This document shows, in pieces, positions 1-64,000 of a stretch of DNA of 64,000 nt. Position numbers and translations under genes: made by a program. Every line of letters begins with the position of its first letter. Positions within the stretch are counted from its first letter, which is position 1. The stretch comes from Spiribacter sp. 1M189. GTDB taxonomy: Bacteria > Pseudomonadota > Gammaproteobacteria > Nitrococcales > Nitrococcaceae. A model generated the notes under the pieces. That model saw only the letters and a list, made by a program, of their open reading frames with translations. It made no database searches and had not been told where the DNA came from. The stretch lies in contig NZ_JBAKFF010000001.1 in assembly GCF_040838345.1 (NCBI RefSeq), forward strand, positions 1,302,001-1,366,000, in the 5' to 3' direction.

Positions 1-16
1 GCCCCGGTGGGGCCGG

Positions 17-40
17 CATCGAGACCGCCATCGAGACCGC
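17..40. repeat. 12-bp tandem repeat, two copies
   Basis: CATCGAGACCGC occurs twice head to tail. The 169 bases before the pilin gene show no convincing complete gene. One frame (from base 15) stays open to about base 207 and could be the tail of a gene cut by the window start, but its composition is not persuasive. Confidence 0.5.
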
Positions 41-169
41 CGTCCAACGGCGCCAGACCGCCACCGATCCAGACTGTGACCCAGCCCGCAATTCCGGGCC
101 CCTGCCTCCGGCCCAATACAACCCGCGGGCCATCTCCTTCCGCCCGCGCATCAACACGGAGGTCCATTC

Positions 170-646
170 ATGCGGAATCGACAGAAGGGTTTCACGCTTA
201 TCGAGCTGATGATCGTAGTCGCCATCATCGGCATCCTCGCCGCCGTTGCCGTCCCCGCCTACTCGGATTACACGGTGCGGGCGAAGGTGACGGAGGCAAT
301 AACGGCCGCCGGCGCCGCCAAAACCAGCGTGGCGGATTACTTCTATGCGAACAGAGAGCTGCCTACTTCGAATACGGAGGCCGGTTTGGGCAGTGACTAC
401 TCAACAGACCTCATTAGCAAGATTTCTGTGAGGGATGGTTCGGCGACGAACGTTGCCGCGGGAACAATCATGATCGATTTCAAAGAGATTCAGGATGTTA
501 TCCCCGCTAATAGCAGTCTCGTCTTCATACCTGACACATCTGGTAACAACCTAAGCTGGACGTGCAGCGCGACAACCGGTGGTGGCGATCTCCCTGCAGA
601 ATATGCTCCCGCCAATTGCCGTCAGGCCAGTAACGACGGCACTTAA
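170..646 (+). CDS. pilA: type IV pilin (PilA-like major pilin)
   Basis: Structural subunit of a type IV pilus, made as a prepilin, cleaved by prepilin peptidase and assembled at the inner membrane. The N-terminus is a short basic leader MRNRQKG followed by [24 protein letters not shown], the classic class III signal with Glu5 of the mature protein and a hydrophobic assembly helix. The rest is a 158-residue globular pilin with two C-terminal cysteines (about residues 132 and 150) positioned for the usual D-loop disulphide. The start is supported by GGAGG seven bases before the ATG. The downstream neighbour is a TadE-like protein, not a known PilA partner. No sigma-54 promoter could be recognised upstream. 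Family assignment is firm; calling it the major pilin rests on length and layout. Confidence 0.93.
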
Positions 647-697
647 ATCGCTCGCTCAGCCGTTCCGATCAGCCTGGCTATGAGCCCAACTCGCACC

Positions 698-741
698 GGT
701 GGCGCGATTCCGGCAGAAGGGGTCGCGCCGCCGGCGCCACC
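698..741. repeat. large inverted repeat downstream of pilin gene
   Basis: GGTGGCGC (698-705) pairs with GCGCCACC (734-741); inside it CCGGC can pair with GCCGG. This gives a strong hairpin in the 195-base gap between the pilin and the TadE-like gene. There is no T-run after it, so a classical intrinsic terminator is not shown; it could be a Rho-aided terminator or an mRNA 3'-end stabiliser. Nothing else is seen in this gap. Confidence 0.5.
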
Positions 742-841
742 ATGGAGGTGAGCGATGCTCTGGCCGAGGCGTCGCACACGATCCATCCGCACGGTAACTC
801 CACACGATGACTCCGTACGCTAATGCCAAGAACGGTGCCGG

Positions 842-1708
842 ATGACCATTTGCGTAGCCGGTGGCCTCATCGCGGCCGTGGCGATGTGTGTAAAGCGTGT
901 GTATCGGGCATGTGCAGCCAGCCGGAGAGCCCTTCACTCATTACCCTGTCACGTGCAGCCTGCCCGACTCACGCGATCTACACGACCTGCACGACCTGCG
1001 CGACCTGCGCGCCACGGCAACATTGGCAGTGTCATGCTCGAGACGCTGATCGCGCTGCCAGTCGTTCTGGTACTCGGTCTATCCGTCGCACAGTGGGCGT
1101 TCATTCACGAGGCGCGGGCGGTGCTCGACCATGCAACCCTCATGGCCGCACGGGCCGGCGCCCTCAACAGCGCCGACATGGGGGCCATGCGCAACGCCTT
1201 CGCACGAGCGATCACGCCCATGGAACTCCCCAGACCGACCACCAGCGCCTTCGAGACCACGTTCATCCGGCAGGCCCTCCCGGACAGCCGGATCAACCTT
1301 GAGCTGCGCCTCCTCAATCCCACGCAGGAGGCGTTCAGCGACCATGCCCGCCGCGATCGGCAGGGCCGTCGCTATCTGCCTTACCGCCGTCTCGACAGGG
1401 CATCGACGCGTCGTGGCCGTCGCAGTGGTCTGAACATCCAGGATGCCACCCTGCTTCGCGTTCAGGCCCGCTTCGGTTACGAGCTCAAGGTGCCCTATGC
1501 CAATGCGTTCATCCTCCAGGCCGTCCGCGCGGCAACCCGCTGGACCAAAACGTATAGCCCCCGCGAGCGCCTGATGCTCGCCAACGGACGACTGCCCATC
1601 GTGACCACCGCCACGGTGCGCATGCAGAGCCGCGCCTACGCCGGCCGGCAATACCCGCGACGCGCCGATCTGCCCCGCATACGCGAAAAACGGCGGCAGA
1701 CGCGCTGA
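842..1708 (+). CDS. TadE/TadG-like pilus assembly protein
   Basis: Contains one TadE-like segment: a basic stretch, then MLETLIALPVVLVLGLSVAQWAF (from about residue 65), then a helix with Glu, Asp and Ala residues typical of pseudopilin-like TadE/TadG proteins, which sit in the inner membrane and are processed like prepilins. The C-terminal 180 residues are Arg-rich and soluble. The start is uncertain. ATG 842 has a weak binding site, and ATG 884 or even ATG 1034 would also work, but the basic run before the hydrophobic helix is typical of the family and favours an upstream start. An Arg-Pro-Ala repeat comes from a 9-bp tandem DNA repeat. Normally TadE occurs with tadZABC; here it stands alone beside a type IV pilin. 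Confidence 0.7.
   Translation: MTICVAGGLIAAVAMCVKRVYRACAASRRALHSLPCHVQPARLTRSTRPARPARPARHGNIGSVMLETLIALPVVLVLGLSVAQWAFIHEARAVLDHATLMAARAGALNSADMGAMRNAFARAITPMELPRPTTSAFETTFIRQALPDSRINLELRLLNPTQEAFSDHARRDRQGRRYLPYRRLDRASTRRGRRSGLNIQDATLLRVQARFGYELKVPYANAFILQAVRAATRWTKTYSPRERLMLANGRLPIVTTATVRMQSRAYAGRQYPRRADLPRIREKRRQTR
981..1016. repeat. 9-bp tandem repeat (three copies plus a degenerate fourth)
   Basis: CACGACCTG, CACGACCTG, CGCGACCTG, then a degenerate CGCGCCACG. In the TadE-like reading frame it encodes Arg-Pro-Ala units just before the hydrophobic helix. Such a repeat is prone to slippage, which would lengthen or shorten the basic N-terminal region by whole codons. Confidence 0.75.
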
Positions 1709-1762
1709 ACAAGGCGTTAATCCCTGCAGGATTCGGGCCATATCCGGGGTTTTCCCGTTTAC

Positions 1763-1819
1763 TTGACCCCCGTCAACAGGCCGGGCTAGCGTAAAACCCG
1801 ACTGTCACAATTCTGTGAC
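1763..1819 (+). promoter_or_regulatory. probable teaA promoter with adjacent operator-like inverted repeat
   Basis: TTGACC (1763-1768) and TAGCGT (1787-1792), 18 bases apart, are a reasonable sigma-70 promoter in front of teaA. Just downstream, near the expected start of transcription, lies a perfect inverted repeat GTCACA-N4-TGTGAC (1804-1819). Its arms point the opposite way from a CRP site (TGTGA-N6-TCACA), so another repressor or activator is likelier. Osmotic control is expected from the operon's function but not shown by sequence. Confidence 0.5.
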
Positions 1820-1884
1820 GGCTGCCAATCGGCAAGTGACCGGCATTCCGCCGTCACCCGACACAGCAACAAGGAGACTTATAC

Positions 1885-2901
1885 ATGAAGTCATCCGCCA
1901 TCTTTACGCGTGCCGCGGCCGGTGCGCTGGCAATGGGCCTGTCCACGGCCGCCTTCGCCGACACCTGGCGATACGCCCACGAGGAGTTCGAGGGCGACGT
2001 CCAGGACGTCTACGCCATGGCCTTCAAGGACTACATCGAGTCCAACTCCGACAACACCGTCGAGGTCTACCGCTTCGGCGAGCTGGGCGAGTCGGACGAC
2101 ATCATGGAGCAGGCCCAGGCCGGCATCCTCGAGTTCGTCAACCAGTCGCCGGGCTTCAGCGGCGCCTGGCTGCCTGCGGCGCAGATCTTCTTCGTCCCCT
2201 ACCTGCTGCCCACCGATGAGCAGACGGTGCTGGAGTTCTTCGACGAGAGCGAGGCGATCCACGAGATCTTCCCCGAGCTCTATGCCGAGCACGGCCTCGA
2301 GCTGCTGAACATGTACCCCGAGGGTGAGATGGTCGTCACCGTCGACGAGATCGTGACCAGCCCCGAGGACTTCGATAACAAGAAGATCCGGGTCATGACC
2401 AACCCGCTGCTCTCGGAGACCTACAACGCCTTCGGTGCGACGGCCACGCCGCTGCCCTGGGGTGAGGTCTATGGCGGTCTGCAGACCGGCGTGATCGACG
2501 GTCAGGAGAACCCCATCTTCTGGATCGAGTCTGGCGGCCTCTACGAGGTCTCCCCGAACCTGATCTTCACGGGGCATGGCTGGTTCACCACCGCGTCGAT
2601 GGCCAATAAGGATTTCTTCGACGGCCTGCCCGGTGATGAGCAGCAGCTCATCGTCGATGCCTCCGATCACGCCTATGACGTGACCATGGAGCACATCCAG
2701 GGTCTGGCCGATGAGTCCCTCGACAAGATCCTTGCGGCCTCCGATGAGGTGACGGTCACGCGGCTGACCGACGAGCAGATCGAGGCCTTCAAGGCCCGTG
2801 CGCCACAGGTCGAAGAGGCCTACCTCGAGATGACGGGCGAGAACGGTGAAGTGCTGCTTGAGCAGTTCAAGGCCGATCTCGAGGCGGTTCAGAGCAACTG
2901 A
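1885..2901 (+). CDS. teaA: TeaA-type ectoine/hydroxyectoine-binding protein (TRAP DctP family)
   Basis: Periplasmic binding protein of a TRAP transporter that captures ectoine and hydroxyectoine for osmoprotection and salvage. Signal peptide 1-25, cleaved before DTWRYAHEE. From memory the sequence closely follows Halomonas elongata TeaA, including WRYAHEE, RFGELGESDDIMEQ, FVNQSPGF, YPEGEMVV, the substrate-contact Arg in KKIRVMTN (residue 169), PLPWGEVYGGLQTG and NPIFWIESGGLYEVSPN. The length of 338 residues is normal. GGAG lies about 10 bases before the ATG. The gene is followed by a strong hairpin, then teaB, teaC and the Usp gene teaD, the exact order of the Halomonas operon. Highly acidic, as expected for a halophile's exported protein. 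Substrate identity is inferred from this similarity and order. Confidence 0.95.
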   Translation: MKSSAIFTRAAAGALAMGLSTAAFADTWRYAHEEFEGDVQDVYAMAFKDYIESNSDNTVEVYRFGELGESDDIMEQAQAGILEFVNQSPGFSGAWLPAAQIFFVPYLLPTDEQTVLEFFDESEAIHEIFPELYAEHGLELLNMYPEGEMVVTVDEIVTSPEDFDNKKIRVMTNPLLSETYNAFGATATPLPWGEVYGGLQTGVIDGQENPIFWIESGGLYEVSPNLIFTGHGWFTTASMANKDFFDGLPGDEQQLIVDASDHAYDVTMEHIQGLADESLDKILAASDEVTVTRLTDEQIEAFKARAPQVEEAYLEMTGENGEVLLEQFKADLEAVQSN

Positions 2902-2927
2902 TCAGCCGCCTGATGACCGTCGGTTCG

Positions 2928-2963
2928 GAGGGGGTGCGGTCCGCACCGCGGACCCGCCCCCTC
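2928..2963 (+). terminator. intercistronic hairpin between teaA and teaB
   Basis: GAGGGGGTG pairs with CGCCCCCTC-type sequence and GGTCCG with CGGACC around one bulged C, giving a stem of about 15 pairs and a 5-base loop. Only a short T-rich tail follows. In binding-protein operons such hairpins usually protect the upstream message and lower expression of the permease genes; that role is inferred here. Confidence 0.7.
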
Positions 2964-2988
2964 TCTGTTTCCAGGGGGGCCTGTCCGG

Positions 2989-3576
2989 ATGAGTGTTGAA
3001 GAAGACGAAGCCGCCGAGAAAGCCTATCGCTCGGACCTGCCAGGTCCCCTTGGGCTGCTCGACACCTTTCTGGCCCGCCTCGAGGCGGTCATCCTGGCTC
3101 TGGGTGTCCTGCTCATGGCCACCAACACCATCGCCAACGTGGTCGGGCGCTTCGCGCTGGGTCAAAGCATCTTCTTCTCCGGCGAGATCAACCGCATCCT
3201 GATCATCATGATCACCTTCGCGGGCATCGGTTATGCCGCCCGGCACGGCCGCCACATCCGCATGTCGGCGATTTACGACGCGTTCCCGGTGTATGGACGC
3301 AAGGTCCTGATGATCGTGATCGCCCTGTTCACCTCGGCGACCATGTTCTTCCTGCTCTACTTCTCGGTCTGGTACATCATCGATGTCCGCGAGAGTGGAC
3401 GCGTCCTGCCGGCCCTGGGCTTCCCGATCTGGACGATCTACGTCTGGGTGCCGCTGGGTTTCGGGATCACCGGCATTCAGTACCTCCTCACCGCCATCAA
3501 GAACCTGCGCGAGAAGGACGTTTATCTGTCCACCGCCATGGTCGATGGCTACAGCGATACCGAGACCGAGGTGTAG
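2989..3576 (+). CDS. teaB: TeaB-type TRAP small permease subunit (DctQ family)
   Basis: Small integral membrane subunit of the ectoine TRAP transporter; it pairs with TeaC and helps dock the binding protein. The 195-residue protein has a charged N-terminal tail and four membrane segments at about residues 33-53, 65-85, 105-125 and 148-168, as usual for DctQ proteins. The motif GYAARHGRHIRM after segment 2 is typical of the family. GGGG precedes the ATG. It lies 87 bases after teaA, separated by a hairpin, and 3 bases before teaC, so it should be translated together with teaC. Confidence 0.92.
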   Translation: MSVEEDEAAEKAYRSDLPGPLGLLDTFLARLEAVILALGVLLMATNTIANVVGRFALGQSIFFSGEINRILIIMITFAGIGYAARHGRHIRMSAIYDAFPVYGRKVLMIVIALFTSATMFFLLYFSVWYIIDVRESGRVLPALGFPIWTIYVWVPLGFGITGIQYLLTAIKNLREKDVYLSTAMVDGYSDTETEV

Positions 3577-3579
3577 GCG

Positions 3580-4863
3580 ATGAGCATCATCATGTTCAGC
3601 GCGATGGTCATCCTGCTGCTCCTCGGCTTCCCGATGATGGTGCCGCTGATCACCGGCGCCGTGATCGGTTTTACGATGATGTTCGGCGGCTTCGGCCAGA
3701 TGGAAACGCTCATCCAGCAGGTGCTGGCGGGCATCCGACCGGCCTCGCTGATCGCCGTACCCATGTTCATCCTCGCCGCGGACATCATGACCCGCGGCCA
3801 CTCCGCCGAGCGGCTCATCAACATGGTCATGAGCTTCATCGGCCACATTAAAGGCGGCCTGGCGGTGAGTACCGCCGCCTCCTGCACGCTGTTCGGCGCG
3901 GTCTCGGGTTCCACCCAGGCCACGGTGGTCGCCATCGGCTCGCCGCTCCGCCCGCGCATGCTCAAGGCCGGCTATAAGGATCCCTTCACGCTGGCACTGA
4001 TCATCAACTCCAGCGACATCGCCTTTCTGATCCCGCCGAGCATCGGCATGATCGTCTATGGCGTGATCTCGGAGACATCGATCGGCGAGCTTTTCATCGC
4101 CGGCATCGGCCCCGGCCTCATGATCCTCGCCATGTTCTCGGTCTACTGCATGATCTATGCGCGGGTCATGGACGTCCCCACCGAAGAGAAGGCGAGCTGG
4201 GGTGAACGCCTCTCGGCGGTGCGCCAGGCGCTCTGGCCGCTCGGCTTCCCGCTGATCATCGTCGGCGGCATCTATGGCGGCGTCTTCAGCCCCACCGAGG
4301 CGGCGGCGGTCTGCGTGCTGTACGCACTGATCCTCGAGTTCGTGGTGTTCCGTTCACTCAAGGCGAGCGAGATCTGGTCCATCGCCAAGTCAACGGGGCT
4401 GATCACCGCGGTGGTATTCATCCTGGTCGGGGCCGGCAACGGCTTCTCCTGGATCATCTCCTTCGCCCAGATCCCGGATGCCGTACTCAGTGCGGTGGGG
4501 ATCAACGAGGCGGGACCGGTGGGCGTGCTCATCGCCATCTGTGTGGCGTTCTTCATCGCCTGCATGTTCGTTGACCCGATCGTTGTCATCCTCGTGCTCA
4601 CGCCCATTTTCATGCCGGCGGTGGAAGCCACGGGCCTTGATCCGGTGCTGGTGGGGATACTCATCACCCTGCAGGTGGCCATCGGCTCGGCGACGCCGCC
4701 GTTCGGCTGCGACATCTTCACGGCCATTGCCATTTTCAAGCGGCCCTACATGGAGGTGATCCGCGGGACACCGCCGTTCGTGCTCATGCTGGTGGCAGCG
4801 GCGGCCCTGCTGATCATGTTCCCGCAGATCGCCCTGGGGCTGCGCGATCTGATGTTCAACTAG
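3580..4863 (+). CDS. teaC: TeaC-type TRAP large permease subunit (DctM family)
   Basis: Large transmembrane subunit that carries the translocation path and drives uptake with an ion gradient, probably sodium in a halophile. The 427-residue protein is hydrophobic along its whole length, with about 12 membrane segments. Family-typical features include the N-terminal LLLLGFPMMVPL region, the SGSTQATVVAIG stretch and the SSDIAFLIPPSIGMIVYG segment. It starts four bases after the teaB stop and is followed after 9 bases by teaD. No frame problem is seen. Confidence 0.93.
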   Translation: MSIIMFSAMVILLLLGFPMMVPLITGAVIGFTMMFGGFGQMETLIQQVLAGIRPASLIAVPMFILAADIMTRGHSAERLINMVMSFIGHIKGGLAVSTAASCTLFGAVSGSTQATVVAIGSPLRPRMLKAGYKDPFTLALIINSSDIAFLIPPSIGMIVYGVISETSIGELFIAGIGPGLMILAMFSVYCMIYARVMDVPTEEKASWGERLSAVRQALWPLGFPLIIVGGIYGGVFSPTEAAAVCVLYALILEFVVFRSLKASEIWSIAKSTGLITAVVFILVGAGNGFSWIISFAQIPDAVLSAVGINEAGPVGVLIAICVAFFIACMFVDPIVVILVLTPIFMPAVEATGLDPVLVGILITLQVAIGSATPPFGCDIFTAIAIFKRPYMEVIRGTPPFVLMLVAAAALLIMFPQIALGLRDLMFN

Positions 4864-4872
4864 GGGCGGCGA

Positions 4873-5322
4873 ATGGCGGTATTCAATCGAATCCTGGTTC
4901 CCGTGGATGGCTCCAGTGGCGCAATTAAAGCGCTCGAGAAGGCCATCGGGCTGCAGCGGCTCACCGACGCCGAGATCCTTGTGATCTGTGTGTTCAAACA
5001 CCACAGCCTGCGTGAAGCATCACTCTCCATGGTCCGGCCCGGGCGGCTGGACCTGCCCGATGACGCACTCAAGGAGTACGCCACCGACATCGCCATGTCA
5101 GCCAAGCAGTACATCATCGATCACGATGTACCCAAGGAGCGCCTGAGAGCCTTCGTCAAAGGCGGGCGGCCGGCGAGCACCATCGTGCAGTTCGCCCGCC
5201 AGCGCGAGTGCGACTTGATCGTGATTGGTGCCCAGGGCACCACGGACGAGGCGAGCGTGCTGCTCGGCAGCGTCGCCCATCGCGTGGCCGGCGCGGCTCA
5301 CTGTCCGGTGCTGGTGGTCTGA
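4873..5322 (+). CDS. teaD: TeaD-type universal stress protein
   Basis: Cytoplasmic UspA-family protein. In Halomonas elongata the Usp gene teaD lies in the tea operon and its product binds ATP and reduces ectoine uptake; that role is carried over from family knowledge. The ATP-binding signature G-x2-G-x9-G-S is intact in [15 protein letters not shown] near residues 118-132, and the N-terminus [18 protein letters not shown] is typical. GGGGCGG precedes the ATG. The gene ends directly against the convergent ampE gene with no spacer, so no separate terminator fits between them. Confidence 0.93.
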
Positions 5323-6186
5323 TCAGCCGATGGCGAGGAGCACGCCGGCGGCGACCAGCGCCAGCCACACATAGAGGGTGCGCCGCAACAGCGCATGTCC
5401 ATCCGCCACGGCATCGGCGGTGAGATCCCTCGGCGCCCCGGCCCGCGGAATACCGAGCGCGGCCAGCCCGGTCTCGGCCAGCCGGCGCGGCGCTTGCTCG
5501 CCGGCGGTCTGCTCCCAGACGCCCCAGGCACCGCCAAAATGCCCGGCAAGGGCAAGCGCCAGGGCCATCAGCCGATCCGGCAGCCAGTCGAGCAACGCCA
5601 CCAGCGCACCGGCGCGAGCGCAATAGCCTGGGCCGGCATTGTCATGACAGTCGCCAAATCCTCGTGCCAGCACCGCCAGACGATAGCCGAATGCTCCCAA
5701 CGGACCGAGGAGCACGAACCAGAAGATCGGTGCGAAGAGCCGGGTCCGTGCCCGAAGCACCAGATGCCCGGCGGCGGCCTCGGGCATGTCCTCGAAGGGC
5801 ATCTCACCGGCCTGCCCACCGGATAGATCATTCAGCGCCGCCGCGGCGGCCGCCTCGTCGCCACGGCGCCAGGCGGACGTGAAGGCCGCCACCTCGGTCT
5901 CCAGCGTCTCGCCTCCACCAAAGGCAAAGCACAGCGCAGCGATGCCGAGCACCAGGCCCGGCAGGCCGAACAAGGCATCCCCCAGCGACCACTGCAGCAG
6001 TGCCACCGGGGCGAGCAGCGGCACGAGGAGCAGCGCCAGTCCACCGGCATGATTCCAGCCACGCAGCGGCATCAGCCGAGCCTGCAGCCAGGCCGCATAG
6101 CGATAGAATCCCCGGGCGCTACGCCAGCCACCCGGTGACAGGTGGCTGTTGATGAGGAGCGCGACGATGAGCGCGATCAGTTTCAC
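5323..6186 (-). CDS. ampE: AmpE family inner-membrane protein
   Basis: Membrane protein encoded downstream of AmpD in many Gammaproteobacteria and proposed to act in signalling of cell-wall recycling or beta-lactam stress; its biochemical role is not settled. The 287 residues include a very hydrophobic N-terminus (MKLIALIVALLIN), the family motif LPDRLMALALALAGHF and about four membrane segments. It starts with GTG, and the GTGA overlap with the ampD stop indicates translational coupling. Its family is recognised from these motifs and from linkage to ampD. Confidence 0.88.
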   Translation of the reverse strand: MKLIALIVALLINSHLSPGGWRSARGFYRYAAWLQARLMPLRGWNHAGGLALLLVPLLAPVALLQWSLGDALFGLPGLVLGIAALCFAFGGGETLETEVAAFTSAWRRGDEAAAAAALNDLSGGQAGEMPFEDMPEAAAGHLVLRARTRLFAPIFWFVLLGPLGAFGYRLAVLARGFGDCHDNAGPGYCARAGALVALLDWLPDRLMALALALAGHFGGAWGVWEQTAGEQAPRRLAETGLAALGIPRAGAPRDLTADAVADGHALLRRTLYVWLALVAAGVLLAIG

Positions 6187-6770
6187 GTCGCCAGCACCCG
6201 GCGCTGGGTGATGGGTCGGGTAATGCCGAGGTTGCGCTGCAGCCGCCCCCAGTCGAAATCCGGGCCGGGGTCGCTCTTGCGCCCCGGAGCGATATGGCAG
6301 TGCCCTACCACGCGATCGGAACCGATCCGGGGATAGACCTCACGAAGCAATCGAATGACCGACTCCAGCCGCTCGTACTGGATATCCCGAAAGCCGGATG
6401 CATCGGTCCCCTCCAGCTCGATGCCAATGGAGAAGTCGTTGCATTCGTGGCGGCCCTGGAACACCGACTCGCCGGCATGCCAGGCACGCTCGTCAAAGGA
6501 GACGAATTGGGTCAGATGCCCATCCCGGGCAATCAGTAGATGCGCGGATACCTGCAGGCCTGCCAACGCCGCGAAGCGCGGATCATCGCGGGTATCGAGC
6601 TGATTGGTGAAGAGCTTGCCGATATAGCCACCGCCGAACTGTCCGGCCGGCAGGCTGATGCCATGCACCACGATCAGCTCGGGCTCACTGCGCTTCGGTC
6701 GCGGGCTGCGATTGGGTGACTCCATGAAAGAAACGCCGGCGATCAACCCGGTTGACGCATCGACCTGCAT
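6183..6770 (-). CDS. ampD: 1,6-anhydro-N-acetylmuramyl-L-alanine amidase AmpD
   Basis: Cytoplasmic zinc amidase that cuts the peptide from anhydro-muropeptides during peptidoglycan recycling, thereby limiting ampC-type induction. With the start at 6770 the protein has 195 residues. The three zinc ligands of the family fit His36 (IVVHGIS), His157 (GHCHIAPGRK) and Asp167 (KSDPGPDFDW). Further family motifs are VSAHLLIARDG, FDERAWHAG and CNDFSIGIELEGTD. The start ATG at 6770 has AGGGGAG seven bases upstream and gives the normal N-terminus; a longer frame continues upstream without support. First gene of a two-gene unit with ampE. Confidence 0.95.
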   Translation of the reverse strand: MQVDASTGLIAGVSFMESPNRSPRPKRSEPELIVVHGISLPAGQFGGGYIGKLFTNQLDTRDDPRFAALAGLQVSAHLLIARDGHLTQFVSFDERAWHAGESVFQGRHECNDFSIGIELEGTDASGFRDIQYERLESVIRLLREVYPRIGSDRVVGHCHIAPGRKSDPGPDFDWGRLQRNLGITRPITQRRVLAT

Positions 6771-6852
6771 CCAACTCCCCTTCCTCGGTAAGACCCGCCT
6801 GACCAGCGGATGATAGCATCCTGCGTTGAACAGGCATCTGCGGGATCGAACC

Positions 6853-8907
6853 ATGCCCCCACCGGCCACCAACACCAATCGCCTCGGCGGCGCCACCAGC
6901 CCCTATCTGCGCCAGCACGCCGATAACCCAGTGCACTGGCAGCCCTGGGATGAGGCCGCCCTTGCCGCCGCCCGCGAGCGCGATTGCCCGATTCTGCTGT
7001 CCATCGGCTACTCGGCCTGTCACTGGTGCCATGTCATGGCCCATGACTGCTTCGAGCATCCCGCCATCGCCGAGCAGATGAACCGCGATTTCGTCAACAT
7101 CAAGGTAGACCGCGAGGAACGCCCGGATCTCGACCGCATCTACCAGACCGCCCATCAACTGCTGGTGGGACGCGGCGGTGGCTGGCCCCTGACCGTCTTC
7201 CTCACCCCCGAACAGGTGCCCTTCTTCGCCGGGACCTACTTCCCGGCCGAGCCCCGCGAGGGGATGCCCGGCTTCGGCGATGTCATGGACCGCATCATTC
7301 GGGTCTGGCAGGACCATCGCGACGAGATCACCGAGCAGAATGCCGATCTGCAGCGGGTCATGGACCGGTTGAGTGCGGGCACCGCCGGCGCCGGGCTGCC
7401 CGGTAGCGATGCGCTGGAGGCCGCCCGCGTGCAGCTCGGCGAGCGTTTCGATCCGGCCCACGGCGGCTTCGGTGATGCGCCCAAGTTCCCTCAGCCGGTG
7501 GCACTGGAGCGGTTGCTGCGCCATTACGCCCGCAGTCAGCAGCGCGGCGAGGCCGACCGCGGCGCGCTGCACATGGCCTGCCACACCCTGCGGCGCATGG
7601 CGCTCGGCGGGATTTATGACCAGGTGGGTGGCGGCTTTGCGCGCTACTCGGTGGATGGCGAGTGGATGATCCCACACTTTGAGAAGATGCTCTCGGACAA
7701 TGCCCTGCTCATCGGCGCCGCCACCGACGCCTACCGTGCCACCGGCGACCGGTTTTTCCGCCGTATCGCCCGCGAGACCGCCGAATGGGCCCTGCGCGAG
7801 ATGCAACTGCCAGAGGGTGGCTTCGCCACCTCGCTGGATGCCGACACCAGCGCCGGCGAGGGAGCGTTCTACCTGTGGACCCCCGAGGAGATCCGCGCCG
7901 TCGTCGATGCCGAGGAGGCCGAGCTGGTCATCCGCCGCCTGGGCCTGGACGAGAAGCCCAATTTCGAGGGGCGCTGGCACCCCCAGGTGCACATGGCGTT
8001 CTCGGAGCTTGCCAAGGCCCTCAAGACCCCACGGGAGACACTCGTCGAGCGCTGGAAATCCGCCCAGCAGAAACTCCGCGCCGCCCGCGACCAACGCGAG
8101 CGCCCCGGCCGCGACGACAAGGCGCTGACCGCCTGGAATGCCCTGATGATCCGCGGCCTCGCCCGGGCCGGCCGTTTCCTCGATCTACCCGAACTCATCG
8201 ACAGCGCCGAGCAGGCGGAGCAGTTCGTGCGCGAGCATCTCTGGCGGGACGGTCGGTTGCTGGCGAGCTGGCGTGACGGACATGCCGATCTCCCGGGCTA
8301 TCTCGATGATCATGCCTTCATGCTCGCCGCGCTCATCGAGCTGCAGCAGGCGCGCTGGTCCGCCGGCCGGGCCGACTGGGCCATGGCGTTGGGGGACGTC
8401 CTGCTCGAGCAGTTCGAAGACCCCGAGGCCGGCGGCTTTTATTTCACCGCCGCCGATCATGAGCGACTCATCCAGCGCCCCCGGGCCTGGACTGATGACG
8501 CGCTGCCGGCGGGCAACGGCGTCGCCGCCCTCGCCCTCAACCGGCTCGGCCACTGGGTCGGGGACCAGCGCTATACGCAAGTCGCGGAACGGGCGGTGGC
8601 CGGCGCCGCCGACGGCATCGACAAGGCGCCCGCCGCCCATTGCGCGGTGCTCGACGCCCTCGATGAACTGCTGGCGCCGCCGGAGCTGGTGATCATCCGA
8701 GACGAGGGCGCCGGCGCCGAGACTCTCCGCGAGGTGGCCGAAACCGGCTACCACCCCCAGCGGCTGGTCTTCATGCCGGGGGCCGGCGAGTCGGCGGCGG
8801 CCGCTCCGGCGGATGGCCATGGCGCCTGGGTCTGTCGCGGACATGCCTGTCTGCCGGTGGCACGAACCCCCGCCGAACTCGGCGATCGGCTCGCCGAGCG
8901 CGATTGA
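6853..8907 (+). CDS. YyaL/DUF255 thioredoxin-domain protein (SPATA20-like)
   Basis: A widely conserved family whose biochemical activity is not established. It has an N-terminal thioredoxin-like domain (residues 1-160) with the redox-type motif C56-H-W-C59 in SACHWCHVM, followed by a long alpha/alpha-barrel domain resembling N-acyl-glucosamine epimerases and other six-hairpin enzymes (for example GGIYDQVGGGFARYSVD and WMIPHFEKMLSDNA). The 684-residue length is normal. I use ATG 6853; a TTG at 6826 is in frame but has no binding site. Transcribed divergently from ampD across 82 bases. Followed by a strong hairpin. Confidence 0.9.
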   Translation: MPPPATNTNRLGGATSPYLRQHADNPVHWQPWDEAALAAARERDCPILLSIGYSACHWCHVMAHDCFEHPAIAEQMNRDFVNIKVDREERPDLDRIYQTAHQLLVGRGGGWPLTVFLTPEQVPFFAGTYFPAEPREGMPGFGDVMDRIIRVWQDHRDEITEQNADLQRVMDRLSAGTAGAGLPGSDALEAARVQLGERFDPAHGGFGDAPKFPQPVALERLLRHYARSQQRGEADRGALHMACHTLRRMALGGIYDQVGGGFARYSVDGEWMIPHFEKMLSDNALLIGAATDAYRATGDRFFRRIARETAEWALREMQLPEGGFATSLDADTSAGEGAFYLWTPEEIRAVVDAEEAELVIRRLGLDEKPNFEGRWHPQVHMAFSELAKALKTPRETLVERWKSAQQKLRAARDQRERPGRDDKALTAWNALMIRGLARAGRFLDLPELIDSAEQAEQFVREHLWRDGRLLASWRDGHADLPGYLDDHAFMLAALIELQQARWSAGRADWAMALGDVLLEQFEDPEAGGFYFTAADHERLIQRPRAWTDDALPAGNGVAALALNRLGHWVGDQRYTQVAERAVAGAADGIDKAPAAHCAVLDALDELLAPPELVIIRDEGAGAETLREVAETGYHPQRLVFMPGAGESAAAAPADGHGAWVCRGHACLPVARTPAELGDRLAERD

Positions 8908-8915
8908 TGCGCCAC

Positions 8916-8938
8916 CAGGCCCGTCCCGCACGGGCCTG
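8916..8938 (+). terminator. hairpin after the YyaL-like gene
   Basis: CAGGCCCGT pairs perfectly with ACGGGCCTG around a 5-base loop, nine bases after the stop codon. There is no T-run, so termination efficiency is uncertain. Confidence 0.55.
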
Positions 8939-9024
8939 ACACGCCCCCACTGTCTCGCTTCCGCCACACAGGGCCGGCGGCCCGTTGCCATTCCGCAACG
9001 GATGTCGTGCGGAAGACTGAAAAA

Positions 9025-9063
9025 TGTCATACGACTGTCATCGAAACCTCATCGACTCGTCAC
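9025..9063 (+). promoter_or_regulatory. Pho-box-like array upstream of the porin gene
   Basis: Four hexamers sit exactly 11 bases apart: TGTCAT (9025), TGTCAT (9036), CCTCAT (9047) and CGTCAC (9058). Repeats of about 7 bp with 11-bp periodicity and a CTGTCAT core are the hallmark of PhoB-binding sites, which act in place of a -35 box. The array lies about 95 bases before the porin start. Phosphate control of the porin is an inference from this pattern. Confidence 0.6.
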
Positions 9064-9157
9064 ATCTTCCGGGCATTGTCACGAGCAGTCGCGAACGCGG
9101 CCAACGCGGCCGGGTGTCGCGCCAACGCAACGACACTGTCAAATGAGGAATCACGTG

Positions 9158-10138
9158 ATGAAGCACGCATCCAAGCTGGCCTTTCTCGCCGCTGCAGGCA
9201 TGGCCACCGCCGGCGCCCAGGCCGCCGATTTCGAAATCGCCGAGGGCACGACACTCACCCTCGGTGGCGAGGTGGTGCTGAACTACCTCTATGAGAAGTA
9301 CGACAACGGCGACAATGACACCAAATTCGTCGACGATGGCTCCCTGGTGATCCTGGGCGGTAGCCATGACCTCGGGAACGGCATCACGGCCTACGTCGAG
9401 ACCGAGTTCGAGTACAACGCGCTGGGTAACAACGATGACGTCAAGCGCGACGCCAGCATCCTCGGCTTCACCGGCGAGTTTGGCGAATTTGCGGTGGGCG
9501 CCAGCGACAACGTGTTCGAGGATCTGATCTCCGACGCGGTGGATCCGTTCGAGAACGCCACCCTCGACCAGGTCAGCCTGACCGACGAAGACAGCATGGT
9601 CACCTACTACAGCCCCGATATGGACGGATTCTCCTTCCGCCTGCAGGGCCGTCACAATAATCGTGGCAAGGGCGAGAGCGCGGAGATCAGCCTAATCGGC
9701 GCCGCCGAGTACGACTTTGGGCCGGTTGCCGTGGCGGCCGCATACGACAGTCGCGGCTCGGTCAACTCCGGTGACAACGAGTTCAAGTCGCAGGATCATG
9801 TCGTCGGTCTGGCGATCACCGGCCAGCTTACCGAGCGTCTGGAGGCCAGCGCCCGGTTCGCCCAGGAGAATGACCAGGCCGGTAACGACAAGGACTTCAC
9901 CGCCATCGCCATGGTCTACAACTACGGCGGCGGTGATCTCTACGGTGCCGCCCAGAACTATGACCCGAGCGGCGGTGACAGCAGCACTCAGGTAGCGGCG
10001 GGCATCAATTACGACATCGCCGACAGCCTGATGATCTTTGCCGAGTACGGTGATCTGGATCGCAAGCTCACCGATGGTGATATCGTGGACGCTGACACTA
10101 ATAAGCTCGGCGTCGCGGGTCTGGTCTACGAGTTCTAA
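9158..10138 (+). CDS. outer-membrane porin (Gram-negative trimeric porin type)
   Basis: Beta-barrel porin for diffusion of small solutes across the outer membrane. Signal peptide 1-22 (MKHASKLAFLAAAGMATAGAQA), mature start ADFEIAEGTTLTLGGEV. The sequence alternates polar and hydrophobic residues, has family landmarks such as LGFTGEFGEFAVGASDNVFEDL, and ends in the C-terminal aromatic signature LVYEF needed for Bam-dependent assembly. The 326-residue mature-type length suits a 16-strand barrel. The protein is strongly acidic, as in halophiles. Start chosen at ATG 9158, with AGGA eight bases before it; the frame continues upstream without sense. A Pho-box-like array upstream suggests induction in phosphate starvation, and a textbook terminator follows. 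Confidence 0.93.
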   Translation: MKHASKLAFLAAAGMATAGAQAADFEIAEGTTLTLGGEVVLNYLYEKYDNGDNDTKFVDDGSLVILGGSHDLGNGITAYVETEFEYNALGNNDDVKRDASILGFTGEFGEFAVGASDNVFEDLISDAVDPFENATLDQVSLTDEDSMVTYYSPDMDGFSFRLQGRHNNRGKGESAEISLIGAAEYDFGPVAVAAAYDSRGSVNSGDNEFKSQDHVVGLAITGQLTERLEASARFAQENDQAGNDKDFTAIAMVYNYGGGDLYGAAQNYDPSGGDSSTQVAAGINYDIADSLMIFAEYGDLDRKLTDGDIVDADTNKLGVAGLVYEF

Positions 10139-10166
10139 TCCAACTCGACGTCAGTTCCGACTCGAA

Positions 10167-10205
10167 CCGTCCGCCGGCAGAGACCGGCGGGCGGTTTTTC
10201 TTTTT
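10167..10205 (+). terminator. intrinsic terminator of the porin gene
   Basis: CCGTCCGCCGG pairs over 11 positions (one G-T pair) with CCGGCGGGCGG around the loop CAGAGA, followed by TTTTTCTTTTT. A textbook Rho-independent terminator. Confidence 0.93.
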
Positions 10206-11758
10206 CAGAGGTCCAGCTCACCCTGACCCGGTGTCTGCCGGCGCTTGCGCCGCGGCCGCTCGGGACTTGGCGTGCGGCTGGCGTGTTTGTGGCGTACCCG
10301 ATCGGACTCGCGCCGCAGATCGCGACTGGCGCGATGGGCCTTGATCCGCTCGCGGGCCTCGCGGGCAGCCTGCTCGTGATCCACCACCGGCTCGGGATAA
10401 TCGCGGCCGAGTCGGACCCCGTAGCGCTGCTGAAGCCCGGCGGGCATGCGCCAGGGCTCGTGAATCCACTCCGCCGGCACCGCGGCGAGCGCCGGAATCC
10501 AGTGACGGATGTAGTCGCCGGCGGGATCCTGATCGCGGGACTGTTTGACCGGATTGTAGATCCGCAGGGTGTTGATGCCGGTGGTGCCGGACTGCATCTG
10601 GAACTGGCAGTAATGGATACCCGGCTCGTAGTCGGTGAACAGCCGGGCGAGCGCCCGCGCCGGCTCGCGCCAGTGCAGCCACAGGTGATAACTCGACACC
10701 GCCACCAACATCGCGCGCATGCGAAAGTTGATCCACCCCTCGGCGCGAAGCTGGCGCATGCAGGCATCGACGAAGGGCAATCCCGTGCGCCCCTCGATCC
10801 AGGGAGCGAGCCGGGCCGGGTCGGTGTTCGTCTCATCCCGCAGCCCGTCATAGCCGCGATGCATGTTGCGGTACTCGATCGCGGGCTCGTCCTCGAGCTT
10901 CTGGATGAAGTGACAGTGCCAGTGCAGGCGCGACTCGAACGACTTCAGTGACTGCGCCCAGCGCGAGCGGGGAGCCGCGGCGCGGACCTCGGCCCAGCGA
11001 CGCCGGTGGGTCTGCACGATCTCGCGCAGCGAGAGCGTGCCGTAGGCGATATGCGGGGACAGTCGCGAGCACACCCGCCACGCCGAGACCGGGCTCGCCA
11101 TGCCCTGGCGGTAGGTCTCGGCGCGCTCGGCGAGAAAGCTCGCCAGCAGATCCTCGCCGGCGGCACGACCGCCGGTCTGCCGCCCGGGACAGGGCGTGCG
11201 CCCGACCCCGCGTTCGGCGGGCAGGGCCTGCGGGTCGAGGGCGTGGGCGCGGATCGCTGCACCGGGCTCAACCGCCTGGGCCTGCGCGGGCCGTGCCACG
11301 GGGGAGGCCTTCATGCGCCGCTCCCAGTGCCCGGCCCATTCATCGCGACTGGCGAGGGGACGCACCACGCCGAACTGCGGCGTCTGCTCAAAGGCGACAC
11401 CGGCGCATCGGCACCAGGCCGCGACGGCCCGGTCACGGCGGTAGGTCCAGCCGTTGCCGGTCTCCTCGTGAGCATGGATGGCAGAGAAACCGATCCCGGC
11501 ATGCAGCCACTCGAAGACCGCGGGTAGTTCGGCCTCGAACACCCAGAGCCGCAGGCCGAGCGCCTGCAGGGCCGCATCGAGTTCGCGCAGGCTGTCGCGG
11601 ATGAATGCCCAGTGGCGGAATGCCGTATCCGGCTCCGCCCAGTAGCCGGGCTCGATGACATACACCGGCAGCACCGGGCCCGCCGCCACCGCCCGGGCGA
11701 GCGGGGCATGATCGGCGACGCGCAGGTCGCGCTTGAACCAGACGAGCTGCGGGCTCAT
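10205..11758 (-). CDS. cryptochrome/photolyase family FAD protein
   Basis: Flavoprotein of the photolyase/cryptochrome family, either a DNA photolyase or a blue-light receptor. The N-terminal Rossmann domain starts [20 protein letters not shown], and the C-terminal FAD-binding helical domain carries [41 protein letters not shown] and [27 protein letters not shown] basic 50-residue tail (about 465-517) is extra. ATG 11758 was chosen because it overlaps the stop of the upstream DUF2256 gene (ATGA) and gives the normal N-terminus. It differs clearly from the second photolyase at 59.2 kb and belongs to the subgroup with [15 protein letters not shown], usually linked to DUF2256. Substrate specificity cannot be read from sequence. 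Confidence 0.9.
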
Positions 11759-11949
11759 CGCCGGCGTTTCCGCCCACTGGGCACGGCCCGCGGTGTCTCG
11801 GCCGCGCCCTCGGTTTCGGCCAGCCGGCGGTTGCGGCGACAGCGCTCCGAGCAGTAGCGCACGTTCTCCCAGTCCTTCGCCCACTTGCGCCGCCAGTTGA
11901 ACTCGCGGCCGCAGACCGGACAGGTCTTGCTGGGCAGCTCGCCGGGCAT
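11755..11949 (-). CDS. DUF2256 zinc-ribbon-like small protein
   Basis: A 64-residue protein with four cysteines as two pairs, C10-x2-C13 and C33-x3-C37, in [17 protein letters not shown] and [13 protein letters not shown], fitting a small zinc-binding fold. The family is DUF2256, frequently encoded beside photolyase/cryptochrome genes; function unknown. The start at 11949 gives the usual [13 protein letters not shown]-type N-terminus. It overlaps the photolyase start by four bases, so the two should be translated together. The basic C-terminus suggests nucleic-acid contact, which is only a guess. Confidence 0.85.
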
Positions 11950-11956
11950 GGCCGAG

Positions 11957-12073
11957 CTAACCCTCGCGGGCGGCACTGGCCGCATCGATCCGCGCGGCCA
12001 GTGCCGCGAGCCCCTGGCGCAGGGGCGCCTGCCAGTCATCGGCAAAGCCGGGATCATAGCGCGCTGTGTCCAT
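11957..12073 (-). CDS. possible 38-residue small protein upstream of DUF2256
   Basis: A short frame starting at ATG 12073 with a near-perfect binding site (GGAGG, five bases upstream) and ending seven bases before the DUF2256 start. It encodes [20 protein letters not shown] followed by [18 protein letters not shown], a small acidic-amphipathic helix-rich peptide. I do not recognise a family. The strong binding site, tight spacing and shared strand with DUF2256 and the photolyase argue that it is translated as the first gene of that operon. It could alternatively be a leader peptide. Confidence 0.45.
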
Positions 12074-12180
12074 CGGACCTCCGATTGTTGCATCCACCGT
12101 CATGCCAACGGGGCATTGGGAACGTTCCATCACCCGGTTAGTATGCCGCCTTGACCCCGGTTTCGGAGACCCCGCCACCC

Positions 12181-13698
12181 ATGGCCCAGCGCCGCTATAC
12201 CCTCACCCATGATCGACCCGGGCCCGAGGACCGATTCTTCGTCGAGGCCCTCGATCCGGCCCAGTGGGCGCCGGCGGCGGGCGGCGACTGGCACACCCGC
12301 TGGCAGGTGGGCATGCCCCGCCCGGAGACCTTCGCCCGGGTCATCGGCGGGCGCAGCATCAATCACATTCCCGGCAACCATTGCCTGACCGTGAAATCCG
12401 CTCTGGCGGACACCCTCGCCGGCCTCACCGGGCGGCTTGCCGCCATTCATGGCGAGGACAGCCCGATCGTCCGGCGCAGCCGATTCACCCCGCAGACCTT
12501 CTGCATGCCCGATGATCACGCCCGCCTGCTCGCCAAGGCCGCCGCCCATCCGAGGCGGCTCTGGCTGCAGAAACCCGCCAACGGTGCCCGCGGCGAGGGC
12601 ATCCGGGTGCTCCGCGACCCTGCGGAGGCCCCGACCGGCGAGGACTGGGTGGTCCAGCACTACCTCGATGACCCGCATCTGATCGACGGGCGCAAATACG
12701 TCCTGCGGCTTTATGTCCTCATCAGCAGCACCGAGCCCCTGCGGGTCTACCTCTACCGGGAGGGCTTTGCCAAGCTCGCCTCGCATGCCTACACGCTGGA
12801 TGACCTCGCCGACCCCTTCGTCCACCAGACCAATCCGGACATCAATGCCGGCAATACCGGCATGGCCGAACCGGTGGTCTTCATCGAGCTGGCCCGCTAT
12901 CGCGAGCGCCTGCGGGCCGAGGGCCGTGACCCGGAGGCCTTGTTCCGCCGTCTGCGCGAACTCATCACCATCACCGTCATCGCCGCCCGCGAGACCCTGC
13001 GCAGTGCCACGCTCGCCACCGGTGCCGACCCGCAGGGCTGCTACGAGTTCCTCGGCCTGGACTGTCTGGTGGATGCCGACATGAATCCCTGGCTGCTCGA
13101 GTGCAACCTGAACCCGTCGCTGGGCGTTTACGCCGGGGCGGGCGGCGGCGGCGATGCCGAGGGTCGCATCAAGCGGGCCATGGTCCATGACCTGGTCTCG
13201 CTGCTGGGACTGAACGCCCCCGACCGACCCCGGGCCGATGCGCGCGCCGAAGCGGGCCCGCTCGCCGCCGCGGCAGATGCCGAGCTGGCGGCGGCCGGCG
13301 ACTTTGAGCGGATCTTCCCTGACGCCGACGCCGCGCGCTATTGGCCGTATTTCCCGGCGCCGCGGCCGGCGGATCTGCGCCTCGCCGGGGCGCTTGCCGA
13401 CACGGCCATCAAGCCACCGCCACTGCGGCCCTGGCAGGTCGAGGAGGTGTTCGGTGATGACGGGCTGCGGCTTTTCGCCACCGAAACCGGGCAGTGGCTT
13501 GCGCCCAATCCTACCGCGGCACTGATCTGGCTGCATGTCGCCGACGGCCTCGACCCCCTTGGCATCGCCGCTGAGCTCGCCGCGCTGCCCGGCGCCGGAA
13601 ACCGCGCAGCGATCGAATGGGATGTGCTCACTACGCTCGCCGACTGGGCGCGCGACGGACTGCTACGACAGGTCAGCGCCTGGCGAGTGCGTCGGTGA
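12181..13698 (+). CDS. ATP-grasp (tubulin-tyrosine-ligase-like) protein with C-terminal PqqD-like domain
   Basis: Residues about 1-340 resemble the ATP-grasp fold of tubulin-tyrosine ligase family enzymes, which join an amino acid to a peptide carboxylate using ATP. Supporting motifs are RRLWLQKPANGARGEGIRVL (nucleotide-binding loop), DWVVQHYLDDPHLIDGRKYVLRLYVLI, KLASHAYTLDD and the metal site DADMNPWLLECNLNPSLG. Residues about 425-500 (LFATETGQWLAPNPTAALIWLHVADGLDPLGIAAELAAL) look like a PqqD-type peptide-recognition domain. Together they suggest ligation chemistry on a bound peptide, but no precursor peptide or partner enzyme is apparent nearby. ATG 12181 was preferred to the TTG at 12151. 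Its 3' end overlaps the convergent sirtuin gene by 26 bases. The ATP-grasp call is good; the PqqD-like call is weaker. Confidence 0.75.
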   Translation: MAQRRYTLTHDRPGPEDRFFVEALDPAQWAPAAGGDWHTRWQVGMPRPETFARVIGGRSINHIPGNHCLTVKSALADTLAGLTGRLAAIHGEDSPIVRRSRFTPQTFCMPDDHARLLAKAAAHPRRLWLQKPANGARGEGIRVLRDPAEAPTGEDWVVQHYLDDPHLIDGRKYVLRLYVLISSTEPLRVYLYREGFAKLASHAYTLDDLADPFVHQTNPDINAGNTGMAEPVVFIELARYRERLRAEGRDPEALFRRLRELITITVIAARETLRSATLATGADPQGCYEFLGLDCLVDADMNPWLLECNLNPSLGVYAGAGGGGDAEGRIKRAMVHDLVSLLGLNAPDRPRADARAEAGPLAAAADAELAAAGDFERIFPDADAARYWPYFPAPRPADLRLAGALADTAIKPPPLRPWQVEEVFGDDGLRLFATETGQWLAPNPTAALIWLHVADGLDPLGIAAELAALPGAGNRAAIEWDVLTTLADWARDGLLRQVSAWRVRR

Positions 13699-14542
13699 TC
13701 GCCATCAGTCCCTCCGCGCAGTCCGCGGTCAGCCGCCCGCTCGCCTCGGCATCTCCCCGGGTGATGCCCAGACTGAGCAGATAGACGGGCTTACCAGCGG
13801 CGGCCGCGGCACGGACAAACCGGTAGCCCGACCAGACCATCAGCGACGAACCCACCACCCAGAGCGCCGGCGCCGCCGCCAGTGCCGCGAAGGCGCGCTC
13901 GACCCGGGCTTTCGGGACCGTCTCGCCAAAGAAGGTGACCGCCGGCTTGAGCAGGCCGCCACAGGCCTCGCAGGCCGGCACCACGAAACGGCCATAGTCG
14001 ACATCACCGAGTTCGACATCGCCGTCCGGTGCCGTCTCGCGCTGCTGTGCGGCCTCGGCCCAGCCGGGGTTGGCCGCCTCGAGCTGATCCTGGTGGCGGG
14101 CGCGTGGAATCACCCGGCCGCAGTCCAGACACTCGACCCGATCGAGCCGGCCATGCAGATCGAGCACCGCCGGGCTGCCGGCGGCCTGATGCAGACCGTC
14201 GACGTTCTGGGTAATGAGCGGGCCGACAATGCCCTGGCGGGCCAGCCGGGCCAGGGCACCATGGGCGTCGTTGGGCCGCGCCCGCTCCACGGTGCGCCAG
14301 CCCACCAGGCTGCGGGCCCAGTAGCGCTGGCGGCCATAGTGACTGCCGGTGAACTCGGCAAGCTGCATGGGTGAGCCGCGCTTCCAGCTCCCGGCATGGT
14401 CGCGGTAATCGGGAATGCCGGATGCCGTGGAGACGCCGGCACCGGTGATCACCATTGCCGGGGCCCGGCACGCCAGGGCGTCCGCCAGTTCGGCGGCGGA
14501 CAGCTCAATGGCCGGTTCGGGCAGAGGCCGGGCACTCGCCAC
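13673..14542 (-). CDS. Sir2-family NAD-dependent protein deacylase (sirtuin)
   Basis: NAD-dependent removal of acyl groups from protein lysines in the cytoplasm. The NAD-binding motif GAGVSTASGIPDYR, the catalytic region TQNVDGLHQAAGS with catalytic His in LDLHGRL, and the zinc site C-x2-C (CLDCG) paired with C-x2-C (CEACGG) are all intact. The later motifs PAVTFFGETVP and VVGSSLMV are typical. The longest frame starts at TTG 14575; I prefer GTG 14542 because AGGAG lies 10 bases upstream. It resembles class II-like bacterial sirtuins (YxxR Ala/Tyr class not resolved). Convergent with, and overlapping by 26 bases, the ATP-grasp gene. Confidence 0.92.
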   Translation of the reverse strand: MASARPLPEPAIELSAAELADALACRAPAMVITGAGVSTASGIPDYRDHAGSWKRGSPMQLAEFTGSHYGRQRYWARSLVGWRTVERARPNDAHGALARLARQGIVGPLITQNVDGLHQAAGSPAVLDLHGRLDRVECLDCGRVIPRARHQDQLEAANPGWAEAAQQRETAPDGDVELGDVDYGRFVVPACEACGGLLKPAVTFFGETVPKARVERAFAALAAAPALWVVGSSLMVWSGYRFVRAAAAAGKPVYLLSLGITRGDAEASGRLTADCAEGLMAITDALARR

Positions 14543-14685
14543 TGCGATGGAACTCCTCGCGTCGAAAAACCTCAATCACCGCACAGGCCGAGCCCCGCGG
14601 TCAACCGCGGGCGGATGCCGCTACGCTACAATGCCGTGGTCGCACCGATCACCTGACCGGCGCACCCAGCAACGAGAGGTCACCC

Positions 14686-15906
14686 TTGCTCGCACCCCTT
14701 CACCCAGCCCGTCCCGACGGCGTCGCCATGATCTTCATCCTCGGCGTCATCACCGCCTTTGCGCCGCTGTCCATCGATCTCTACCTGCCCGGCCTGCCGC
14801 TGATCGAGGAAGACCTCCGGGTCAGCGCGGCACTCACTCAACTGAGCCTGTCGCTGTTCTTCGTCGGGCTGGCCAGCGGACAGTTCCTGTACGGACCGCT
14901 GGCCGATCGCTATGGACGTCGTGGACCGCTGCTCGCCGGCATTCTCATGTATCTGGCGGCGACGCTGGTCTGTGCGCTCGCGCCGACCATCGAGGTGCTG
15001 CTTGGCGGGCGCCTGGTACAGGGCTTCGGTGCGGCCGCCGGCCCGGTGATTGCGCGGGCCGTGGTGCGCGACATCTACGCCGGTCGTCGGGCGGCCCGGG
15101 TGATGTCGTTCGTGATCCTGGTCATGACCCTGGCGCCGTTGATCGCGCCGGTTCTGGGGGGCTGGCTGAGTGCGGGCCTCGGCTGGCGGGCGACCTTCTG
15201 GGCGCTGACCGGTTTCGCACTCCTGTGCACGGCGATGCTCCTGATCGGCCTGCCCGAGACGCACCCGCGCGAGCGGCGCCCGACCGGACGCCTCACGCGA
15301 CTTTTCCTCGGCTATGTCCCGATCCTGCGGGATCCGCTGAGCCTCGCCTACCTGGGCGCCGGCGGTATGGCCTTCGGCGCGCTGTTCGCCTATGTGGCGG
15401 GCAGCCCGTTCGTCTACACCCGCGTCTTTGACGTGCCGCAGGCGCAGTTCGGGTACTTCTTTGCGCTCAACGTCGTTGGCCTGCTGATCGGCAACCTCAC
15501 CAACGGCCAACTGGTCATGCGCTTCGGCCATCGCCGCATGCTCACCGCCGGCGTGCTGACCATGGCCGTGGCGAGCGCCATCATGCTGGGCATGGCCGCC
15601 AGTGGCGTGACCGCGCAGTGGCTGATCACGCCGGTGCTGTTCGTCGCCCTCGCCACGGTGGGGATCATCGCCGCGAACACCGTGGCGGGACTGCTCGACC
15701 GGCACCCGGATCATGCCGGCGCGGCCTCGGCGCTGTTCGGCGTCGCCCAGTTCGGTCTCGGCGCCCTGAGCGCCGGGCTGGTGGGGCTGATCGGCGGCCA
15801 TCCACTGCTCACCATGGTGAGTGTCATGAGCCTCGCCGCCACCCTGGCCGCCCTCTCGGTGATGGTGCTCTGGCAACAGCAGCGCCGCCTGGCGGCGGCG
15901 ACCTGA
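14686..15906 (+). CDS. Bcr/CflA-type MFS drug-efflux transporter
   Basis: Inner-membrane major facilitator with 12 predicted segments, of the Bcr/CflA group (bicyclomycin, chloramphenicol and related drug export by proton antiport). Typical features are FAPLSIDLYLPGLPLIEEDL in segment 1, the loop 2-3 motif GPLADRYGRRGPLLAG, and RALVQGFGAAAGPVIARAVVRDIY-like sequence in segment 4-5. The start TTG 14686 has AGAGG six bases upstream and gives a normal N-terminus; ATG 14728 would cut into the first membrane segment. Followed after 3 bases by the kinase-like gene. Actual substrate unknown. Confidence 0.88.
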   Translation: MLAPLHPARPDGVAMIFILGVITAFAPLSIDLYLPGLPLIEEDLRVSAALTQLSLSLFFVGLASGQFLYGPLADRYGRRGPLLAGILMYLAATLVCALAPTIEVLLGGRLVQGFGAAAGPVIARAVVRDIYAGRRAARVMSFVILVMTLAPLIAPVLGGWLSAGLGWRATFWALTGFALLCTAMLLIGLPETHPRERRPTGRLTRLFLGYVPILRDPLSLAYLGAGGMAFGALFAYVAGSPFVYTRVFDVPQAQFGYFFALNVVGLLIGNLTNGQLVMRFGHRRMLTAGVLTMAVASAIMLGMAASGVTAQWLITPVLFVALATVGIIAANTVAGLLDRHPDHAGAASALFGVAQFGLGALSAGLVGLIGGHPLLTMVSVMSLAATLAALSVMVLWQQQRRLAAAT

Positions 15907-15909
15907 GCC

Positions 15910-16572
15910 ATGGCCCGCGAAGACGACCGCATTGATAACCGCATCGCCTGTCTGCGCACCGATCGGCTGCCGGCGACGCTGATCTCCGATGCCGGCTATC
16001 ACTGCGAGGTCTGGCGCAGCAGCGGCAGCGTGATCCGCGATGGCGAGCGGCAGACGCTGGACCGGGTCATCAAGATCCCGCGACTGCCCATTCCGGCCAT
16101 TGAGGTGACCATCCTGCATCGCGATCACCAGAGGCTGCAGGCGGCGCTGGGCGACATCGTGCCGCGAACGGTCTACGTGCGCACCGTGATTGATGGCCAG
16201 CCCAGTGCCATCGCCATGGCCCCTACCATCCGGCGCTGGTTTGATGTGGCCAACCCCATCAATCAGTCCGAGCTGGCGCCGATGATCGCCCGCGACGAGC
16301 GCCTGCACGACGCCCTGCGGCATTTCATCGCCACCGCCGAGCAGTGGTACGAGCGCGAGGATCGGGTCATCGACCTCTACGGGGTCGACAACCTGGTACT
16401 CGATCGCAATCACCACCTGCACTATATCGACAGCTTCGGGGTATTCTTTCATGCTGATCTGCTCGAGATCCTGCCGGACCCGGATCCGGGGCTTGCTGAG
16501 AGAATCCGGCTGTCCAGGACGCGGCTCGAGTATCTCAATCACCTGCTGGAGATCGCCGATGAATGCGCCTAA
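15910..16572 (+). CDS. uncharacterised kinase-fold protein
   Basis: A 220-residue protein that I cannot place in a named family. It shows remnants of a protein-kinase-like fold: a Lys in VIKIPRLP (possible ATP lysine), a catalytic-loop-like VIDLYGVDNLVLD with Asp and Asn in the HRDxxxxN spacing, and HYIDSFGVFF in the place of the DFG metal motif. This pattern occurs in small-molecule and regulatory kinases such as the YrbL/PhoP-regulatory-network group, to which it may be distantly related. It lies between an MFS exporter gene (3-base gap) and an MlaC-like gene whose start it overlaps by 14 bases. Activity is inferred only from motif spacing. Confidence 0.55.
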   Translation: MAREDDRIDNRIACLRTDRLPATLISDAGYHCEVWRSSGSVIRDGERQTLDRVIKIPRLPIPAIEVTILHRDHQRLQAALGDIVPRTVYVRTVIDGQPSAIAMAPTIRRWFDVANPINQSELAPMIARDERLHDALRHFIATAEQWYEREDRVIDLYGVDNLVLDRNHHLHYIDSFGVFFHADLLEILPDPDPGLAERIRLSRTRLEYLNHLLEIADECA

Positions 16573-17260
16573 AGCCCTGACCCTGGCCATCGCCCTGCTG
16601 CTGCTCGGTCTGCTGCCCGCCAGCGTTGCCGCCAGTGCCAATGCCGCCGGCGAGCCGGCATCGCCCGAAGAAGTGGTGCACGAGGTCGTCACCGAGGCGC
16701 TGCAGACCATTGCCGAGGAGCGTGACACGCTGGCCACGGACCGGGCAGCGGGTGTCGAGCTCTTCAATGAGCAGGTGCTGCCTTGGGTGGATACCAATCT
16801 GATGGCGCGATTCGCCATGGGGCCGGCGGCACGCCAGGCCGATCCGGCGGATATCGAGCGCCTGAGAGCCGCCCTCACCAACCGGGTGGCCAATCTCTAT
16901 GCCGGTGCCCTGCAGCGCTATGCCGAGGAGGCGGCGGACTTCGCCGAGGAGGGTGAGGTCACACTGCGCACGGTCTCCCAGAGCGACAATCGGGCCATTG
17001 TCTCAGCGCAGGTGCGCGGCCCGCATGTCGATGACCTGACGCTGCGCATTCAGCTCTACCAGCGCGACGATCGCTGGCGGGTCTTCGATATCGAGACCAG
17101 CGGCGTGAGTATTCTGCTGGTCTTCCGCGATGCCCTGCAGGCGGCAAGCCATGGCGGCGATGTTGATGCCATGATCGCCGCGCTCGAGGAGGGCTCAGTG
17201 AATGTCGAGGAGGCCTGGGAGGAGGAAACCGCCGACTCCGCCGATGCCGCAGACTCCTGA
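16559..17260 (+). CDS. MlaC/Ttg2D-family periplasmic phospholipid-binding protein
   Basis: Exported protein of the family that carries phospholipids between the Mla outer-membrane complex and the MlaFEDB inner-membrane transporter. Signal peptide about 1-30 (MNAPKALTLAIALLLLGLLPASVAASANA). The family core includes the N-terminal helix bundle, TNLMARFAMGPAARQADP and the later WRVFDIETSGVSILLVFRDALQ with the lipid-pocket face. It has a very acidic C-terminal tail rich in Glu, Asp and Ala. It overlaps the kinase-like gene by 14 bases, and no mlaFEDB genes are near. An orphan MlaC-like protein may serve another lipid system. Confidence 0.8.
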   Translation: MNAPKALTLAIALLLLGLLPASVAASANAAGEPASPEEVVHEVVTEALQTIAEERDTLATDRAAGVELFNEQVLPWVDTNLMARFAMGPAARQADPADIERLRAALTNRVANLYAGALQRYAEEAADFAEEGEVTLRTVSQSDNRAIVSAQVRGPHVDDLTLRIQLYQRDDRWRVFDIETSGVSILLVFRDALQAASHGGDVDAMIAALEEGSVNVEEAWEEETADSADAADS

Positions 17261-17280
17261 GCCAGCCCGGCTTGCCCGGC

Positions 17281-18432
17281 TCAGTAGCCGGTCATCTCCA
17301 GATAGCCGACGCCGGCCGTGCTGCCTGCCACCGCCACGGCGCCCTCCCAGTAGCGCACGGTGGTGGGCATCTCCTGGGCATCAAGACGGGCCTCGATCTG
17401 CAGATCCAGCCCCTCGTCTGGCAGTTGTAGCCGCCATGCCACCGGGTAGCGGGAGCCGGTGCGCGGGCTCTCCCAGAAGCGCTGCGGCGTCAGCCGGAAA
17501 TCCTCGCCGTCGAGCACCCGACTCCCGCCCTCGGCGTCGACCAGGATCCCGGCGGAGTTCGGGTCGGTTCCGCCATTGGTTCGGCGCAGGCGGTAGACCA
17601 TGAGATCGCGGCCGTCATCGAGCTGGAGGGCGAACCAGTCCCAGCCCTGCTGATTGGCGTCCAGGGCGCTGGTGCTCCACTCCCGATCCAGCCAGGCACT
17701 GCCGGTCACCGCCGCGCGCCGGCCATCAAAGCCGACCTCACCCTCGGCGGTCAGCCGGGTGTAGGAGTAGTAACGTGAGGCATTGGCCGGATCCGCGCCT
17801 TTGCGGCTGTAGCCGGCATCACCCTGGAGGACATGCGGCTTGGCTGCGGTCAGCGTCAGGTCGACGGCGATGCCGGTATCGGGATCCTCGGCCTGCACGG
17901 TGAGCGGGAAAAGCCGGGTTGGCCCCTCACTCTCGATCCGCCAGTCATCGAGCCAGACGCGAACGGGCCGGACACGGGCGCCCGCCAGCCCCAGGGCACC
18001 GCGCTGATAGCGCTCCGCGGCCCGGTGCTCGCCGGCGGCGAGATCGGTGACGGCGAAATGCCCCATCCAGGCCTGCCGCGTGGCCCAGTCGCTGTCACGC
18101 TCGGCCATGGCCGGGGCCAGCGCCGAGCGGAACAGGGTGAGCTGAAAGCCGTAGGCATCGCCGTTATCGGCGGTGAGGTTGCCGGTGAAATACCACCACT
18201 CGGTGCGATGGTCAGGATGGGCGCCATGGTCGGCCGGGAATTCCAGCGGCCGCGGTCCAGTGACCCTGGCGAAGGCATCGGCATCCGCCGTCGGCCCCAT
18301 GACCTCGGCGAGGTTCTGGGCCTCCGGCGCGGGACCAGCCTGATCAAAGGCAAAGCGCACCACACCGATCATGAGCCCGCCGGCCAGCAGCGCAAGCAGC
18401 CCGAGAAGACCGGGATCCATCCGTCGCATCAT
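17281..18432 (-). CDS. AttH-like lipocalin-type protein (CrtC/hydroxyneurosporene-synthase fold)
   Basis: Exported or membrane-anchored protein with one N-terminal hydrophobic helix (residues 8-27), then two lipocalin-like barrels. Family hallmarks are HPDHRTEWWYFTGNL, GYGFQLTLFR-type sequence (DAYGFQLTLFRSAL), SYTRL near the middle and WDWFALQLDDGRDLMVYRLR. It is the third gene of a unit with an ABC permease and ATPase; each junction overlaps by four bases (ATGA), matching the AttEFGH order in which this protein is AttH. Substrate unknown; export of a hydrophobic compound is the usual suggestion. Confidence 0.85.
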   Translation of the reverse strand: MMRRMDPGLLGLLALLAGGLMIGVVRFAFDQAGPAPEAQNLAEVMGPTADADAFARVTGPRPLEFPADHGAHPDHRTEWWYFTGNLTADNGDAYGFQLTLFRSALAPAMAERDSDWATRQAWMGHFAVTDLAAGEHRAAERYQRGALGLAGARVRPVRVWLDDWRIESEGPTRLFPLTVQAEDPDTGIAVDLTLTAAKPHVLQGDAGYSRKGADPANASRYYSYTRLTAEGEVGFDGRRAAVTGSAWLDREWSTSALDANQQGWDWFALQLDDGRDLMVYRLRRTNGGTDPNSAGILVDAEGGSRVLDGEDFRLTPQRFWESPRTGSRYPVAWRLQLPDEGLDLQIEARLDAQEMPTTVRYWEGAVAVAGSTAGVGYLEMTGY

Positions 18433-20917
18433 TCCCCCTTGAGTCCTTCGGCGAGGCGCAGGCGGGCCGCCCGCCAGGCCGGATAGAGCGCGGCGAGCAG
18501 CGCGGCGATCACCGCCAGTGCCACGCCCTCGAGCACCGGACCCGCCTCGAGTTCAAAGCCCATGGTCCAGCCATAGGCCCGGCGATTGATGACAAAGACC
18601 AGCAGCGCGGCGAGTGCGATGCCGAGCGGCACCGCCCAGAGCCCGGCAATCAACCCAAGCAGGCCACTCTGTCCGCCTACCAGACCGGCCAGACCGCTGC
18701 GGCCAAGGCCGATGGCCCGCAATACCGCGAATTCCCGTAGCCGGTCGAGCTGCAGTGCCATGAGCGCGGAGACCACACCGACGAAGGCCACCAGCCCGGC
18801 GAGCCAGCGCAAGACCTCGGTGATGGCAAAGGTACGATCAAAGATCACCAGCGACTGCTCGAAAACCGCGGCGTTGTCGGTCACTCGAGCGCCGGGCACG
18901 CCGGCCAGGCGGTTCTCCAGCCGCTGGACCATCGCATCGCGCCCGGCATCCGCCCCGGCGTGTACGCCGATACCGGCGAGTGCCGGATCGTCGTAGAGGT
19001 CGAGGTAGAGTCCGCGTCGCATCAATACCGCCCCGGTGGGCGAGGCATAGTCGCGATAGATGCCGGCGACATGGAAGTCGACCCGATCGCCGTCCACCGG
19101 CAGGCTGAGGGTGTCGCCGGGCGCCAGATCGCGGCGGGCCGCGAACGGCTCGCTGACCAGTACGGCGCGGTCATTGGCGTAGCCCTCGAGCGCTGTATCG
19201 TCCGCTGGACGGCGGATATCCACCGCCGGCGTCTGCCCCGCCGGCAGACCCAGCGCCCAGATCGTCACCGGACCGTCCGCCGTCGCCAGTTCCACCCACT
19301 GCGAGCGACTGACGAAATCCACCGCCGGGAGTCCGGCCAGGTGATCGGCCTGGGGATCGGTCAAATCGCCAGGTGCCGAGATATAGAAGTCCGCCGCGAG
19401 CGAGCCATCCAGCCAGTCGATGACGCTGGCCCGGAAGCTCGCGATCATCACCGCGACGCCGATGACCGCCGCCACCGCGACGGACAGCGCAGCAACGGCA
19501 ACGCCAGTGCGGCTCAGCGACGCCACCGCTCCCTCGACGATCAGTCCACCCACGGGCCGGCCGCGCATCAGCGGCCGCAGCAGGGCCCCGGTGGCCAGGA
19601 TCATCGCGGGCGCCAGCAGCGCGGCGCCGAGAATGAGGGCAAACAGCCCGACGAATGCCGGCACTAATCCCGAGCTCAGCGCGATCATCGCCGCGCCGAG
19701 CACCACCACCACGATCCCGCTCCAGCCGCCGCGGGTGGCGAGCTGTCGGGCCCGTGTCTCGAGATCCGCCCGAGAGAGCGCCGCCCGCGGCGGGGTGGCC
19801 GCCGCCTCGCGCGCCGGCGCCAGGGCGGCCCCCACCGAGCCGGCGAGGCCGACCAGCAGGCCCGCCGCGAGGCTCCAGGGGGAGAGGACCAGCTCGCCGG
19901 CGGCGCGCTCGAAGTACACGTCATTCACGGTCTGCAGCACCAGTCCGACCAGGCCATGGGCAAGGGCAAACCCCAGAACAAGCCCGATCAGGGTGCCGAC
20001 GATGCCGATCAGCAGGGCATCACCGAGAATCTGCAGGAGTATCTCTCGGCGCTGGACGCCCATTGCCCGGAGGATGCCGATGGTGGGGCGTCGTCGAACC
20101 CCCAGGAAGCCCAGCGTGTTGAACACCAGGAACGCACCGACCACCACCGCCAGCAGCGACAGGGCCGTGAGGTTGATATGGAACGCCCGGCTCATCTGCA
20201 GGACGGACTGCGCACTGGCTGCCGCAGGGACGATACGTGCGGCATCAGCAAGTCGCGCCGCCAGGTCTTCAGCACGCGCATCATCGATGATCAGGTCGAT
20301 GCGATCGAGCCGTCCGGTCTGCCCCAGTAGCGACTGGGCCGCGGCAATATCGGCCAGCAAAAGCCCGCGGCTCTGGTCATCGGGATCATCCACCACCGCC
20401 ACCACGGTGACCGGTTTGCGACGGCCGTTGATGCTCAGCGCCAGGGTATCGCCGGCGGCGACGCCCAGCCGCTGCGCCTCGCCACTGCCGAGGGCCACGG
20501 CATCGTCACGCAGCAGGAGTGTATTGAAGGCATCCCCCAAGGCATCACCGCCGCCCAGCGGCCGCTGGAACGGGCCCTCGGCGAAGGCATCCAGGCCCAG
20601 CAGTGTAAGCGGCCGCTCGTCGGCATCCGCCAGCGTCACGCCGCCCTGCACCACCGGCGCCGCCTGCCGCACGCCGAGCTCGGTGCGCAGGCGGGTGTAG
20701 AGCGCCTCATCAACACCACCGGGCCCGGCGACGACCTGATGCGTGGCCCGCCCGGTCACCGACTCCAGCGACACCCGCATTGCCTCGCGCGCCGAATGAT
20801 TGGCCAGGTCCACCGCCACCACCACCGCCACGGCGATGGCCACACCCAGTATGGCGAGCCCGGTCTGCAGGGGATGGCGGCGCAGATCAGCGCGGCCGAT
20901 ACGGCCGAGCAGGCGAG

Positions 20918-20921
<4 letters not shown>
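18429..20921 (-). CDS. FtsX/MacB-type ABC transporter permease (AttFG-like)
   Basis: Inner-membrane permease of 830 residues containing two FtsX-like units, each a block of three to four membrane segments, with large periplasmic domains between (about 40-250 and 500-690). The layout (segment 1 at residues 20-40, core at 260-400, second core from about 700) matches LolC/MacB-type ABC systems that act on substrates in the periplasm or outer leaflet rather than importing them. In AttEFGH the two permeases are separate; here they are one chain. Overlaps ATGA with both neighbours. The reading frame is intact throughout. Confidence 0.85.
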
Positions 20922-21589
<668 letters not shown>

Positions 21590-21699
21590 GCGGCCCCCTG
21601 TTGAATGAGTGATGCGTTAGCGTGACAGAGCCGGTGTCATCGCTTCCAGTCCGGCCTCTGTTATCCTCGAAGACCGAAAATCGCCGGAGTAATTCCATT

Positions 21700-22233
21700 A
21701 TGACCGACTCCGAGGAGCCAATCGTCGGCCCGCGCCTCTACCAGGTGCCAGAGGGGGATGACCGCGAACGGCTGACCTGTCCCGAGTGCGGCTTCATCGC
21801 CTACGAAAACCCGCGCATCGTCGTAGGCGTGGTCGCGCGGGCCGAGGACGAACGCATCCTGCTCTGCCGCCGGGCCATCCCGCCGCGTATCGGCTACTGG
21901 ACCCTGCCGGCGGGCTACATGGAACTCAACGAAACCGCCGAGGCGGGTGCCTGCCGCGAGGCCTGGGAGGAAGCCCGGGCCCGCCTCGAGCTCACCGGCC
22001 TGCTCGCGGTCTACAGCCTGGCCCGCATCCATCAGGTCCAGCTCATCTACCGGGCGATCCTCACCGACCCGCACGTCGAGGCCGGCCCGGAGTCGCAGTC
22101 GGTGGGCCTTTTCCACTACTCCGATCTGCCCTGGGACGAGCTCGCCTTCCCGACCGTGGAATGGGCGCTGAAGCAGGACCATCAGGCGCATATGGAAGGT
22201 CACGGTCAGGCCTTCGCCAATCTGCAGTCATAA
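21700..22233 (+). CDS. Nudix hydrolase with N-terminal Cys pair
   Basis: Hydrolase of nucleoside diphosphates linked to another moiety. The Nudix box is readable as G-x5-E-x7-R-E-x2-E-E in [21 protein letters not shown], with Ala in place of the final Gly. Before it lies a [17 protein letters not shown] segment, with one Cys pair resembling half of a zinc ribbon; this is seen in a common gammaproteobacterial Nudix subfamily whose substrate is not known. Start ATG 21700 has GGAG about 10 bases upstream; a longer in-frame start at 21622 is unsupported. Ten bases before msrA and probably cotranscribed, which would fit repair or detoxification duties. Confidence 0.87.
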
Positions 22234-22243
22234 GGAGAACCCC

Positions 22244-22774
22244 ATGGCAACGGCAACCCTGGGCGGCGGCTGTTTCTGGTGTCTGGAGGCGGTATTCCAG
22301 CGCCTCGCCGGCGTTAACGCCGTGACCTCCGGTTACGCTGGCGGCCACACCCCCGACCCGGACTACCGCAGCGTCTGCACCGGCCGGACCGGCCATGCCG
22401 AAGTGGTGCGCGTCGACTACGACCCGCAGACCATCGACTTCGATACGCTGCTCTCGGTGTTCTTCACCATCCACGACCCGACGACGCCGGATCGCCAGGG
22501 CGCGGATGTGGGGCCGCAGTATCGCTCGATCATTCTCTATGAGGACGATGATCAGCGGGCCATCGCCGAGGCGCATATTCAGCGACTGACCCGGGAAGGG
22601 GCCTTCCGCGCGCCCATCGTCACCGAAGTCGTGCCGCTGACAGCGTTTTATGCGGCCGAGGACTACCATCAGGACTACTATCGGCAGAACGCGCCGATGC
22701 CCTACTGCCAGATGGTGATCGAACCCAAGCTGGCAAAGACCCGGGCCGAGTTCGGCGACCACCTGGCCGACTGA
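22244..22774 (+). CDS. msrA: peptide methionine-S-sulfoxide reductase MsrA
   Basis: Reduces S-epimers of methionine sulfoxide in proteins with thioredoxin as electron source. The catalytic motif GGGCFWC gives nucleophile Cys10 with Cys13 close by; GYAGG, GHAEVVRVDYD and the DYHQDYY region are all present. The 176-residue length is normal. AAGGAG sits seven bases before the ATG. Second gene after the Nudix hydrolase. Confidence 0.96.
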   Translation: MATATLGGGCFWCLEAVFQRLAGVNAVTSGYAGGHTPDPDYRSVCTGRTGHAEVVRVDYDPQTIDFDTLLSVFFTIHDPTTPDRQGADVGPQYRSIILYEDDDQRAIAEAHIQRLTREGAFRAPIVTEVVPLTAFYAAEDYHQDYYRQNAPMPYCQMVIEPKLAKTRAEFGDHLAD

Positions 22775-22790
22775 GTGCGCCGTGCGCCGC

Positions 22791-23087
22791 TCAGGCCTCC
22801 TGGACCAGCACCCAGGGGGCGGCCACCACGGCCCAGAGCTCGGGATCACGCGCATGCCAGTCCCGGGCATCGTCGGCGACCGCCCGCCAGACCTGGCCGG
22901 CGGTCATCAAGTCCATGACCGTCGCCTCATCATCGCGGACGAAGGCCGCCGCGACGGCGACCAGATCCAGCGCCGGATCCACCCGCACGACCACGCCACG
23001 GGCGAAGTGCCGCTCGAGTTCCGTCCAGCGGATACGGCCCGTTTCCGCGTTCAGATGCGTCTCAATGGAGAGTTCAGATTCCGTCAT
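22791..23087 (-). CDS. DUF2288 family protein
   Basis: A 98-residue protein of a conserved proteobacterial family without known function. Recognisable features are LNAETGRIRWTELERHFARGVVVRVDPALDLVAVA and the end AVVAAPWVLVQEA. The start at 23087 gives the usual N-terminus; six more residues are possible from 23105. Convergent with msrA across 16 bases and divergent from the EamA gene. Confidence 0.8.
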   Translation of the reverse strand: MTESELSIETHLNAETGRIRWTELERHFARGVVVRVDPALDLVAVAAAFVRDDEATVMDLMTAGQVWRAVADDARDWHARDPELWAVVAAPWVLVQEA

Positions 23088-23162
23088 GGCTGACGAGGAT
23101 ACCAATTCCCATGCCTTGCGGGCGTTCGACTCGGCAACACCCGCAAGGTAATCTGCGCCGCC

Positions 23163-24080
23163 ATGAGCGCCCGCGACTGGTTTTTACTGATCATCCTGTC
23201 CACCGTCTGGGGCGGATCGTTTTTCTTCTTCGAGGTGGCGCTGCAGACACTGCCGCCGTTCACGGTGGTCCTTGGACGGGTCAGCCTGGCGGCCGCCGCC
23301 CTGTTGCTCATCGCCCGCGCCCGCGGTGCGTCACTCCCCTTCTCCGGCACCATCGTCCGTCGTTATCTGCTGCTCGGTGCCATCAGCAATGCCATGCCCT
23401 TTTCCTTCATCGTCTGGGGTCAGACCCAGATTCCCAGCGGACTTGCCTCCATCATCAATGCCATGACGCCGATCTGGGCGGTCCTGGTGGGGCTGCTCAT
23501 CGGTAGCGACGAGCGGCTCACCCCCGCCCGCGCGATGGGCGTTCTGCTGGGATTTGCGGGCGTGGCGGTATTGATGGGGCCCGATCTTCTCCGCGAGCTC
23601 GATCCCTACAGCCTGGGTCAGCTCTCGGTACTGGGGGCGACCATCTGCTATGGGTTTGCCGTCCACTACGGCCGGCGTTTCGGCGACACGCCGCCGCTGG
23701 TCAACGCCGCCTACATGCTCACGGCCGCCGCGGTGTGGCTGACGCCGGTGACCCTGATCGTCGATCAACCCTGGACGCTTTCCCCGGGCCTGCAGGGGTG
23801 GGCGGCCCTGGCCGGGCTTTCCCTGCTCTGTACTGCCTTCGCCTACCTGCTCTACTTCCGCATCCTGGCCTCGGCCGGCGCCACTAACATGTCGCTGGTG
23901 ACCTTCATCGTGCCGGTGTCGGCCATCAGCCTGGGGGCGGTGTTCCTCGGAGAACGTCTCGAGCCCACGGCCTTCCTTGGCATGGGCATCCTGTTCCTGG
24001 GTCTGGCGGTGATCGACGGTCGGCTCTGGCGGTTACTGAGGCACCGCAGGAAAAGCGACCGCCTGACCTCGCGCTCCTGA
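23163..24080 (+). CDS. EamA/DMT-family transporter
   Basis: Inner-membrane carrier of the drug/metabolite superfamily with two EamA repeats and about ten membrane segments (305 residues). N-terminal STVWGGSFFFFEVAL and the second-repeat GLSLLCTAFAYLLYFRILASAGAT are typical. Related proteins export amino acids or other metabolites; the substrate cannot be deduced. Ends six bases before the convergent helicase gene. Confidence 0.88.
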   Translation: MSARDWFLLIILSTVWGGSFFFFEVALQTLPPFTVVLGRVSLAAAALLLIARARGASLPFSGTIVRRYLLLGAISNAMPFSFIVWGQTQIPSGLASIINAMTPIWAVLVGLLIGSDERLTPARAMGVLLGFAGVAVLMGPDLLRELDPYSLGQLSVLGATICYGFAVHYGRRFGDTPPLVNAAYMLTAAAVWLTPVTLIVDQPWTLSPGLQGWAALAGLSLLCTAFAYLLYFRILASAGATNMSLVTFIVPVSAISLGAVFLGERLEPTAFLGMGILFLGLAVIDGRLWRLLRHRRKSDRLTSRS

Positions 24081-24086
24081 AGGCCT

Positions 24087-27000
24087 TCAACCGGCCGAAT
24101 TCGCCGACTCGGCGTCGGTGGCAGAACCCGGGTCCGGCGATTCCAGCGGCTGGAAAAGCCGCTTGACGGTGTCCGTATCCAGCATGTCGGCACCCGCCCT
24201 GCCGGCATCACCCAGAAGCCGCTCGCCCAACTCGGCCTTGTCCCGCTGCAGGGCCATGATGCGGTCCTCCACGGTATCGCGGGTGAGCAGGTGATAGACG
24301 AACACGGGCTGATCCTGGCCGATCCGATGGGCGCGGTCGGTGGCCTGGCGCGTCACCGCCGGGTTCCACCAGGGATCGTAGTGGATCACGGTATCGGCGG
24401 CGGTGAGGTTGAGGCCCGTGCCGCCGGCCTTGAGGCTGATCAGAAAGATCGGCACCTCGCCGGCCTGGAACCGGGCCACCTGGGCCTCGCGGTCGCGGGT
24501 CTCGCCGGTGAGCTTCGCCCAGGTGAGGCCCCGCGCCTCGAGAGCGGTCTCGATGAGCGCGAGCATGCGGGTGAACTGCGAGAAGACGAGCACCCGACGG
24601 CCGGCCTGGCGCAGGTCATCGATGAGCTCCAGCAGCAGATCCAGCTTGGCCGAACTGGTTATGTCGGCCGGCGCATCCTGCACAAGCCGGGGGTCACAAC
24701 AGGCCTCACGCAGCTTGAGCAGGGCATCGAGGATGCGTACGCGGTTCTGCGGCTGACCCGGCTGGGCCAGCGCTTCCTGGACACGCGGCGCCTGAGCGAT
24801 TCGGAGCTGCTCGTAGAGATCGCGCTGGCTACCGGTCAGCTCGGCATAGAGCGGGATCTCGGTTTTGGCGGGCAGATCCGAGGCAATGGCCTGCTTCGTG
24901 CGACGCAGCAGAAAGGGGGCCACCCGCTCACGAAGGGCCTCGAGCCGGCTGTCGTCGCCCTCCTGCTCGATGGGCCGACGGTAGACCCGCTTGAAGGCCG
25001 AGGCATTGCCGAGCAGCCCCGGGGCGACGAAGTCGAACTGCGACCAGAGCTCGCCGAGATGGTTCTCCAGCGGCGTCCCCGTGAGACTGAGCCGCTGGCG
25101 GGCCTCCAGGGTGCGCACCGCGCGGGCCGCCTGGGCCCGGGGATTCTTGACCGCCTGCGCCTCGTCCAGCACCAGCAGGTGCCAGGACTGCGCCCGGAGC
25201 CGCTCGATATCGCGCACCAGCAGGCTGTAGGTGGTCAGCACCAAGTCATACTCGGCCAGCTGCGCATAGGCGACATGCCGCTGCGGGCCGTGCAGGCGGA
25301 GCACGCGCAGGCCGGGGGCGAACTTCTCGGCTTCCCGGGCCCAGTTGAACATCAGACTGGTGGGCACGACCACCAGGCTCGGGGCGCGGGCGCGGCCGGA
25401 CTCCTGCTCCAGCAGCAGGTGAGAGATGACCTGCAGCGTCTTGCCAAGGCCCATATCATCCGCCAGCACACCCCCCAGCTCGAGCCGGGCAAGGCGCTGA
25501 AGCCAGGCCACGCCCTCGCGCTGGTAAGGGCGGAGGACGCCATGCAGCCCATTGGGTGTGGGCACCTCGGCCTGACCGTCAATGCGGTTGATAGCGCGGC
25601 CCAGCCGGCGTAGCTCCGCGTCGCCGACCCAGTGCAGGGCGGCCCCCTCGACGTCGTCCAGGGTATCGAGGACCGTGCTGCGCCCCAGCGGCAGCGTCAA
25701 TCGCCCGTCGCGCAGGCGGGCGGCGGGGTCATAGAGCTCGGTGAGGCCCTTGAGCAGCGGCACCAGCCGGCGGGCCGGGACGGGCACAAGGCGTCCATCC
25801 CCCAGGTCCACCAGCAGACTGCTGGCCGGGTCGATGGCATCGAGGTAGGCCGGCGACATCGCCGCGGGGTTGTCATGGATCAACGCCAGCAGCAGCGGCA
25901 TGAGGGCATGACGCTCGCCATCCACCTCGATATTGAGCGCAAAACTGAACCAGCCGGGCTGCTCGGGCATCCGCTGCACCTCGGCCTGCCAGCGCTCGGC
26001 CTCCGCCAGGCGCCAGGGGAAACAGGGCTCGATCACGATCCGCCAACCATCAGCCCGCAGCGCCGGGACATTCTCCGCCACGAACTTGCGCCAGTCGCGG
26101 GTGTGGTCGGGCACGAGGCGGCCTTCCGCCATTGCCCCGGCCGGAGACAGGCCGGCATCTGTCAGGCGCTGCCGGGCCCGGGACTCGTCTCTCGGTCTGC
26201 GTGGATAGTCGTGCAGCTCGCCGGCCTCGAACACGGAGAGGTCCTCGCCACTGGTCTCCGCACTGACGTAGTGACCCGCGTACTCGAAGCCGAACTCGGC
26301 GACGGCCTCGCCTCCCTCACTTCGGCCGGGTCGGTTGGGGTCGCCGAGGCGGGTAAGGCGCAGGACCGGTACCGGCATGACATCGTCGATCCGGCGTCGT
26401 CGCGGCGCCTTCGGCACGGGAATCGGTAAATCCCGATCGGCCAGCGCTTCCACGACTGCCGGCAGTTCGGCCGGGGCAACTATCGGCCCGGCCTGGAGCC
26501 GGGCCGCGAGCGCGTGGGAGACACCGGTATCGATCACGCCAAAGCCACCCTCCACTGGATCCACCCACATCGGGGGGTGCCCCGTGAGCGCGACGCGATC
26601 GTCATCGACCCTGACCGCGAGACGCTGGCTGCCGTCGGCCTGGACCTGCCATGCGAACTCGCCATGCATCGGTCCGGCCTCATGAATGCGCGGCGCATCG
26701 CTGGTCCGCCAATGGGCACGGCCAGTCTCGGCGAGGGCCCTGAGTATGAAGCGAAGATCATCCCGCTCAACCGCCTGACCGGTCTCCGGCAACAGCCGCA
26801 ACAGCCGTCGGTCCGCGGCGCCCAGCAGCCCTGCCGGCGACCGCCGCACGCCGGGGAAGGGCATCAACCGCCCGTAGCCGCCACGACGACGGCGCCGGGC
26901 TCGACGCACGGCGACACTCAACTGCCCCTGGGCATCGACATCGAGCAGATAAACCAGGACCTCCTCGTGCCGGCGGGTTGAACCGGTATCGTGGGTGCCG

Positions 27001-27416
27001 AGGGCGATCGCCTCGGCCTCACCCAACCACTGACAGATGGCTGGGTTGGCCCTGACCATGCCCGCCGGCGCCTTGCGCCCCAGATAATGGAGGAGTGCGG
27101 CCACCGCATGTTCGCATCCACCACCCGCGTCACAGCTGCAGAAGGCGGTAACGGGTTTCGGTGATGGCAGGGGATGGATACGGATGTCCACCGAATGGAC
27201 ATGGCGCCGGTCCGCCTGGACGCGGGCGAAGAAACCCTGGCCACCCGGGCTGCAGTCGAGTACGGCCTGATCACGGATCAGCCGCTCACCCGCTTCCAGG
27301 GCCTCGCGCGGGAAATCTGCCCAGATGGCCGCTTCGCCACGCGTCGCGATCCATTCCTGCAGGGGGTCGGTCAATGCAGTCACTCCGGCGGTCGCCCATG
27401 GACAACCTGACAGCAT
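24087..27416 (-). CDS. SWIM-domain SNF2-family helicase
   Basis: Large (1109 residues) ATP-dependent DNA translocase of the bacterial SNF2/HepA-like group. Near residue 95-115 the sequence [21 protein letters not shown] is a SWIM zinc-finger (C-x-C-x6-C-x-H). A long linker region follows, then the two-lobed motor at about 640-1090: [11 protein letters not shown] (Walker A), [12 protein letters not shown] (motif II), [19 protein letters not shown] (motif III), [41 protein letters not shown] (motifs V-VI). The start is uncertain: ATG 27416 is used, while a TTG 42 bases downstream has GGAG at good distance. Cellular role not defined for this family in bacteria; transcription recycling or repair are suggested. 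Confidence 0.9.
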   Translation of the reverse strand: [1109 protein letters not shown]

Positions 27417-27452
27417 ACCCTCTTCGAAAGTCGTTAGGGTGAAAAGCGACCG

Positions 27453-27692
27453 CTATCCGCCGCTGACAGGGGGCAGCAGCACGAGTGTCTCGCCTGCGTG
27501 GATCTGATCCGTCCGCGAGCGCATCTCATCGCCCACCGCGCAGGCGACCCGTGGCAGGTGGGAGGTCAGCGCCGGATAAGCGGTCGTCAGTGCCTCAAGG
27601 ACCTCGCCGATGGCGAGCGGCGGCTCGAGGTCAAGCGTTAACACACGGTCGCCCGCGGCCTCGCGGAGGACACCAAAGAGTTCAATTTCCAT
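27453..27692 (-). CDS. moaD: molybdopterin synthase small subunit MoaD
   Basis: Ubiquitin-like sulfur carrier (79 residues) that gives sulfur to molybdopterin synthase via a thiocarboxylate on its C-terminal Gly-Gly; the end LPPVSGG is intact. N-terminus MEIELFGVLREAAG is typical. Start at 27692 with GGAAGG seven bases upstream; this binding site is part of a diverged tandem repeat (see 27694-27953). No moaE or moaA is next to it; moaB is at 52.7 kb. Alone on its strand after tRNA-Gln and before the helicase gene, 36 bases away. Confidence 0.9.
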   Translation of the reverse strand: MEIELFGVLREAAGDRVLTLDLEPPLAIGEVLEALTTAYPALTSHLPRVACAVGDEMRSRTDQIHAGETLVLLPPVSGG

Positions 27693-27734
27693 CGTCGAAC
27701 CTTCCAGCTTCAGACGCTGACGCTCATTTATCCA

Positions 27735-27766
27735 CAAAAAACCCCGCCAGGGGCGGGGTCCTTTTT
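27735..27766 (-). terminator. bidirectional-looking terminator in copy A
   Basis: CCCCGCC (27742-27748) pairs with GGCGGGG (27752-27758) around a 3-base loop. On the minus strand six T residues follow, and on the plus strand five. It could end transcription from the tRNA side before moaD, or act as an attenuator upstream of moaD. Confidence 0.8.
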
Positions 27767-27792
27767 GAATGGCTGGGGGACCAGGATTACTC

Positions 27793-27834
27793 GGCCTGCG
27801 GCCTCGCCCTTCGGGCCGACACGCGCTGCGCGCG
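27793..27834. repeat. array of three tri-loop mini-hairpins
   Basis: GGCC-TGC-GGCC (27793-27803), GCCC-TTC-GGGC (27806-27816) and CGCGC-TGC-GCGCG (27822-27834) lie in a row, each with a three-base loop. A fourth hairpin, CGAACC-N5-GGTTCG, follows at 27862-27878. It resembles repetitive extragenic palindrome material, but only one copy is visible here. Confidence 0.65.
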
Positions 27835-27897
27835 GTCGTTCTGCTCCCTCACGGTCGCAGTCGAACCTTCCAGGTTCGAACCCTGCTGACCAATTAT

Positions 27898-27930
27898 TCA
27901 TAAAAAAGGCCCCTCGCGGGGACCTTTTTA
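27898..27930 (-). terminator. terminator of tRNA-Gln
   Basis: On the minus strand GG-T-CCCC pairs with GGGGCC (one bulge) around GCGA, followed by six T residues. It lies seven bases after the tRNA CCA end and is the copy B counterpart of the hairpin at 27742-27758. Confidence 0.75.
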
Positions 27931-27934
27931 TGAA

Positions 27935-28008
27935 TGGCTGGGGGACCAGGATTCGAACCTGGGTTGACGGAGTCAGAGTCCGCAGTCCTACCGCTAGACG
28001 ATCCCCCA
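27935..28008 (-). tRNA. tRNA-Gln (anticodon CUG)
   Basis: A complete 74-base cloverleaf on the minus strand with encoded CCA. Acceptor TGGGGGA pairs with TCCCCCA, D-arm GTC-TAGCGGTAG-GAC, anticodon stem GCGGA/TCCGT with loop CTCTGAC (anticodon CTG, reading CAG), and T-arm around GGTTCGAATCC. It begins only 11 bases after the rpsI stop codon, so it is probably read through from the rplM-rpsI promoter and released by processing. Confidence 0.96.
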
Positions 28009-28019
28009 AAAACCGTTTT

Positions 28020-28412
28020 TTAGCGCTTGGAGAACTGGGTGGCGCGGCGGGCCTTGTGCAGACCGATCTTCTTGCGCTCCACCATGCGCGCGTCGCGCGT
28101 GACATACCCGGCTTTGCGCAGGCTCGTCTTCAGTTCTTCGTCGTAATTGATCAGCGCCCGGGTGATGCCATGCCGGATGGCGCCCGCCTGTCCGCTGGAG
28201 CCGCCGCCGAAGACGCTGACCTTGATGTCCACCTTGTTCGTGGTTTCGGTCAGCTCGAGCGGCTGACGCACCACCATTCGGGCGGTCTCGCGGCCGAAGT
28301 AATCATCCAACGGCTTACCGTTGACGATGATGTTTCCGCTTCCCGGACGCATGTTGACGCGTGCCGCTGAGGTCTTGCGCCGGCCGGTTCCGTAATACTG
28401 TTCAACTGCCAT
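28020..28412 (-). CDS. rpsI: 30S ribosomal protein S9
   Basis: Small-subunit protein of 130 residues whose basic C-terminal tail reaches the P-site tRNA. N-terminus [29 protein letters not shown] and end [11 protein letters not shown] match the family throughout. Eighteen bases after rplM in the usual operon; tRNA-Gln follows after 11 bases. Confidence 0.98.
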
Positions 28413-28430
28413 CGGTCAGTCCGCTCCGAT

Positions 28431-28859
28431 TCAGATTTCCAGCGCCTGAGGCTGCTGGGCATGGTGCTGATGTTCGCTACCGCTGTAAACCTTCAGCTTC
28501 TTGATCATCTGGCGGCCCAGCCGGTTCTTCGGCAGCATGCCCTTGACGGCATGCTCGATGGCCCGCTCCGGATGCTCCTGAATCAGCGTCTCGAAGTTCG
28601 TCGACTTCATGTTGCCGACGTAGCCGGTAAAGCGATGGTAGGTCTTCTGCTGCGCCTTGCGGCCGGTCACGGCCACCTGCTCGGCATTGACCACGACGAT
28701 GTAGTCGCCGGTGTCGACGTGCGGCGTGAAAGCCGGCTTATGCTTGCCGCGTAGGCGGAAAGCGATTTCCGAGGCGAGCCGCCCCAGGGTCTTGCCGGCG
28801 GCATCGACGACGTACCAGTCGCGCTGCACATTTTCCGCCTTGGCGCTGAAAGTCTTCAT
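28431..28859 (-). CDS. rplM: 50S ribosomal protein L13
   Basis: Early-assembling large-subunit protein, 142 residues, with typical [50 protein letters not shown] and [18 protein letters not shown]. First gene of rplM-rpsI. AGGACA-like weak binding site before the ATG, as in many ribosomal protein genes, perhaps linked to autogenous control. Confidence 0.98.
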
Positions 28860-28885
28860 GGGTGTCCTGTCTCCGAAGCCGACGC

Positions 28886-28933
28886 TCCCGAATTAAGATC
28901 GGGAATGCTACACAAACCTCTCACGCCAGACAA
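28886..28933 (-). promoter_or_regulatory. rplM-rpsI promoter with inverted repeat at the start site
   Basis: On the minus strand TTGTCT (28933-28928) and TAGCAT (28910-28905) are 17 bases apart, a good sigma-70 promoter. Immediately downstream TCCCGA-N7-TCGGGA (28904-28886) spans the expected transcription start and may bind a regulator or form part of the leader. Confidence 0.6.
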
Positions 28934-28954
28934 GCGATGACGGCATGATCCCGG

Positions 28955-30406
28955 CTAAACGGCCGCACAGAGATACTTGATCTCGAGGAAGTCATCGATG
29001 CCATAGCGCGATCCTTCGCGACCGAGCCCGGACGCCTTGACGCCGCCAAACGGCGCCTCGGCGGTGGAGATGAGACCGGTGTTCAGGCCAACGATGCCAT
29101 ATTCCAAGGCCTCGGCGACCCGCCAGCTACGCCCCAGGTCGCGGGTATAGAAGTAGGCGGCGAGACCGAATTCGGTGGCATTGGCCATGGCGATGACCTC
29201 CGTCTCGCTATGGAAACGCACCACCGGCGCGATGGGGCCGAAGGTCTCCTCAACCAGCAGCCGCGTATCCGGCTGAATATCGGCAAGCACGGTGGGTTCG
29301 AAATAAAGCCCGCCCCGCTCGCTGCGCCGCCCGCCAACGACCACGCGGGCACCCCTGCTCACCGCGTCATCGAGGTGGGCCTGAACCTTGTCCATGGCCG
29401 GCTGATTGATCAGTGGTCCAATCTGATTGGCCTCATCAAGGCCCGGGCCAACCTTCATCCCGGCGACGGCCTCACCGAGACGCTCGATGAAGGCATCATG
29501 GACACCATCCTGGACGTAGATCCGGTTCGCGCAGACACAGGTCTGCCCGCCATTGCGGTATTTGGCCATGATCGCCCCTTGTACCGCCGCCTCCAGATCC
29601 GCATCGTCGAAAACGATGAACGGCGCGTTGCCACCCAACTCCAGCGAGAGCTTGGTCACGTTCTGCGCGCATTGCCGCATGAGGATCCGGCCCACCTCGG
29701 TAGAGCCCGTGAACGTGAGCTTGCGCACCTTCGGGTTACGACAAAGCTCGCCCCCCAGCCCGGCCGCATCCGCACCGGTCACGACGTTCAGGACGCCTTC
29801 GGGCAGCCCTGCCTCACTGCCCAGCCTGGCCATGGCGGTGGCCGACAGGGGGGTCGACTCAGCGGGTCGACCGACAAAGGTGCATCCCGCTGCCAGCGCC
29901 GGCGCGACCTTGCGGGCGATCATTGCATTGGGGAAATTCCATGGGGTGATGGAGCCCACCACACCGATGGGCTGCTTGAGCACCATGATGCGTTTGTCGG
30001 GCTGATGACCCGGGATGATGTCACCATAGACGCGTCGCCCTTCCTCGGCGAACCAGCGAATGAAACTCGCGCCATAGGCGATCTCGCCACGCGCTTCGGC
30101 AATCGGTTTGCCCATCTCCGCGGTGAGTATTCGGGCCAGGTCTTCCTGATTATCCAGCAACAGGTCATGCCAGCGCATGAGGATATCGGCGCGGTCGCGG
30201 GCCGTGCGGGCTGCCCAGGCCGGGCCGGCCTCGTGGGCGGCATCAATGGCCTCGCGCATCTCCGCCACGGTCAGGTCCGCAGCATGGGCGATCACCTCGC
30301 CGGTGGCGGGGTTGGTCACGTTGGACTGGTTCTGCCCGGCAACCCACTCACCCGCGATAAATGCACGGGGCTCGAGCAGTTCAGGGCGCACAAGATCAAG
30401 CGACAT
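28955..30406 (-). CDS. succinate-semialdehyde dehydrogenase (NAD(P)+), GabD/BlcA type
   Basis: Aldehyde dehydrogenase of 483 residues oxidising succinic semialdehyde to succinate, feeding the TCA cycle. Catalytic Cys lies in GGQTCVCANR, general-base Glu in LELGGNAPF, and the cofactor region in TPWNFPNAM and FTGSTEVG. IPGHQPDKRIMVLKQPIGVVG and EAPFGGVKASGLGREGSRYGIDDFLEIKY are closest to GabD/SSADH. Last gene of the minus-strand array that starts near 44.8 kb; 38 bases after the iron-ADH gene. With that ADH and the lactonase it forms the three enzymes of a gamma-butyrolactone route. A role in GABA use is an alternative. Confidence 0.88.
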   Translation of the reverse strand: MSLDLVRPELLEPRAFIAGEWVAGQNQSNVTNPATGEVIAHAADLTVAEMREAIDAAHEAGPAWAARTARDRADILMRWHDLLLDNQEDLARILTAEMGKPIAEARGEIAYGASFIRWFAEEGRRVYGDIIPGHQPDKRIMVLKQPIGVVGSITPWNFPNAMIARKVAPALAAGCTFVGRPAESTPLSATAMARLGSEAGLPEGVLNVVTGADAAGLGGELCRNPKVRKLTFTGSTEVGRILMRQCAQNVTKLSLELGGNAPFIVFDDADLEAAVQGAIMAKYRNGGQTCVCANRIYVQDGVHDAFIERLGEAVAGMKVGPGLDEANQIGPLINQPAMDKVQAHLDDAVSRGARVVVGGRRSERGGLYFEPTVLADIQPDTRLLVEETFGPIAPVVRFHSETEVIAMANATEFGLAAYFYTRDLGRSWRVAEALEYGIVGLNTGLISTAEAPFGGVKASGLGREGSRYGIDDFLEIKYLCAAV

Positions 30407-30444
30407 GGGAATGGCTCCCGATCACGGGTTGAGGAAACGGCCGA

Positions 30445-31602
30445 TCAATAGGCCGCCTGGTAGATCGCCAGCGCATCGGCCTCGGTGACTTCCCGAGGGT
30501 TGTTCACCAGCAGTCGGGTCTGGTTCATCGCGTCGCTGGCCAGCTGCGGCAGCACCGACTCGGGGATATCCATCTCTCTGAGGGTCTGCTGCAGGCCGCA
30601 ACGCCGGGAGAGCGCCGCCAGCGACTCGCAGAAGGCGCTCGCGCGCTCCAAGCGGTCCAGGGACTCAAGTTCGGGGAATAGGATCGGTGCCAGCTCGGCG
30701 TAAATCCCGCCGTGCGTCTCGATATTGAAGCGCAGCACATGGGGCAGGACCAGGGCGTTGGAGAGGCCATGGGGGATATGAAAATGTCCGCCGAGCGGAT
30801 AGGCCAAGGCGTGGACGGCAGCCACCGGGGAGTTGGCGAAGGCCTGCCCGGCGAGCATCGAACCCAGCAGCATGTCAGCCCGCGCCTCGATGTCCGAGCC
30901 GTCATGGACGGCCCGCTCCAGCGCCGGCCCCATCAGGCCCAGCGCCAGCCTCGCCAGATGGCGGGAGACCGGGTTATTGTTGGGACTGGCCGAGGCATAG
31001 GCCTCGATGGCATGGACCATCGCATCGACACCAGTGGCCGCCGTGGTCGCTGCCGGCAGCCCGAGCGTGAGTTCGGGATCCAGAAGGGCGATATCCGGCA
31101 AGAGCACCGGCGAGACGACGCCCATCTTCTCCTCGCTCGCGGTGGTGACGATGGAAATCGGGGTGACCTCAGAGCCCGTCCCCGCGGTGGTTGGCACCAG
31201 CACCAGCGGCAGCCGCGGGCCTTGCGCGTTGCCAACGCCATAGCATTCGTCGAGCGGCTGGTCGCTCGCTGCCAGCAGCGCCGCCAGCTTGGCCACGTCC
31301 AGGGACGAACCGCCACCAACGCCGATGACGGCCTCGGCGCCGGCCGTTCTGGCAGCCGCGAGGGCAGCATGGATGACCTGTTCCGACGGATCCGCGGACA
31401 CCTCGGAGAACAGGGTGACCGCAACGCCAGCATGCTCGAGACTCTGACGGCCACGGTCGACGATGCCTGTGGCCATCATGCCGGGATCAGTCACCAGGAG
31501 CACGCGCTCGGCGCCCAGGCCCGAAGTCAGCACCCCGAGCCCCGAAAACTTGCCGTTGCCGAACTGGATGCTGGCGGATGTGTTGAAGATGAAAGGCGTC
31601 AT
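30445..31602 (-). CDS. iron-containing alcohol dehydrogenase (possible 4-hydroxybutyrate dehydrogenase)
   Basis: Group III metal-dependent alcohol dehydrogenase of 385 residues. NAD-binding GVGGGSSLDVAKL, the PLVLVPTTAGTGSEVTPISI motif, and metal-ligand region with Asp/His in GVDAMVHAIEAYAS, HALAYPLGGHFHIPHG are intact. Related enzymes oxidise 4-hydroxybutyrate, 1,3-propanediol or lactaldehyde. The specific call rests on the neighbours: SSADH follows by 38 bases and a lactonase is encoded upstream in the same array. In Agrobacterium BlcB has this job. Confidence 0.85.
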   Translation of the reverse strand: MTPFIFNTSASIQFGNGKFSGLGVLTSGLGAERVLLVTDPGMMATGIVDRGRQSLEHAGVAVTLFSEVSADPSEQVIHAALAAARTAGAEAVIGVGGGSSLDVAKLAALLAASDQPLDECYGVGNAQGPRLPLVLVPTTAGTGSEVTPISIVTTASEEKMGVVSPVLLPDIALLDPELTLGLPAATTAATGVDAMVHAIEAYASASPNNNPVSRHLARLALGLMGPALERAVHDGSDIEARADMLLGSMLAGQAFANSPVAAVHALAYPLGGHFHIPHGLSNALVLPHVLRFNIETHGGIYAELAPILFPELESLDRLERASAFCESLAALSRRCGLQQTLREMDIPESVLPQLASDAMNQTRLLVNNPREVTEADALAIYQAAY

Positions 31603-31632
31603 GAATCAATACTCCTCGGACTCGATGGCCAA

Positions 31633-33564
31633 CTAGCCGCCGAAACTCCAGATCACCAGAAGGATTACGCCGATGGCTGCCACGGCCGCAATGATCAGGC
31701 GCCGAAGCCGCTCGGCCTCGGCGCTGACCCGGTCATGCCGCAGCGACGGTATCTCAGCTCTCGGCTCGATAGCGGGCTGCTCCGGTGAGGCCATGGCCAT
31801 GCGATAGCCGAGAAACCACACGAGCACGAGGCCGAGCAGCCAGAAGAGGACAGACCAGGCCCAGAGCGAGGGCACGCTGAGGACCCATGCCCCGGTTGCA
31901 TCGACAAAGGCGACGTTACCGAAGATCGTGCCCGGCCCGACCGCCAGAAACGCCCAGGCGAGCACGATCGACCACGCCAGCGAATTCAGCCAAGGCGGCG
32001 TGCGGGCCGCGAAGTGTCTGGCGATGAAAGCGCGGATTTCTTCGGCATTCGCCCTGCGGCCACGATGGCGGCTGACCGCTGAGATCACCATGATCGCGAC
32101 GACATTGCAGAACAGCCCCCAGCCGGCGGCATGAATCGTCCACGGATATCGACCCCAGGGCAGTTCCAGACCCAGGTAACTCAGGATGTAGATGCCGGCG
32201 GCATCGGTGAGGAATACCGCGGCGATGCCAAAGCCGAATCCCACCACCGCCGCCGGCGGCGTGATCCAGCGGAACCACAGCAGCCCGACCAGCGGCCCCA
32301 TCAACTGAGCCGACAGGGGTAGCGCCATGGCACCCAGCGCGGAGAGCGCCACCGGCGTGAGGAACGCCATCAGCAGCGAGACCACGGCGAGGATAACCAC
32401 AACAATGCGGGTGAGGTTGACGGTGGCCCGACGCGACAGCTCGCTGTGGAACCAAGGCTTGTAGAGGTGGCGCACGACTGTCTCGGCGGCAACCAGTAGG
32501 GCGAGCCCGGCGAAAAGCTGCATACCAGCGACCAGGCCGAAGACAATCCAGACGCTGAACCATGGGGACGTCGCGGACAACAGATCGGCCAGGGTGGCAC
32601 TCGCCTCTTCGCCGCGGAGCAGGCCGAACGCTCCCAGCAGCCCGCCGAGCGTGATGATCAAGGCACCGAAAAAACCGGCGAGCACCCAGGTCTGCCCCGC
32701 CGCAACGCCGGTGGCGCTGCGGCTCGAGAGCAGGATCTTGAACAGCACGGGGCTGCAGGCCACGCCCAGTACCGCCATGCTGGCGCTGAGAATCATCGCC
32801 GCACTGCCCGGGTGCTCCAGGAACGCACCACGGCCGAAGCCGGGCACGAACTGCACCACGCCGGCCACGCTGAACCATTGCGCCCCCCGCTCGCCAGCCG
32901 ACGCCGCCAGCGCATCCATCAACAACAGCGGATCGCCGACATTGGCGAGAATGACACCCCCCAGCGTGAGCGTTGCACTTACCAGTGCGACTGTCTGCAA
33001 CATCCCGAGGTAGGCCACAGCGCGAAGCCCGCCGATGACCACATAAGCGAACAGAATCAGGGTGAGCAGCGCCCCGCAGAAAAGCGGCGAGAGAGCGCCG
33101 GCGGTCATGGCCGAGAGCAGATCGGAGAGCAGCCGCAGCTGCATGCCCGCGAAGGCGACGGCGAACAGCAATGCGATCACCGCGCAGCTCACGGCCAGAA
33201 ACTCGCTGCCGTAGTAAAGCCGCAACAGCTCGATCTGCGAGGAGACACGGAAACGCTGGGCGACAAACCAGGCCCGCTTGTAGAAGAGCATGCCCGGAAT
33301 GGCGAGCAGGACACCGGCCTGCAGAGCCGCCACCGATGAGAAACCCCACCTGGCGACGGCATCTGCCGTTCCCAGCAGGAACCATACGGAGACGCTGGCC
33401 CCGGCCCCCACCAGCGCACCCATCCACGGCGCGATGGAGTGCCCCGCCGAGAACCAGGTCTCGACATCGTGGTTGGCCACCGCCGACTGACGCGCCCAGA
33501 ACAGGGCGAGCGCCATGTAGATCAGGGTGAAAAGGCCCAGCCACAGAACCATCGAATCGATCAT
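31633..33564 (-). CDS. sodium:solute symporter (SSS family)
   Basis: Inner-membrane protein of 643 residues with about 13-14 membrane segments. The start, LFTLIYMALALFWARQSAVANHDVETWFSAGHSIAPWMGALVGAGASVSVWFLLG, is the typical SSS beginning with the conserved YFxAGR-like region changed to WFSAGHS. The C-terminal part has extra segments and a charged tail. It overlaps the upstream small membrane-protein gene by four bases (ATGA). Such carriers often bring in carboxylates; a hydroxy- or keto-acid would suit the neighbouring enzymes, but this is inference. Confidence 0.85.
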   Translation of the reverse strand: MIDSMVLWLGLFTLIYMALALFWARQSAVANHDVETWFSAGHSIAPWMGALVGAGASVSVWFLLGTADAVARWGFSSVAALQAGVLLAIPGMLFYKRAWFVAQRFRVSSQIELLRLYYGSEFLAVSCAVIALLFAVAFAGMQLRLLSDLLSAMTAGALSPLFCGALLTLILFAYVVIGGLRAVAYLGMLQTVALVSATLTLGGVILANVGDPLLLMDALAASAGERGAQWFSVAGVVQFVPGFGRGAFLEHPGSAAMILSASMAVLGVACSPVLFKILLSSRSATGVAAGQTWVLAGFFGALIITLGGLLGAFGLLRGEEASATLADLLSATSPWFSVWIVFGLVAGMQLFAGLALLVAAETVVRHLYKPWFHSELSRRATVNLTRIVVVILAVVSLLMAFLTPVALSALGAMALPLSAQLMGPLVGLLWFRWITPPAAVVGFGFGIAAVFLTDAAGIYILSYLGLELPWGRYPWTIHAAGWGLFCNVVAIMVISAVSRHRGRRANAEEIRAFIARHFAARTPPWLNSLAWSIVLAWAFLAVGPGTIFGNVAFVDATGAWVLSVPSLWAWSVLFWLLGLVLVWFLGYRMAMASPEQPAIEPRAEIPSLRHDRVSAEAERLRRLIIAAVAAIGVILLVIWSFGG

Positions 33565-33998
33565 CGCGCGTCCCCGCCGGCGTCAACGTCAGTGCTGCCC
33601 TCGGGCTTGTGATGGAACGTCGAGTAGGCGCCCCGCAAGCCGTACCGGGTGACGAGATAGCTGAGGAAGCCGACCACCAGCACCGCAACCAGACTCAGAC
33701 AGGCCAGAAAGTCCCGCTCGTCGAGCCGGCCCGTGGCGAATCCGATCACCACCAGGAGCGCGACGACACCGAATGCCGCCAGCCCCAGTGCCGTTTCCCC
33801 AGCGGTATAGCCCGTCCGGTAAAGCGCGTTGATGACCATATGCGCCACGAAAGCCGCGATCACCAACAGAATCCCGGCCAGGGCGGTGCCATACTGGTTC
33901 GCCTCCAGCCCCTGCAGGAACAGCGCCAGACTGAGCATGCCCAACGCGGTCCAGGTAGAGAACACCAGTACGCTGCGCTCAATGACCGGATTCGTCAT
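33561..33998 (-). CDS. small four-helix membrane protein of unknown family
   Basis: A 145-residue protein with four hydrophobic segments (about 10-28, 38-58, 68-88 and 98-115) and a charged C-terminal tail with a YSTFHHKPEGSTDVDAGGD sequence. I do not recognise the family. It is encoded 14 bases after the flotillin gene and overlaps the symporter start by four bases. Accessory small subunits encoded just before SSS carriers are common, so it may be a partner of the symporter, or of the rhodopsin/flotillin membrane complex. Confidence 0.75.
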   Translation of the reverse strand: MTNPVIERSVLVFSTWTALGMLSLALFLQGLEANQYGTALAGILLVIAAFVAHMVINALYRTGYTAGETALGLAAFGVVALLVVIGFATGRLDERDFLACLSLVAVLVVGFLSYLVTRYGLRGAYSTFHHKPEGSTDVDAGGDAR

Positions 33999-34012
33999 TC
34001 ACCCGTCTCCAG

Positions 34013-35716
34013 CTACTTGTCGCGCTTCGGCTTGCCGGCCGACTTCGGCCGATCGCTGGCAGAGGTCGGCTCGGTGTAGACCACCTTGGAGAGGTCCTGC
34101 AGCGCCTCCGATCGGTGGATGTTGTCCGCCGACAACCCGATTTCGCCCAGCAGCTGATCGACGAAGGGCGCGTGCGAGCGATAGCGGAGCGCGGAATTCA
34201 CCACCTGATCGGCGAGGTTGCCCTCGCGATCCGTACCGGTGCCGGCACTGCCGGTACCCTCGCCGCTGCCCTCGCCGTCGGAGCGGCCACTGCCGCCACC
34301 GGAGAACCCGGGCAGCCCCTCGACGTGCATGATCTTGATCTCGTCGATGCGCTCCATGGGCTTGACGCTCTCGCGAATGATCGACGGCAGGTTGTCCACC
34401 AGGCGCCGATGCAGCGCGCTGCGCCGACTGGCATCCGAGCGCAGGTTCTCGGCCTCGTTGAGCTGCGTATTGCCCTCGGCTTCGACGCGGTAGCGCTCGG
34501 CCTCGGCAGCGGCCTCGATGCGGACCGCCTCGGCGCGGTCGTTGGCGGCATCCTTCTCCGCCTCGGCCAGCGTGCGCAGACGCATGGCCTCCGTTTCGAC
34601 ATCCTTGGACGTCTCGATGAGCCGGATTTCCTTGTCGCGATTGGCGATTTCCTTGTCACGGATGGTCAGCACCCGCTCCCGGGCTTCGGTCATGGCCGCC
34701 CGGGCGCGCTCGGCCTCGGACTGCGCCTCGGAGCGCTCCTGGGACTTGCGGGCAATGGTGATCTCGCGCTCCTGCTCCTCGACATCCAGCGCCTCACGGC
34801 GCTTGATCTGCATCGACTCGATCGACTTCTCGGTATCGATGCGGGCACGCTCCACCTGCTCGCGCTCGCGCAGCTTGATCTCCTCGATCTCGCGCTCGCG
34901 GGCCGCATCCTCGTGGGCGATTTCCGCCTTGCGCTGCGCTCGCTGAATGGCGATTTCCGCCTCATGGGCGCGCTGCGCAAACTCGGAGTCGCGCTTGATG
35001 TCGAGTGACTTGACCTCCGCGTCGAGATTTTTCTGGCGCACGGCCACCGCGGTGTCCTGTTCGATGTCGTTACGCTTCTTGCGACGCGCCTCGATCTGCT
35101 CGGTGAGCGCCGTCAGACCATCGGCATCGAATGTGTTGGACGGATTGAACAGGCCGATATCGGTCTGATCCAGCGAGGTGAGCGATACCGACTCGAGCTC
35201 GAGGCCGTCCTTCTCCAGGCTGTCGGCCACCTCACGGCCGACGAGCTTGTTGAACTCGTGGCGCTTTTCGTGGATGTCCTGGAGGGTCATGACGGCGGCC
35301 GCGCTGCCCATGGCATCCACGAAGCGACCCTGGATGAGTTCCTTGAGCTCCTCCGGGTGCAGGGTGCGGTTACCGAGCGAACGCGCCGCGGTCGCCACCG
35401 ACTCATCCTCGGGTCGGACCCGCACGTAGAACTCCACCGTCAGCTCGGCACGCATGCGGTCATGCGTGATCAGCGATTTCTCCCGCACCCGGCTGACCTC
35501 CAGGCGCAGGGTATTCATGTTGACTTCGGTGATGTCGTGGACGATCGGCAGCACGAAGGCGCCGCCCCCCATGATCACCTTCTCGCCTCCCAGACCGGTG
35601 CGCACGAAGGAGATGTCCTTGGTGGAGCGCCGGTACAACCAGTGCAGCAGGTAGGCACCGACCGCGATGATGATCGCGATCAGGATGATGACGGCAATGA
35701 TGTTCGCACCACTCAT
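34013..35716 (-). CDS. flotillin-family (SPFH) membrane scaffold protein
   Basis: A 567-residue flotillin of the YqiK type. One N-terminal membrane segment (residues 5-25), an SPFH domain about 35-200 (GGEKVIMGGGAFVLPIVHDITEVNMNTLRLEV), and a long charged coiled coil about 210-430 rich in Glu, Ala and Arg, including repeated AEAER units. A Gly/Ser-rich linker lies near 468-495 and a basic tail ends the protein. Flotillins assemble into rings that organise lipid microdomains. Its start overlaps the rhodopsin-like stop by four bases, so the two are translationally coupled. This pairing matches the reported flotillin-associated rhodopsin clusters. Confidence 0.92.
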   Translation of the reverse strand: MSGANIIAVIILIAIIIAVGAYLLHWLYRRSTKDISFVRTGLGGEKVIMGGGAFVLPIVHDITEVNMNTLRLEVSRVREKSLITHDRMRAELTVEFYVRVRPEDESVATAARSLGNRTLHPEELKELIQGRFVDAMGSAAAVMTLQDIHEKRHEFNKLVGREVADSLEKDGLELESVSLTSLDQTDIGLFNPSNTFDADGLTALTEQIEARRKKRNDIEQDTAVAVRQKNLDAEVKSLDIKRDSEFAQRAHEAEIAIQRAQRKAEIAHEDAAREREIEEIKLREREQVERARIDTEKSIESMQIKRREALDVEEQEREITIARKSQERSEAQSEAERARAAMTEARERVLTIRDKEIANRDKEIRLIETSKDVETEAMRLRTLAEAEKDAANDRAEAVRIEAAAEAERYRVEAEGNTQLNEAENLRSDASRRSALHRRLVDNLPSIIRESVKPMERIDEIKIMHVEGLPGFSGGGSGRSDGEGSGEGTGSAGTGTDREGNLADQVVNSALRYRSHAPFVDQLLGEIGLSADNIHRSEALQDLSKVVYTEPTSASDRPKSAGKPKRDK

Positions 35717-36444
35717 GATCTCTGTTCCTCGTTGTCGCCTGCGGCCTGCGTTTGGGAATGCCGCGTTGCCATGATGGCCGTTGCCAGGACTGCCACTCCG
35801 AAAGTCATCCGATTGAGGAAGTCAGCCACGTTGTAGGTCACGCTGATCGCTCCTCCGTCGATGAAGCTCCCGAAGCTCATGATGAAATTGCCGAGCGGAT
35901 AGATCGCCCAGCCCACCGTGACGATCAGTCGCAGCCAGAAGTAGCCGCGGCGGATCGCATCGTGGTCGGATTCGCGCACGGCGGTATCCATGCGCCCGAA
36001 AAAGAGTTCGCCCAGGATGTAGAGCCAGAAGGCGAGCCCGATGAGAAAAGCCAGCGCTGCATGCATCAGCTGGGCCTCGCCCAGGTAGCGCACGAAGACC
36101 ATCAGCACCGCGGCGACCACCAGGCGCCAGAACAGACCGATGCGCTGGCGGCCGGCGGCATTGGCGAAGAAATACAGCGCCAGCACCTGCAGCGGCATGG
36201 AAATGATCCAGCCGGCGTAGTGATAAAGAATGGGCACCGACCCCGTGGTCCAGGCCTCGCGGCCCTCGAACATTGCTCCGGCGCCCACGACGGCAGCGCA
36301 GGCGCAGAGCGTGACCGTGATCTTCCAGCGCTGGCCGACCCAGGCCGTCCCCAGCAATAGCAGGATGCTGGTGGCCACCAGTCCGAACAGGGCCGCCGAG
36401 AAGCTTGCGGCCGTCAGATCCGCCGACTCAAAGACCATCATCAC
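35713..36444 (-). CDS. proteorhodopsin-family protein lacking the retinal-binding lysine (FArhodopsin-like)
   Basis: Seven-helix protein of 243 residues. It aligns with proteorhodopsin along its length: RWKITVTL (helix B), GEAQLMHAALAFLIG (D-E), GWAIYPLG (F) and YNVADFLNRMTFG (G). Retinal-pocket residues Trp79, Trp179, Tyr182 and Pro183 are kept, and the helix G Asp is kept (Asp208). But the Schiff-base lysine position is Arg212 (codon 35811-35809, CGG). The helix C motif R-Y-x-D-W has become H75-Y-A-G78-W, losing the counterion, and the donor Glu position is Ala89. A covalent retinal and proton pumping are therefore not expected. It lies 31 bases after an ABC permease gene and overlaps the flotillin gene by four. 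Start: GTG 36444 or ATG 36441 (GGAGG upstream). Confidence 0.93.
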   Translation of the reverse strand: MMMVFESADLTAASFSAALFGLVATSILLLLGTAWVGQRWKITVTLCACAAVVGAGAMFEGREAWTTGSVPILYHYAGWIISMPLQVLALYFFANAAGRQRIGLFWRLVVAAVLMVFVRYLGEAQLMHAALAFLIGLAFWLYILGELFFGRMDTAVRESDHDAIRRGYFWLRLIVTVGWAIYPLGNFIMSFGSFIDGGAISVTYNVADFLNRMTFGVAVLATAIMATRHSQTQAAGDNEEQRS

Positions 36445-36475
36445 TCATGCCTCCAGTTGTTGTTCATGCGCAGCC

Positions 36476-37852
36476 CTAGATTTGCGTTCGTATGTGGGGG
36501 GAGCGTGCGTAGAGGGCGACCATCGGGAGAATCAGCAGGCCGAAGATGAACTGCTGCCACTCGAAATTGAGGCCGATACCGATCAGGAACGACGCCAGCA
36601 CCTGGAGGACGAAGACACCGATGACGGTAAAGCCATAGCCGCCCTGCCCCCCCAGCAGCGAGGTACCACCGACCACCACGGCCGCCAGTGTCAGGAACAG
36701 ATACTGATCGCCCACGCCGATGAACCCCCCGCCCGACCAGCCGAGCAGCAGGGCACCGGTCAGCGCGGAGAAGAAACCCGAGATGGTGTAGGCCAGCACC
36801 CAGTACTTTAGCTCGGAGATCATCACCCGGGATGCCGAGACACGATTGACACCGAGCGCGTAGAGATTGCGACCGTAGACGGTGTGACGCATGCCGATCA
36901 CGAGCACCAGGGCGATCAGCGCCCAGATCACGATGACCGGCGGAATCGGGATCCCGAAGGTCTTGCCGTTCATGGCCGCGAGGTTCGACAGCCACATCGG
37001 CACCACCCCCATAACGTTGCCGCTGTAGGCACTGCCGATGGAGGTAAGGATCTGCACGGCGCCCGAGATGGCGAAACCCGTCCCGAGCGTGAGAATGAGC
37101 GCCTGTCCCTGCAGCCGGTAGCTGAGCAGCCCGTTGATCAGACCCAGGATTGCCCCGGTCAGCAGGACCAGGCACATGGCCAGCCACGGCGGCACACCCA
37201 GACCGATGAGATACAGCATGCCGACATTGGCAGAGCCGATGATGAAAGGAATCGAGAGATCAAGGCCGCCGAGCATCGCCACGAGGGTCTGCCCCACGGC
37301 CGCGATACCCAGGAACGAGGCGAACAACAGCATCGACTTGACGTTCCATAGCGAGGCGAAGCCGTCGATCTGCATGGCCCCCACCAGGAAGAGCCCCAGC
37401 AGCACCATCAGACCGATGAATGCCGAGCGGTTCTTCTCGAAGAACGGGCCGATGGTTCGGGTAATGACGATGATCGCCAGCAGGATGAGCAGCGAGAGGA
37501 TGTTCCAGACGTTCCAGAACCCCTCGATGGCGGCCGCCAGGATGAGGAAGCCAAGCAGAATGATCGCGAGCCCGATCAGGCTCGCGCGAAAGCGCAACCA
37601 CACGAGCCGGAAGGGCCCTGGCCCCTCCGCCGAGGGGCGGCGCTCGAAGCGGAACTGGGTGAGGATGAAACGCCACCCCCAGTAGAAGAGCGCCAGGGTG
37701 GCAATGGCATAGAGGATGACGAGCTGGATGTCGGTCCCCTGAACGAGGCCGTAGATCACACCCAGCAGCGTCAGCAGGCCGCCGACACACAGGCCCAGAA
37801 TACGCCCGGCCAGGCTCAGCTCGGTCGATGCCGCTTCGGACGACGGGGTCAT
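36476..37852 (-). CDS. ribose/autoinducer-type ABC importer permease 2
   Basis: Membrane subunit (458 residues) of the BPD_transp_2 family. The N-terminal 130 residues contain three extra segments before the conserved core; the core has GGLDLSIPFIIGSANV, GLINGLLSYRLQGQALILTLGTGFAISG and GVNRVSASRVMISELKYWVLAYTISG. The overlap ATGA with the other permease gene indicates coupled translation. Together with permease 1, the two-domain ATPase and the binding protein it makes a complete importer. The rhodopsin-like gene follows after 31 bases. Confidence 0.9.
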   Translation of the reverse strand: MTPSSEAASTELSLAGRILGLCVGGLLTLLGVIYGLVQGTDIQLVILYAIATLALFYWGWRFILTQFRFERRPSAEGPGPFRLVWLRFRASLIGLAIILLGFLILAAAIEGFWNVWNILSLLILLAIIVITRTIGPFFEKNRSAFIGLMVLLGLFLVGAMQIDGFASLWNVKSMLLFASFLGIAAVGQTLVAMLGGLDLSIPFIIGSANVGMLYLIGLGVPPWLAMCLVLLTGAILGLINGLLSYRLQGQALILTLGTGFAISGAVQILTSIGSAYSGNVMGVVPMWLSNLAAMNGKTFGIPIPPVIVIWALIALVLVIGMRHTVYGRNLYALGVNRVSASRVMISELKYWVLAYTISGFFSALTGALLLGWSGGGFIGVGDQYLFLTLAAVVVGGTSLLGGQGGYGFTVIGVFVLQVLASFLIGIGLNFEWQQFIFGLLILPMVALYARSPHIRTQI

Positions 37853-39288
37853 CGCGACGTCTCCTGTTCTTGGGTGGGCGGATCGGAATCGCCGCCCACA
37901 TCGCTGATGACATAGGCGACCAGCAGCATGAGGGCGGCTGCGATGGCCAGGACCACCACGTTCCAGTCACGTCGCTGTCCGGCAGTGGTGATCGTCACCC
38001 GCAGCAGCAGCGCCACTGCGGCCAGCAACAGGACGCCATGGATGAGCGGACGCGCGAATTCCCGCAGCGTGGCCGCCGCTTCGCCGCCATCCGCCACCTC
38101 CAGCGGTCCGGTCAGCACCTCGCCGGCCGGCGGGCGCTCGAGCTGCATCATCGCGGGCTGCGATGCGGACTCATCGGTGGCGACGACCGCGTCGGCCGGC
38201 GCCCCGGCATAATCGAAAGTGGCATGCATGATCACGCCGAAGACGACAACGCCAAGCACCACGAAGTAGAGCAACGGCGAGAAGCGCCGGATATAGCGCT
38301 GCAGCACCGGCAGGAGCAGCGTGACCAGCAGCGAGCCCACCAGGATCGCCCCGTAGGCCAGATCGGTGACGAAGCTCTGGACCATGCCGAAGCTGAAGGT
38401 GGCCAGCACATAGGTAATCAGATAGAGATTGATGGCGCCCAGTGCCGAGCCGAAAACGCCCGCCCGACCGCCCGCCAGCGAGGCGCCGCCAAGCACGAGG
38501 GCCGTCACCGCGATCAGCGTATAAGTCGTACCCTGGGTGGGATCGCCGGAGGAAATCAGTGCCGTGAAGGTGATCGCCGCCAGCGCCGCGAACAGGCCCG
38601 AGATCAGGTGGCCGCCGATGCGCACCAGCGCGATGCTGACACCCGAGGTGTAGGCCGCCCGCTCGTCTGAGCCCATCAGGCGGAGATGGGTGTAGAAGGC
38701 CGAGCGGGTGAAGGCCAGCCACGCCAGCGTAGCCAGCACGAGAATCACCAGCACCGGCGAGAAAATCGTGGTTCCCGCGCCCCAAGTGGACATCCACTCC
38801 GGGGCGACACCGCCCGGACGCGGCAGGATGACCAGGTTGATGCCGGAGAGCGCAAGGTAGCCGCTCAGCGCGACGATGATCGGCTGGACCCGCACGAACA
38901 CCACGATCAGCGCGAACAGCAGGTGATAGGCCATGCCCAGCGCGAAAGCAAACAGGAACAGGCTGAACGGATTGGTCAGAAAACCGGCGCCATGCGCGAC
39001 GATCACGGTGACGTTGATGAACCCGATCAGCGGGCCGATGGAAAGATCCACCGTGCCCCGTCCCGTAATCACCGAGGCCATCAGGGCATAGGTCGCAAGA
39101 ATCAGCGGCGTCGCGACGATGATCGCACTGCCGATGCCGCTTGGCGTGACCAGCGACGGTGATCGCAGCACCGCGATGATGAGCAGCAGGAAAAACAGCG
39201 AGATCGGGACGATCATGAAGGGGTTGGAACGCCCGCCGCCGCTGGTCTCCACTGCCTCGGGCAGGTTGCGCTCCGTGACCGTGGCCAT
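37849..39288 (-). CDS. ribose/autoinducer-type ABC importer permease 1
   Basis: Membrane subunit (479 residues) of the same family: GRGTVDLSIGPLIGFINVTVI, LSGYLALSGINLVILPRPGGV, LMGSDERAAYTSGVSIALVRIGGHLISGLFAALAAI and VLGGASLAGGRAGVFGSALGA. The C-terminus is extended by about 140 residues with a further two segments and a charged stretch. Its start touches the ATPase stop (TGATG). Confidence 0.9.
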   Translation of the reverse strand: MATVTERNLPEAVETSGGGRSNPFMIVPISLFFLLLIIAVLRSPSLVTPSGIGSAIIVATPLILATYALMASVITGRGTVDLSIGPLIGFINVTVIVAHGAGFLTNPFSLFLFAFALGMAYHLLFALIVVFVRVQPIIVALSGYLALSGINLVILPRPGGVAPEWMSTWGAGTTIFSPVLVILVLATLAWLAFTRSAFYTHLRLMGSDERAAYTSGVSIALVRIGGHLISGLFAALAAITFTALISSGDPTQGTTYTLIAVTALVLGGASLAGGRAGVFGSALGAINLYLITYVLATFSFGMVQSFVTDLAYGAILVGSLLVTLLLPVLQRYIRRFSPLLYFVVLGVVVFGVIMHATFDYAGAPADAVVATDESASQPAMMQLERPPAGEVLTGPLEVADGGEAAATLREFARPLIHGVLLLAAVALLLRVTITTAGQRRDWNVVVLAIAAALMLLVAYVISDVGGDSDPPTQEQETSR

Positions 39289-41075
39289 CAGCCTTCAGCC
39301 TCCGGTGTCATGGGGCGTCGCGAGAAATCGACGACCCGTACGGTGCCCTGCTCGGCGCGACGAATGATGTCGTCCGGCGTCTCCACCACCCGGATCGGCG
39401 GTACGGCAAGCGATTCGTCGTCGTACTCGACATGGCCGGTCGCCGCCGAACGCGGCGCTTCCCGCGGCGCCTCCGCCTCGACGCGGGCATGCAGCGGCGA
39501 GAGTCCATGACGACTGGCCAGACCGCCGCCGTCGGTCTGACCGAACATCGATTCCAGGATGGTTTTCGGCTCGAAGCCGCGCCCGTCGAAGGCGTCGAAC
39601 GGCGCGCCGTCGCGGAACACGATAATGCGGGTGGCGAACCCTACGAACTCCTCGATCTCCGAGGAGAGGTAGATCACCGACTTGCCAGACTCGGCGAAGG
39701 CCCGGAGCTGCCGATAGAGCTCGGTCTTGGCCCCGACATCAATGCCACGGGCGGGATCGTTGAGCACGATCAGGTCCGGGCGCATGGCAAAGCCGCGGCC
39801 GATGAGCACCTTTTGCTGGTTGCCGCCGGACAGCGAGGTGATGCGATCGCTGTGCTGACCGAACTTGATCAGCAGGTTGTCAGCCTCGCGATCGAAGATG
39901 GTGCGCAGCCCCGCCCAGTCCACAAAACCCAGCACGCCGCCGCGCCGCTTCTCGCGGTAGAGCGGCATGACCAGGTTCTCCATGATGGACAGGCGATCGA
40001 AGATCCCTTCGCGCTTGCGATCGCCGGAGACATAGACCACCCGGCTGCCGACGGCGTCGGCCAGGCGCCGGATCGGCTGCGCGACCCCTTCGCGGTCGTA
40101 GGCGAGAATCTCCCCGGCCAGCGGCGGCTGCACCCCGGAGAGTGCGCGCACGAAGTCATCCTGGCCCTGGCCATCAAGTCCGACGATGCCGATCACCTCG
40201 CCCCGGCGCACCTCCAGATCGAAGCGGCGTGCCCCCGGCCATAGCTGCAGACCGCGGGCCTGCAGCGCCAGCTCCTCGACCTCGGGCATCGGCGCCTCGT
40301 CATGGGATTCGCCGGTGCCCTGATCCTCGCCAGTCATGAGGGCCAGCAGGTTTTTCTCGGTGATCGCCTCGCGCTCGAGGACGCCGACATCGCGCCCGTC
40401 ACGCATGACCGTCGCCCGGTCGGCGATGCGCACCAGCTCGGCGATGCGGTGCGTGACGATGAGGATCGTCGTGCCGCGATCGCGTAGCTCGCGCATCTTG
40501 GTGAACAGGCGCTCGGTACTGTCGAAGTCGAGCGCCGCCGAGCTTTCATCCAGGATCAGGATGCGCGGCTCACTGAGCAGCCCGCGGGCAATGGTGATCC
40601 ACTGCTTGAGGCTCAACGGCAGTGTTCCGGCCAACGCATGGGGGTCAACCGTCTCGCCGGACAGATCCCGCATCAGCGCGGCGGCACGACGCGTCTTGTC
40701 ACGCAGGTTCAGCCTCTTGGTGAAGAGCCGGTCGGCCCCCATGAAGATGTTGTCCACCACCGAACTCTCATCGGCGACCAGCACCTCCTGGTAGACCGTC
40801 GAAATCCCGAGCGCGCGGCTCTCCGCGGGGGTCGCCGGCGTCTCGCCGAGCACCGACACCGATCCGGCATCCACGGGCAGAATGCCGGAAACCACCTTGG
40901 CAAGCGTCGACTTGCCGCAGCCATTGCCGCCCACCACCGCATGGATCTCACCGGCACGCGCCGAGAAACTCACTCCATCCAGCGCCCGGGTCGGGCCGAA
41001 GTGCTTGCGCACGTTCTGTAGTGAGATCGTCTCGCGCCTGACGGCAGGCTTCGGATTGTCAGCAGGACTCTGCAT
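39288..41075 (-). CDS. two-domain ABC importer ATPase (RbsA/XylG/MglA type)
   Basis: Energising subunit with two ABC domains. Domain 1 (about 15-240) has Walker A GGNGCGKST, a weak signature LSLKQWITIARGL and Walker B ILILDESSAALD. Domain 2 (about 275-500) has a degenerate P-loop GLDGQGQDD, a good signature LSGGNQQKVLIGRGF and LIVLNDPARGIDVGAK. This asymmetry is normal for the sugar-importer group. A C-terminal extension of about 90 residues, charged and without known domain, is unusual. Confidence 0.93.
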   Translation of the reverse strand: MQSPADNPKPAVRRETISLQNVRKHFGPTRALDGVSFSARAGEIHAVVGGNGCGKSTLAKVVSGILPVDAGSVSVLGETPATPAESRALGISTVYQEVLVADESSVVDNIFMGADRLFTKRLNLRDKTRRAAALMRDLSGETVDPHALAGTLPLSLKQWITIARGLLSEPRILILDESSAALDFDSTERLFTKMRELRDRGTTILIVTHRIAELVRIADRATVMRDGRDVGVLEREAITEKNLLALMTGEDQGTGESHDEAPMPEVEELALQARGLQLWPGARRFDLEVRRGEVIGIVGLDGQGQDDFVRALSGVQPPLAGEILAYDREGVAQPIRRLADAVGSRVVYVSGDRKREGIFDRLSIMENLVMPLYREKRRGGVLGFVDWAGLRTIFDREADNLLIKFGQHSDRITSLSGGNQQKVLIGRGFAMRPDLIVLNDPARGIDVGAKTELYRQLRAFAESGKSVIYLSSEIEEFVGFATRIIVFRDGAPFDAFDGRGFEPKTILESMFGQTDGGGLASRHGLSPLHARVEAEAPREAPRSAATGHVEYDDESLAVPPIRVVETPDDIIRRAEQGTVRVVDFSRRPMTPEAEG

Positions 41076-41090
41076 CTCGGTTTCCAGAGA

Positions 41091-41115
41091 TCCCGAGGGG
41101 TAGCACCCCCCGGGA
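41091..41115 (-). terminator. intercistronic hairpin between binding-protein and ATPase genes
   Basis: TCCCG-A-GGGGT and ACCCC-C-CGGGA type arms pair around a short loop in the 59-base gap. No T-run follows. As in teaA-teaB, it probably stabilises the binding-protein message or dampens downstream expression. Confidence 0.5.
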
Positions 41116-41134
41116 CCTTCAATACCCCTTTGGT

Positions 41135-42328
41135 TCAGTCCGAGACCGGATGCGACGCCGGGTCGTACTGCGTCGGATCGGCAGGACGCAGGAAGAACTG
41201 ATCGATGTAGGCCGGATCAAGCCCCCACCGGTCCGGTCCGACGGCCAGCCACTCGGCACTCTGGACGTTGCAGTCCTCATCCATGACCTCGACGAGATCC
41301 TCGTAGGTGAATTCCACCGGATCGACGAGCACCGACTGGATCTTCGGCCCCTGGCCCTGGAGCGTGCGCATCATGATGTGCCAGATGAGCCGGATCTCGT
41401 CCTGGGGCGGCCACACCTGATAGGTGGTCGAAATGTAGTCCGGATTCTTGCGCCAGTAGCACAAGGCACCGAGCTCGCCACCGATGGAAGTCGGCACATC
41501 CTCGCGGCCGGACTGCTGCAGGGCCCGCAGCACGCCGAGTTCCGCGGCCGACTGCACCGTGATCCCATCCACACCACCGGGGTTCGTGGCGAGCCACTTC
41601 TGCACCTCTGCCTGAGCGACCTGGTCGGTCCACATACCGGCGATACTGCCCACTACCTCGATACCATCCGCTTTCGCCAGACCGGCCTTCACGCCACGGT
41701 CCTGGCTATCGGAACCGGAGGTGCCGGGAATGCCCTCGACCACCAGCACACGGCCCTCGCCATCGAGCTCATCAGCCATCCACTGACCGATCTCGAAGCC
41801 GGCCAACTGATAGTTCACCGACGAGTTCACCGAGTAGGGCGAAGTCAGGTAGCCGGTAAAGGAGAAGGTGGGCACGCCGTTGTCATAGGCGTACTTCACC
41901 GACTGATTGAGCGCGGTGGGGTTGGAGCAGCACACGAAGATGGCGTCGACGCCCTGGTCGACGAGCTGGCGCATCTGCTGGATCTGCGTCGAATCGTTCA
42001 GGTTCGACTGCGTGACGATGACCTCGTCAATCAGCCCCAGCTCCTGCCAGCGCGGAATGATCTCTTCCTGGAGCTCTCGCATGGCAGCCGCCCGCCATGT
42101 GTTACCCGCATAGGAGCTCGCATAGCCAATGGTCCACGGGGGCGGGTTCTCGGCAACGAAGTCCCGATACGCGCTGGCGCCGATCGGCTGCGATGGATCG
42201 AGCATATCCGGGTTGTAAAGACGCTCAACGACGGACGGATCCAGCTCGTCGAGTCCTTCAGCCTGGGCTGTGCCAAACGACACCATGCCGGCAAGCAGTG
42301 CAGCGGACGCTGCTTGAATGATCTTCAT
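41135..42328 (-). CDS. periplasmic binding protein of the ABC importer (type 1, sugar/autoinducer class)
   Basis: Exported solute receptor of 397 residues. Signal peptide about 1-23 (MKIIQAASAALLAGMVSFGTAQA). The type I fold is visible in WTIGYASSYAGNTWRAAAMRELQEE, QMRQLVDQGVDAIFVCCSNPTALN and GRVLVVEGIPGTSGSDSQDRGVKAGL. ATG 42328 was chosen: AGGAGGAG lies seven bases upstream; a longer frame adds MRRSRE. The long C-terminal region with conserved Trp residues differs from ribose- or xylose-binding proteins, so the ligand is probably not a simple pentose. A lactone, or a compound related to the linked hydrolases, is a reasonable guess. Confidence 0.88.
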   Translation of the reverse strand: MKIIQAASAALLAGMVSFGTAQAEGLDELDPSVVERLYNPDMLDPSQPIGASAYRDFVAENPPPWTIGYASSYAGNTWRAAAMRELQEEIIPRWQELGLIDEVIVTQSNLNDSTQIQQMRQLVDQGVDAIFVCCSNPTALNQSVKYAYDNGVPTFSFTGYLTSPYSVNSSVNYQLAGFEIGQWMADELDGEGRVLVVEGIPGTSGSDSQDRGVKAGLAKADGIEVVGSIAGMWTDQVAQAEVQKWLATNPGGVDGITVQSAAELGVLRALQQSGREDVPTSIGGELGALCYWRKNPDYISTTYQVWPPQDEIRLIWHIMMRTLQGQGPKIQSVLVDPVEFTYEDLVEVMDEDCNVQSAEWLAVGPDRWGLDPAYIDQFFLRPADPTQYDPASHPVSD

Positions 42329-42377
42329 CTCTCGACTCCTCCTCATGAGACCTGAAAACCGGGGGTTGCCCGCCGGG

Positions 42378-43304
42378 TCAGGTGTAGAAAGAAGACGGCG
42401 CTTTTCGCCAGTCTTCCCACTGCACGGGGTCGTGGCCGGTTACGACCATCGCCCCGGTCTTCTCGGCAACCCGGTGGAGCTTTGCCACCGAGTCGGCCGC
42501 ATCGGCCGAGGACACGACGAGTCCCGGCAATGCTTTGTTGTTCCAGTGATCCACGGTATAGGCGGCATCGATCGCGAGCAGGATCGGGCCGGTGTTCGGC
42601 AGAGTGACCAGAAACGACTGATGACCCGGCGAGTGGCCGGGGGTGAAGATCGTCTTGAGCACATCATCGCCAAACAGATCGAAAAAGTCGGTGGTCTCGC
42701 CGCCGAGGAACTTCCACTTCAGCCCCGGACGGTCGAAGTCCGCCCGGATATAGGCTGGCTCAGAGAACCAGTGCGGGTTGAATGCGTAGTCGTACTCGAC
42801 GCGCTGGACAATATGCTGAGCCCTTGGAAACCGCCCGATGGCGCCGGTGTGATCCAGATGCAGATGCGACTGGAGGACATAGCGGACGTCCTCGGGCTCA
42901 ACCCCGACCGAACGACACTGCTCAACGCAGTCGTCACTCAGATCCATGATCGGGTCGTAGGCATCAACCACCGCGCCCCAGTGGGCGCGCTTGTCGACGG
43001 CGACCTCAATGGCATTGCCACCATCGATCACGACGTTACCCATGGGATGCTTGAGCAGATACCAGGGCACGGGGATCTCGAAGTCCTCCTCGCCCTGGTT
43101 CATTGCGATCAGCTTTCGCTTGGTGCGCAGCGTGCCGGTCTGGAACATATACAGCTCCACTCCATCACTCGATGCCACCTTGGGTCGCACGGATTCCCGG
43201 CGTGGCGCCGGCGCAAGACTGCTGCTGGAGGAAGTGGGCGAGAGCAATGACTTGCTGTCGGTCTCGATCTGCTTGCCGTTGGCGTCGTACTGGATGATCT
43301 TCAT
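42378..43304 (-). CDS. AiiA/AttM-type metallo-beta-lactamase-fold lactonase
   Basis: Binuclear metal hydrolase of 308 residues that opens a lactone ring. The zinc motif SHLHLDHTG (HxHxDH) is intact, as are IVQRVEYDYAF, TPGHSPGHQSFLVTL, LAIDAAYT and the late GHD; all match the N-acyl-homoserine lactonase AiiA and the gamma-butyrolactonase BlcC/AttM. An N-terminal Ser-rich extension of about 45 residues precedes the domain. Encoded between the binding protein (49-base gap) and an alpha/beta-hydrolase (19-base gap). With ADH and SSADH in the array, gamma-butyrolactone is the likeliest substrate; quorum-signal hydrolysis is the alternative. Confidence 0.85.
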   Translation of the reverse strand: MKIIQYDANGKQIETDSKSLLSPTSSSSSLAPAPRRESVRPKVASSDGVELYMFQTGTLRTKRKLIAMNQGEEDFEIPVPWYLLKHPMGNVVIDGGNAIEVAVDKRAHWGAVVDAYDPIMDLSDDCVEQCRSVGVEPEDVRYVLQSHLHLDHTGAIGRFPRAQHIVQRVEYDYAFNPHWFSEPAYIRADFDRPGLKWKFLGGETTDFFDLFGDDVLKTIFTPGHSPGHQSFLVTLPNTGPILLAIDAAYTVDHWNNKALPGLVVSSADAADSVAKLHRVAEKTGAMVVTGHDPVQWEDWRKAPSSFYT

Positions 43305-43323
43305 GTCGAGTTCCCGCCCGGCG

Positions 43324-44172
43324 TCAGGTGCGCGCCATGATCTGATTCAGGGCTTCCTTCAGGTAAACCCGGAACAGCGCGTGGTTTTCGGACATGGGGA
43401 AGTGGCCAATGTCCTCCATTTCGATATACACACCGCCGGGAATCTGGCTGGCCGTCTTTTCGCTCGCCTCAGGCGGTGTCAGATAGTCATATGTCCCGGT
43501 CATCATCACCACCGGGCAACGACTCGTGTCGATATCCTTGAGCGAATCGCGCATGTCGTGGTCTACCGAATAGAAATGCAGATCGCCGCGGAACACCTCC
43601 GAGCCCTGGGTGTAGTAGTGCCAGGTCAGCCAGCGATCCATATCGGGACTCTGCGGGGCCATGAGATCCCAGGTGCCGCTGGCGCACACCTGCGCGGCAT
43701 TGGCATGGGGATGACGCCACCAGTCCAGGTAGAAGCCCGGGGCGTGATCCGCGGCCTCCACGGGAATGACCGCACGGAAGCGATCGGGATAGTGCAGTGC
43801 CAGCTGCAGCGCCACGTTGCCGCCGAACGACGATCCCATGAAGATCGGGTTGCGCAGCTCCAGCGCATCGCAGAATGCGACGATGAATTTCATGAAGTGG
43901 TCGGCGGTGAGCCGGTATTCAGCGTTCCACCATTCCCAGTTGTGCGGCGGATCCGACTTGCCATGCCGCGCCAGGTCATAGGCGATCACGTCGTAGTTCT
44001 GGGTTATCTCGGCATCTTCTAGCAGGTCCCGCCACTGATGGTTATGGCAACCGGCCGTGTGCTGGCAGACCAGCGGGATGCCAGTGCCATTGCGCAGATA
44101 GAAGACCTTGTACTCGGAGCCGTCCACCTCGATGGTCACGTAGCGTCCGACAACCGGAGAATGCTTGGCCAT
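43324..44172 (-). CDS. alpha/beta-fold hydrolase
   Basis: Hydrolase of 282 residues with a complete catalytic triad pattern: nucleophile Ser in GSSFGGN, Asp in MMTGTYDYLTPP, His in EDIGHFPMSE, and the oxyanion region LVCQHTAGCHNHQWRDLL. It probably splits an ester or lactone. It is encoded 19 bases before the lactonase and 60 bases after the SCP2-like gene, so it is likely to work on the same compound. Substrate not deducible. Confidence 0.88.
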   Translation of the reverse strand: MAKHSPVVGRYVTIEVDGSEYKVFYLRNGTGIPLVCQHTAGCHNHQWRDLLEDAEITQNYDVIAYDLARHGKSDPPHNWEWWNAEYRLTADHFMKFIVAFCDALELRNPIFMGSSFGGNVALQLALHYPDRFRAVIPVEAADHAPGFYLDWWRHPHANAAQVCASGTWDLMAPQSPDMDRWLTWHYYTQGSEVFRGDLHFYSVDHDMRDSLKDIDTSRCPVVMMTGTYDYLTPPEASEKTASQIPGGVYIEMEDIGHFPMSENHALFRVYLKEALNQIMART

Positions 44173-44232
44173 GGGGATCTCCCGTTATCCCGTTGGAAGG
44201 TAATGCTTGAGCCGCAGGCGACTGTCGCCGGA

Positions 44233-44622
44233 TCAGACCGGCACACCGACCTTGCGAAGAAGCTCGAACTGGACGGTGAAATTGCGCAGGTTCTGCATCA
44301 GCTTGAGCTGATCGCCCTCAATGCGCAGATCACGCTGGAAGCTGCAGGACCAGATGCCGTGGTACATCGGTTTCGGGATGGGGCGGGCGAACTCCCGCCA
44401 GGTGGCCGCCGAGGCCCGGAGCGCAAAATCCCAGGGATCAAGTGGCCCCGGGTCGATGTTCATGCGATAGACCTTGCCATCGAGCATTTCGACGATGACG
44501 CCTGCCTGCTCCATATCGAACAGGTAGCGGCAGGTGAAATACTTCGCCATGGCGGCGATGGTGGGGTTGTTATCAGACGCCTCGCTGAACTTGAGGGCCC
44601 ACTCGCGGATATCCTGTGGCAT
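44233..44622 (-). CDS. SCP2-like small protein
   Basis: A 129-residue cytoplasmic protein without signal peptide. The middle part, GKVYRMNIDPGPLDPWDFALRASAATWREFARPIPKPMYHG, and the end suggest an SCP2-like lipid-binding domain as found in sterol carrier and alkyl-sulfatase tails; confidence in this is moderate. First gene of the catabolic array after the regulator and promoter region. It may bind a hydrophobic substrate and hand it to the hydrolases. Confidence 0.6.
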   Translation of the reverse strand: MPQDIREWALKFSEASDNNPTIAAMAKYFTCRYLFDMEQAGVIVEMLDGKVYRMNIDPGPLDPWDFALRASAATWREFARPIPKPMYHGIWSCSFQRDLRIEGDQLKLMQNLRNFTVQFELLRKVGVPV

Positions 44623-44801
44623 TTGCGTTCACCGCCGGCCCTGGCTGGAGGAGCTGGACTGCTCCCCTCGATCCTGGCGCCCGACGCGGCTCTCCTCCCC
44701 GACGCTGTGTTGTTATGGCAGGGCGACGCCACTTGCATCCTTAGTGGCCCCTGGCGCTCCTCAACCGTCCGTGGAGGGAATCCATCATTCGTTGAAAATA
44801 T

Positions 44802-44831
44802 TAGATACCACCCACGATTTCAGGGTGTCAA
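44802..44831 (-). promoter_or_regulatory. probable promoter of the catabolic array
   Basis: In the 236-base gap before the SCP2-like gene, TTGACA (44831-44826) and TATCTA (44807-44802) are 18 bases apart on the minus strand. Between them is an inverted repeat CACCC-N9-GGGTG (44809-44827), a possible operator for the adjacent XRE-cupin regulator. The surrounding 80 bases are much richer in A and T than the neighbourhood. The remaining gap holds nothing else recognisable. Confidence 0.55.
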
Positions 44832-44858
44832 GCATCTCAAACAGAAGAGGCGAAAAAA

Positions 44859-45473
44859 TTAAAAGGAAGGCGGAGTGCAGGCGCTGATCACCACACACTC
44901 TTCATCTTCGAGATTGCGGAACCGATGCGGGCTTCGACTGCTGAAGGCATAGGACTCCCAGGGCCCGAGCACCCGGCGCTCTTCTCCCACGGTGATCTCG
45001 ACATGCCCCGAGATGACAACGCCGGCCTCCTCGCCTTCATGGCGATACATGACCCGGCCGGTATCCGCGCCGGGGAGGTAGCGCTCGACCATCATCTGCA
45101 GCGTGGACTCGCTACGGCGACCGACCCGCCGGAAATCAAGCGGCCCCTCGGTTACCGGAACCAGCTCATCGGACCGGAAGAAGACCTTGCGCTCCGGGTC
45201 CTCCCCGACATCGAAGAAGTCGGTCAGCGACAGGGGCACGCCATCGAGTACGCGCTTGAGCGACGCCACCGAGGGGCTGGATTGGTTTTTTTCGATCAGC
45301 GAGATCGTCCCGTTTGTGACGCCGGAGCGCCGCGCCAGCTCACGCTGGGAGAGCCCGCGGGCTTTGCGGATCTCACGCAGGCGCCCGCCGACATCCAGTC
45401 CCGCCGGTGGTGTCGCGGCCGATTTCCCTTTCGTTTTTCGGCTTTTATCAATCGCGTCCTGACGACTGCTCAC
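44859..45473 (-). CDS. XRE-family transcriptional regulator with cupin sensor domain
   Basis: Regulator of 204 residues: a basic disordered N-terminus, an XRE helix-turn-helix at about 27-82 (LREIRKARGLSQRELARRSGVTNGTISLIEKNQSSPSVASLKRVL) and a cupin_2 sensor at about 130-200 (MYRHEGEEAGVVISGHVEITVG). This is the PuuR-like layout, often repressors of amine, amino-acid or carboxylate catabolism. Placed directly upstream of, and on the same strand as, the catabolic array, so it is its probable controller. The inducer is unknown. Confidence 0.9.
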   Translation of the reverse strand: MSSRQDAIDKSRKTKGKSAATPPAGLDVGGRLREIRKARGLSQRELARRSGVTNGTISLIEKNQSSPSVASLKRVLDGVPLSLTDFFDVGEDPERKVFFRSDELVPVTEGPLDFRRVGRRSESTLQMMVERYLPGADTGRVMYRHEGEEAGVVISGHVEITVGEERRVLGPWESYAFSSRSPHRFRNLEDEECVVISACTPPSF

Positions 45474-45489
45474 TGCCCCTGCCCCCTTA

Positions 45490-45535
45490 TCCGGGCCATG
45501 CTTAAGCGTTAATTATTATATGCACTTAACGGAAA
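45490..45535 (-). promoter_or_regulatory. AT-rich promoter region of the XRE-cupin gene
   Basis: On the minus strand a perfect -10 box TATAAT lies at 45520-45515. It is flanked by TTAAG-containing half sites (CTTAAG and CACTTAAC), giving a partly symmetrical AT-rich element in otherwise GC-rich DNA. This suggests autoregulation; the -35 box is not clear. Confidence 0.5.
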
Positions 45536-45552
45536 ATGCGAGACATGACCGT

Positions 45553-45969
45553 TCAATCCTCCACCACCTCGTGACTGTGCGTCACCGCGCAGGCCTTGGC
45601 GAGCATGAGGGAAGCCGAGCAGTATTTCTCGGCGGAGAGCTGCACGGCGCGCGCGACGGCGGCGGCCTTCAGCCACTCTCCCCGGACCCGGAAATGCAGA
45701 TGAATCGCGGTGAACACCTTCGGCGGGGTTTCCGCGCGCTCAGCCTCGACATCGACCTCGCAGCCGGCGACAGGATGCCGGCCACGCTGGAGGATATGCA
45801 CGACATCCACCGCCGAGCAGCTCCCCAAGCCTTGTAGAAACAATTCCATGGGCCGCGGCCCTAGATCACGTCCGCCGATATCCGGTGGCCCATCCACCGT
45901 TAGTCGGTGACCACTCCCCGATTCGGCCTCAAAGGCCATCCCATCCAGCCAGCGTATATGCGCTTTCAC
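45553..45969 (-). CDS. yhfA: OsmC-family protein YhfA
   Basis: A 138-residue OsmC/Ohr fold protein closest to E. coli YhfA: VKAHIRWLDGM, SGSGHRLTVDGPPD, PRPMELFLQGLGSCSAVDVV, ILQRGRHPVAGCEV, AVQLSAEKYCSASLMLAKA, ITHSHEVVED-like end. It keeps both cysteines (in GSCSAVD and EKYCSAS) of thiol peroxidase-like OsmC proteins. GTG 45969 was chosen because it has GGGGGTG upstream and gives the YhfA N-terminus; the frame extends to 46020. Divergent from crp, as in E. coli. Confidence 0.88.
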   Translation of the reverse strand: MKAHIRWLDGMAFEAESGSGHRLTVDGPPDIGGRDLGPRPMELFLQGLGSCSAVDVVHILQRGRHPVAGCEVDVEAERAETPPKVFTAIHLHFRVRGEWLKAAAVARAVQLSAEKYCSASLMLAKACAVTHSHEVVED

Positions 45970-46085
45970 CGCGTCACCCCCATTTCCAGACCCCTCCATA
46001 TGGGTCATGCATTTTCTCAACGCCTCAGTATAACTTCCGGCCTCCGCACGACCGAAAAACCATCTTCAGGCGACAGGGAGGTCAC

Positions 46086-46724
46086 ATGTCACCCGAGAGC
46101 GTTCGATTCTTTCAGCGCCCGGCCATCATCGAACTGCTGCGTCACTGCCGGCGCAGCCGCTACCGTGCCCGCTCAACGGTCGTCCATCAGGGCACGTACG
46201 GCGATCGTCTCTATCTCATTCTCCGCGGCTCCGTGAGCGTCGTGGAGGAGGACGAGAACGGCCGCGAGCTGATTCTCGCCTATCTCAACCCCGGGGATTT
46301 CATCGGCGAGATGGGACTGTTCGGTGATGCGCCGACGCGCAGCGCCTGGATTCGAACCCGAACCACCTGTGAGCTCGCCGAGGTCAGCTACGAGCGGTTC
46401 GCGCGGCTGCAGGCGGACCACCCCTACATCCTGCATCCGGTGGTCGAGCAGATGACGCGACGCCTGCGTGACACCAGCCGGCGATTTCGCGATCTGGCGT
46501 TCGAAGATGTTCGCGGGCGTGTTGAGGCCACGCTGCGCGAGCTCGCCACACAGCCCGATGCCATCACGCACCCCGATGGCATGCAGCTCCGGATCACCCG
46601 CATCGAACTGGGCCGGCTGGTGGGCTGCTCCCGGGAAATGGTTGGCCGGGTACTGCGCGACATGGAGGCCGACCGGCTGATCTCGGCCCGCGGCCGGACC
46701 ATCGTCGTCCACGAGGCGCGCTGA
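46086..46724 (+). CDS. crp: cyclic AMP receptor protein (Crp/Vfr)
   Basis: Global regulator that binds cAMP and DNA. The cAMP-binding segment FIGEMGLFGDAPTRSAWIRTRTTCELAEVSY keeps Glu and the Arg-Ser pair that hold the nucleotide, and the helix-turn-helix ITRIELGRLVGCSREMVGRVLRDMEADRLISARGRTIVV is almost identical in pattern to E. coli CRP. 212 residues. Start at ATG 46086 with GGGAGG five bases before it. Neighbours yhfA (divergent) and trpC (convergent) match both E. coli and Pseudomonas (vfr-trpC) contexts. Confidence 0.96.
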   Translation: MSPESVRFFQRPAIIELLRHCRRSRYRARSTVVHQGTYGDRLYLILRGSVSVVEEDENGRELILAYLNPGDFIGEMGLFGDAPTRSAWIRTRTTCELAEVSYERFARLQADHPYILHPVVEQMTRRLRDTSRRFRDLAFEDVRGRVEATLRELATQPDAITHPDGMQLRITRIELGRLVGCSREMVGRVLRDMEADRLISARGRTIVVHEAR

Positions 46725-47531
46725 TCAGCCAAACAGCTCGGCGAGCTTGTCACCGGGGGAGTCGGCGCGCATGAACGCCTCACCCACGAGGAAGGCATGT
46801 ACGCCACCGGCGCGCATGGTGGCCACCGCTTCAGCGGTATGGATACCGCTCTCGGTGACAAGCCGCACCGATGAGGGCACCCGATCCGCGAGACGGACCG
46901 TGGTCTCGATATCGGTCTCGAAGGTCCGCAGATCGCGGTTGTTGATCCCGACCAGGTCCGCCTCGAGGGCGAGGGCGCGATCGAGTTCGAGCTCGTCATG
47001 CACCTCGACAAGTACGTCCATGCCAAGCGACTCGCCAAGCGCATGGAGTTCACGCAGCTGCGTGTCACCGAGCGCCGCCACGATGAGCAGGATGCAGTCG
47101 GCGCCCAGCACCCGGGCCTCGTAGACCTGGTAGGGATCGAAGATGAAGTCCTTGCGGACCACCGGGCAGCCACAGGCCGCCCGCGCCTGCTGCAGATGCT
47201 CGTCGGCGCCGAGGAAGAAATCCGCCTCAGTGAGTACTGACAGGCAGCTGGCACCGCCACGCTCATAGCTGCGGGCGATGGCCGGCGGGTCGAAGGGATC
47301 GCGCAGCACGCCCTTGCTCGGCGAGGCCTTCTTGATCTCGGCGATGACGCCGGCCTCCCCTCGAGCGATCCGTGCCTCCAGGGCCGCCCGAAAGCCGCGC
47401 GGCGCCGGAGCTTCCTCGACACGGGTGGCGAGGGCCTGCAGCGTCACCTGTTCGCTGCGCTCGGCCACGACCCCGGCCTTTCGGGCCAGAATGCGACGAA
47501 GGATATCCGGCGTATCGTGACCACCGCTCAT
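46725..47531 (-). CDS. trpC: indole-3-glycerol-phosphate synthase TrpC
   Basis: Fourth-step enzyme of tryptophan biosynthesis, a single-domain TIM barrel of 268 residues (not fused to TrpF). Motifs: [96 protein letters not shown]. Overlaps the trpD stop by four bases; convergent with crp with no spacer. Confidence 0.97.
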
Positions 47532-48556
47532 GCCGAGTCTCCCAGACCACGACTCGTGGCGACGAATTGATCAAAGCGTTCACGGACAGCGCCGCTGGCC
47601 AGCAGTTCGCCAGCCCGCTTGACGGCATCCCCAAGGTGATCCTCAAGCCCGGCGACATGGATCGCCGCGCCGGCATTGAGCGCCACCAGGTCGGCAGCCG
47701 GCCCGGGCAGGCCGTCGAAGATGGCCTTGATGATCTCAAGGCTGCGCTCCGCGGAGTCCACGCGCAGCGGCTCCAGAGACGCCGACGCCAGGCCGAAGTC
47801 CTCCGGTCGAACACGGTATTCCCGTACCTCGCCATCACGCAGTTCGGCCACGCGGGTCGGCGCGGCGATGCTGATCTCGTCCAGGCCGTCCTCGGAGTGG
47901 ACCACCATGACCCGCTCGCTGCCGAGCATCCGCAGGACATCAGCGATGGGACGGACCCAGCGCGCGTCATACACCCCGAGCAACTGGTTCGGCGCACCCG
48001 CCGGATTGGTCAGCGGCCCCAGCAGGTTGAACACCGTCCGCACCCCCATCTCCTTGCGCGGTCCGATGGCATGGCGCATGGCCAGGTGGTGCTGCGGCGC
48101 GAAGATGAAGCCGACACCGACCGCCTCGATGCACTCGGCCACCGCCTCGGCGTCGAGGTCGAGACTGGCCCCGGCCGTCTGCAGCAGATCGGCACTGCCG
48201 GATGAGCTGGAGACCGAGCGATTGCCATGCTTGGCCACCCGTCCGCCGGCGGCGGCCACCACGAAGGCCGTCGCCGTGGAGATATTAAAGGTGCCCCGGG
48301 CATCACCACCGGTGCCGCAGGTGTCCACGAGATGCGCATGATCCACCGTGACATGGACGGCAAGCTCACGCATGACGCCGGCGGCCGCGGCGATTTCGGT
48401 GACGGTTTCGCCTTTCATGGCAAGTCCGATGAGGAACCCGCCAATCTGCGCCGGTGTCGCCTCGCCGGTCATGATCCGCCTCATGACCGCGGTCATCTCG
48501 GCCTCGCCGAGATCGCCCCCGTCCATGACCCGGCGTATGGCTGCCTGGATTTCCAT
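47528..48556 (-). CDS. trpD: anthranilate phosphoribosyltransferase TrpD
   Basis: Second-step enzyme of tryptophan biosynthesis joining anthranilate to PRPP. PRPP-binding and metal motifs [27 protein letters not shown] and [15 protein letters not shown] are intact. 342 residues. Eighteen bases after trpG, overlapping trpC. Confidence 0.97.
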
Positions 48557-48574
48557 TCTGAATCTCCTCCCCTG

Positions 48575-49168
48575 TCAGGCCGCGGCCGCCGGCCGGGCCA
48601 GGAAATTGCGCAACAGATCATGCCCCGTGCGGGTGAGGATCGACTCCGGATGGAACTGCACCCCCTCGATATCGAGCTCGCGGTGGCGGATCCCCATGAT
48701 CTCCTCCATGCCGCCGTCGTCCAGCTCGGTCCAGGCGGTGATCTCCAGGCATTCCGGCAGCGTGCCGGCATCCAGCACCAGCGAGTGATAGCGCGTCGCC
48801 TCGAGCGGCTCGGGCAGTCCCTGGAACACACCCCGGTCGAGGTGATGCACCCATGAGGTCTTGCCATGCATCACGGTACCGGCATGAATGACGTCGGCGC
48901 CGAACGCCTGGCCAATCGCCTGGTGACCCAGGCAGACACCGAGGATCGGCAGACGACCGGCAAGGCGTCGGACCACCTCCAGCGACACGCCCGCCTCGTT
49001 CGGGGTGCAGGGCCCCGGGGAGAGCACGATGCGCTCCGGCCGCAGGCGCTCAATCTCATCGACAGTGATCGCATCGTTGCGATAAACCGCCACGTCGGCG
49101 CCCAGCTCGCCCAGATACTGCACCAGGTTGTAGGTGAACGAGTCGTAGTTATCGATCATCAGCAGCAT
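48575..49168 (-). CDS. trpG: anthranilate synthase glutamine amidotransferase subunit TrpG
   Basis: Supplies ammonia from glutamine to TrpE. Class I amidotransferase with nucleophile Cys in [14 protein letters not shown] and the His-Glu pair in [10 protein letters not shown]-terminus [26 protein letters not shown] fixes the start at 49168 (197 residues). Such a subunit may also serve para-aminobenzoate synthase (PabA). Thirteen bases after trpE. Confidence 0.96.
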
Positions 49169-49181
49169 GGCACCCCCCTGA

Positions 49182-50672
49182 TCAACTCTGGTCGAGGCCG
49201 GCTTCGGCCATGGCCACCGCACGGAACAGCGCGCGGCCCTTGTTCACGGTCTCCTCCCATTCCGCGGCGGGATCGGAGTCGTGCACGACACCCCCACCGG
49301 CCTGGACATGCACCCGGCCGTCCTTGATGACCGCCGTTCGGATGGCGATGGCGGTGTCCATATTGCCCGACCAGGAGAGATAACCCACCGCGCCGCCATA
49401 GACGCCGCGTTTGACGGGTTCGACCTCGTCAATGATCTCCATGGCACGGATTTTCGGTGCCCCGCTCAACGTGCCGGCGGGATGCGTGGCGCGCAGCAGA
49501 TCCATGGGCCCGAGCCCGGCGCGCAACCGGCCGGTCACGTTGGAGACGATGTGCATCACGTGGCTGTAGCGCTCGATGGTCATGCGATCGGTGACCCGCA
49601 CGGAACCCAGCTCACTGACCCGGCCGATGTCATTGCGCCCCAGGTCGATGAGCATCAGGTGCTCGGCACGCTCCTTGGGGTCGGCAAGCAGATCGGCCTC
49701 CAGGGCGCGATCCTCCTCGGCACTCTTGCCACGGCGCCGCGTCCCCGCGATGGGTCGGACCGTGGCCTCACCATCCTCAAGCCGCGCCAGGATCTCCGGC
49801 GAGGAGCCCACCACCTGAAAATCACCGAAATCCAGGAAGAACAGGTACGGCGACGGATTGGTGCAGCGAAGCGCGCGATACAGATCCAGTGGCCGGCCAT
49901 GGTAGTCCGCGCTCATGCGTCGCGACGGCACCACCTGCATACAGTCGCCATCGACGATGTACTGCCGGATCCGCTCGACCATGGCCTCGTATTCATCGCG
50001 TTCAATGGACGAGTCGAAATCCTCCTCAGCCACGACTCGTGGCGGCGTAGGCCTGGCGTAGGCCAGCGCCTCGCCCCGCAGCCGCTCGGCCAGTGCCGCA
50101 AGGCGCGCCTCGCCACGCGCCAGCACCCCTGCTTCGGACGGATCGACATTGACCACCAGATACAGCCGGCCCGCCAGATTGTCGAACACCAGGACCTCTT
50201 CCGACTCCATCAGCAGGATATCCGGAACGCCCAGCGTGTCGGGGTTGGGGCAGTCGGCGAGGCGTGGCTCGATATAGCGGATCGTGTCGTAACCGAAATA
50301 GCCCACCAGACCGCCCAGGAAGCGCGGCAGGCCGGGCATATCCTCGGGTGGCGCCGCGCTCACCGCCTCATGACGCGCCTCGACCCAGGCCAGCGGATCA
50401 TCGACCACCGCTTCCGCCATCTGTTCGCCATCCAGCCATGTCTCGATCCGATGACCGTGGATGCGGTACTGACGCCGGCAGGGCAATCCGATGATGGAAT
50501 AACGGCCCCACTTCTCGCCGCCCTGCACAGACTCGAACAGATAGCTGCCGGCCGCGGCCGCCAGCTTCAGGTAGGTAGAGAGCGGCGTATCCAGATCAGC
50601 GAGCAGCTCGCGGACGAGGGGGATCCGGTTGAAACCCTCACGGGCATACTGGGTGATGGTGTCTTGGTTCAT
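49182..50672 (-). CDS. trpE: anthranilate synthase component I TrpE
   Basis: Converts chorismate to anthranilate, 496 residues. Feedback-site region [20 protein letters not shown] keeps the Glu-Ser of the tryptophan-binding LLES motif. Catalytic part: [129 protein letters not shown]. Overlaps gph by four bases. No leader-peptide attenuator can be recognised, so control is probably at a promoter further upstream plus feedback. Confidence 0.97.
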
Positions 50673-51370
50673 GGCGCCATCCGGTTGGACTGTGACAGCG
50701 CTGCCAGGCGGTCGGCCAGGGCCGGAACGGTCAGAGTCAAGTCTGCCGGATGCTCCGCGAAAACTGCATCGTCGCCCGGATACCCGTAGGGCACCCGCAC
50801 CAGCAGGGCACCGGCGGCATGGGCCGCATCACGGTCGGCGGCGGAGTCCCCCACATACAGACACCGCTGGATATCGACCCGCAGGGCCTCCGCGGCGTGG
50901 ACCAGCGGTGCCGGATCGGGTTTCTTGACCCCGAGCGTATCGCCACTGACCAGGGTGGCGAAGCGCCCGGCGATGCCCAGCGCCTCGAGCAGCGGCTGCG
51001 TGAAGGCGCCGGGTTTGTTGGTCACCACCGCGAGCGGGAGATCCAGTACGGCCAGCCGAGCAAGGCCGTCCGCAACGCCGGCATAGAGGACGCTGCGCTC
51101 GTGCAGGCAATCGCGATAGTGGACGAAAAAACGCGCCAGGGCGGCCTCGGTCTGTGGAGGTTCGGCGGCGATCCCGCGCCGGCCGGCGAGCGCACGGGCG
51201 ACCAGCCACCGGGCCCCGTTACCGATCCAGTTGCGGACCCGGTCCTCGTCGATTGCCGGGCGGCCGAGATCGGCGAGACATCGATTGACCGCCGTGGTCA
51301 GGTCGGGCGCGCTGTCCACCAGCGTGCCGTCAAGATCGAACAGGACAGCGTCGGGGAAGAACAGGTTCAC
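50669..51370 (-). CDS. gph: phosphoglycolate phosphatase Gph
   Basis: HAD-family phosphatase (233 residues) that removes 2-phosphoglycolate made in DNA repair. Motif 1 [14 protein letters not shown] with nucleophile Asp, cap region, motif 2/3 [19 protein letters not shown] and motif 4 [20 protein letters not shown] overlaps with rpe and trpE, the common rpe-gph-trpE order. Confidence 0.94.
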
Positions 51371-52041
51371 GATTCGGCCCGGGCCGCCCGCTCACGCATC
51401 TCGGCGATCACCGCGGCATAGTCGGGCCTGCCGAAGATCGCCGAGCCGGCGACCACCGTATCCGCGCCGGCCGCCACCACCGCATCGATGTTGTCCGGGC
51501 CGACGCCGCCATCCACCTCCAGACGAACCGGGCGCGGCTGGGCGTCGATCAGCGCGCGGGCCTCGCGCAGCTTATCGAGGGTGCCGGGCAGGAACTGCTG
51601 GCCGCCGAAGCCGGGGTTGACCGACATCAGCAGGATGAGGTCGACCTTGTCCATGACATAGCGCAGGCAGTCCAGCGGCGTCGCCGGGTTGAACACAAGC
51701 CCTGTCTGGCAGCCCTGATCGCGGATCAGCTGCAGGCTGCGATCGACGTGGTCACTCGCCTCGGGATGAAAACTGATCAGACTCGCCCCGGCGGCGGCGA
51801 AATCCGGAATGATCTGGTCGACCGGCCGCACCATCAGGTGGACATCAATCGGCGCGCTGACACCGTGCCGGCGCAGGGCCTGGCAGACCACCGGCCCGAA
51901 ACTGAGGTTGGGCACATAGTGGTTGTCCATGACATCGAAGTGCACCCAGTCGGCACCCGCCGCCAGGACACGATCAACCTCCTCGCCCAGGCAGGCGAAA
52001 TCGGCGGCGAGAATGGAAGGGGCAATGACAAGATTCTGCAT
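51367..52041 (-). CDS. rpe: ribulose-phosphate 3-epimerase
   Basis: TIM-barrel enzyme of the pentose phosphate pathway, 224 residues. [75 protein letters not shown] and [14 protein letters not shown] are intact with both catalytic Asp and metal His residues. First gene of rpe-gph-trpEGDC. Confidence 0.97.
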
Positions 52042-52067
52042 GGCCAGAATTCTAGCAGACCACTGGC

Positions 52068-52664
52068 TCAGACGCCGCGCGGGGTGAGCCCGGTGAGAAT
52101 GGCCCGGCGTACCGCCGCGAAGTCCTCGCGGCCATGCAGGCGGACAAGCTGCAGCGCGCCCTGGGCCGCCGCCATGATCACCCTCGCCTGATCGCCGGCA
52201 TCGCCTGGGAAGTCCAGCCTGCCCTCAAGCCGCCCGGCATCAAGCGTGGCCGTCAGCCAGTCGGCCAGATCATCCCGCAGACCTTCCGCCTCGGCACAGG
52301 CCTCGGCCGGCAGACTGGCGTATTCCACACCGGCCACCCCCAGCGGGCAGACCCGTTCGCCTTCGATGTTCCGCGCCTCGAGGTCGAGGAACCGGCCGAC
52401 CTGCTCCAGTGGCCCATAGCGACTGTGGCCCATCTGCTCCCGCCACCAGGCAAACTCGACGCGGTAGCGCGCGAACACGGCGCTCACCAGATCGGATTTG
52501 GAAGGGAAGTGGTAGTGCACCGCACTGCTCTGGATTTCCAGCGCATTGGCGATCTGGCCAAAGCTGAACCCGTGATAACCCCGCTGCTGCAGCCACTCGG
52601 CGGCCAGGCGCAGGATACGCTGGCGCATCTCCCCGCGGGGACGTCGCCGGCTGGGGACCGGCAT
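52068..52664 (-). CDS. TetR-family transcriptional regulator
   Basis: Repressor-type protein of 198 residues with an N-terminal TetR helix-turn-helix ([52 protein letters not shown]). The C-terminal ligand domain contains a [14 protein letters not shown] stretch with one Cys. Its start overlaps the moaB stop by one base (TGATG). It lies 26 bases upstream of rpe on the same strand. Target unknown; it may regulate its own unit. Confidence 0.9.
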
Positions 52665-53176
52665 CAGGCCCCGAGCGCCAGTTCGGCCAGGTTACAGGGC
52701 CGGTGACGGACATTCAGCTGGTCGGCGAGGATGCCGTTCCAGCCGTCGCGACAGGCCCCGGTGGACCCGGGCAGCGCGGCGATCAGGGTGCCATTGGCAA
52801 TGCCCGCCACGACGCGGGACTGCAGCATGGATGTGCCGATGCTCTCCCGGGAAATCTGCCGGAAGAGCTCGCCGAAGCCCGGTATCTCGCGATCGAACAG
52901 CACCCGGACCGCCTCCGGGGTGACATCCCGCGCCGTAAACCCCGTCCCGCCGGTGGTCATAATGACCTGCACCGATGCATCGGCAATCCAGGCGGAGACC
53001 ATGCGACGAATCTGGTAGCGGTCATCGATGACGATGTCCCGCGCCGCGATGCGATGCCCGGCCGCGGTGGCAAGGTCTGCCAGGGTGTCGCCGGAGCGGT
53101 CATCGGCCGGCCCGCGCGTATCCGATACGGTCAGGATGGCAAGGTCCAGGGGAACAAAATCGCGCTCTGCGCTCAC
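52664..53176 (-). CDS. moaB: molybdopterin adenylyltransferase-type protein MoaB
   Basis: Molybdenum-cofactor biosynthesis protein of the MogA/MoaB fold. 170 residues if started at GTG 53176, which has GGAG six bases upstream and matches the E. coli MoaB length. LAILTVSDTRGPADDRSGDTL, TTGGTGFTARDVTPEAV, PGFGELFRQISRESIG and ALPGSTGACRDGWNGIL are typical. It is encoded far from moaD (27.5 kb). Overlaps the TetR start by one base. Confidence 0.94.
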   Translation of the reverse strand: MSAERDFVPLDLAILTVSDTRGPADDRSGDTLADLATAAGHRIAARDIVIDDRYQIRRMVSAWIADASVQVIMTTGGTGFTARDVTPEAVRVLFDREIPGFGELFRQISRESIGTSMLQSRVVAGIANGTLIAALPGSTGACRDGWNGILADQLNVRHRPCNLAELALGA

Positions 53177-53290
53177 GGGGCACTCCGCTGAAAGGATTGG
53201 AACAGGCTTGTTGAATATCAAGATAACGCGCCGCTGCCGGGCCACCAAGCCTGTACAATGCACAGCTCAGTCGAACGCATGGGTCATCGC

Positions 53291-54631
53291 ATGGAATCCC
53301 GCAAGATCGCCGTCGTCGGCGCCGGTGTAGCCGGCATTGGCACGGCCTGGCTGCTCGCGCAGCGTCACGAGGTCACGCTGTTTGAGGCCAATGACCGCCT
53401 GGGCGGGCACAGCAATACGGTCGCCTGCGACCTGCCCGAGGGCGAGATCCCGGTGGACACCGGCTTCATCGTCTACAACGAACCCAACTACCCCCAGCTC
53501 TCGGCGCTCTTCCGGCATCTTGACGTGCCCACGCACGAGTCGAACATGTCCTTTGCCTTCGCCGCCACGGACATCGACCTGGAATACGCGGGCAGCGGCC
53601 TCGGGACGCTGTTCGCCCAGCGACGCAACCTGCTACGGCCGCGTTTCTGGGGCATGGTACGGGATATCCTGCGCTTCAATCGCGAAGCCAACGAGCGCCT
53701 GGCCAGCGGTCGCGGTCACGATCTGAGCCTGGGCGAACTGCTCGATGAGCTGGGCATGGGGGAGGCGTTCCGGCGCTACTATCTGCTGCCCATGAGCGCG
53801 GCGATATGGTCCTGCCCGCAGGACGTAATGCTGCGATTCCCGGCCCGCTCGTTTCTGCGGTTCTTCTACAACCACGGGCTCATCCAGCTCCGCGACCGTC
53901 CGCAGTGGCGCACGGTCGCCGGCGGCAGCCGCGAGTACATCCGGCGCATGCGTCCCGCCATCCAGCATGTCCACACGGCCACCCCGGTGCGCTCGGTCAC
54001 GCGCCTGGCATCGGGCGTACGCCTGGCCGGGGATGCCGGCGAGCTGGGCGAATACGACGCCGTGGTCATGGCGGCGCATGGTGATCAGACCCTGGCCATG
54101 CTCGATCAGCCGAGCGAAGCCGAAGCGCGCCTGCTGGGCGCCTTCGGCTATCAGGCCAACGATGCCTGGCTGCATACCGACCCGGCCCTCATGCCAAAAC
54201 GCCGGGCGGTCTGGTCATCATGGAACCATCTCACCGCACAAAGCGTCGACGGGAGACAGCCCGTTTCGGTGACTTACTGGATGAATCGACTGCAATCGCT
54301 TGCCACCGACACCGACGTGATGGTCACGCTCAACCCCTTGCAGGACCCGGCTCCGGAGACCGTTATCCGTCGCCAGCACTACGACCATCCGGTCTTCGAT
54401 CAGGCGGCGGTGGCCGCCCAGACGGCGCTACCGGAGATTCAGGGCGTCGACCGGGTCTGGTACTGCGGCAGCTATCACGGCTACGGCTTCCACGAAGACG
54501 CCTTCAGCAGCGCCGTCCGCGTCGCCGAGCGGCTCGGTGCACCGCCGCCCTGGGCCGGCGACGCCAGGCCGATCGACTCGCAGGTCCCGCTGAACACGCC
54601 CGCACCGCTGGGGGCCGGGGCCACGCCCTGA
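53291..54631 (+). CDS. FAD-dependent oxidoreductase (COG2907-type amine oxidase)
   Basis: Flavoprotein of 446 residues with the FAD-binding KIAVVGAGVAGIGTAWLLA and EANDRLGGHSNTV near the N-terminus, and a central DTGFIVYNEPNYPQLSALFRHLDV. This group is encoded with DUF1365 and CFA-like genes in many Proteobacteria, often under the singlet-oxygen sigma factor RpoE/ChrR; a role in lipid or fatty-acid modification is suspected. A -10-like TACAAT lies at 53254-53259, so ATG 53258 is excluded; ATG 53279 or 53291 are possible. First gene of a four-gene coupled operon. Confidence 0.87.
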   Translation: MESRKIAVVGAGVAGIGTAWLLAQRHEVTLFEANDRLGGHSNTVACDLPEGEIPVDTGFIVYNEPNYPQLSALFRHLDVPTHESNMSFAFAATDIDLEYAGSGLGTLFAQRRNLLRPRFWGMVRDILRFNREANERLASGRGHDLSLGELLDELGMGEAFRRYYLLPMSAAIWSCPQDVMLRFPARSFLRFFYNHGLIQLRDRPQWRTVAGGSREYIRRMRPAIQHVHTATPVRSVTRLASGVRLAGDAGELGEYDAVVMAAHGDQTLAMLDQPSEAEARLLGAFGYQANDAWLHTDPALMPKRRAVWSSWNHLTAQSVDGRQPVSVTYWMNRLQSLATDTDVMVTLNPLQDPAPETVIRRQHYDHPVFDQAAVAAQTALPEIQGVDRVWYCGSYHGYGFHEDAFSSAVRVAERLGAPPPWAGDARPIDSQVPLNTPAPLGAGATP

Positions 54632-55410
54632 TGCAGGACGACGACCTCGTCATCTACACCGGTCGGCTGATCCATGAGCGTCGCGTGGCACCGCGCTATC
54701 GGTTTGCCTATCGCGTCTTCAGCCTGCTGCTGGACATTGACCGGCTCGACGAGGCCGACCGGCGATATCGGCTCTTTTCGCACAACCGCTTCAACCTGAT
54801 CGGATTCCGTGACCGCGACCATGGCCCCAAGGATGGCTCGCCACTGCGCCCCTGGATTGATGACCAGCTGGCGGCCGCCGGGATTGATCTGGACGGTGGC
54901 CGTGTGCAGATCCTTTGTTACCCGCGGGTGCTGGGCTACGTCTTCAACCCACTGACGCTGTGGTTCTGCCGACACGCGGACGGCAGCCTGCGGGCGGTGC
55001 TCTGCGAGGTGCGCAACACCTTCGGCGACTGGCACGGCTATCTGCTGCATGACAACGGCACGGCGCTGCCGGAGCGTCTGCGCGACCAGGCCGGCAAGGT
55101 GTTCCATGTCTCGCCGTTCCTCCCCAAAGAGGGTCATTACCGCTTTCGCCTCCAGACGCCGGGCGAGCATTACGGCGCGACGGTCAACTGGCATAATGCC
55201 GAGGATCCAGACCAGCCGGCCCTGATCGCCGTGCAGTCCGGTGAACGTTGCCTGGGCGGCGATCGGGGCTTGCTCCGCGTGGCGCTCACGGTACCTTTGT
55301 TAACGCTGAAGGTGATCGCCGCCATACACTGGCAGGCGCTCAAAATCTGGCTCCGGGGCGGTCGATTCCATCGCCGACCGGCGCCGCCGGATTCGGAGAT
55401 CAGCCAATGA
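54631..55410 (+). CDS. DUF1365 family protein
   Basis: A 259-residue conserved protein of unknown biochemical function. IYTGRLIHERRVAPRYRFAYRVFSLLLDIDRLDEAD, LIGFRDRDHGPKDGSPLRPWID, ILCYPRVLGYVFNPLTLWFC and VSPFLPKEGHYRF are typical of DUF1365. Its ATG overlaps the oxidoreductase stop (TGATG) and its end overlaps the next gene by four bases. The consistent FAD oxidoreductase-DUF1365-CFA order points to a shared lipid modification step. Confidence 0.88.
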   Translation: MQDDDLVIYTGRLIHERRVAPRYRFAYRVFSLLLDIDRLDEADRRYRLFSHNRFNLIGFRDRDHGPKDGSPLRPWIDDQLAAAGIDLDGGRVQILCYPRVLGYVFNPLTLWFCRHADGSLRAVLCEVRNTFGDWHGYLLHDNGTALPERLRDQAGKVFHVSPFLPKEGHYRFRLQTPGEHYGATVNWHNAEDPDQPALIAVQSGERCLGGDRGLLRVALTVPLLTLKVIAAIHWQALKIWLRGGRFHRRPAPPDSEISQ

Positions 55411-56621
55411 CAAGCACCCAGCAGGCGGTCATCGACCTGCCCTCTCCGCTGCCGCTCGCCGGACGCATCCTGCTCGGCTGGTTCAGCCGCCTCAAGCGCG
55501 GGCGCATGGAAGGTCAGATGCCCGGCGGCGAACCGTTTCTGATCCAGGGCGCCGAGGCGGGGCCAACCGGCGTGATGCGACTGCACCGCCCGGGCCGGAT
55601 GGTTGCGCGCATCGCCACCCGGGGCTCGGTGGGCTTCGCCGAGAGCTACATGGCCGGCGATTGGTCAAGCCCGGACACCGCCCATCTGCTGGAGCTGATG
55701 CTGCGCAATGAGGACGCCTTCCAGCGCCGAATGGAGCCCTCATGGCTGCATCGGCTGCGACTCGCGCTTCATCATCGCGGTCGCCGTAATACCCAGCGCG
55801 GCAGCCGCCGCAACATCGCCGCACATTATGATCTGGGTAACGAGTTCTACCGGCACTGGCTGGACGACACGATGACCTACTCGGCGGCCATCTTCGAGCA
55901 TCCCGACCAGCCCCTCGCCGAGGCCCAGCAGAACAAGTACGACCAGCTGCTCGACACCCTCGGCGCCCGGCCGGGCGATCACATCCTGGAGATCGGTTGT
56001 GGCTGGGGCGGGTTTGCCATGGCGGCTGCCCGGCGGGGCATGCGGGTCACCGGGCTGACCCTGTCCACCGAGCAGCTCGCCTGGGCACGACGGCGCATCG
56101 CCGAGGCCGGATACGCGGAGCAGGTGGAGCTGCGGCTGGAGGACTACCGCGACACCCGCGGTCGGTTCGACCATGCCGTCTCCATCGAGATGCTCGAGGC
56201 CGTGGGCGAAGACTACTGGCCGGCCTACTTCCGCATGCTGCACGACCGGGTGCGACCCGGCGGGCATATCGGCCTGCACGGCATCACCATCGCCGAGGAG
56301 CGGTTCGAGGAATACCGCCGGCGACCCGATTTCATCCAGCGCTATATCTTCCCGGGCGGAATGCTGCCCACGCCACAGCGGCTCGCTGATGAGAGCGAGC
56401 ACGCCGGGCTCACTGTCATGGAGTCCACCGGTCTCGGTCAGCACTACGCCACCACGCTGCTGCAGTGGGATGCCCGGTTTGTCCGGGCGCTGCCGGAGAT
56501 CCAGCGGTTGGGCTTCGACGAGCACTTCATCAACATGTGGCGCTACTACCTCGCCTACTGTTACGCCGGTTTCCGCACCGGCAGCATCGACGTCAAACGC
56601 GTCCTGCTACGCCGGCCGTGA
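55407..56621 (+). CDS. cyclopropane-fatty-acyl-phospholipid synthase family methyltransferase
   Basis: SAM-dependent enzyme of 404 residues acting on unsaturated acyl chains of membrane lipids. SAM site DHILEIGCGWGGFAMAAARRG at about 192-212, conserved NIAAHYDLGNEFYRHWLDDTMTYSAAIF, FPGGMLPTPQRL and the C-terminal MWRYYLAYCYAGFRTGSIDV with the usual Cys. It may form cyclopropane or another methylated (for example furan-type) fatty acid together with its neighbours. Coupled by ATGA to DUF1365 and by GTGA to the MFS gene. Confidence 0.9.
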   Translation: MTSTQQAVIDLPSPLPLAGRILLGWFSRLKRGRMEGQMPGGEPFLIQGAEAGPTGVMRLHRPGRMVARIATRGSVGFAESYMAGDWSSPDTAHLLELMLRNEDAFQRRMEPSWLHRLRLALHHRGRRNTQRGSRRNIAAHYDLGNEFYRHWLDDTMTYSAAIFEHPDQPLAEAQQNKYDQLLDTLGARPGDHILEIGCGWGGFAMAAARRGMRVTGLTLSTEQLAWARRRIAEAGYAEQVELRLEDYRDTRGRFDHAVSIEMLEAVGEDYWPAYFRMLHDRVRPGGHIGLHGITIAEERFEEYRRRPDFIQRYIFPGGMLPTPQRLADESEHAGLTVMESTGLGQHYATTLLQWDARFVRALPEIQRLGFDEHFINMWRYYLAYCYAGFRTGSIDVKRVLLRRP

Positions 56622-57943
56622 GCCTCGGGCGCGGAACGATCCTCCTCTATGGTCTGCCGGCCATGCCGCTGGCCGTCATGGGCGTACCCATGTACATCTT
56701 TCTGCCCGGGTTCTATGGCGAGACGCTCGGCCTCGCGGCGGTGGGAACGGCACTGCTGGTGGCGAGGCTCTGGGATGTGGTGACCGACCCGCTGATCGGC
56801 AGCCTGGGCGATCGCCTGCATACGCGATGGGGCCGCCGCCGGCCACTGATCGCCGCCGGCATGCCACTGCTGCTGATCAGTGCCTGGGCGCTTTTCCGGC
56901 CGCCCGAGGCGGTTGGCATCGGCTATCTGCTGGGCTGGGGGCTGGCCGCGTACCTGGGCTGGACCCTGATGTCACTGCCCTACACAGCCTGGGGCGCGGA
57001 GCTCTCCGAGGACTACGACCGCCGCGCCAGCCTGACCGCGAGCCGGGAGGGGTTCATGCTCGCCGGCACCCTCCTTGCCATTGCCTGGCCCACCGTGGTC
57101 GGCGCGGGCCGCGCGGATGCCGCCACCCTGTCGGGACTCGCCTGGCTGCTGGTGCTGGTGCTGCCGCCGGTGGTGGTGCTGACGCTCTGGCGGGTGCCGG
57201 AATACCGCCTGCCCTCCCACGCGGTGGGCTGGCGCGAGGGCTGGCGGCTGTTGAAGCGCAACCGGCCGTTTATGAGGCTGCTGGCCGCCTATGTGATGAA
57301 CGGACTCGCCAACGGACTGCCGGCCTCGCTGTTCACCCTGTTTGTTGCCCATGTCCTGCGTGCCGAGGGCTGGACCGGCCCGCTGCTGCTGGTCTACTTC
57401 GTGGTGGGCATCCTTGCCCTGCCCGGCTGGCTATGGCTGTCGCGGCGCATTGGCAAGCATCGGGCGTGGGCCATGTCGATGCTCTGGACCTCACTGGTGT
57501 TCGCCTGGGTGCCGTTCCTGGGGCCGGGGGACACCTGGGCATTCCTGCTGATCTGTGTGCTCTCGGGCGTCGGCGTGGCGGTCGATATGGCGCTGCCCGC
57601 GGCGATTCAGGCCGACCTGGTCGATCTGGACACTGCGGGCGGTGGGGGCCGTCGCACCGGGCTTTATTTCGGCATCTGGAACATGGCCACCAAGCTGGCA
57701 CTGGCACTGGCGGTGGGCATCGCCTTTCCGCTGCTTCAGTGGTTCGGATTCGATGCCACACAGGTCGATGACCGCGATGGCACGCTGGCGCTGGCACTCT
57801 TCTACGGCGCCGTGCCGATCGCCTTCAAGCTCGCCGCGACCGCGCTGATGTGGCGCTTTCCCCACGACCGTCGCGCCCAGCAGGCGACCCGGGCCCGGGT
57901 GCACGACGTGGAGGGAGCGCCGGGCGAGGGGACGGCTCACTAA
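56618..57943 (+). CDS. MFS transporter, GPH (MelB-like) type
   Basis: Inner-membrane carrier of 441 residues with 12 segments. Loop 2-3 region WDVVTDPLIGSLGDRLHTRWGRRRPLIAAG is typical of the glycoside-pentoside-hexuronide:cation group. Start GTG 56618 overlaps the CFA-like stop. In other genomes a transporter of this type accompanies the oxidoreductase-DUF1365-CFA set; substrate unknown. Ends with a four-base convergent overlap on the NTF2-like gene. Confidence 0.86.
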   Translation: MSLGRGTILLYGLPAMPLAVMGVPMYIFLPGFYGETLGLAAVGTALLVARLWDVVTDPLIGSLGDRLHTRWGRRRPLIAAGMPLLLISAWALFRPPEAVGIGYLLGWGLAAYLGWTLMSLPYTAWGAELSEDYDRRASLTASREGFMLAGTLLAIAWPTVVGAGRADAATLSGLAWLLVLVLPPVVVLTLWRVPEYRLPSHAVGWREGWRLLKRNRPFMRLLAAYVMNGLANGLPASLFTLFVAHVLRAEGWTGPLLLVYFVVGILALPGWLWLSRRIGKHRAWAMSMLWTSLVFAWVPFLGPGDTWAFLLICVLSGVGVAVDMALPAAIQADLVDLDTAGGGGRRTGLYFGIWNMATKLALALAVGIAFPLLQWFGFDATQVDDRDGTLALALFYGAVPIAFKLAATALMWRFPHDRRAQQATRARVHDVEGAPGEGTAH

Positions 57944-58374
57944 CCACCGGAGTCTACGGCAAGGCGGGATCGCAACCAGCGCATCAGCCCGCCAATTAGC
58001 GGGAACTGTTCATATAACTCCCCGGCGGCGTCCCAGTAGTCGACATGCTCGCGCACCCGGCCGTCCTCGGCAAAAACCACCCGGGATACGCCTTCCAACG
58101 GCCGTCGCGCCGCCTTGTCGCGCTTGAGGCGGAAATGGAAACGCCAGCGCAGGTACCCCACCTGCCCATCGCCGACTGATTCCAGCACCTCGAAGCGGGC
58201 CTCGGCGCAGTTCGCGTACATATGCTCGAACACGGCACGAATACCGCCGATACCGCTGACCTCGTTGAACGGATCCCGGAAGCGCGCGTTCTCGACGAAC
58301 ACCGCATCCAGGCGGTCGAGGTCGTCGGCCTGCATCTCGGCGAAGAATTCGCCGTAGCGCTGCAGGGCCGTCAC
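57940..58374 (-). CDS. NTF2-like / SnoaL-like protein
   Basis: A 144-residue alpha+beta cone-fold protein: RYGEFFAEMQADDLDRLDAVFVENARFRDPFNEVSGI and HVDYWDAAGELYEQFPLIG are typical of the nuclear-transport-factor-2-like group found in this cluster. Active-site chemistry is unknown. Coupled by ATGA to the SDR gene. Confidence 0.85.
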   Translation of the reverse strand: MTALQRYGEFFAEMQADDLDRLDAVFVENARFRDPFNEVSGIGGIRAVFEHMYANCAEARFEVLESVGDGQVGYLRWRFHFRLKRDKAARRPLEGVSRVVFAEDGRVREHVDYWDAAGELYEQFPLIGGLMRWLRSRLAVDSGG

Positions 58375-59147
58375 GCCTGCACCATCCGGCGGGTCAGCGC
58401 GAAGTAGAGCCGATAGGGAAGCAGCCGAAGGAGCTTCAGTGTCCAGGCGAAGCGCTTGGGGAAGATGATCTCGAAGCCGGCGTCATCGATCTCGCGATGG
58501 ATGTAGTCGGCGGCCTGCTCCGGGGTGATGAGCTGAGGCATGTGAAAGCGGTTTTTCTCGGTGAGGCGCGTCTTCACGAACCCGGGATTGATCACCCGCA
58601 GGCTCACGCCACTGCCCGCCAGGGCCGGCCGCAGGGACTCGGCCATGTTGAGCACGGCCGCCTTGCTGGCACCGTAGGGTGCGGCCTGCGGCAGGCCGCG
58701 GTAAGCCGACAGACTGGCGGTGACAAGGATCTGACCACGGCCGCGGGCCCGCATGGGTCCCAGCGCGGCACCGACACCATTGACGGCCCCCAGATAGTTG
58801 ACCTCGGCCAGACGCCGGAACAGCGCGGGATCGAACTCGTCCAGCGTCATGGGATCGTAGTCGCCGGCGTTGAGGATGACGGTGTCGATCTCGCCAATCT
58901 CCGCCTCCACCGCACTGAAGACCTGCTGGCAGGCCTCGGGGTCGGTCACATCGAGGGGATAGGGATGGAGCCGGTCGGCCAGGTCCGTGTATTCCTCACC
59001 AATGGCATGTAACGCCGCCTCGCGCCGCGCCGATACCGCCACCCGCCAGCCGTCGCGGGCCAGCTTGATGGCGAGCGCACGGCCAATGCCGGCACTCGCC
59101 CCCGTGATCAGCACCACCCGTCCGCCGTCTGTTGTCTCTGCCGCCAT
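58371..59147 (-). CDS. short-chain dehydrogenase/reductase
   Basis: NAD(P)-dependent oxidoreductase of 258 residues with ITGASAGIGRALA (cofactor), LNAGDYD in place of NNAG, catalytic Ser in TASLSAYRG and Tyr-x3-Lys in APYGASKAAV. It has a C-terminal extension RFAWTLKLLRLLPYRLYFALTRRM, perhaps membrane-associated. First gene of SDR-NTF2, divergent from the photolyase across 99 bases, a typical arrangement in the photo-oxidative stress cluster. Confidence 0.9.
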   Translation of the reverse strand: MAAETTDGGRVVLITGASAGIGRALAIKLARDGWRVAVSARREAALHAIGEEYTDLADRLHPYPLDVTDPEACQQVFSAVEAEIGEIDTVILNAGDYDPMTLDEFDPALFRRLAEVNYLGAVNGVGAALGPMRARGRGQILVTASLSAYRGLPQAAPYGASKAAVLNMAESLRPALAGSGVSLRVINPGFVKTRLTEKNRFHMPQLITPEQAADYIHREIDDAGFEIIFPKRFAWTLKLLRLLPYRLYFALTRRMVQA

Positions 59148-59246
59148 GGGCCATCCTGTGCCGTTGAGTTACCTGTGAGTACAATCTTACGGTCTGACCA
59201 TCATGATCCGCCAACGACTCCGCGACTGCTACCAGGAGCGCCCGAC

Positions 59247-60734
59247 ATGGCCCCGGCCCTTTACTGGATACGGCGCGACCTGCGCCTCGCCGACAACCCG
59301 GCCCTCACCGCCGCCGCGCAGGGCGGCCGACCGGTGATCCCCGTCTACCTCCATGCCCCCGACGAGGCCGGTGCCTGGGCACCCGGAGAGGCCAGCAACT
59401 GGTGGCTACATCACAGCCTGGAAGCGCTCGCCGGTGACCTGGCAGCCCGCGGTCTGCCACTGGTGATCCGCCACGGCGACAGCCTGGCGGCACTGGAGTC
59501 GCTCATTGCGGCGACGGGTGCCGAGGCGGTGCATTGGAACCGGCTCTATGAGCCCGCACTCATTCGCCGTGACAAGGGCATTAAACAGCAGCTCAAGGCC
59601 CGCGGGCTCGAAGTGCACAGTCACAATGCCGCCCTGCTGCATGAGCCCTGGACGGTACAGACCGGCACCGGCGGCGACTACAAGGCATTCACGCCATTCT
59701 GGCGCGCCTGCCGCCGCCGCGCCGAGCCCGCGTCGCCATTGCCGGTACCCGAGCGTCTGCAGGCGCCTGCCGGTGTCGAACGGCTCGATGGCGCCGTTAT
59801 GCCGCTGGACCCTGGCAACGGACCGCTGACCGCGCTGCAACTGCTGCCGCAGGTCGACTGGGCCGGCGGTCTGCGGGCGCGCTGGCAGCCCGGCGAGGGC
59901 GGCGCTACCCAGCGACTCGAGGCATTTCTGGAGGCGGCATTGGCCGCCTACGACGAGGGTCGTGACCTACCCGCCATCGCCGGCACCTCGCGCCTGTCAC
60001 CGCATCTGCATTTCGGCGAGATCGGCCCGCGACAGATCTGGCAGGCGGTGCAGGCCAAGCTCGCCCGCCACGGCGCCGAAGGCTGGCTGGTGACTGGGGC
60101 GGAGTCGTTCCTCGCCGAGATCGGCTGGCGGGAATTTGCCCACCATGTGCTCTATCACCACCCTGACTTTCCGGATGCACCACTCAATCCCCGATTCGCC
60201 GATTTCCCATGGCAGGCGGACCCGGGTGAGCGGTTACTGAGCGCCTGGCAGCGCGGCGAGACCGGCATTCCTCTGGTCGATGCCGGCATGCGCGAGCTCT
60301 ATACCACCGGCTGGATGCACAACCGCGTGCGCATGGTGGTGGGCTCGTTTCTGGTCAAGAACCTGCGACTGCCCTGGCAGGCCGGCGAGGGCTGGTTCTG
60401 GGATACCCTGGTGGATGCCGATCTGGCCAGCAACAGCCTTGGCTGGCAGTGGGTGGCGGGCAGCGGCGCCGACGCCGCACCCTATTTCCGGGTCTTCAAC
60501 CCTGTGCGCCAGGGCGAGCGCTTCGATGCCAGCGGCGATTACGTTGCCCATTGGATCCCAGCCCTGGCCCGGCTGTCGGCAAAACACCGCCATGCACCCT
60601 GGCAGGCGCCGGACGGAGTCCTCGCCGACGCCGGCCTGACCCTGGGTGTGGACTACCCGCACCCCATGGTCGATCTCAAGGCGAGCCGGCAGGCCGCCCT
60701 GGCGGCCTTCGAGCAGATCAAGAAGCCGGGTTGA
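59247..60734 (+). CDS. phrB: deoxyribodipyrimidine photolyase (class I CPD type)
   Basis: Repairs UV cyclobutane dimers with blue light. 495 residues: antenna domain (LYWIRRDLRLADNPALTAAA), and FAD domain with TSRLSPHLHFGEIGPRQIW, EIGWREFAHHVLYHHPDF, TGIPLVDAGMRELYTTGWMHNRVRMVVGSFLVKNL and DADLASNSLGWQWVAGSGADAAPYFRVFNP. The conserved Asn-Arg-Met and Trp residues for dimer binding are intact, so it is a bona fide photolyase, unlike the less certain one at 10.2-11.8 kb. Start ATG 59247 with AGGAG eight bases before it. Confidence 0.95.
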   Translation: MAPALYWIRRDLRLADNPALTAAAQGGRPVIPVYLHAPDEAGAWAPGEASNWWLHHSLEALAGDLAARGLPLVIRHGDSLAALESLIAATGAEAVHWNRLYEPALIRRDKGIKQQLKARGLEVHSHNAALLHEPWTVQTGTGGDYKAFTPFWRACRRRAEPASPLPVPERLQAPAGVERLDGAVMPLDPGNGPLTALQLLPQVDWAGGLRARWQPGEGGATQRLEAFLEAALAAYDEGRDLPAIAGTSRLSPHLHFGEIGPRQIWQAVQAKLARHGAEGWLVTGAESFLAEIGWREFAHHVLYHHPDFPDAPLNPRFADFPWQADPGERLLSAWQRGETGIPLVDAGMRELYTTGWMHNRVRMVVGSFLVKNLRLPWQAGEGWFWDTLVDADLASNSLGWQWVAGSGADAAPYFRVFNPVRQGERFDASGDYVAHWIPALARLSAKHRHAPWQAPDGVLADAGLTLGVDYPHPMVDLKASRQAALAAFEQIKKPG

Positions 60735-60791
60735 CGCGACGCCCGGCCTGATATCATGGGGTTTTGCATCAGCGGCCGCCAGGAGTCCATC

Positions 60792-61679
60792 TTGCCCCCC
60801 GAGCGCCTTTACGAAAGCGAGATCACCAGCCTGCCCCTGCTCCAGCGCGGCAAGGTCCGGGATGTCTATGCCGTGGATGATGAGACCCTGTTGGTGGTGA
60901 CCACCGACCGACTATCCGCCTTCGATGTCATCCTGCCCGACCCGATCCCCGGCAAGGGCGCCGTGCTGACCCGGCTGTCGGACTTCTGGTTCGACCGTCT
61001 GGGCGGAGTGATTGCCAACCAGTGCCTCGATGTGCCGCTAGAGGCGGTGCTGAGCGACCCGGAGGAGCGCGAACAGGTGACCGGCCGAGCCGTGGTGGTG
61101 CGCCGCCTGGCCCCACTGCCCTTCGAGGCCATCGCCCGGGGCTACCTGATCGGTTCGGGCTGGAAGGACTATCAGGCAAGCGGCCGTCTTTGCGGCATTG
61201 CGCTGCCCGCGGGGCTGTGCCAGGCGGATCGCCTGCCGGAGGCCCTTTTCACGCCGTCCACCAAGGCGGAAGTCGGTGGCCACGACGAGAACGTCGCCTT
61301 CGAGGCCGTGGTCAGCGAGCTGGGCCGCGACATGGCGGAACAGCTGCGCGATATCACCCTGACCCTCTACACCGAGGCCGCTCGCCATGCGCGGGATCGC
61401 GGCATCATCATCGCCGATACCAAGTTCGAATTCGGCCTGGATGCCGCGGGCGACCTGGTGTGGATCGACGAAGCCCTGACGCCCGACTCGAGCCGCTTCT
61501 GGCCGGCCGACGCCTATCGGCCGGGTCATTCACCGCCGAGTTTCGACAAGCAGTTCATCCGCGATTATCTCGAAACTCTGAATTGGGACAAGACACCGCC
61601 CGCCCCCCGCCTACCCGATGACATCATCGAGCAGACGGCGGGCAAATACCGAGAGGCGGAACAGCGGCTGCGTGGTTAG
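60792..61679 (+). CDS. purC: SAICAR synthase PurC
   Basis: Purine-synthesis enzyme joining aspartate to CAIR with ATP. 295 residues, of the longer type: [83 protein letters not shown] and [12 protein letters not shown]. The start is a TTG at 60792, with AGGAG six bases upstream; an ATG at 60756 in frame lacks a binding site. Overlaps the convergent pyk stop by four bases. Confidence 0.95.
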
Positions 61680-63115
61680 AGGATCTCGTTGACCCGGACC
61701 ACCTTGAGGGCGTTGGTACCCCCCCGGACGCCAGCGAGGTCGCCCTTGGTGATGACCACCAGATCATCGCCGCTGACCACATCCCGGCTTTGCAGCTCGG
61801 CGACCGCCTCGCGGTTCACCGCGTCGTGCTCACGCTGGGTGGGGTCGAAGCTGATCGGGTTCACGCCGCGGTACAGCGTCACCCGGCGCCGCGTGCGCGG
61901 CTGCTCGGAGAGCGCGTAGATGGGAATATCCGTGCCGATGCGCGACATCCACATCGCAGTGGCGCCGGACTCGGTCATCGCCGCGATCGCCTTGGCCCCG
62001 AGGCTGTTGGCGGTGGTCATGGCGGTCTTGGCGATGGCCTCGTCGATCCGATCGAAATGCACCCCGGGCGCCAGACCGGCCATGGGCCGGGTTTCGTCGG
62101 CGTAGGTCTCGGCCCCCACGCAGACCCGCGCCATGGCCGCCACCGTCTCCGCCGGATACTGGCCCATGGCGGTTTCTTCCGAGAGCATGACCGCATCCGT
62201 GCCATCCAGCACGGCATTGGCCACGTCCAGCACCTCGGCGCGGGTGGGCATGGGGTTATCGACCATGGACTGCATCATCTGCGTGGCCGTAATCACTACA
62301 CAGTCACGCTCGCGGGCCATGCGCATGATCCGCTTCTGCACGCCGGGCAGCTCGGCATCGCCAATTTCGACGGCCAGGTCGCCGCGGGCGATCATCACCG
62401 CGTCGGCGGCTTCCATGATCTCGGCCAGCGCATCAACCGCCTCATGGCGCTCGATCTTGGCGACGATGCCGCCATGCCCGCCGGCATCGCGCAGTAGCGA
62501 GCGGGCCTCGTCGATGTCCGCGCCATCGCGGGGGAAGGACACCGCCACGTAGTCGGCCTCGAGTTCCGCGGCGAGCTTGATATCCACCCGGTCCTTGTCG
62601 GTGAGCGCCCGCACCGAAAGTCCACCACCCAGCCGGTTGATGCCCTTGCGATCCGACAGCATGCCGCCCACCACCACGGTCGTGTGGATGCGCGTCCCCT
62701 CGATGCGTTCCACCCGCAGGCGGATCAGCCCATCGGCCAGGAGCAGGATGTCGCCCGGAGCGACGTCGTCAGGCAGCCCGGCGTAGGCGACACCGACACC
62801 CTCGGCACTGCCGGCATCGCTACCCAGGGCGGGGTCGAGGAAAAAGGCCGCGCCCTCTTCCAGTTCCGCCGGCCCGTTGGCAAAGCGCTCGACACGGATC
62901 TTCGGGCCCTGGAGGTCGCAGAGCATACCCACCACCCGACCGGCGTCCTGGGCCGCCTGATGCAGCGCCTGGGCTCGCCCGCGGTGCTCGTCGTGATCTC
63001 CGTGGGAGAGGTTCATGCGCACCACGTCGACACCGGCATCAACGATGTCGCGCAGCGATTCGGGACTGGTCGTGGCGGGACCAAGGGTAGCCACAATCTT
63101 TGTCTGACGGCTCAT
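61676..63115 (-). CDS. pyk: pyruvate kinase
   Basis: Glycolytic enzyme converting phosphoenolpyruvate to pyruvate with ATP formation; 479 residues. [101 protein letters not shown] are complete. AGGAGGA-type binding site precedes the ATG. Twelve bases after pgk, probably in one operon. Confidence 0.97.
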
Positions 63116-63127
63116 TACCGATCCTCC

Positions 63128-64000
63128 TTAACGATCCAGCACCGCCACGGCCGGCAGCTCGCGCCCCTCGAGAAACTCGAGGAAGGCACCACCCCCCGTG
63201 GAGATGTAGGAAATACGATCGCTCACGCCATACTTGGCCACCGCGGCGAGGGTGTCGCCCCCACCGGCAATGGAGAAGGCGGGAGACTCGGCAATCGCTT
63301 CGGCAAGCGCCCGCGTGCCGCCGCCGAAGGCGTCGATCTCGAACACACCCACCGGGCCGTTCCAGACGATGGTGCCGGCCTGACGCAGGCGCTCAGCATA
63401 GGCCGCCGCCGTTTTCGGGCCGACGTCGAGAATCATCTCGTCGTCACCAACCGCATCGACGTCACGCACCCGCGCCTCGGCGGTTTCGCTGAGCTCGTCC
63501 GCGACCACCAGATCCTCCGGGATCGGAATCTCGCCACCCGCCGCACGGGCCTTATCCATGAGCGCCCGGGCGGTATCCACCAGGTCGGCTTCGATCAGCG
63601 ATCTGCCCACCGGATAACCCGCTGCAGCGATGAAGGTATTGGCAATGCCGCCACCGACGATCAACTGATCCACTCGGTCGGTAAGCTGCTCGAGCACGGT
63701 CAGCTTGGTGGAGACCTTGGAGCCGCCGATGATGGCCACCAGCGGCCGGGCCGGTGACTCCAGCGCCTTGCCCAGGGCTTCCAGCTCGGCGGCGAGCAAT
63801 GGTCCGGCCACGGCGTCCGGTGCGAAGCGCGCGACCCCATGGGTGGAGGCCTGGGCCCGATGCGCCGTGCCGAAGGCATCCATGACGAACAGGTCGCAGA
63901 GCGCGGCCATACGGCGGGAGAGGTCCTCGTCATTATCCGTCTCGCCGGCATTGAAGCGCACGTTCTCGCAGAGCACGAGCTCGCCGTCGGCCGGCGCCGG
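63128..64000 (-). CDS. pgk: phosphoglycerate kinase, partial (N-terminus beyond the window)
   Basis: Glycolytic kinase making ATP from 1,3-bisphosphoglycerate. The window holds about 290 C-terminal residues; the frame is open to the window edge, where it reads [20 protein letters not shown], the family LLENVRF site. Present are [45 protein letters not shown] and [12 protein letters not shown] with [13 protein letters not shown] at the end. Followed by pyk. Confidence 0.96.

Follow-up and report, generated by a model that had tools for sequence, protein, structure and literature searches.

Marine flotillin-associated rhodopsins (FArhodopsins, FARs) have been proposed as partners of an ordinary light pump, and lysine-less FArhodopsins have previously been published from freshwater metagenomes (Haro-Moreno et al. 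2023, PMC10308929). Another group without the retinal lysine, the betaproteobacterial Rh-noK, is related to xanthorhodopsin and lies in tandem with a pump gene (PMC10308929). Catabolically, the described system that matters here is the Blc pathway of Agrobacterium, which converts gamma-butyrolactone to succinate (PMC3907764).

We analysed a 64,000-nucleotide stretch of the Spiribacter sp. 1M189 genome (the window), in which a first-pass annotation, made from the sequence alone, had recognized a proteorhodopsin homologue lacking the retinal lysine and the counterion. This protein is a lysine-less flotillin-associated rhodopsin (noK-FAR). With the freshwater lysine-less FArhodopsins, compared by their published description (PMC10308929), it shares the flotillin neighbour, the missing retinal lysine (Arg is among the reported variants), and a cluster with a sodium symporter, an alpha/beta hydrolase, an iron-containing alcohol dehydrogenase and an SCP gene. 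It differs in that its genome is nearly complete and encodes a second, normal rhodopsin, that it is linked to a Blc-like catabolic set, that it lies on a segment most likely acquired horizontally, and that it has Roseovarius and rhizobia, not lake metagenomes, as its closest kin. Rh-noK has likewise lost the retinal lysine, but noK-FAR is nested among FArhodopsins and lies 660 kb from the pump gene of its genome. New here are a predicted gamma-lactone operon with an ABC importer, a sodium symporter and a BlcABC-like set; a 16.6-kb insert carrying noK-FAR and missing from the corresponding site in three same-genus relatives; lysine-less carriers that have no other rhodopsin and mostly no Blh; and an invariant Arg at a retinal-ring pocket position.

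Light-handling residues and retinal pocket

35713..36444, minus strand: noK-FAR, 243 aa, with R212, G78, H75 and A89, and R119 in the retinal-ring pocket

The noK-FAR open reading frame has a GTG start and no internal stops, and its product is a seven-helix proteorhodopsin relative that matches Pfam Bac_rhodopsin above the cut-off (E 1.8e-20). We aligned it with green proteorhodopsin and bacteriorhodopsin and with about 50 homologues. In this alignment the retinal lysine K231 is replaced by R212 (CGG), the counterion D97 by G78 (GGC), R94 by H75 (CAC) and the proton donor E108 by A89 (GCG); the colour-tuning site L105 is occupied by Q86, and W79, W179, Y182, P183 and D208 are retained, all as the first-pass annotation had read them. 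R212 also falls on the lysine of PsFAR in alignments to PDB sequences, and since K41, where helix B begins, is the sole lysine of the protein, the Schiff-base place is open to no other lysine. Where a light pump carries K231/D97/E108, noK-FAR carries R/G/A, and the retinal lysine and DTT/DTL/DNI motif of marine Lys-bearing FArhodopsins are represented by R212 and G78/S82/A89. The cross-protomer triad of proteorhodopsin, W34-H75-D97 (PMC4374980), is gone as well: in proteorhodopsin numbering, W34 has become S16, H75 has given way to Ala or some other residue, and D97 is G78. The alignment argues strongly that noK-FAR is blind, its light-using parts having been lost.

Structurally, the AlphaFold2 model of noK-FAR (mean pLDDT 94) is best matched by PsFAR (PDB 9r21, 9r23; TM 0.92/0.95, 1.3 Å, 35% identity), which is also the best PDB sequence match; for PsFAR the comparison drew on PDB titles and sequences. 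Both proteins depart from proteorhodopsin at pocket positions 84 and 120, but PsFAR, unlike noK-FAR, retains its lysine (Lys213) and Asp79. The position of BR G122, which lines the retinal ring of bacteriorhodopsin, is R119 in noK-FAR, an Arg that is invariant across both large lysine-less clades. PsFAR carries E120 at this position; the residue is Gly in PDB 9r23, and the PDB entries document a PsFAR mutant H84V/E120G. The former active site of noK-FAR holds the polar residues H75, N186, D208 and R212.

Homologues, ancestry and retinal genes of the carriers

Bacterial and archaeal genomes were scanned and yielded 17 homologous loci (L031-L047; 48-73% identity) with Arg at the lysine site (R-type) and with the same Gly and Ala replacements as noK-FAR, or near them. 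Leu occupies that site in a second clade (L-type) of nine loci, eight from the scan and one (L023) from another search. Sequencing error is ruled out by the 17 further Arg loci, the first-pass annotation having already excluded a single such error from the codon, and a misplaced lysine by the single K41 in helix B. Among the closest noK-FAR pairs dN/dS is 0.03-0.2, the rhodopsin gene has no internal stop in any of 30 genomes searched, and the substituted residues at the former functional sites are themselves invariant among homologues. Given the 17 Arg homologues and the dN/dS values, noK-FAR is neither an error nor a relic, and on these comparisons of sequence it is kept under selection.

Evolutionarily, FArhodopsins form one branch (support 100/96) apart from pump proteorhodopsins in a tree of 50 rows, and noK-FAR is nested within that branch. 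Its two large lysine-less clades are sisters (100/100), beside Lys-bearing FARs, and two Roseovarius sequences are closest to the window protein (100/99). A single loss of lysine does not fit this tree, which needs two changes, because a locus from a Rhizobiales MAG (L058, 2934-3635) with Arg at the lysine site and Asp97 kept groups with the Lys-bearing FARs; this is probably a separate loss, and a monophyly constraint on all lysine-less rows is only weakly rejected (p-AU 0.043). The kinship with flotillin-associated rhodopsins that the first-pass annotation had suspected is thus borne out by synteny, tree and structure. Its further suggestion, descent from a working pump, can apply only to a more distant ancestor, since retinal binding or pumping has not been demonstrated for marine FArhodopsins (PMC10308929) and the immediate ancestor of noK-FAR was probably a Lys-bearing FArhodopsin, not a typical pump. 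The idea that lysine-less relatives are mostly freshwater proved too narrow, as they also turned up in isolates, on plasmids, and in a range of alphaproteobacteria, those of soil and sea among them. Elsewhere among the homologues, a Lys-bearing FAR on a short contig (L025/L171, G514:C362) has an in-frame TAG near its start and is followed by flotillin and hydrolase fragments.

The lysine-less copy is the sole rhodopsin in 28/28 other carrier genomes. Blh is absent in 27 of the 28, the exception being Lichenifustis; a full-length lycopene cyclase occurs in two, where only strong matches over the full length count because PF05834 also gives short, noisy NAD-binding matches. An RPE65-family oxygenase was found in three, in one case as a fragment. 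The absences of rhodopsin, Blh and lycopene cyclase are less certain in MAGs than in isolates. The window genome itself encodes a normal DTE-type rhodopsin (G000:C1:677738) and blh (C1:684743), and these lie with a lycopene cyclase within about 12 kb (G000:C1:673209-685459; L001, L030, L130). A normal proteorhodopsin elsewhere in the genome, a feature reported for marine FAR genomes, is thus present in the window organism, where a link to light is possible given its normal rhodopsin and Blh; being missing in the 28 others, it is not a general feature of the clade. Carriers with a sole, lysine-less rhodopsin and mostly without retinal genes argue against the pump-helper proposal for the lysine-less branch.

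The operon, its predicted substrate and the inserted segment

28942..45564, no strand: inserted segment, 16.6 kb, missing from the corresponding site of three aligned same-genus genomes
44859..45473, minus strand: XRE-cupin (PuuR-like) regulator
44236..44622, minus strand: SCP2-like protein of 129 aa (its Pfam match is weak, E 0.17)
43324..44172, minus strand: alpha/beta hydrolase
42378..43304, minus strand: AttM/BlcC-family lactonase, metallo-beta-lactamase fold (61% identical to A. fabrum C58 BlcC; NF045700 at 426 bits, cut-off 390)
41135..42346, minus strand: periplasmic substrate-binding protein (Peripla_BP_4, CUT2-like)
39288..41075, minus strand: ABC ATPase, sugar/CUT2 type, 595 aa
37849..39288, minus strand: ABC permease 2 (BPD_transp_2), with a C-terminal extension
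36476..37852, minus strand: ABC permease 1 (BPD_transp_2), directly upstream of the rhodopsin, with an N-terminal extension holding extra hydrophobic segments
34013..35716, minus strand: flotillin, SPFH and Flot domains, 567 aa (Pfam Flot 9.9e-34, Band_7 4.8e-15)
33561..33998, minus strand: protein of 145 aa with four hydrophobic segments and without a family match above cut-off
31633..33564, minus strand: 643-aa member of the sodium:solute symporter family (above cut-off for Pfam SSF, E 1.7e-5)
30445..31602, minus strand: iron-containing alcohol dehydrogenase (54% to BlcB, the 4-hydroxybutyrate dehydrogenase step)
28955..30406, minus strand: succinate-semialdehyde dehydrogenase (TIGR01780 above cut-off; 58% to BlcA)

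The operon runs from 44622 to 28955 in the order listed, from the SCP2-like protein to the succinate-semialdehyde dehydrogenase, with noK-FAR following permease 1 and preceding flotillin. The rhodopsin and flotillin genes overlap by 4 bp on the same strand (ATGA, 35713-35716), a point absent from the first-pass annotation, and a flotillin gene adjoins the rhodopsin in the FAR loci examined. The order binding protein-ATPase-permeases-rhodopsin-flotillin-symporter is kept in R-type and L-type loci on long enough contigs, and the order ABC importer-rhodopsin-flotillin also in one Lys-bearing locus. The 129-aa SCP2-like protein is conserved in 25/25 FAR loci checked, the 145-aa protein in most lysine-less FAR operons, and the symporter across FAR operons; identity of the alpha/beta hydrolase is 79-86% in R-type and Lys-bearing clusters and 42-52% in L-type ones. 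Putative Pelagibacterales FAR loci (L163-L166), which retain the lysine and a DTT motif, match the window cluster at 62-67% for the 129-aa SCP2-like protein, 79-80% for the hydrolase and 43-45% or more for flotillin, with a symporter match at 23-25% in L163-L165. In a Kiloniellaceae MAG (L074:10001-10690) the same ABC-importer/flotillin operon holds a Lys-bearing FAR, and the genome has no other rhodopsin and no Blh. Plasmids of Hoeflea, Martelella and Pararhizobium gei carry copies of the noK-FAR operon; two plasmids of near-equal length with equal matches, NZ_CP066788.1 and CP070278.1, are filed under Martelella lutilitoris and a Dysgonomonadaceae bacterium, and one of these taxon labels may be wrong.

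Functionally, homologues of BlcA, BlcB and BlcC occur together in the operon (58%, 54% and 61% identity to the A. fabrum C58 proteins), the lactonase and succinate-semialdehyde dehydrogenase models scoring above curated cut-offs. The operon is predicted to serve uptake and breakdown of a gamma-lactone, and its conservation offers a concrete candidate substrate class, gamma-lactones or 4-hydroxybutyrate. The BlcABC operon of Agrobacterium pAtC58 has the same three enzymes but no adjoining flotillin, rhodopsin or CUT2 importer, and it has BlcR, whereas the window has the XRE-cupin regulator and no match to an IclR/BlcR-type repressor; we therefore claim homology of the enzymes and not the presence of a Blc operon. 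The copies in Hoeflea, Martelella and Pararhizobium gei are preceded by an IclR regulator with 41-43% identity to BlcR. The three Blc-like enzymes had no matches in L-type loci within the stretch read, and Lys-bearing and L-type FAR operons are mostly without matches to the lactonase and dehydrogenases, so that the substrate may differ there. An AttM-family lactonase with 61% identity to that of the window is also found on Klebsiella pneumoniae plasmids (NZ_CP099749.1, NZ_CP099744.1).

The segment carrying this operon is flanked by an SNF2-helicase gene and tRNA-Gln (27935-28008) at one end and by a Crp gene at the other. The site is empty in three same-genus genomes (L173-L175): the match breaks off near 28941 and picks up again near 45562-45565, the relatives having about 20-57 bases in between. 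The SNF2-helicase and Crp genes lie about 2-3 kb apart in seven same-genus genomes, against 18.5 kb in the window. A search of 13 same-genus genomes found noK-FAR in none and a pump-type rhodopsin match in 10. No exact direct repeats of at least 12 bases were found between 27601-28700 and 44201-46000 at the insert borders, and the GC3 of the insert is close to that of neighbouring genes, so that base composition does not clearly point to transfer. The 16.6-kb segment was most likely gained.

Proposed function and alternatives

From a functional perspective, noK-FAR now probably does a light-independent membrane job, and we posit, with a probability of about 0.5, that it is an accessory membrane subunit of a flotillin-organised uptake system, in which it would have a docking, assembly or control role. 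What points this way in the sequences is the loss of the light-using parts, the substituted pocket site, the conserved operon, the signs of selection, and the lack of retinal genes in most carriers. A lactone or hydroxy acid would be imported by the ABC importer and the sodium symporter, and the lactonase, iron-containing alcohol dehydrogenase and succinate-semialdehyde dehydrogenase would convert it to succinate, in the way that gamma-butyrolactone is processed by BlcC, BlcB and BlcA in Agrobacterium. More tentatively, and with the odds somewhat against so specific an arrangement, noK-FAR may dock on the extra permease helices, anchor the ABC permease in a flotillin patch and control lactone uptake. 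We infer the location in a flotillin patch, the permease contact, and the gamma-lactone or 4-hydroxybutyrate substrate.

The extension of permease 1 bears on this arrangement. At E < 1e-60, permease 1 was found in 3 of 398 Pseudomonadota genomes, one being an R-type genome (G249) and the other two belonging to one genus, in which genome searches gave no rhodopsin match. The operon read in one of these two (L179) has a hydrolase, a binding protein, an ATPase, permeases and a dehydrogenase; the rhodopsin, flotillin, 145-aa protein and symporter are all absent from it, and its permease 1 has no counterpart of residues 1-138. In 25 FAR-linked loci the permease 1 alignment begins at residue 1-79, so that at least part of the extension is present in 25/25. 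With a single rhodopsin-less operon as control (two genomes of one genus, one read), this suggests that the extension accompanies the rhodopsin/flotillin module.

Next in rank is a ligand-gated sensor, whose former retinal cavity would bind a lactone, fatty acid or lipid and signal to the flotillin/transporter complex. The conserved seven-helix fold with its retained W79, W179, Y182, P183 and D208 would suit this, as would the retinal-free proteo-opsin solved with decanoate (8cnk), but no transducer gene was found in the operon and the invariant Arg in the ring pocket should shrink the cavity, and we consider such a sensor unlikely. A passive pore or co-permease for substrate or protons is in keeping with the position of the gene between permease and symporter genes and with the polar residues at the former active site; this role is a prediction, the operon already has two transport systems, and we hold it to be improbable.

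Readings that keep a link to light fare worse. That noK-FAR partners or modulates an ordinary light pump in the same cell would fit the rhodopsin and blh of the window genome, yet the 28 other lysine-less genomes have no second rhodopsin and, within the genus, pump-type matches occur in genomes without noK-FAR, which makes a partnership quite improbable. A light sensor holding retinal or carotenoid non-covalently could draw on some retained pocket aromatics, but the scarcity of Blh, lycopene cyclase and RPE65-family oxygenases among carriers, the Arg at BR G122 and the lost counterion leave it very little room. Equally little is left to a decaying pseudogene hitchhiking in the operon: all textbook functional residues are indeed lost, but the dN/dS values and the conservation of uninterrupted frames and replaced residues lead us to reject decay. 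If the accessory-subunit reading is true, noK-FAR would represent a new biochemical role of the microbial rhodopsin fold. Lysine-less members are present in growable isolates, namely Roseovarius litoreus DSM 28249, Pararhizobium gei and Mesorhizobium.
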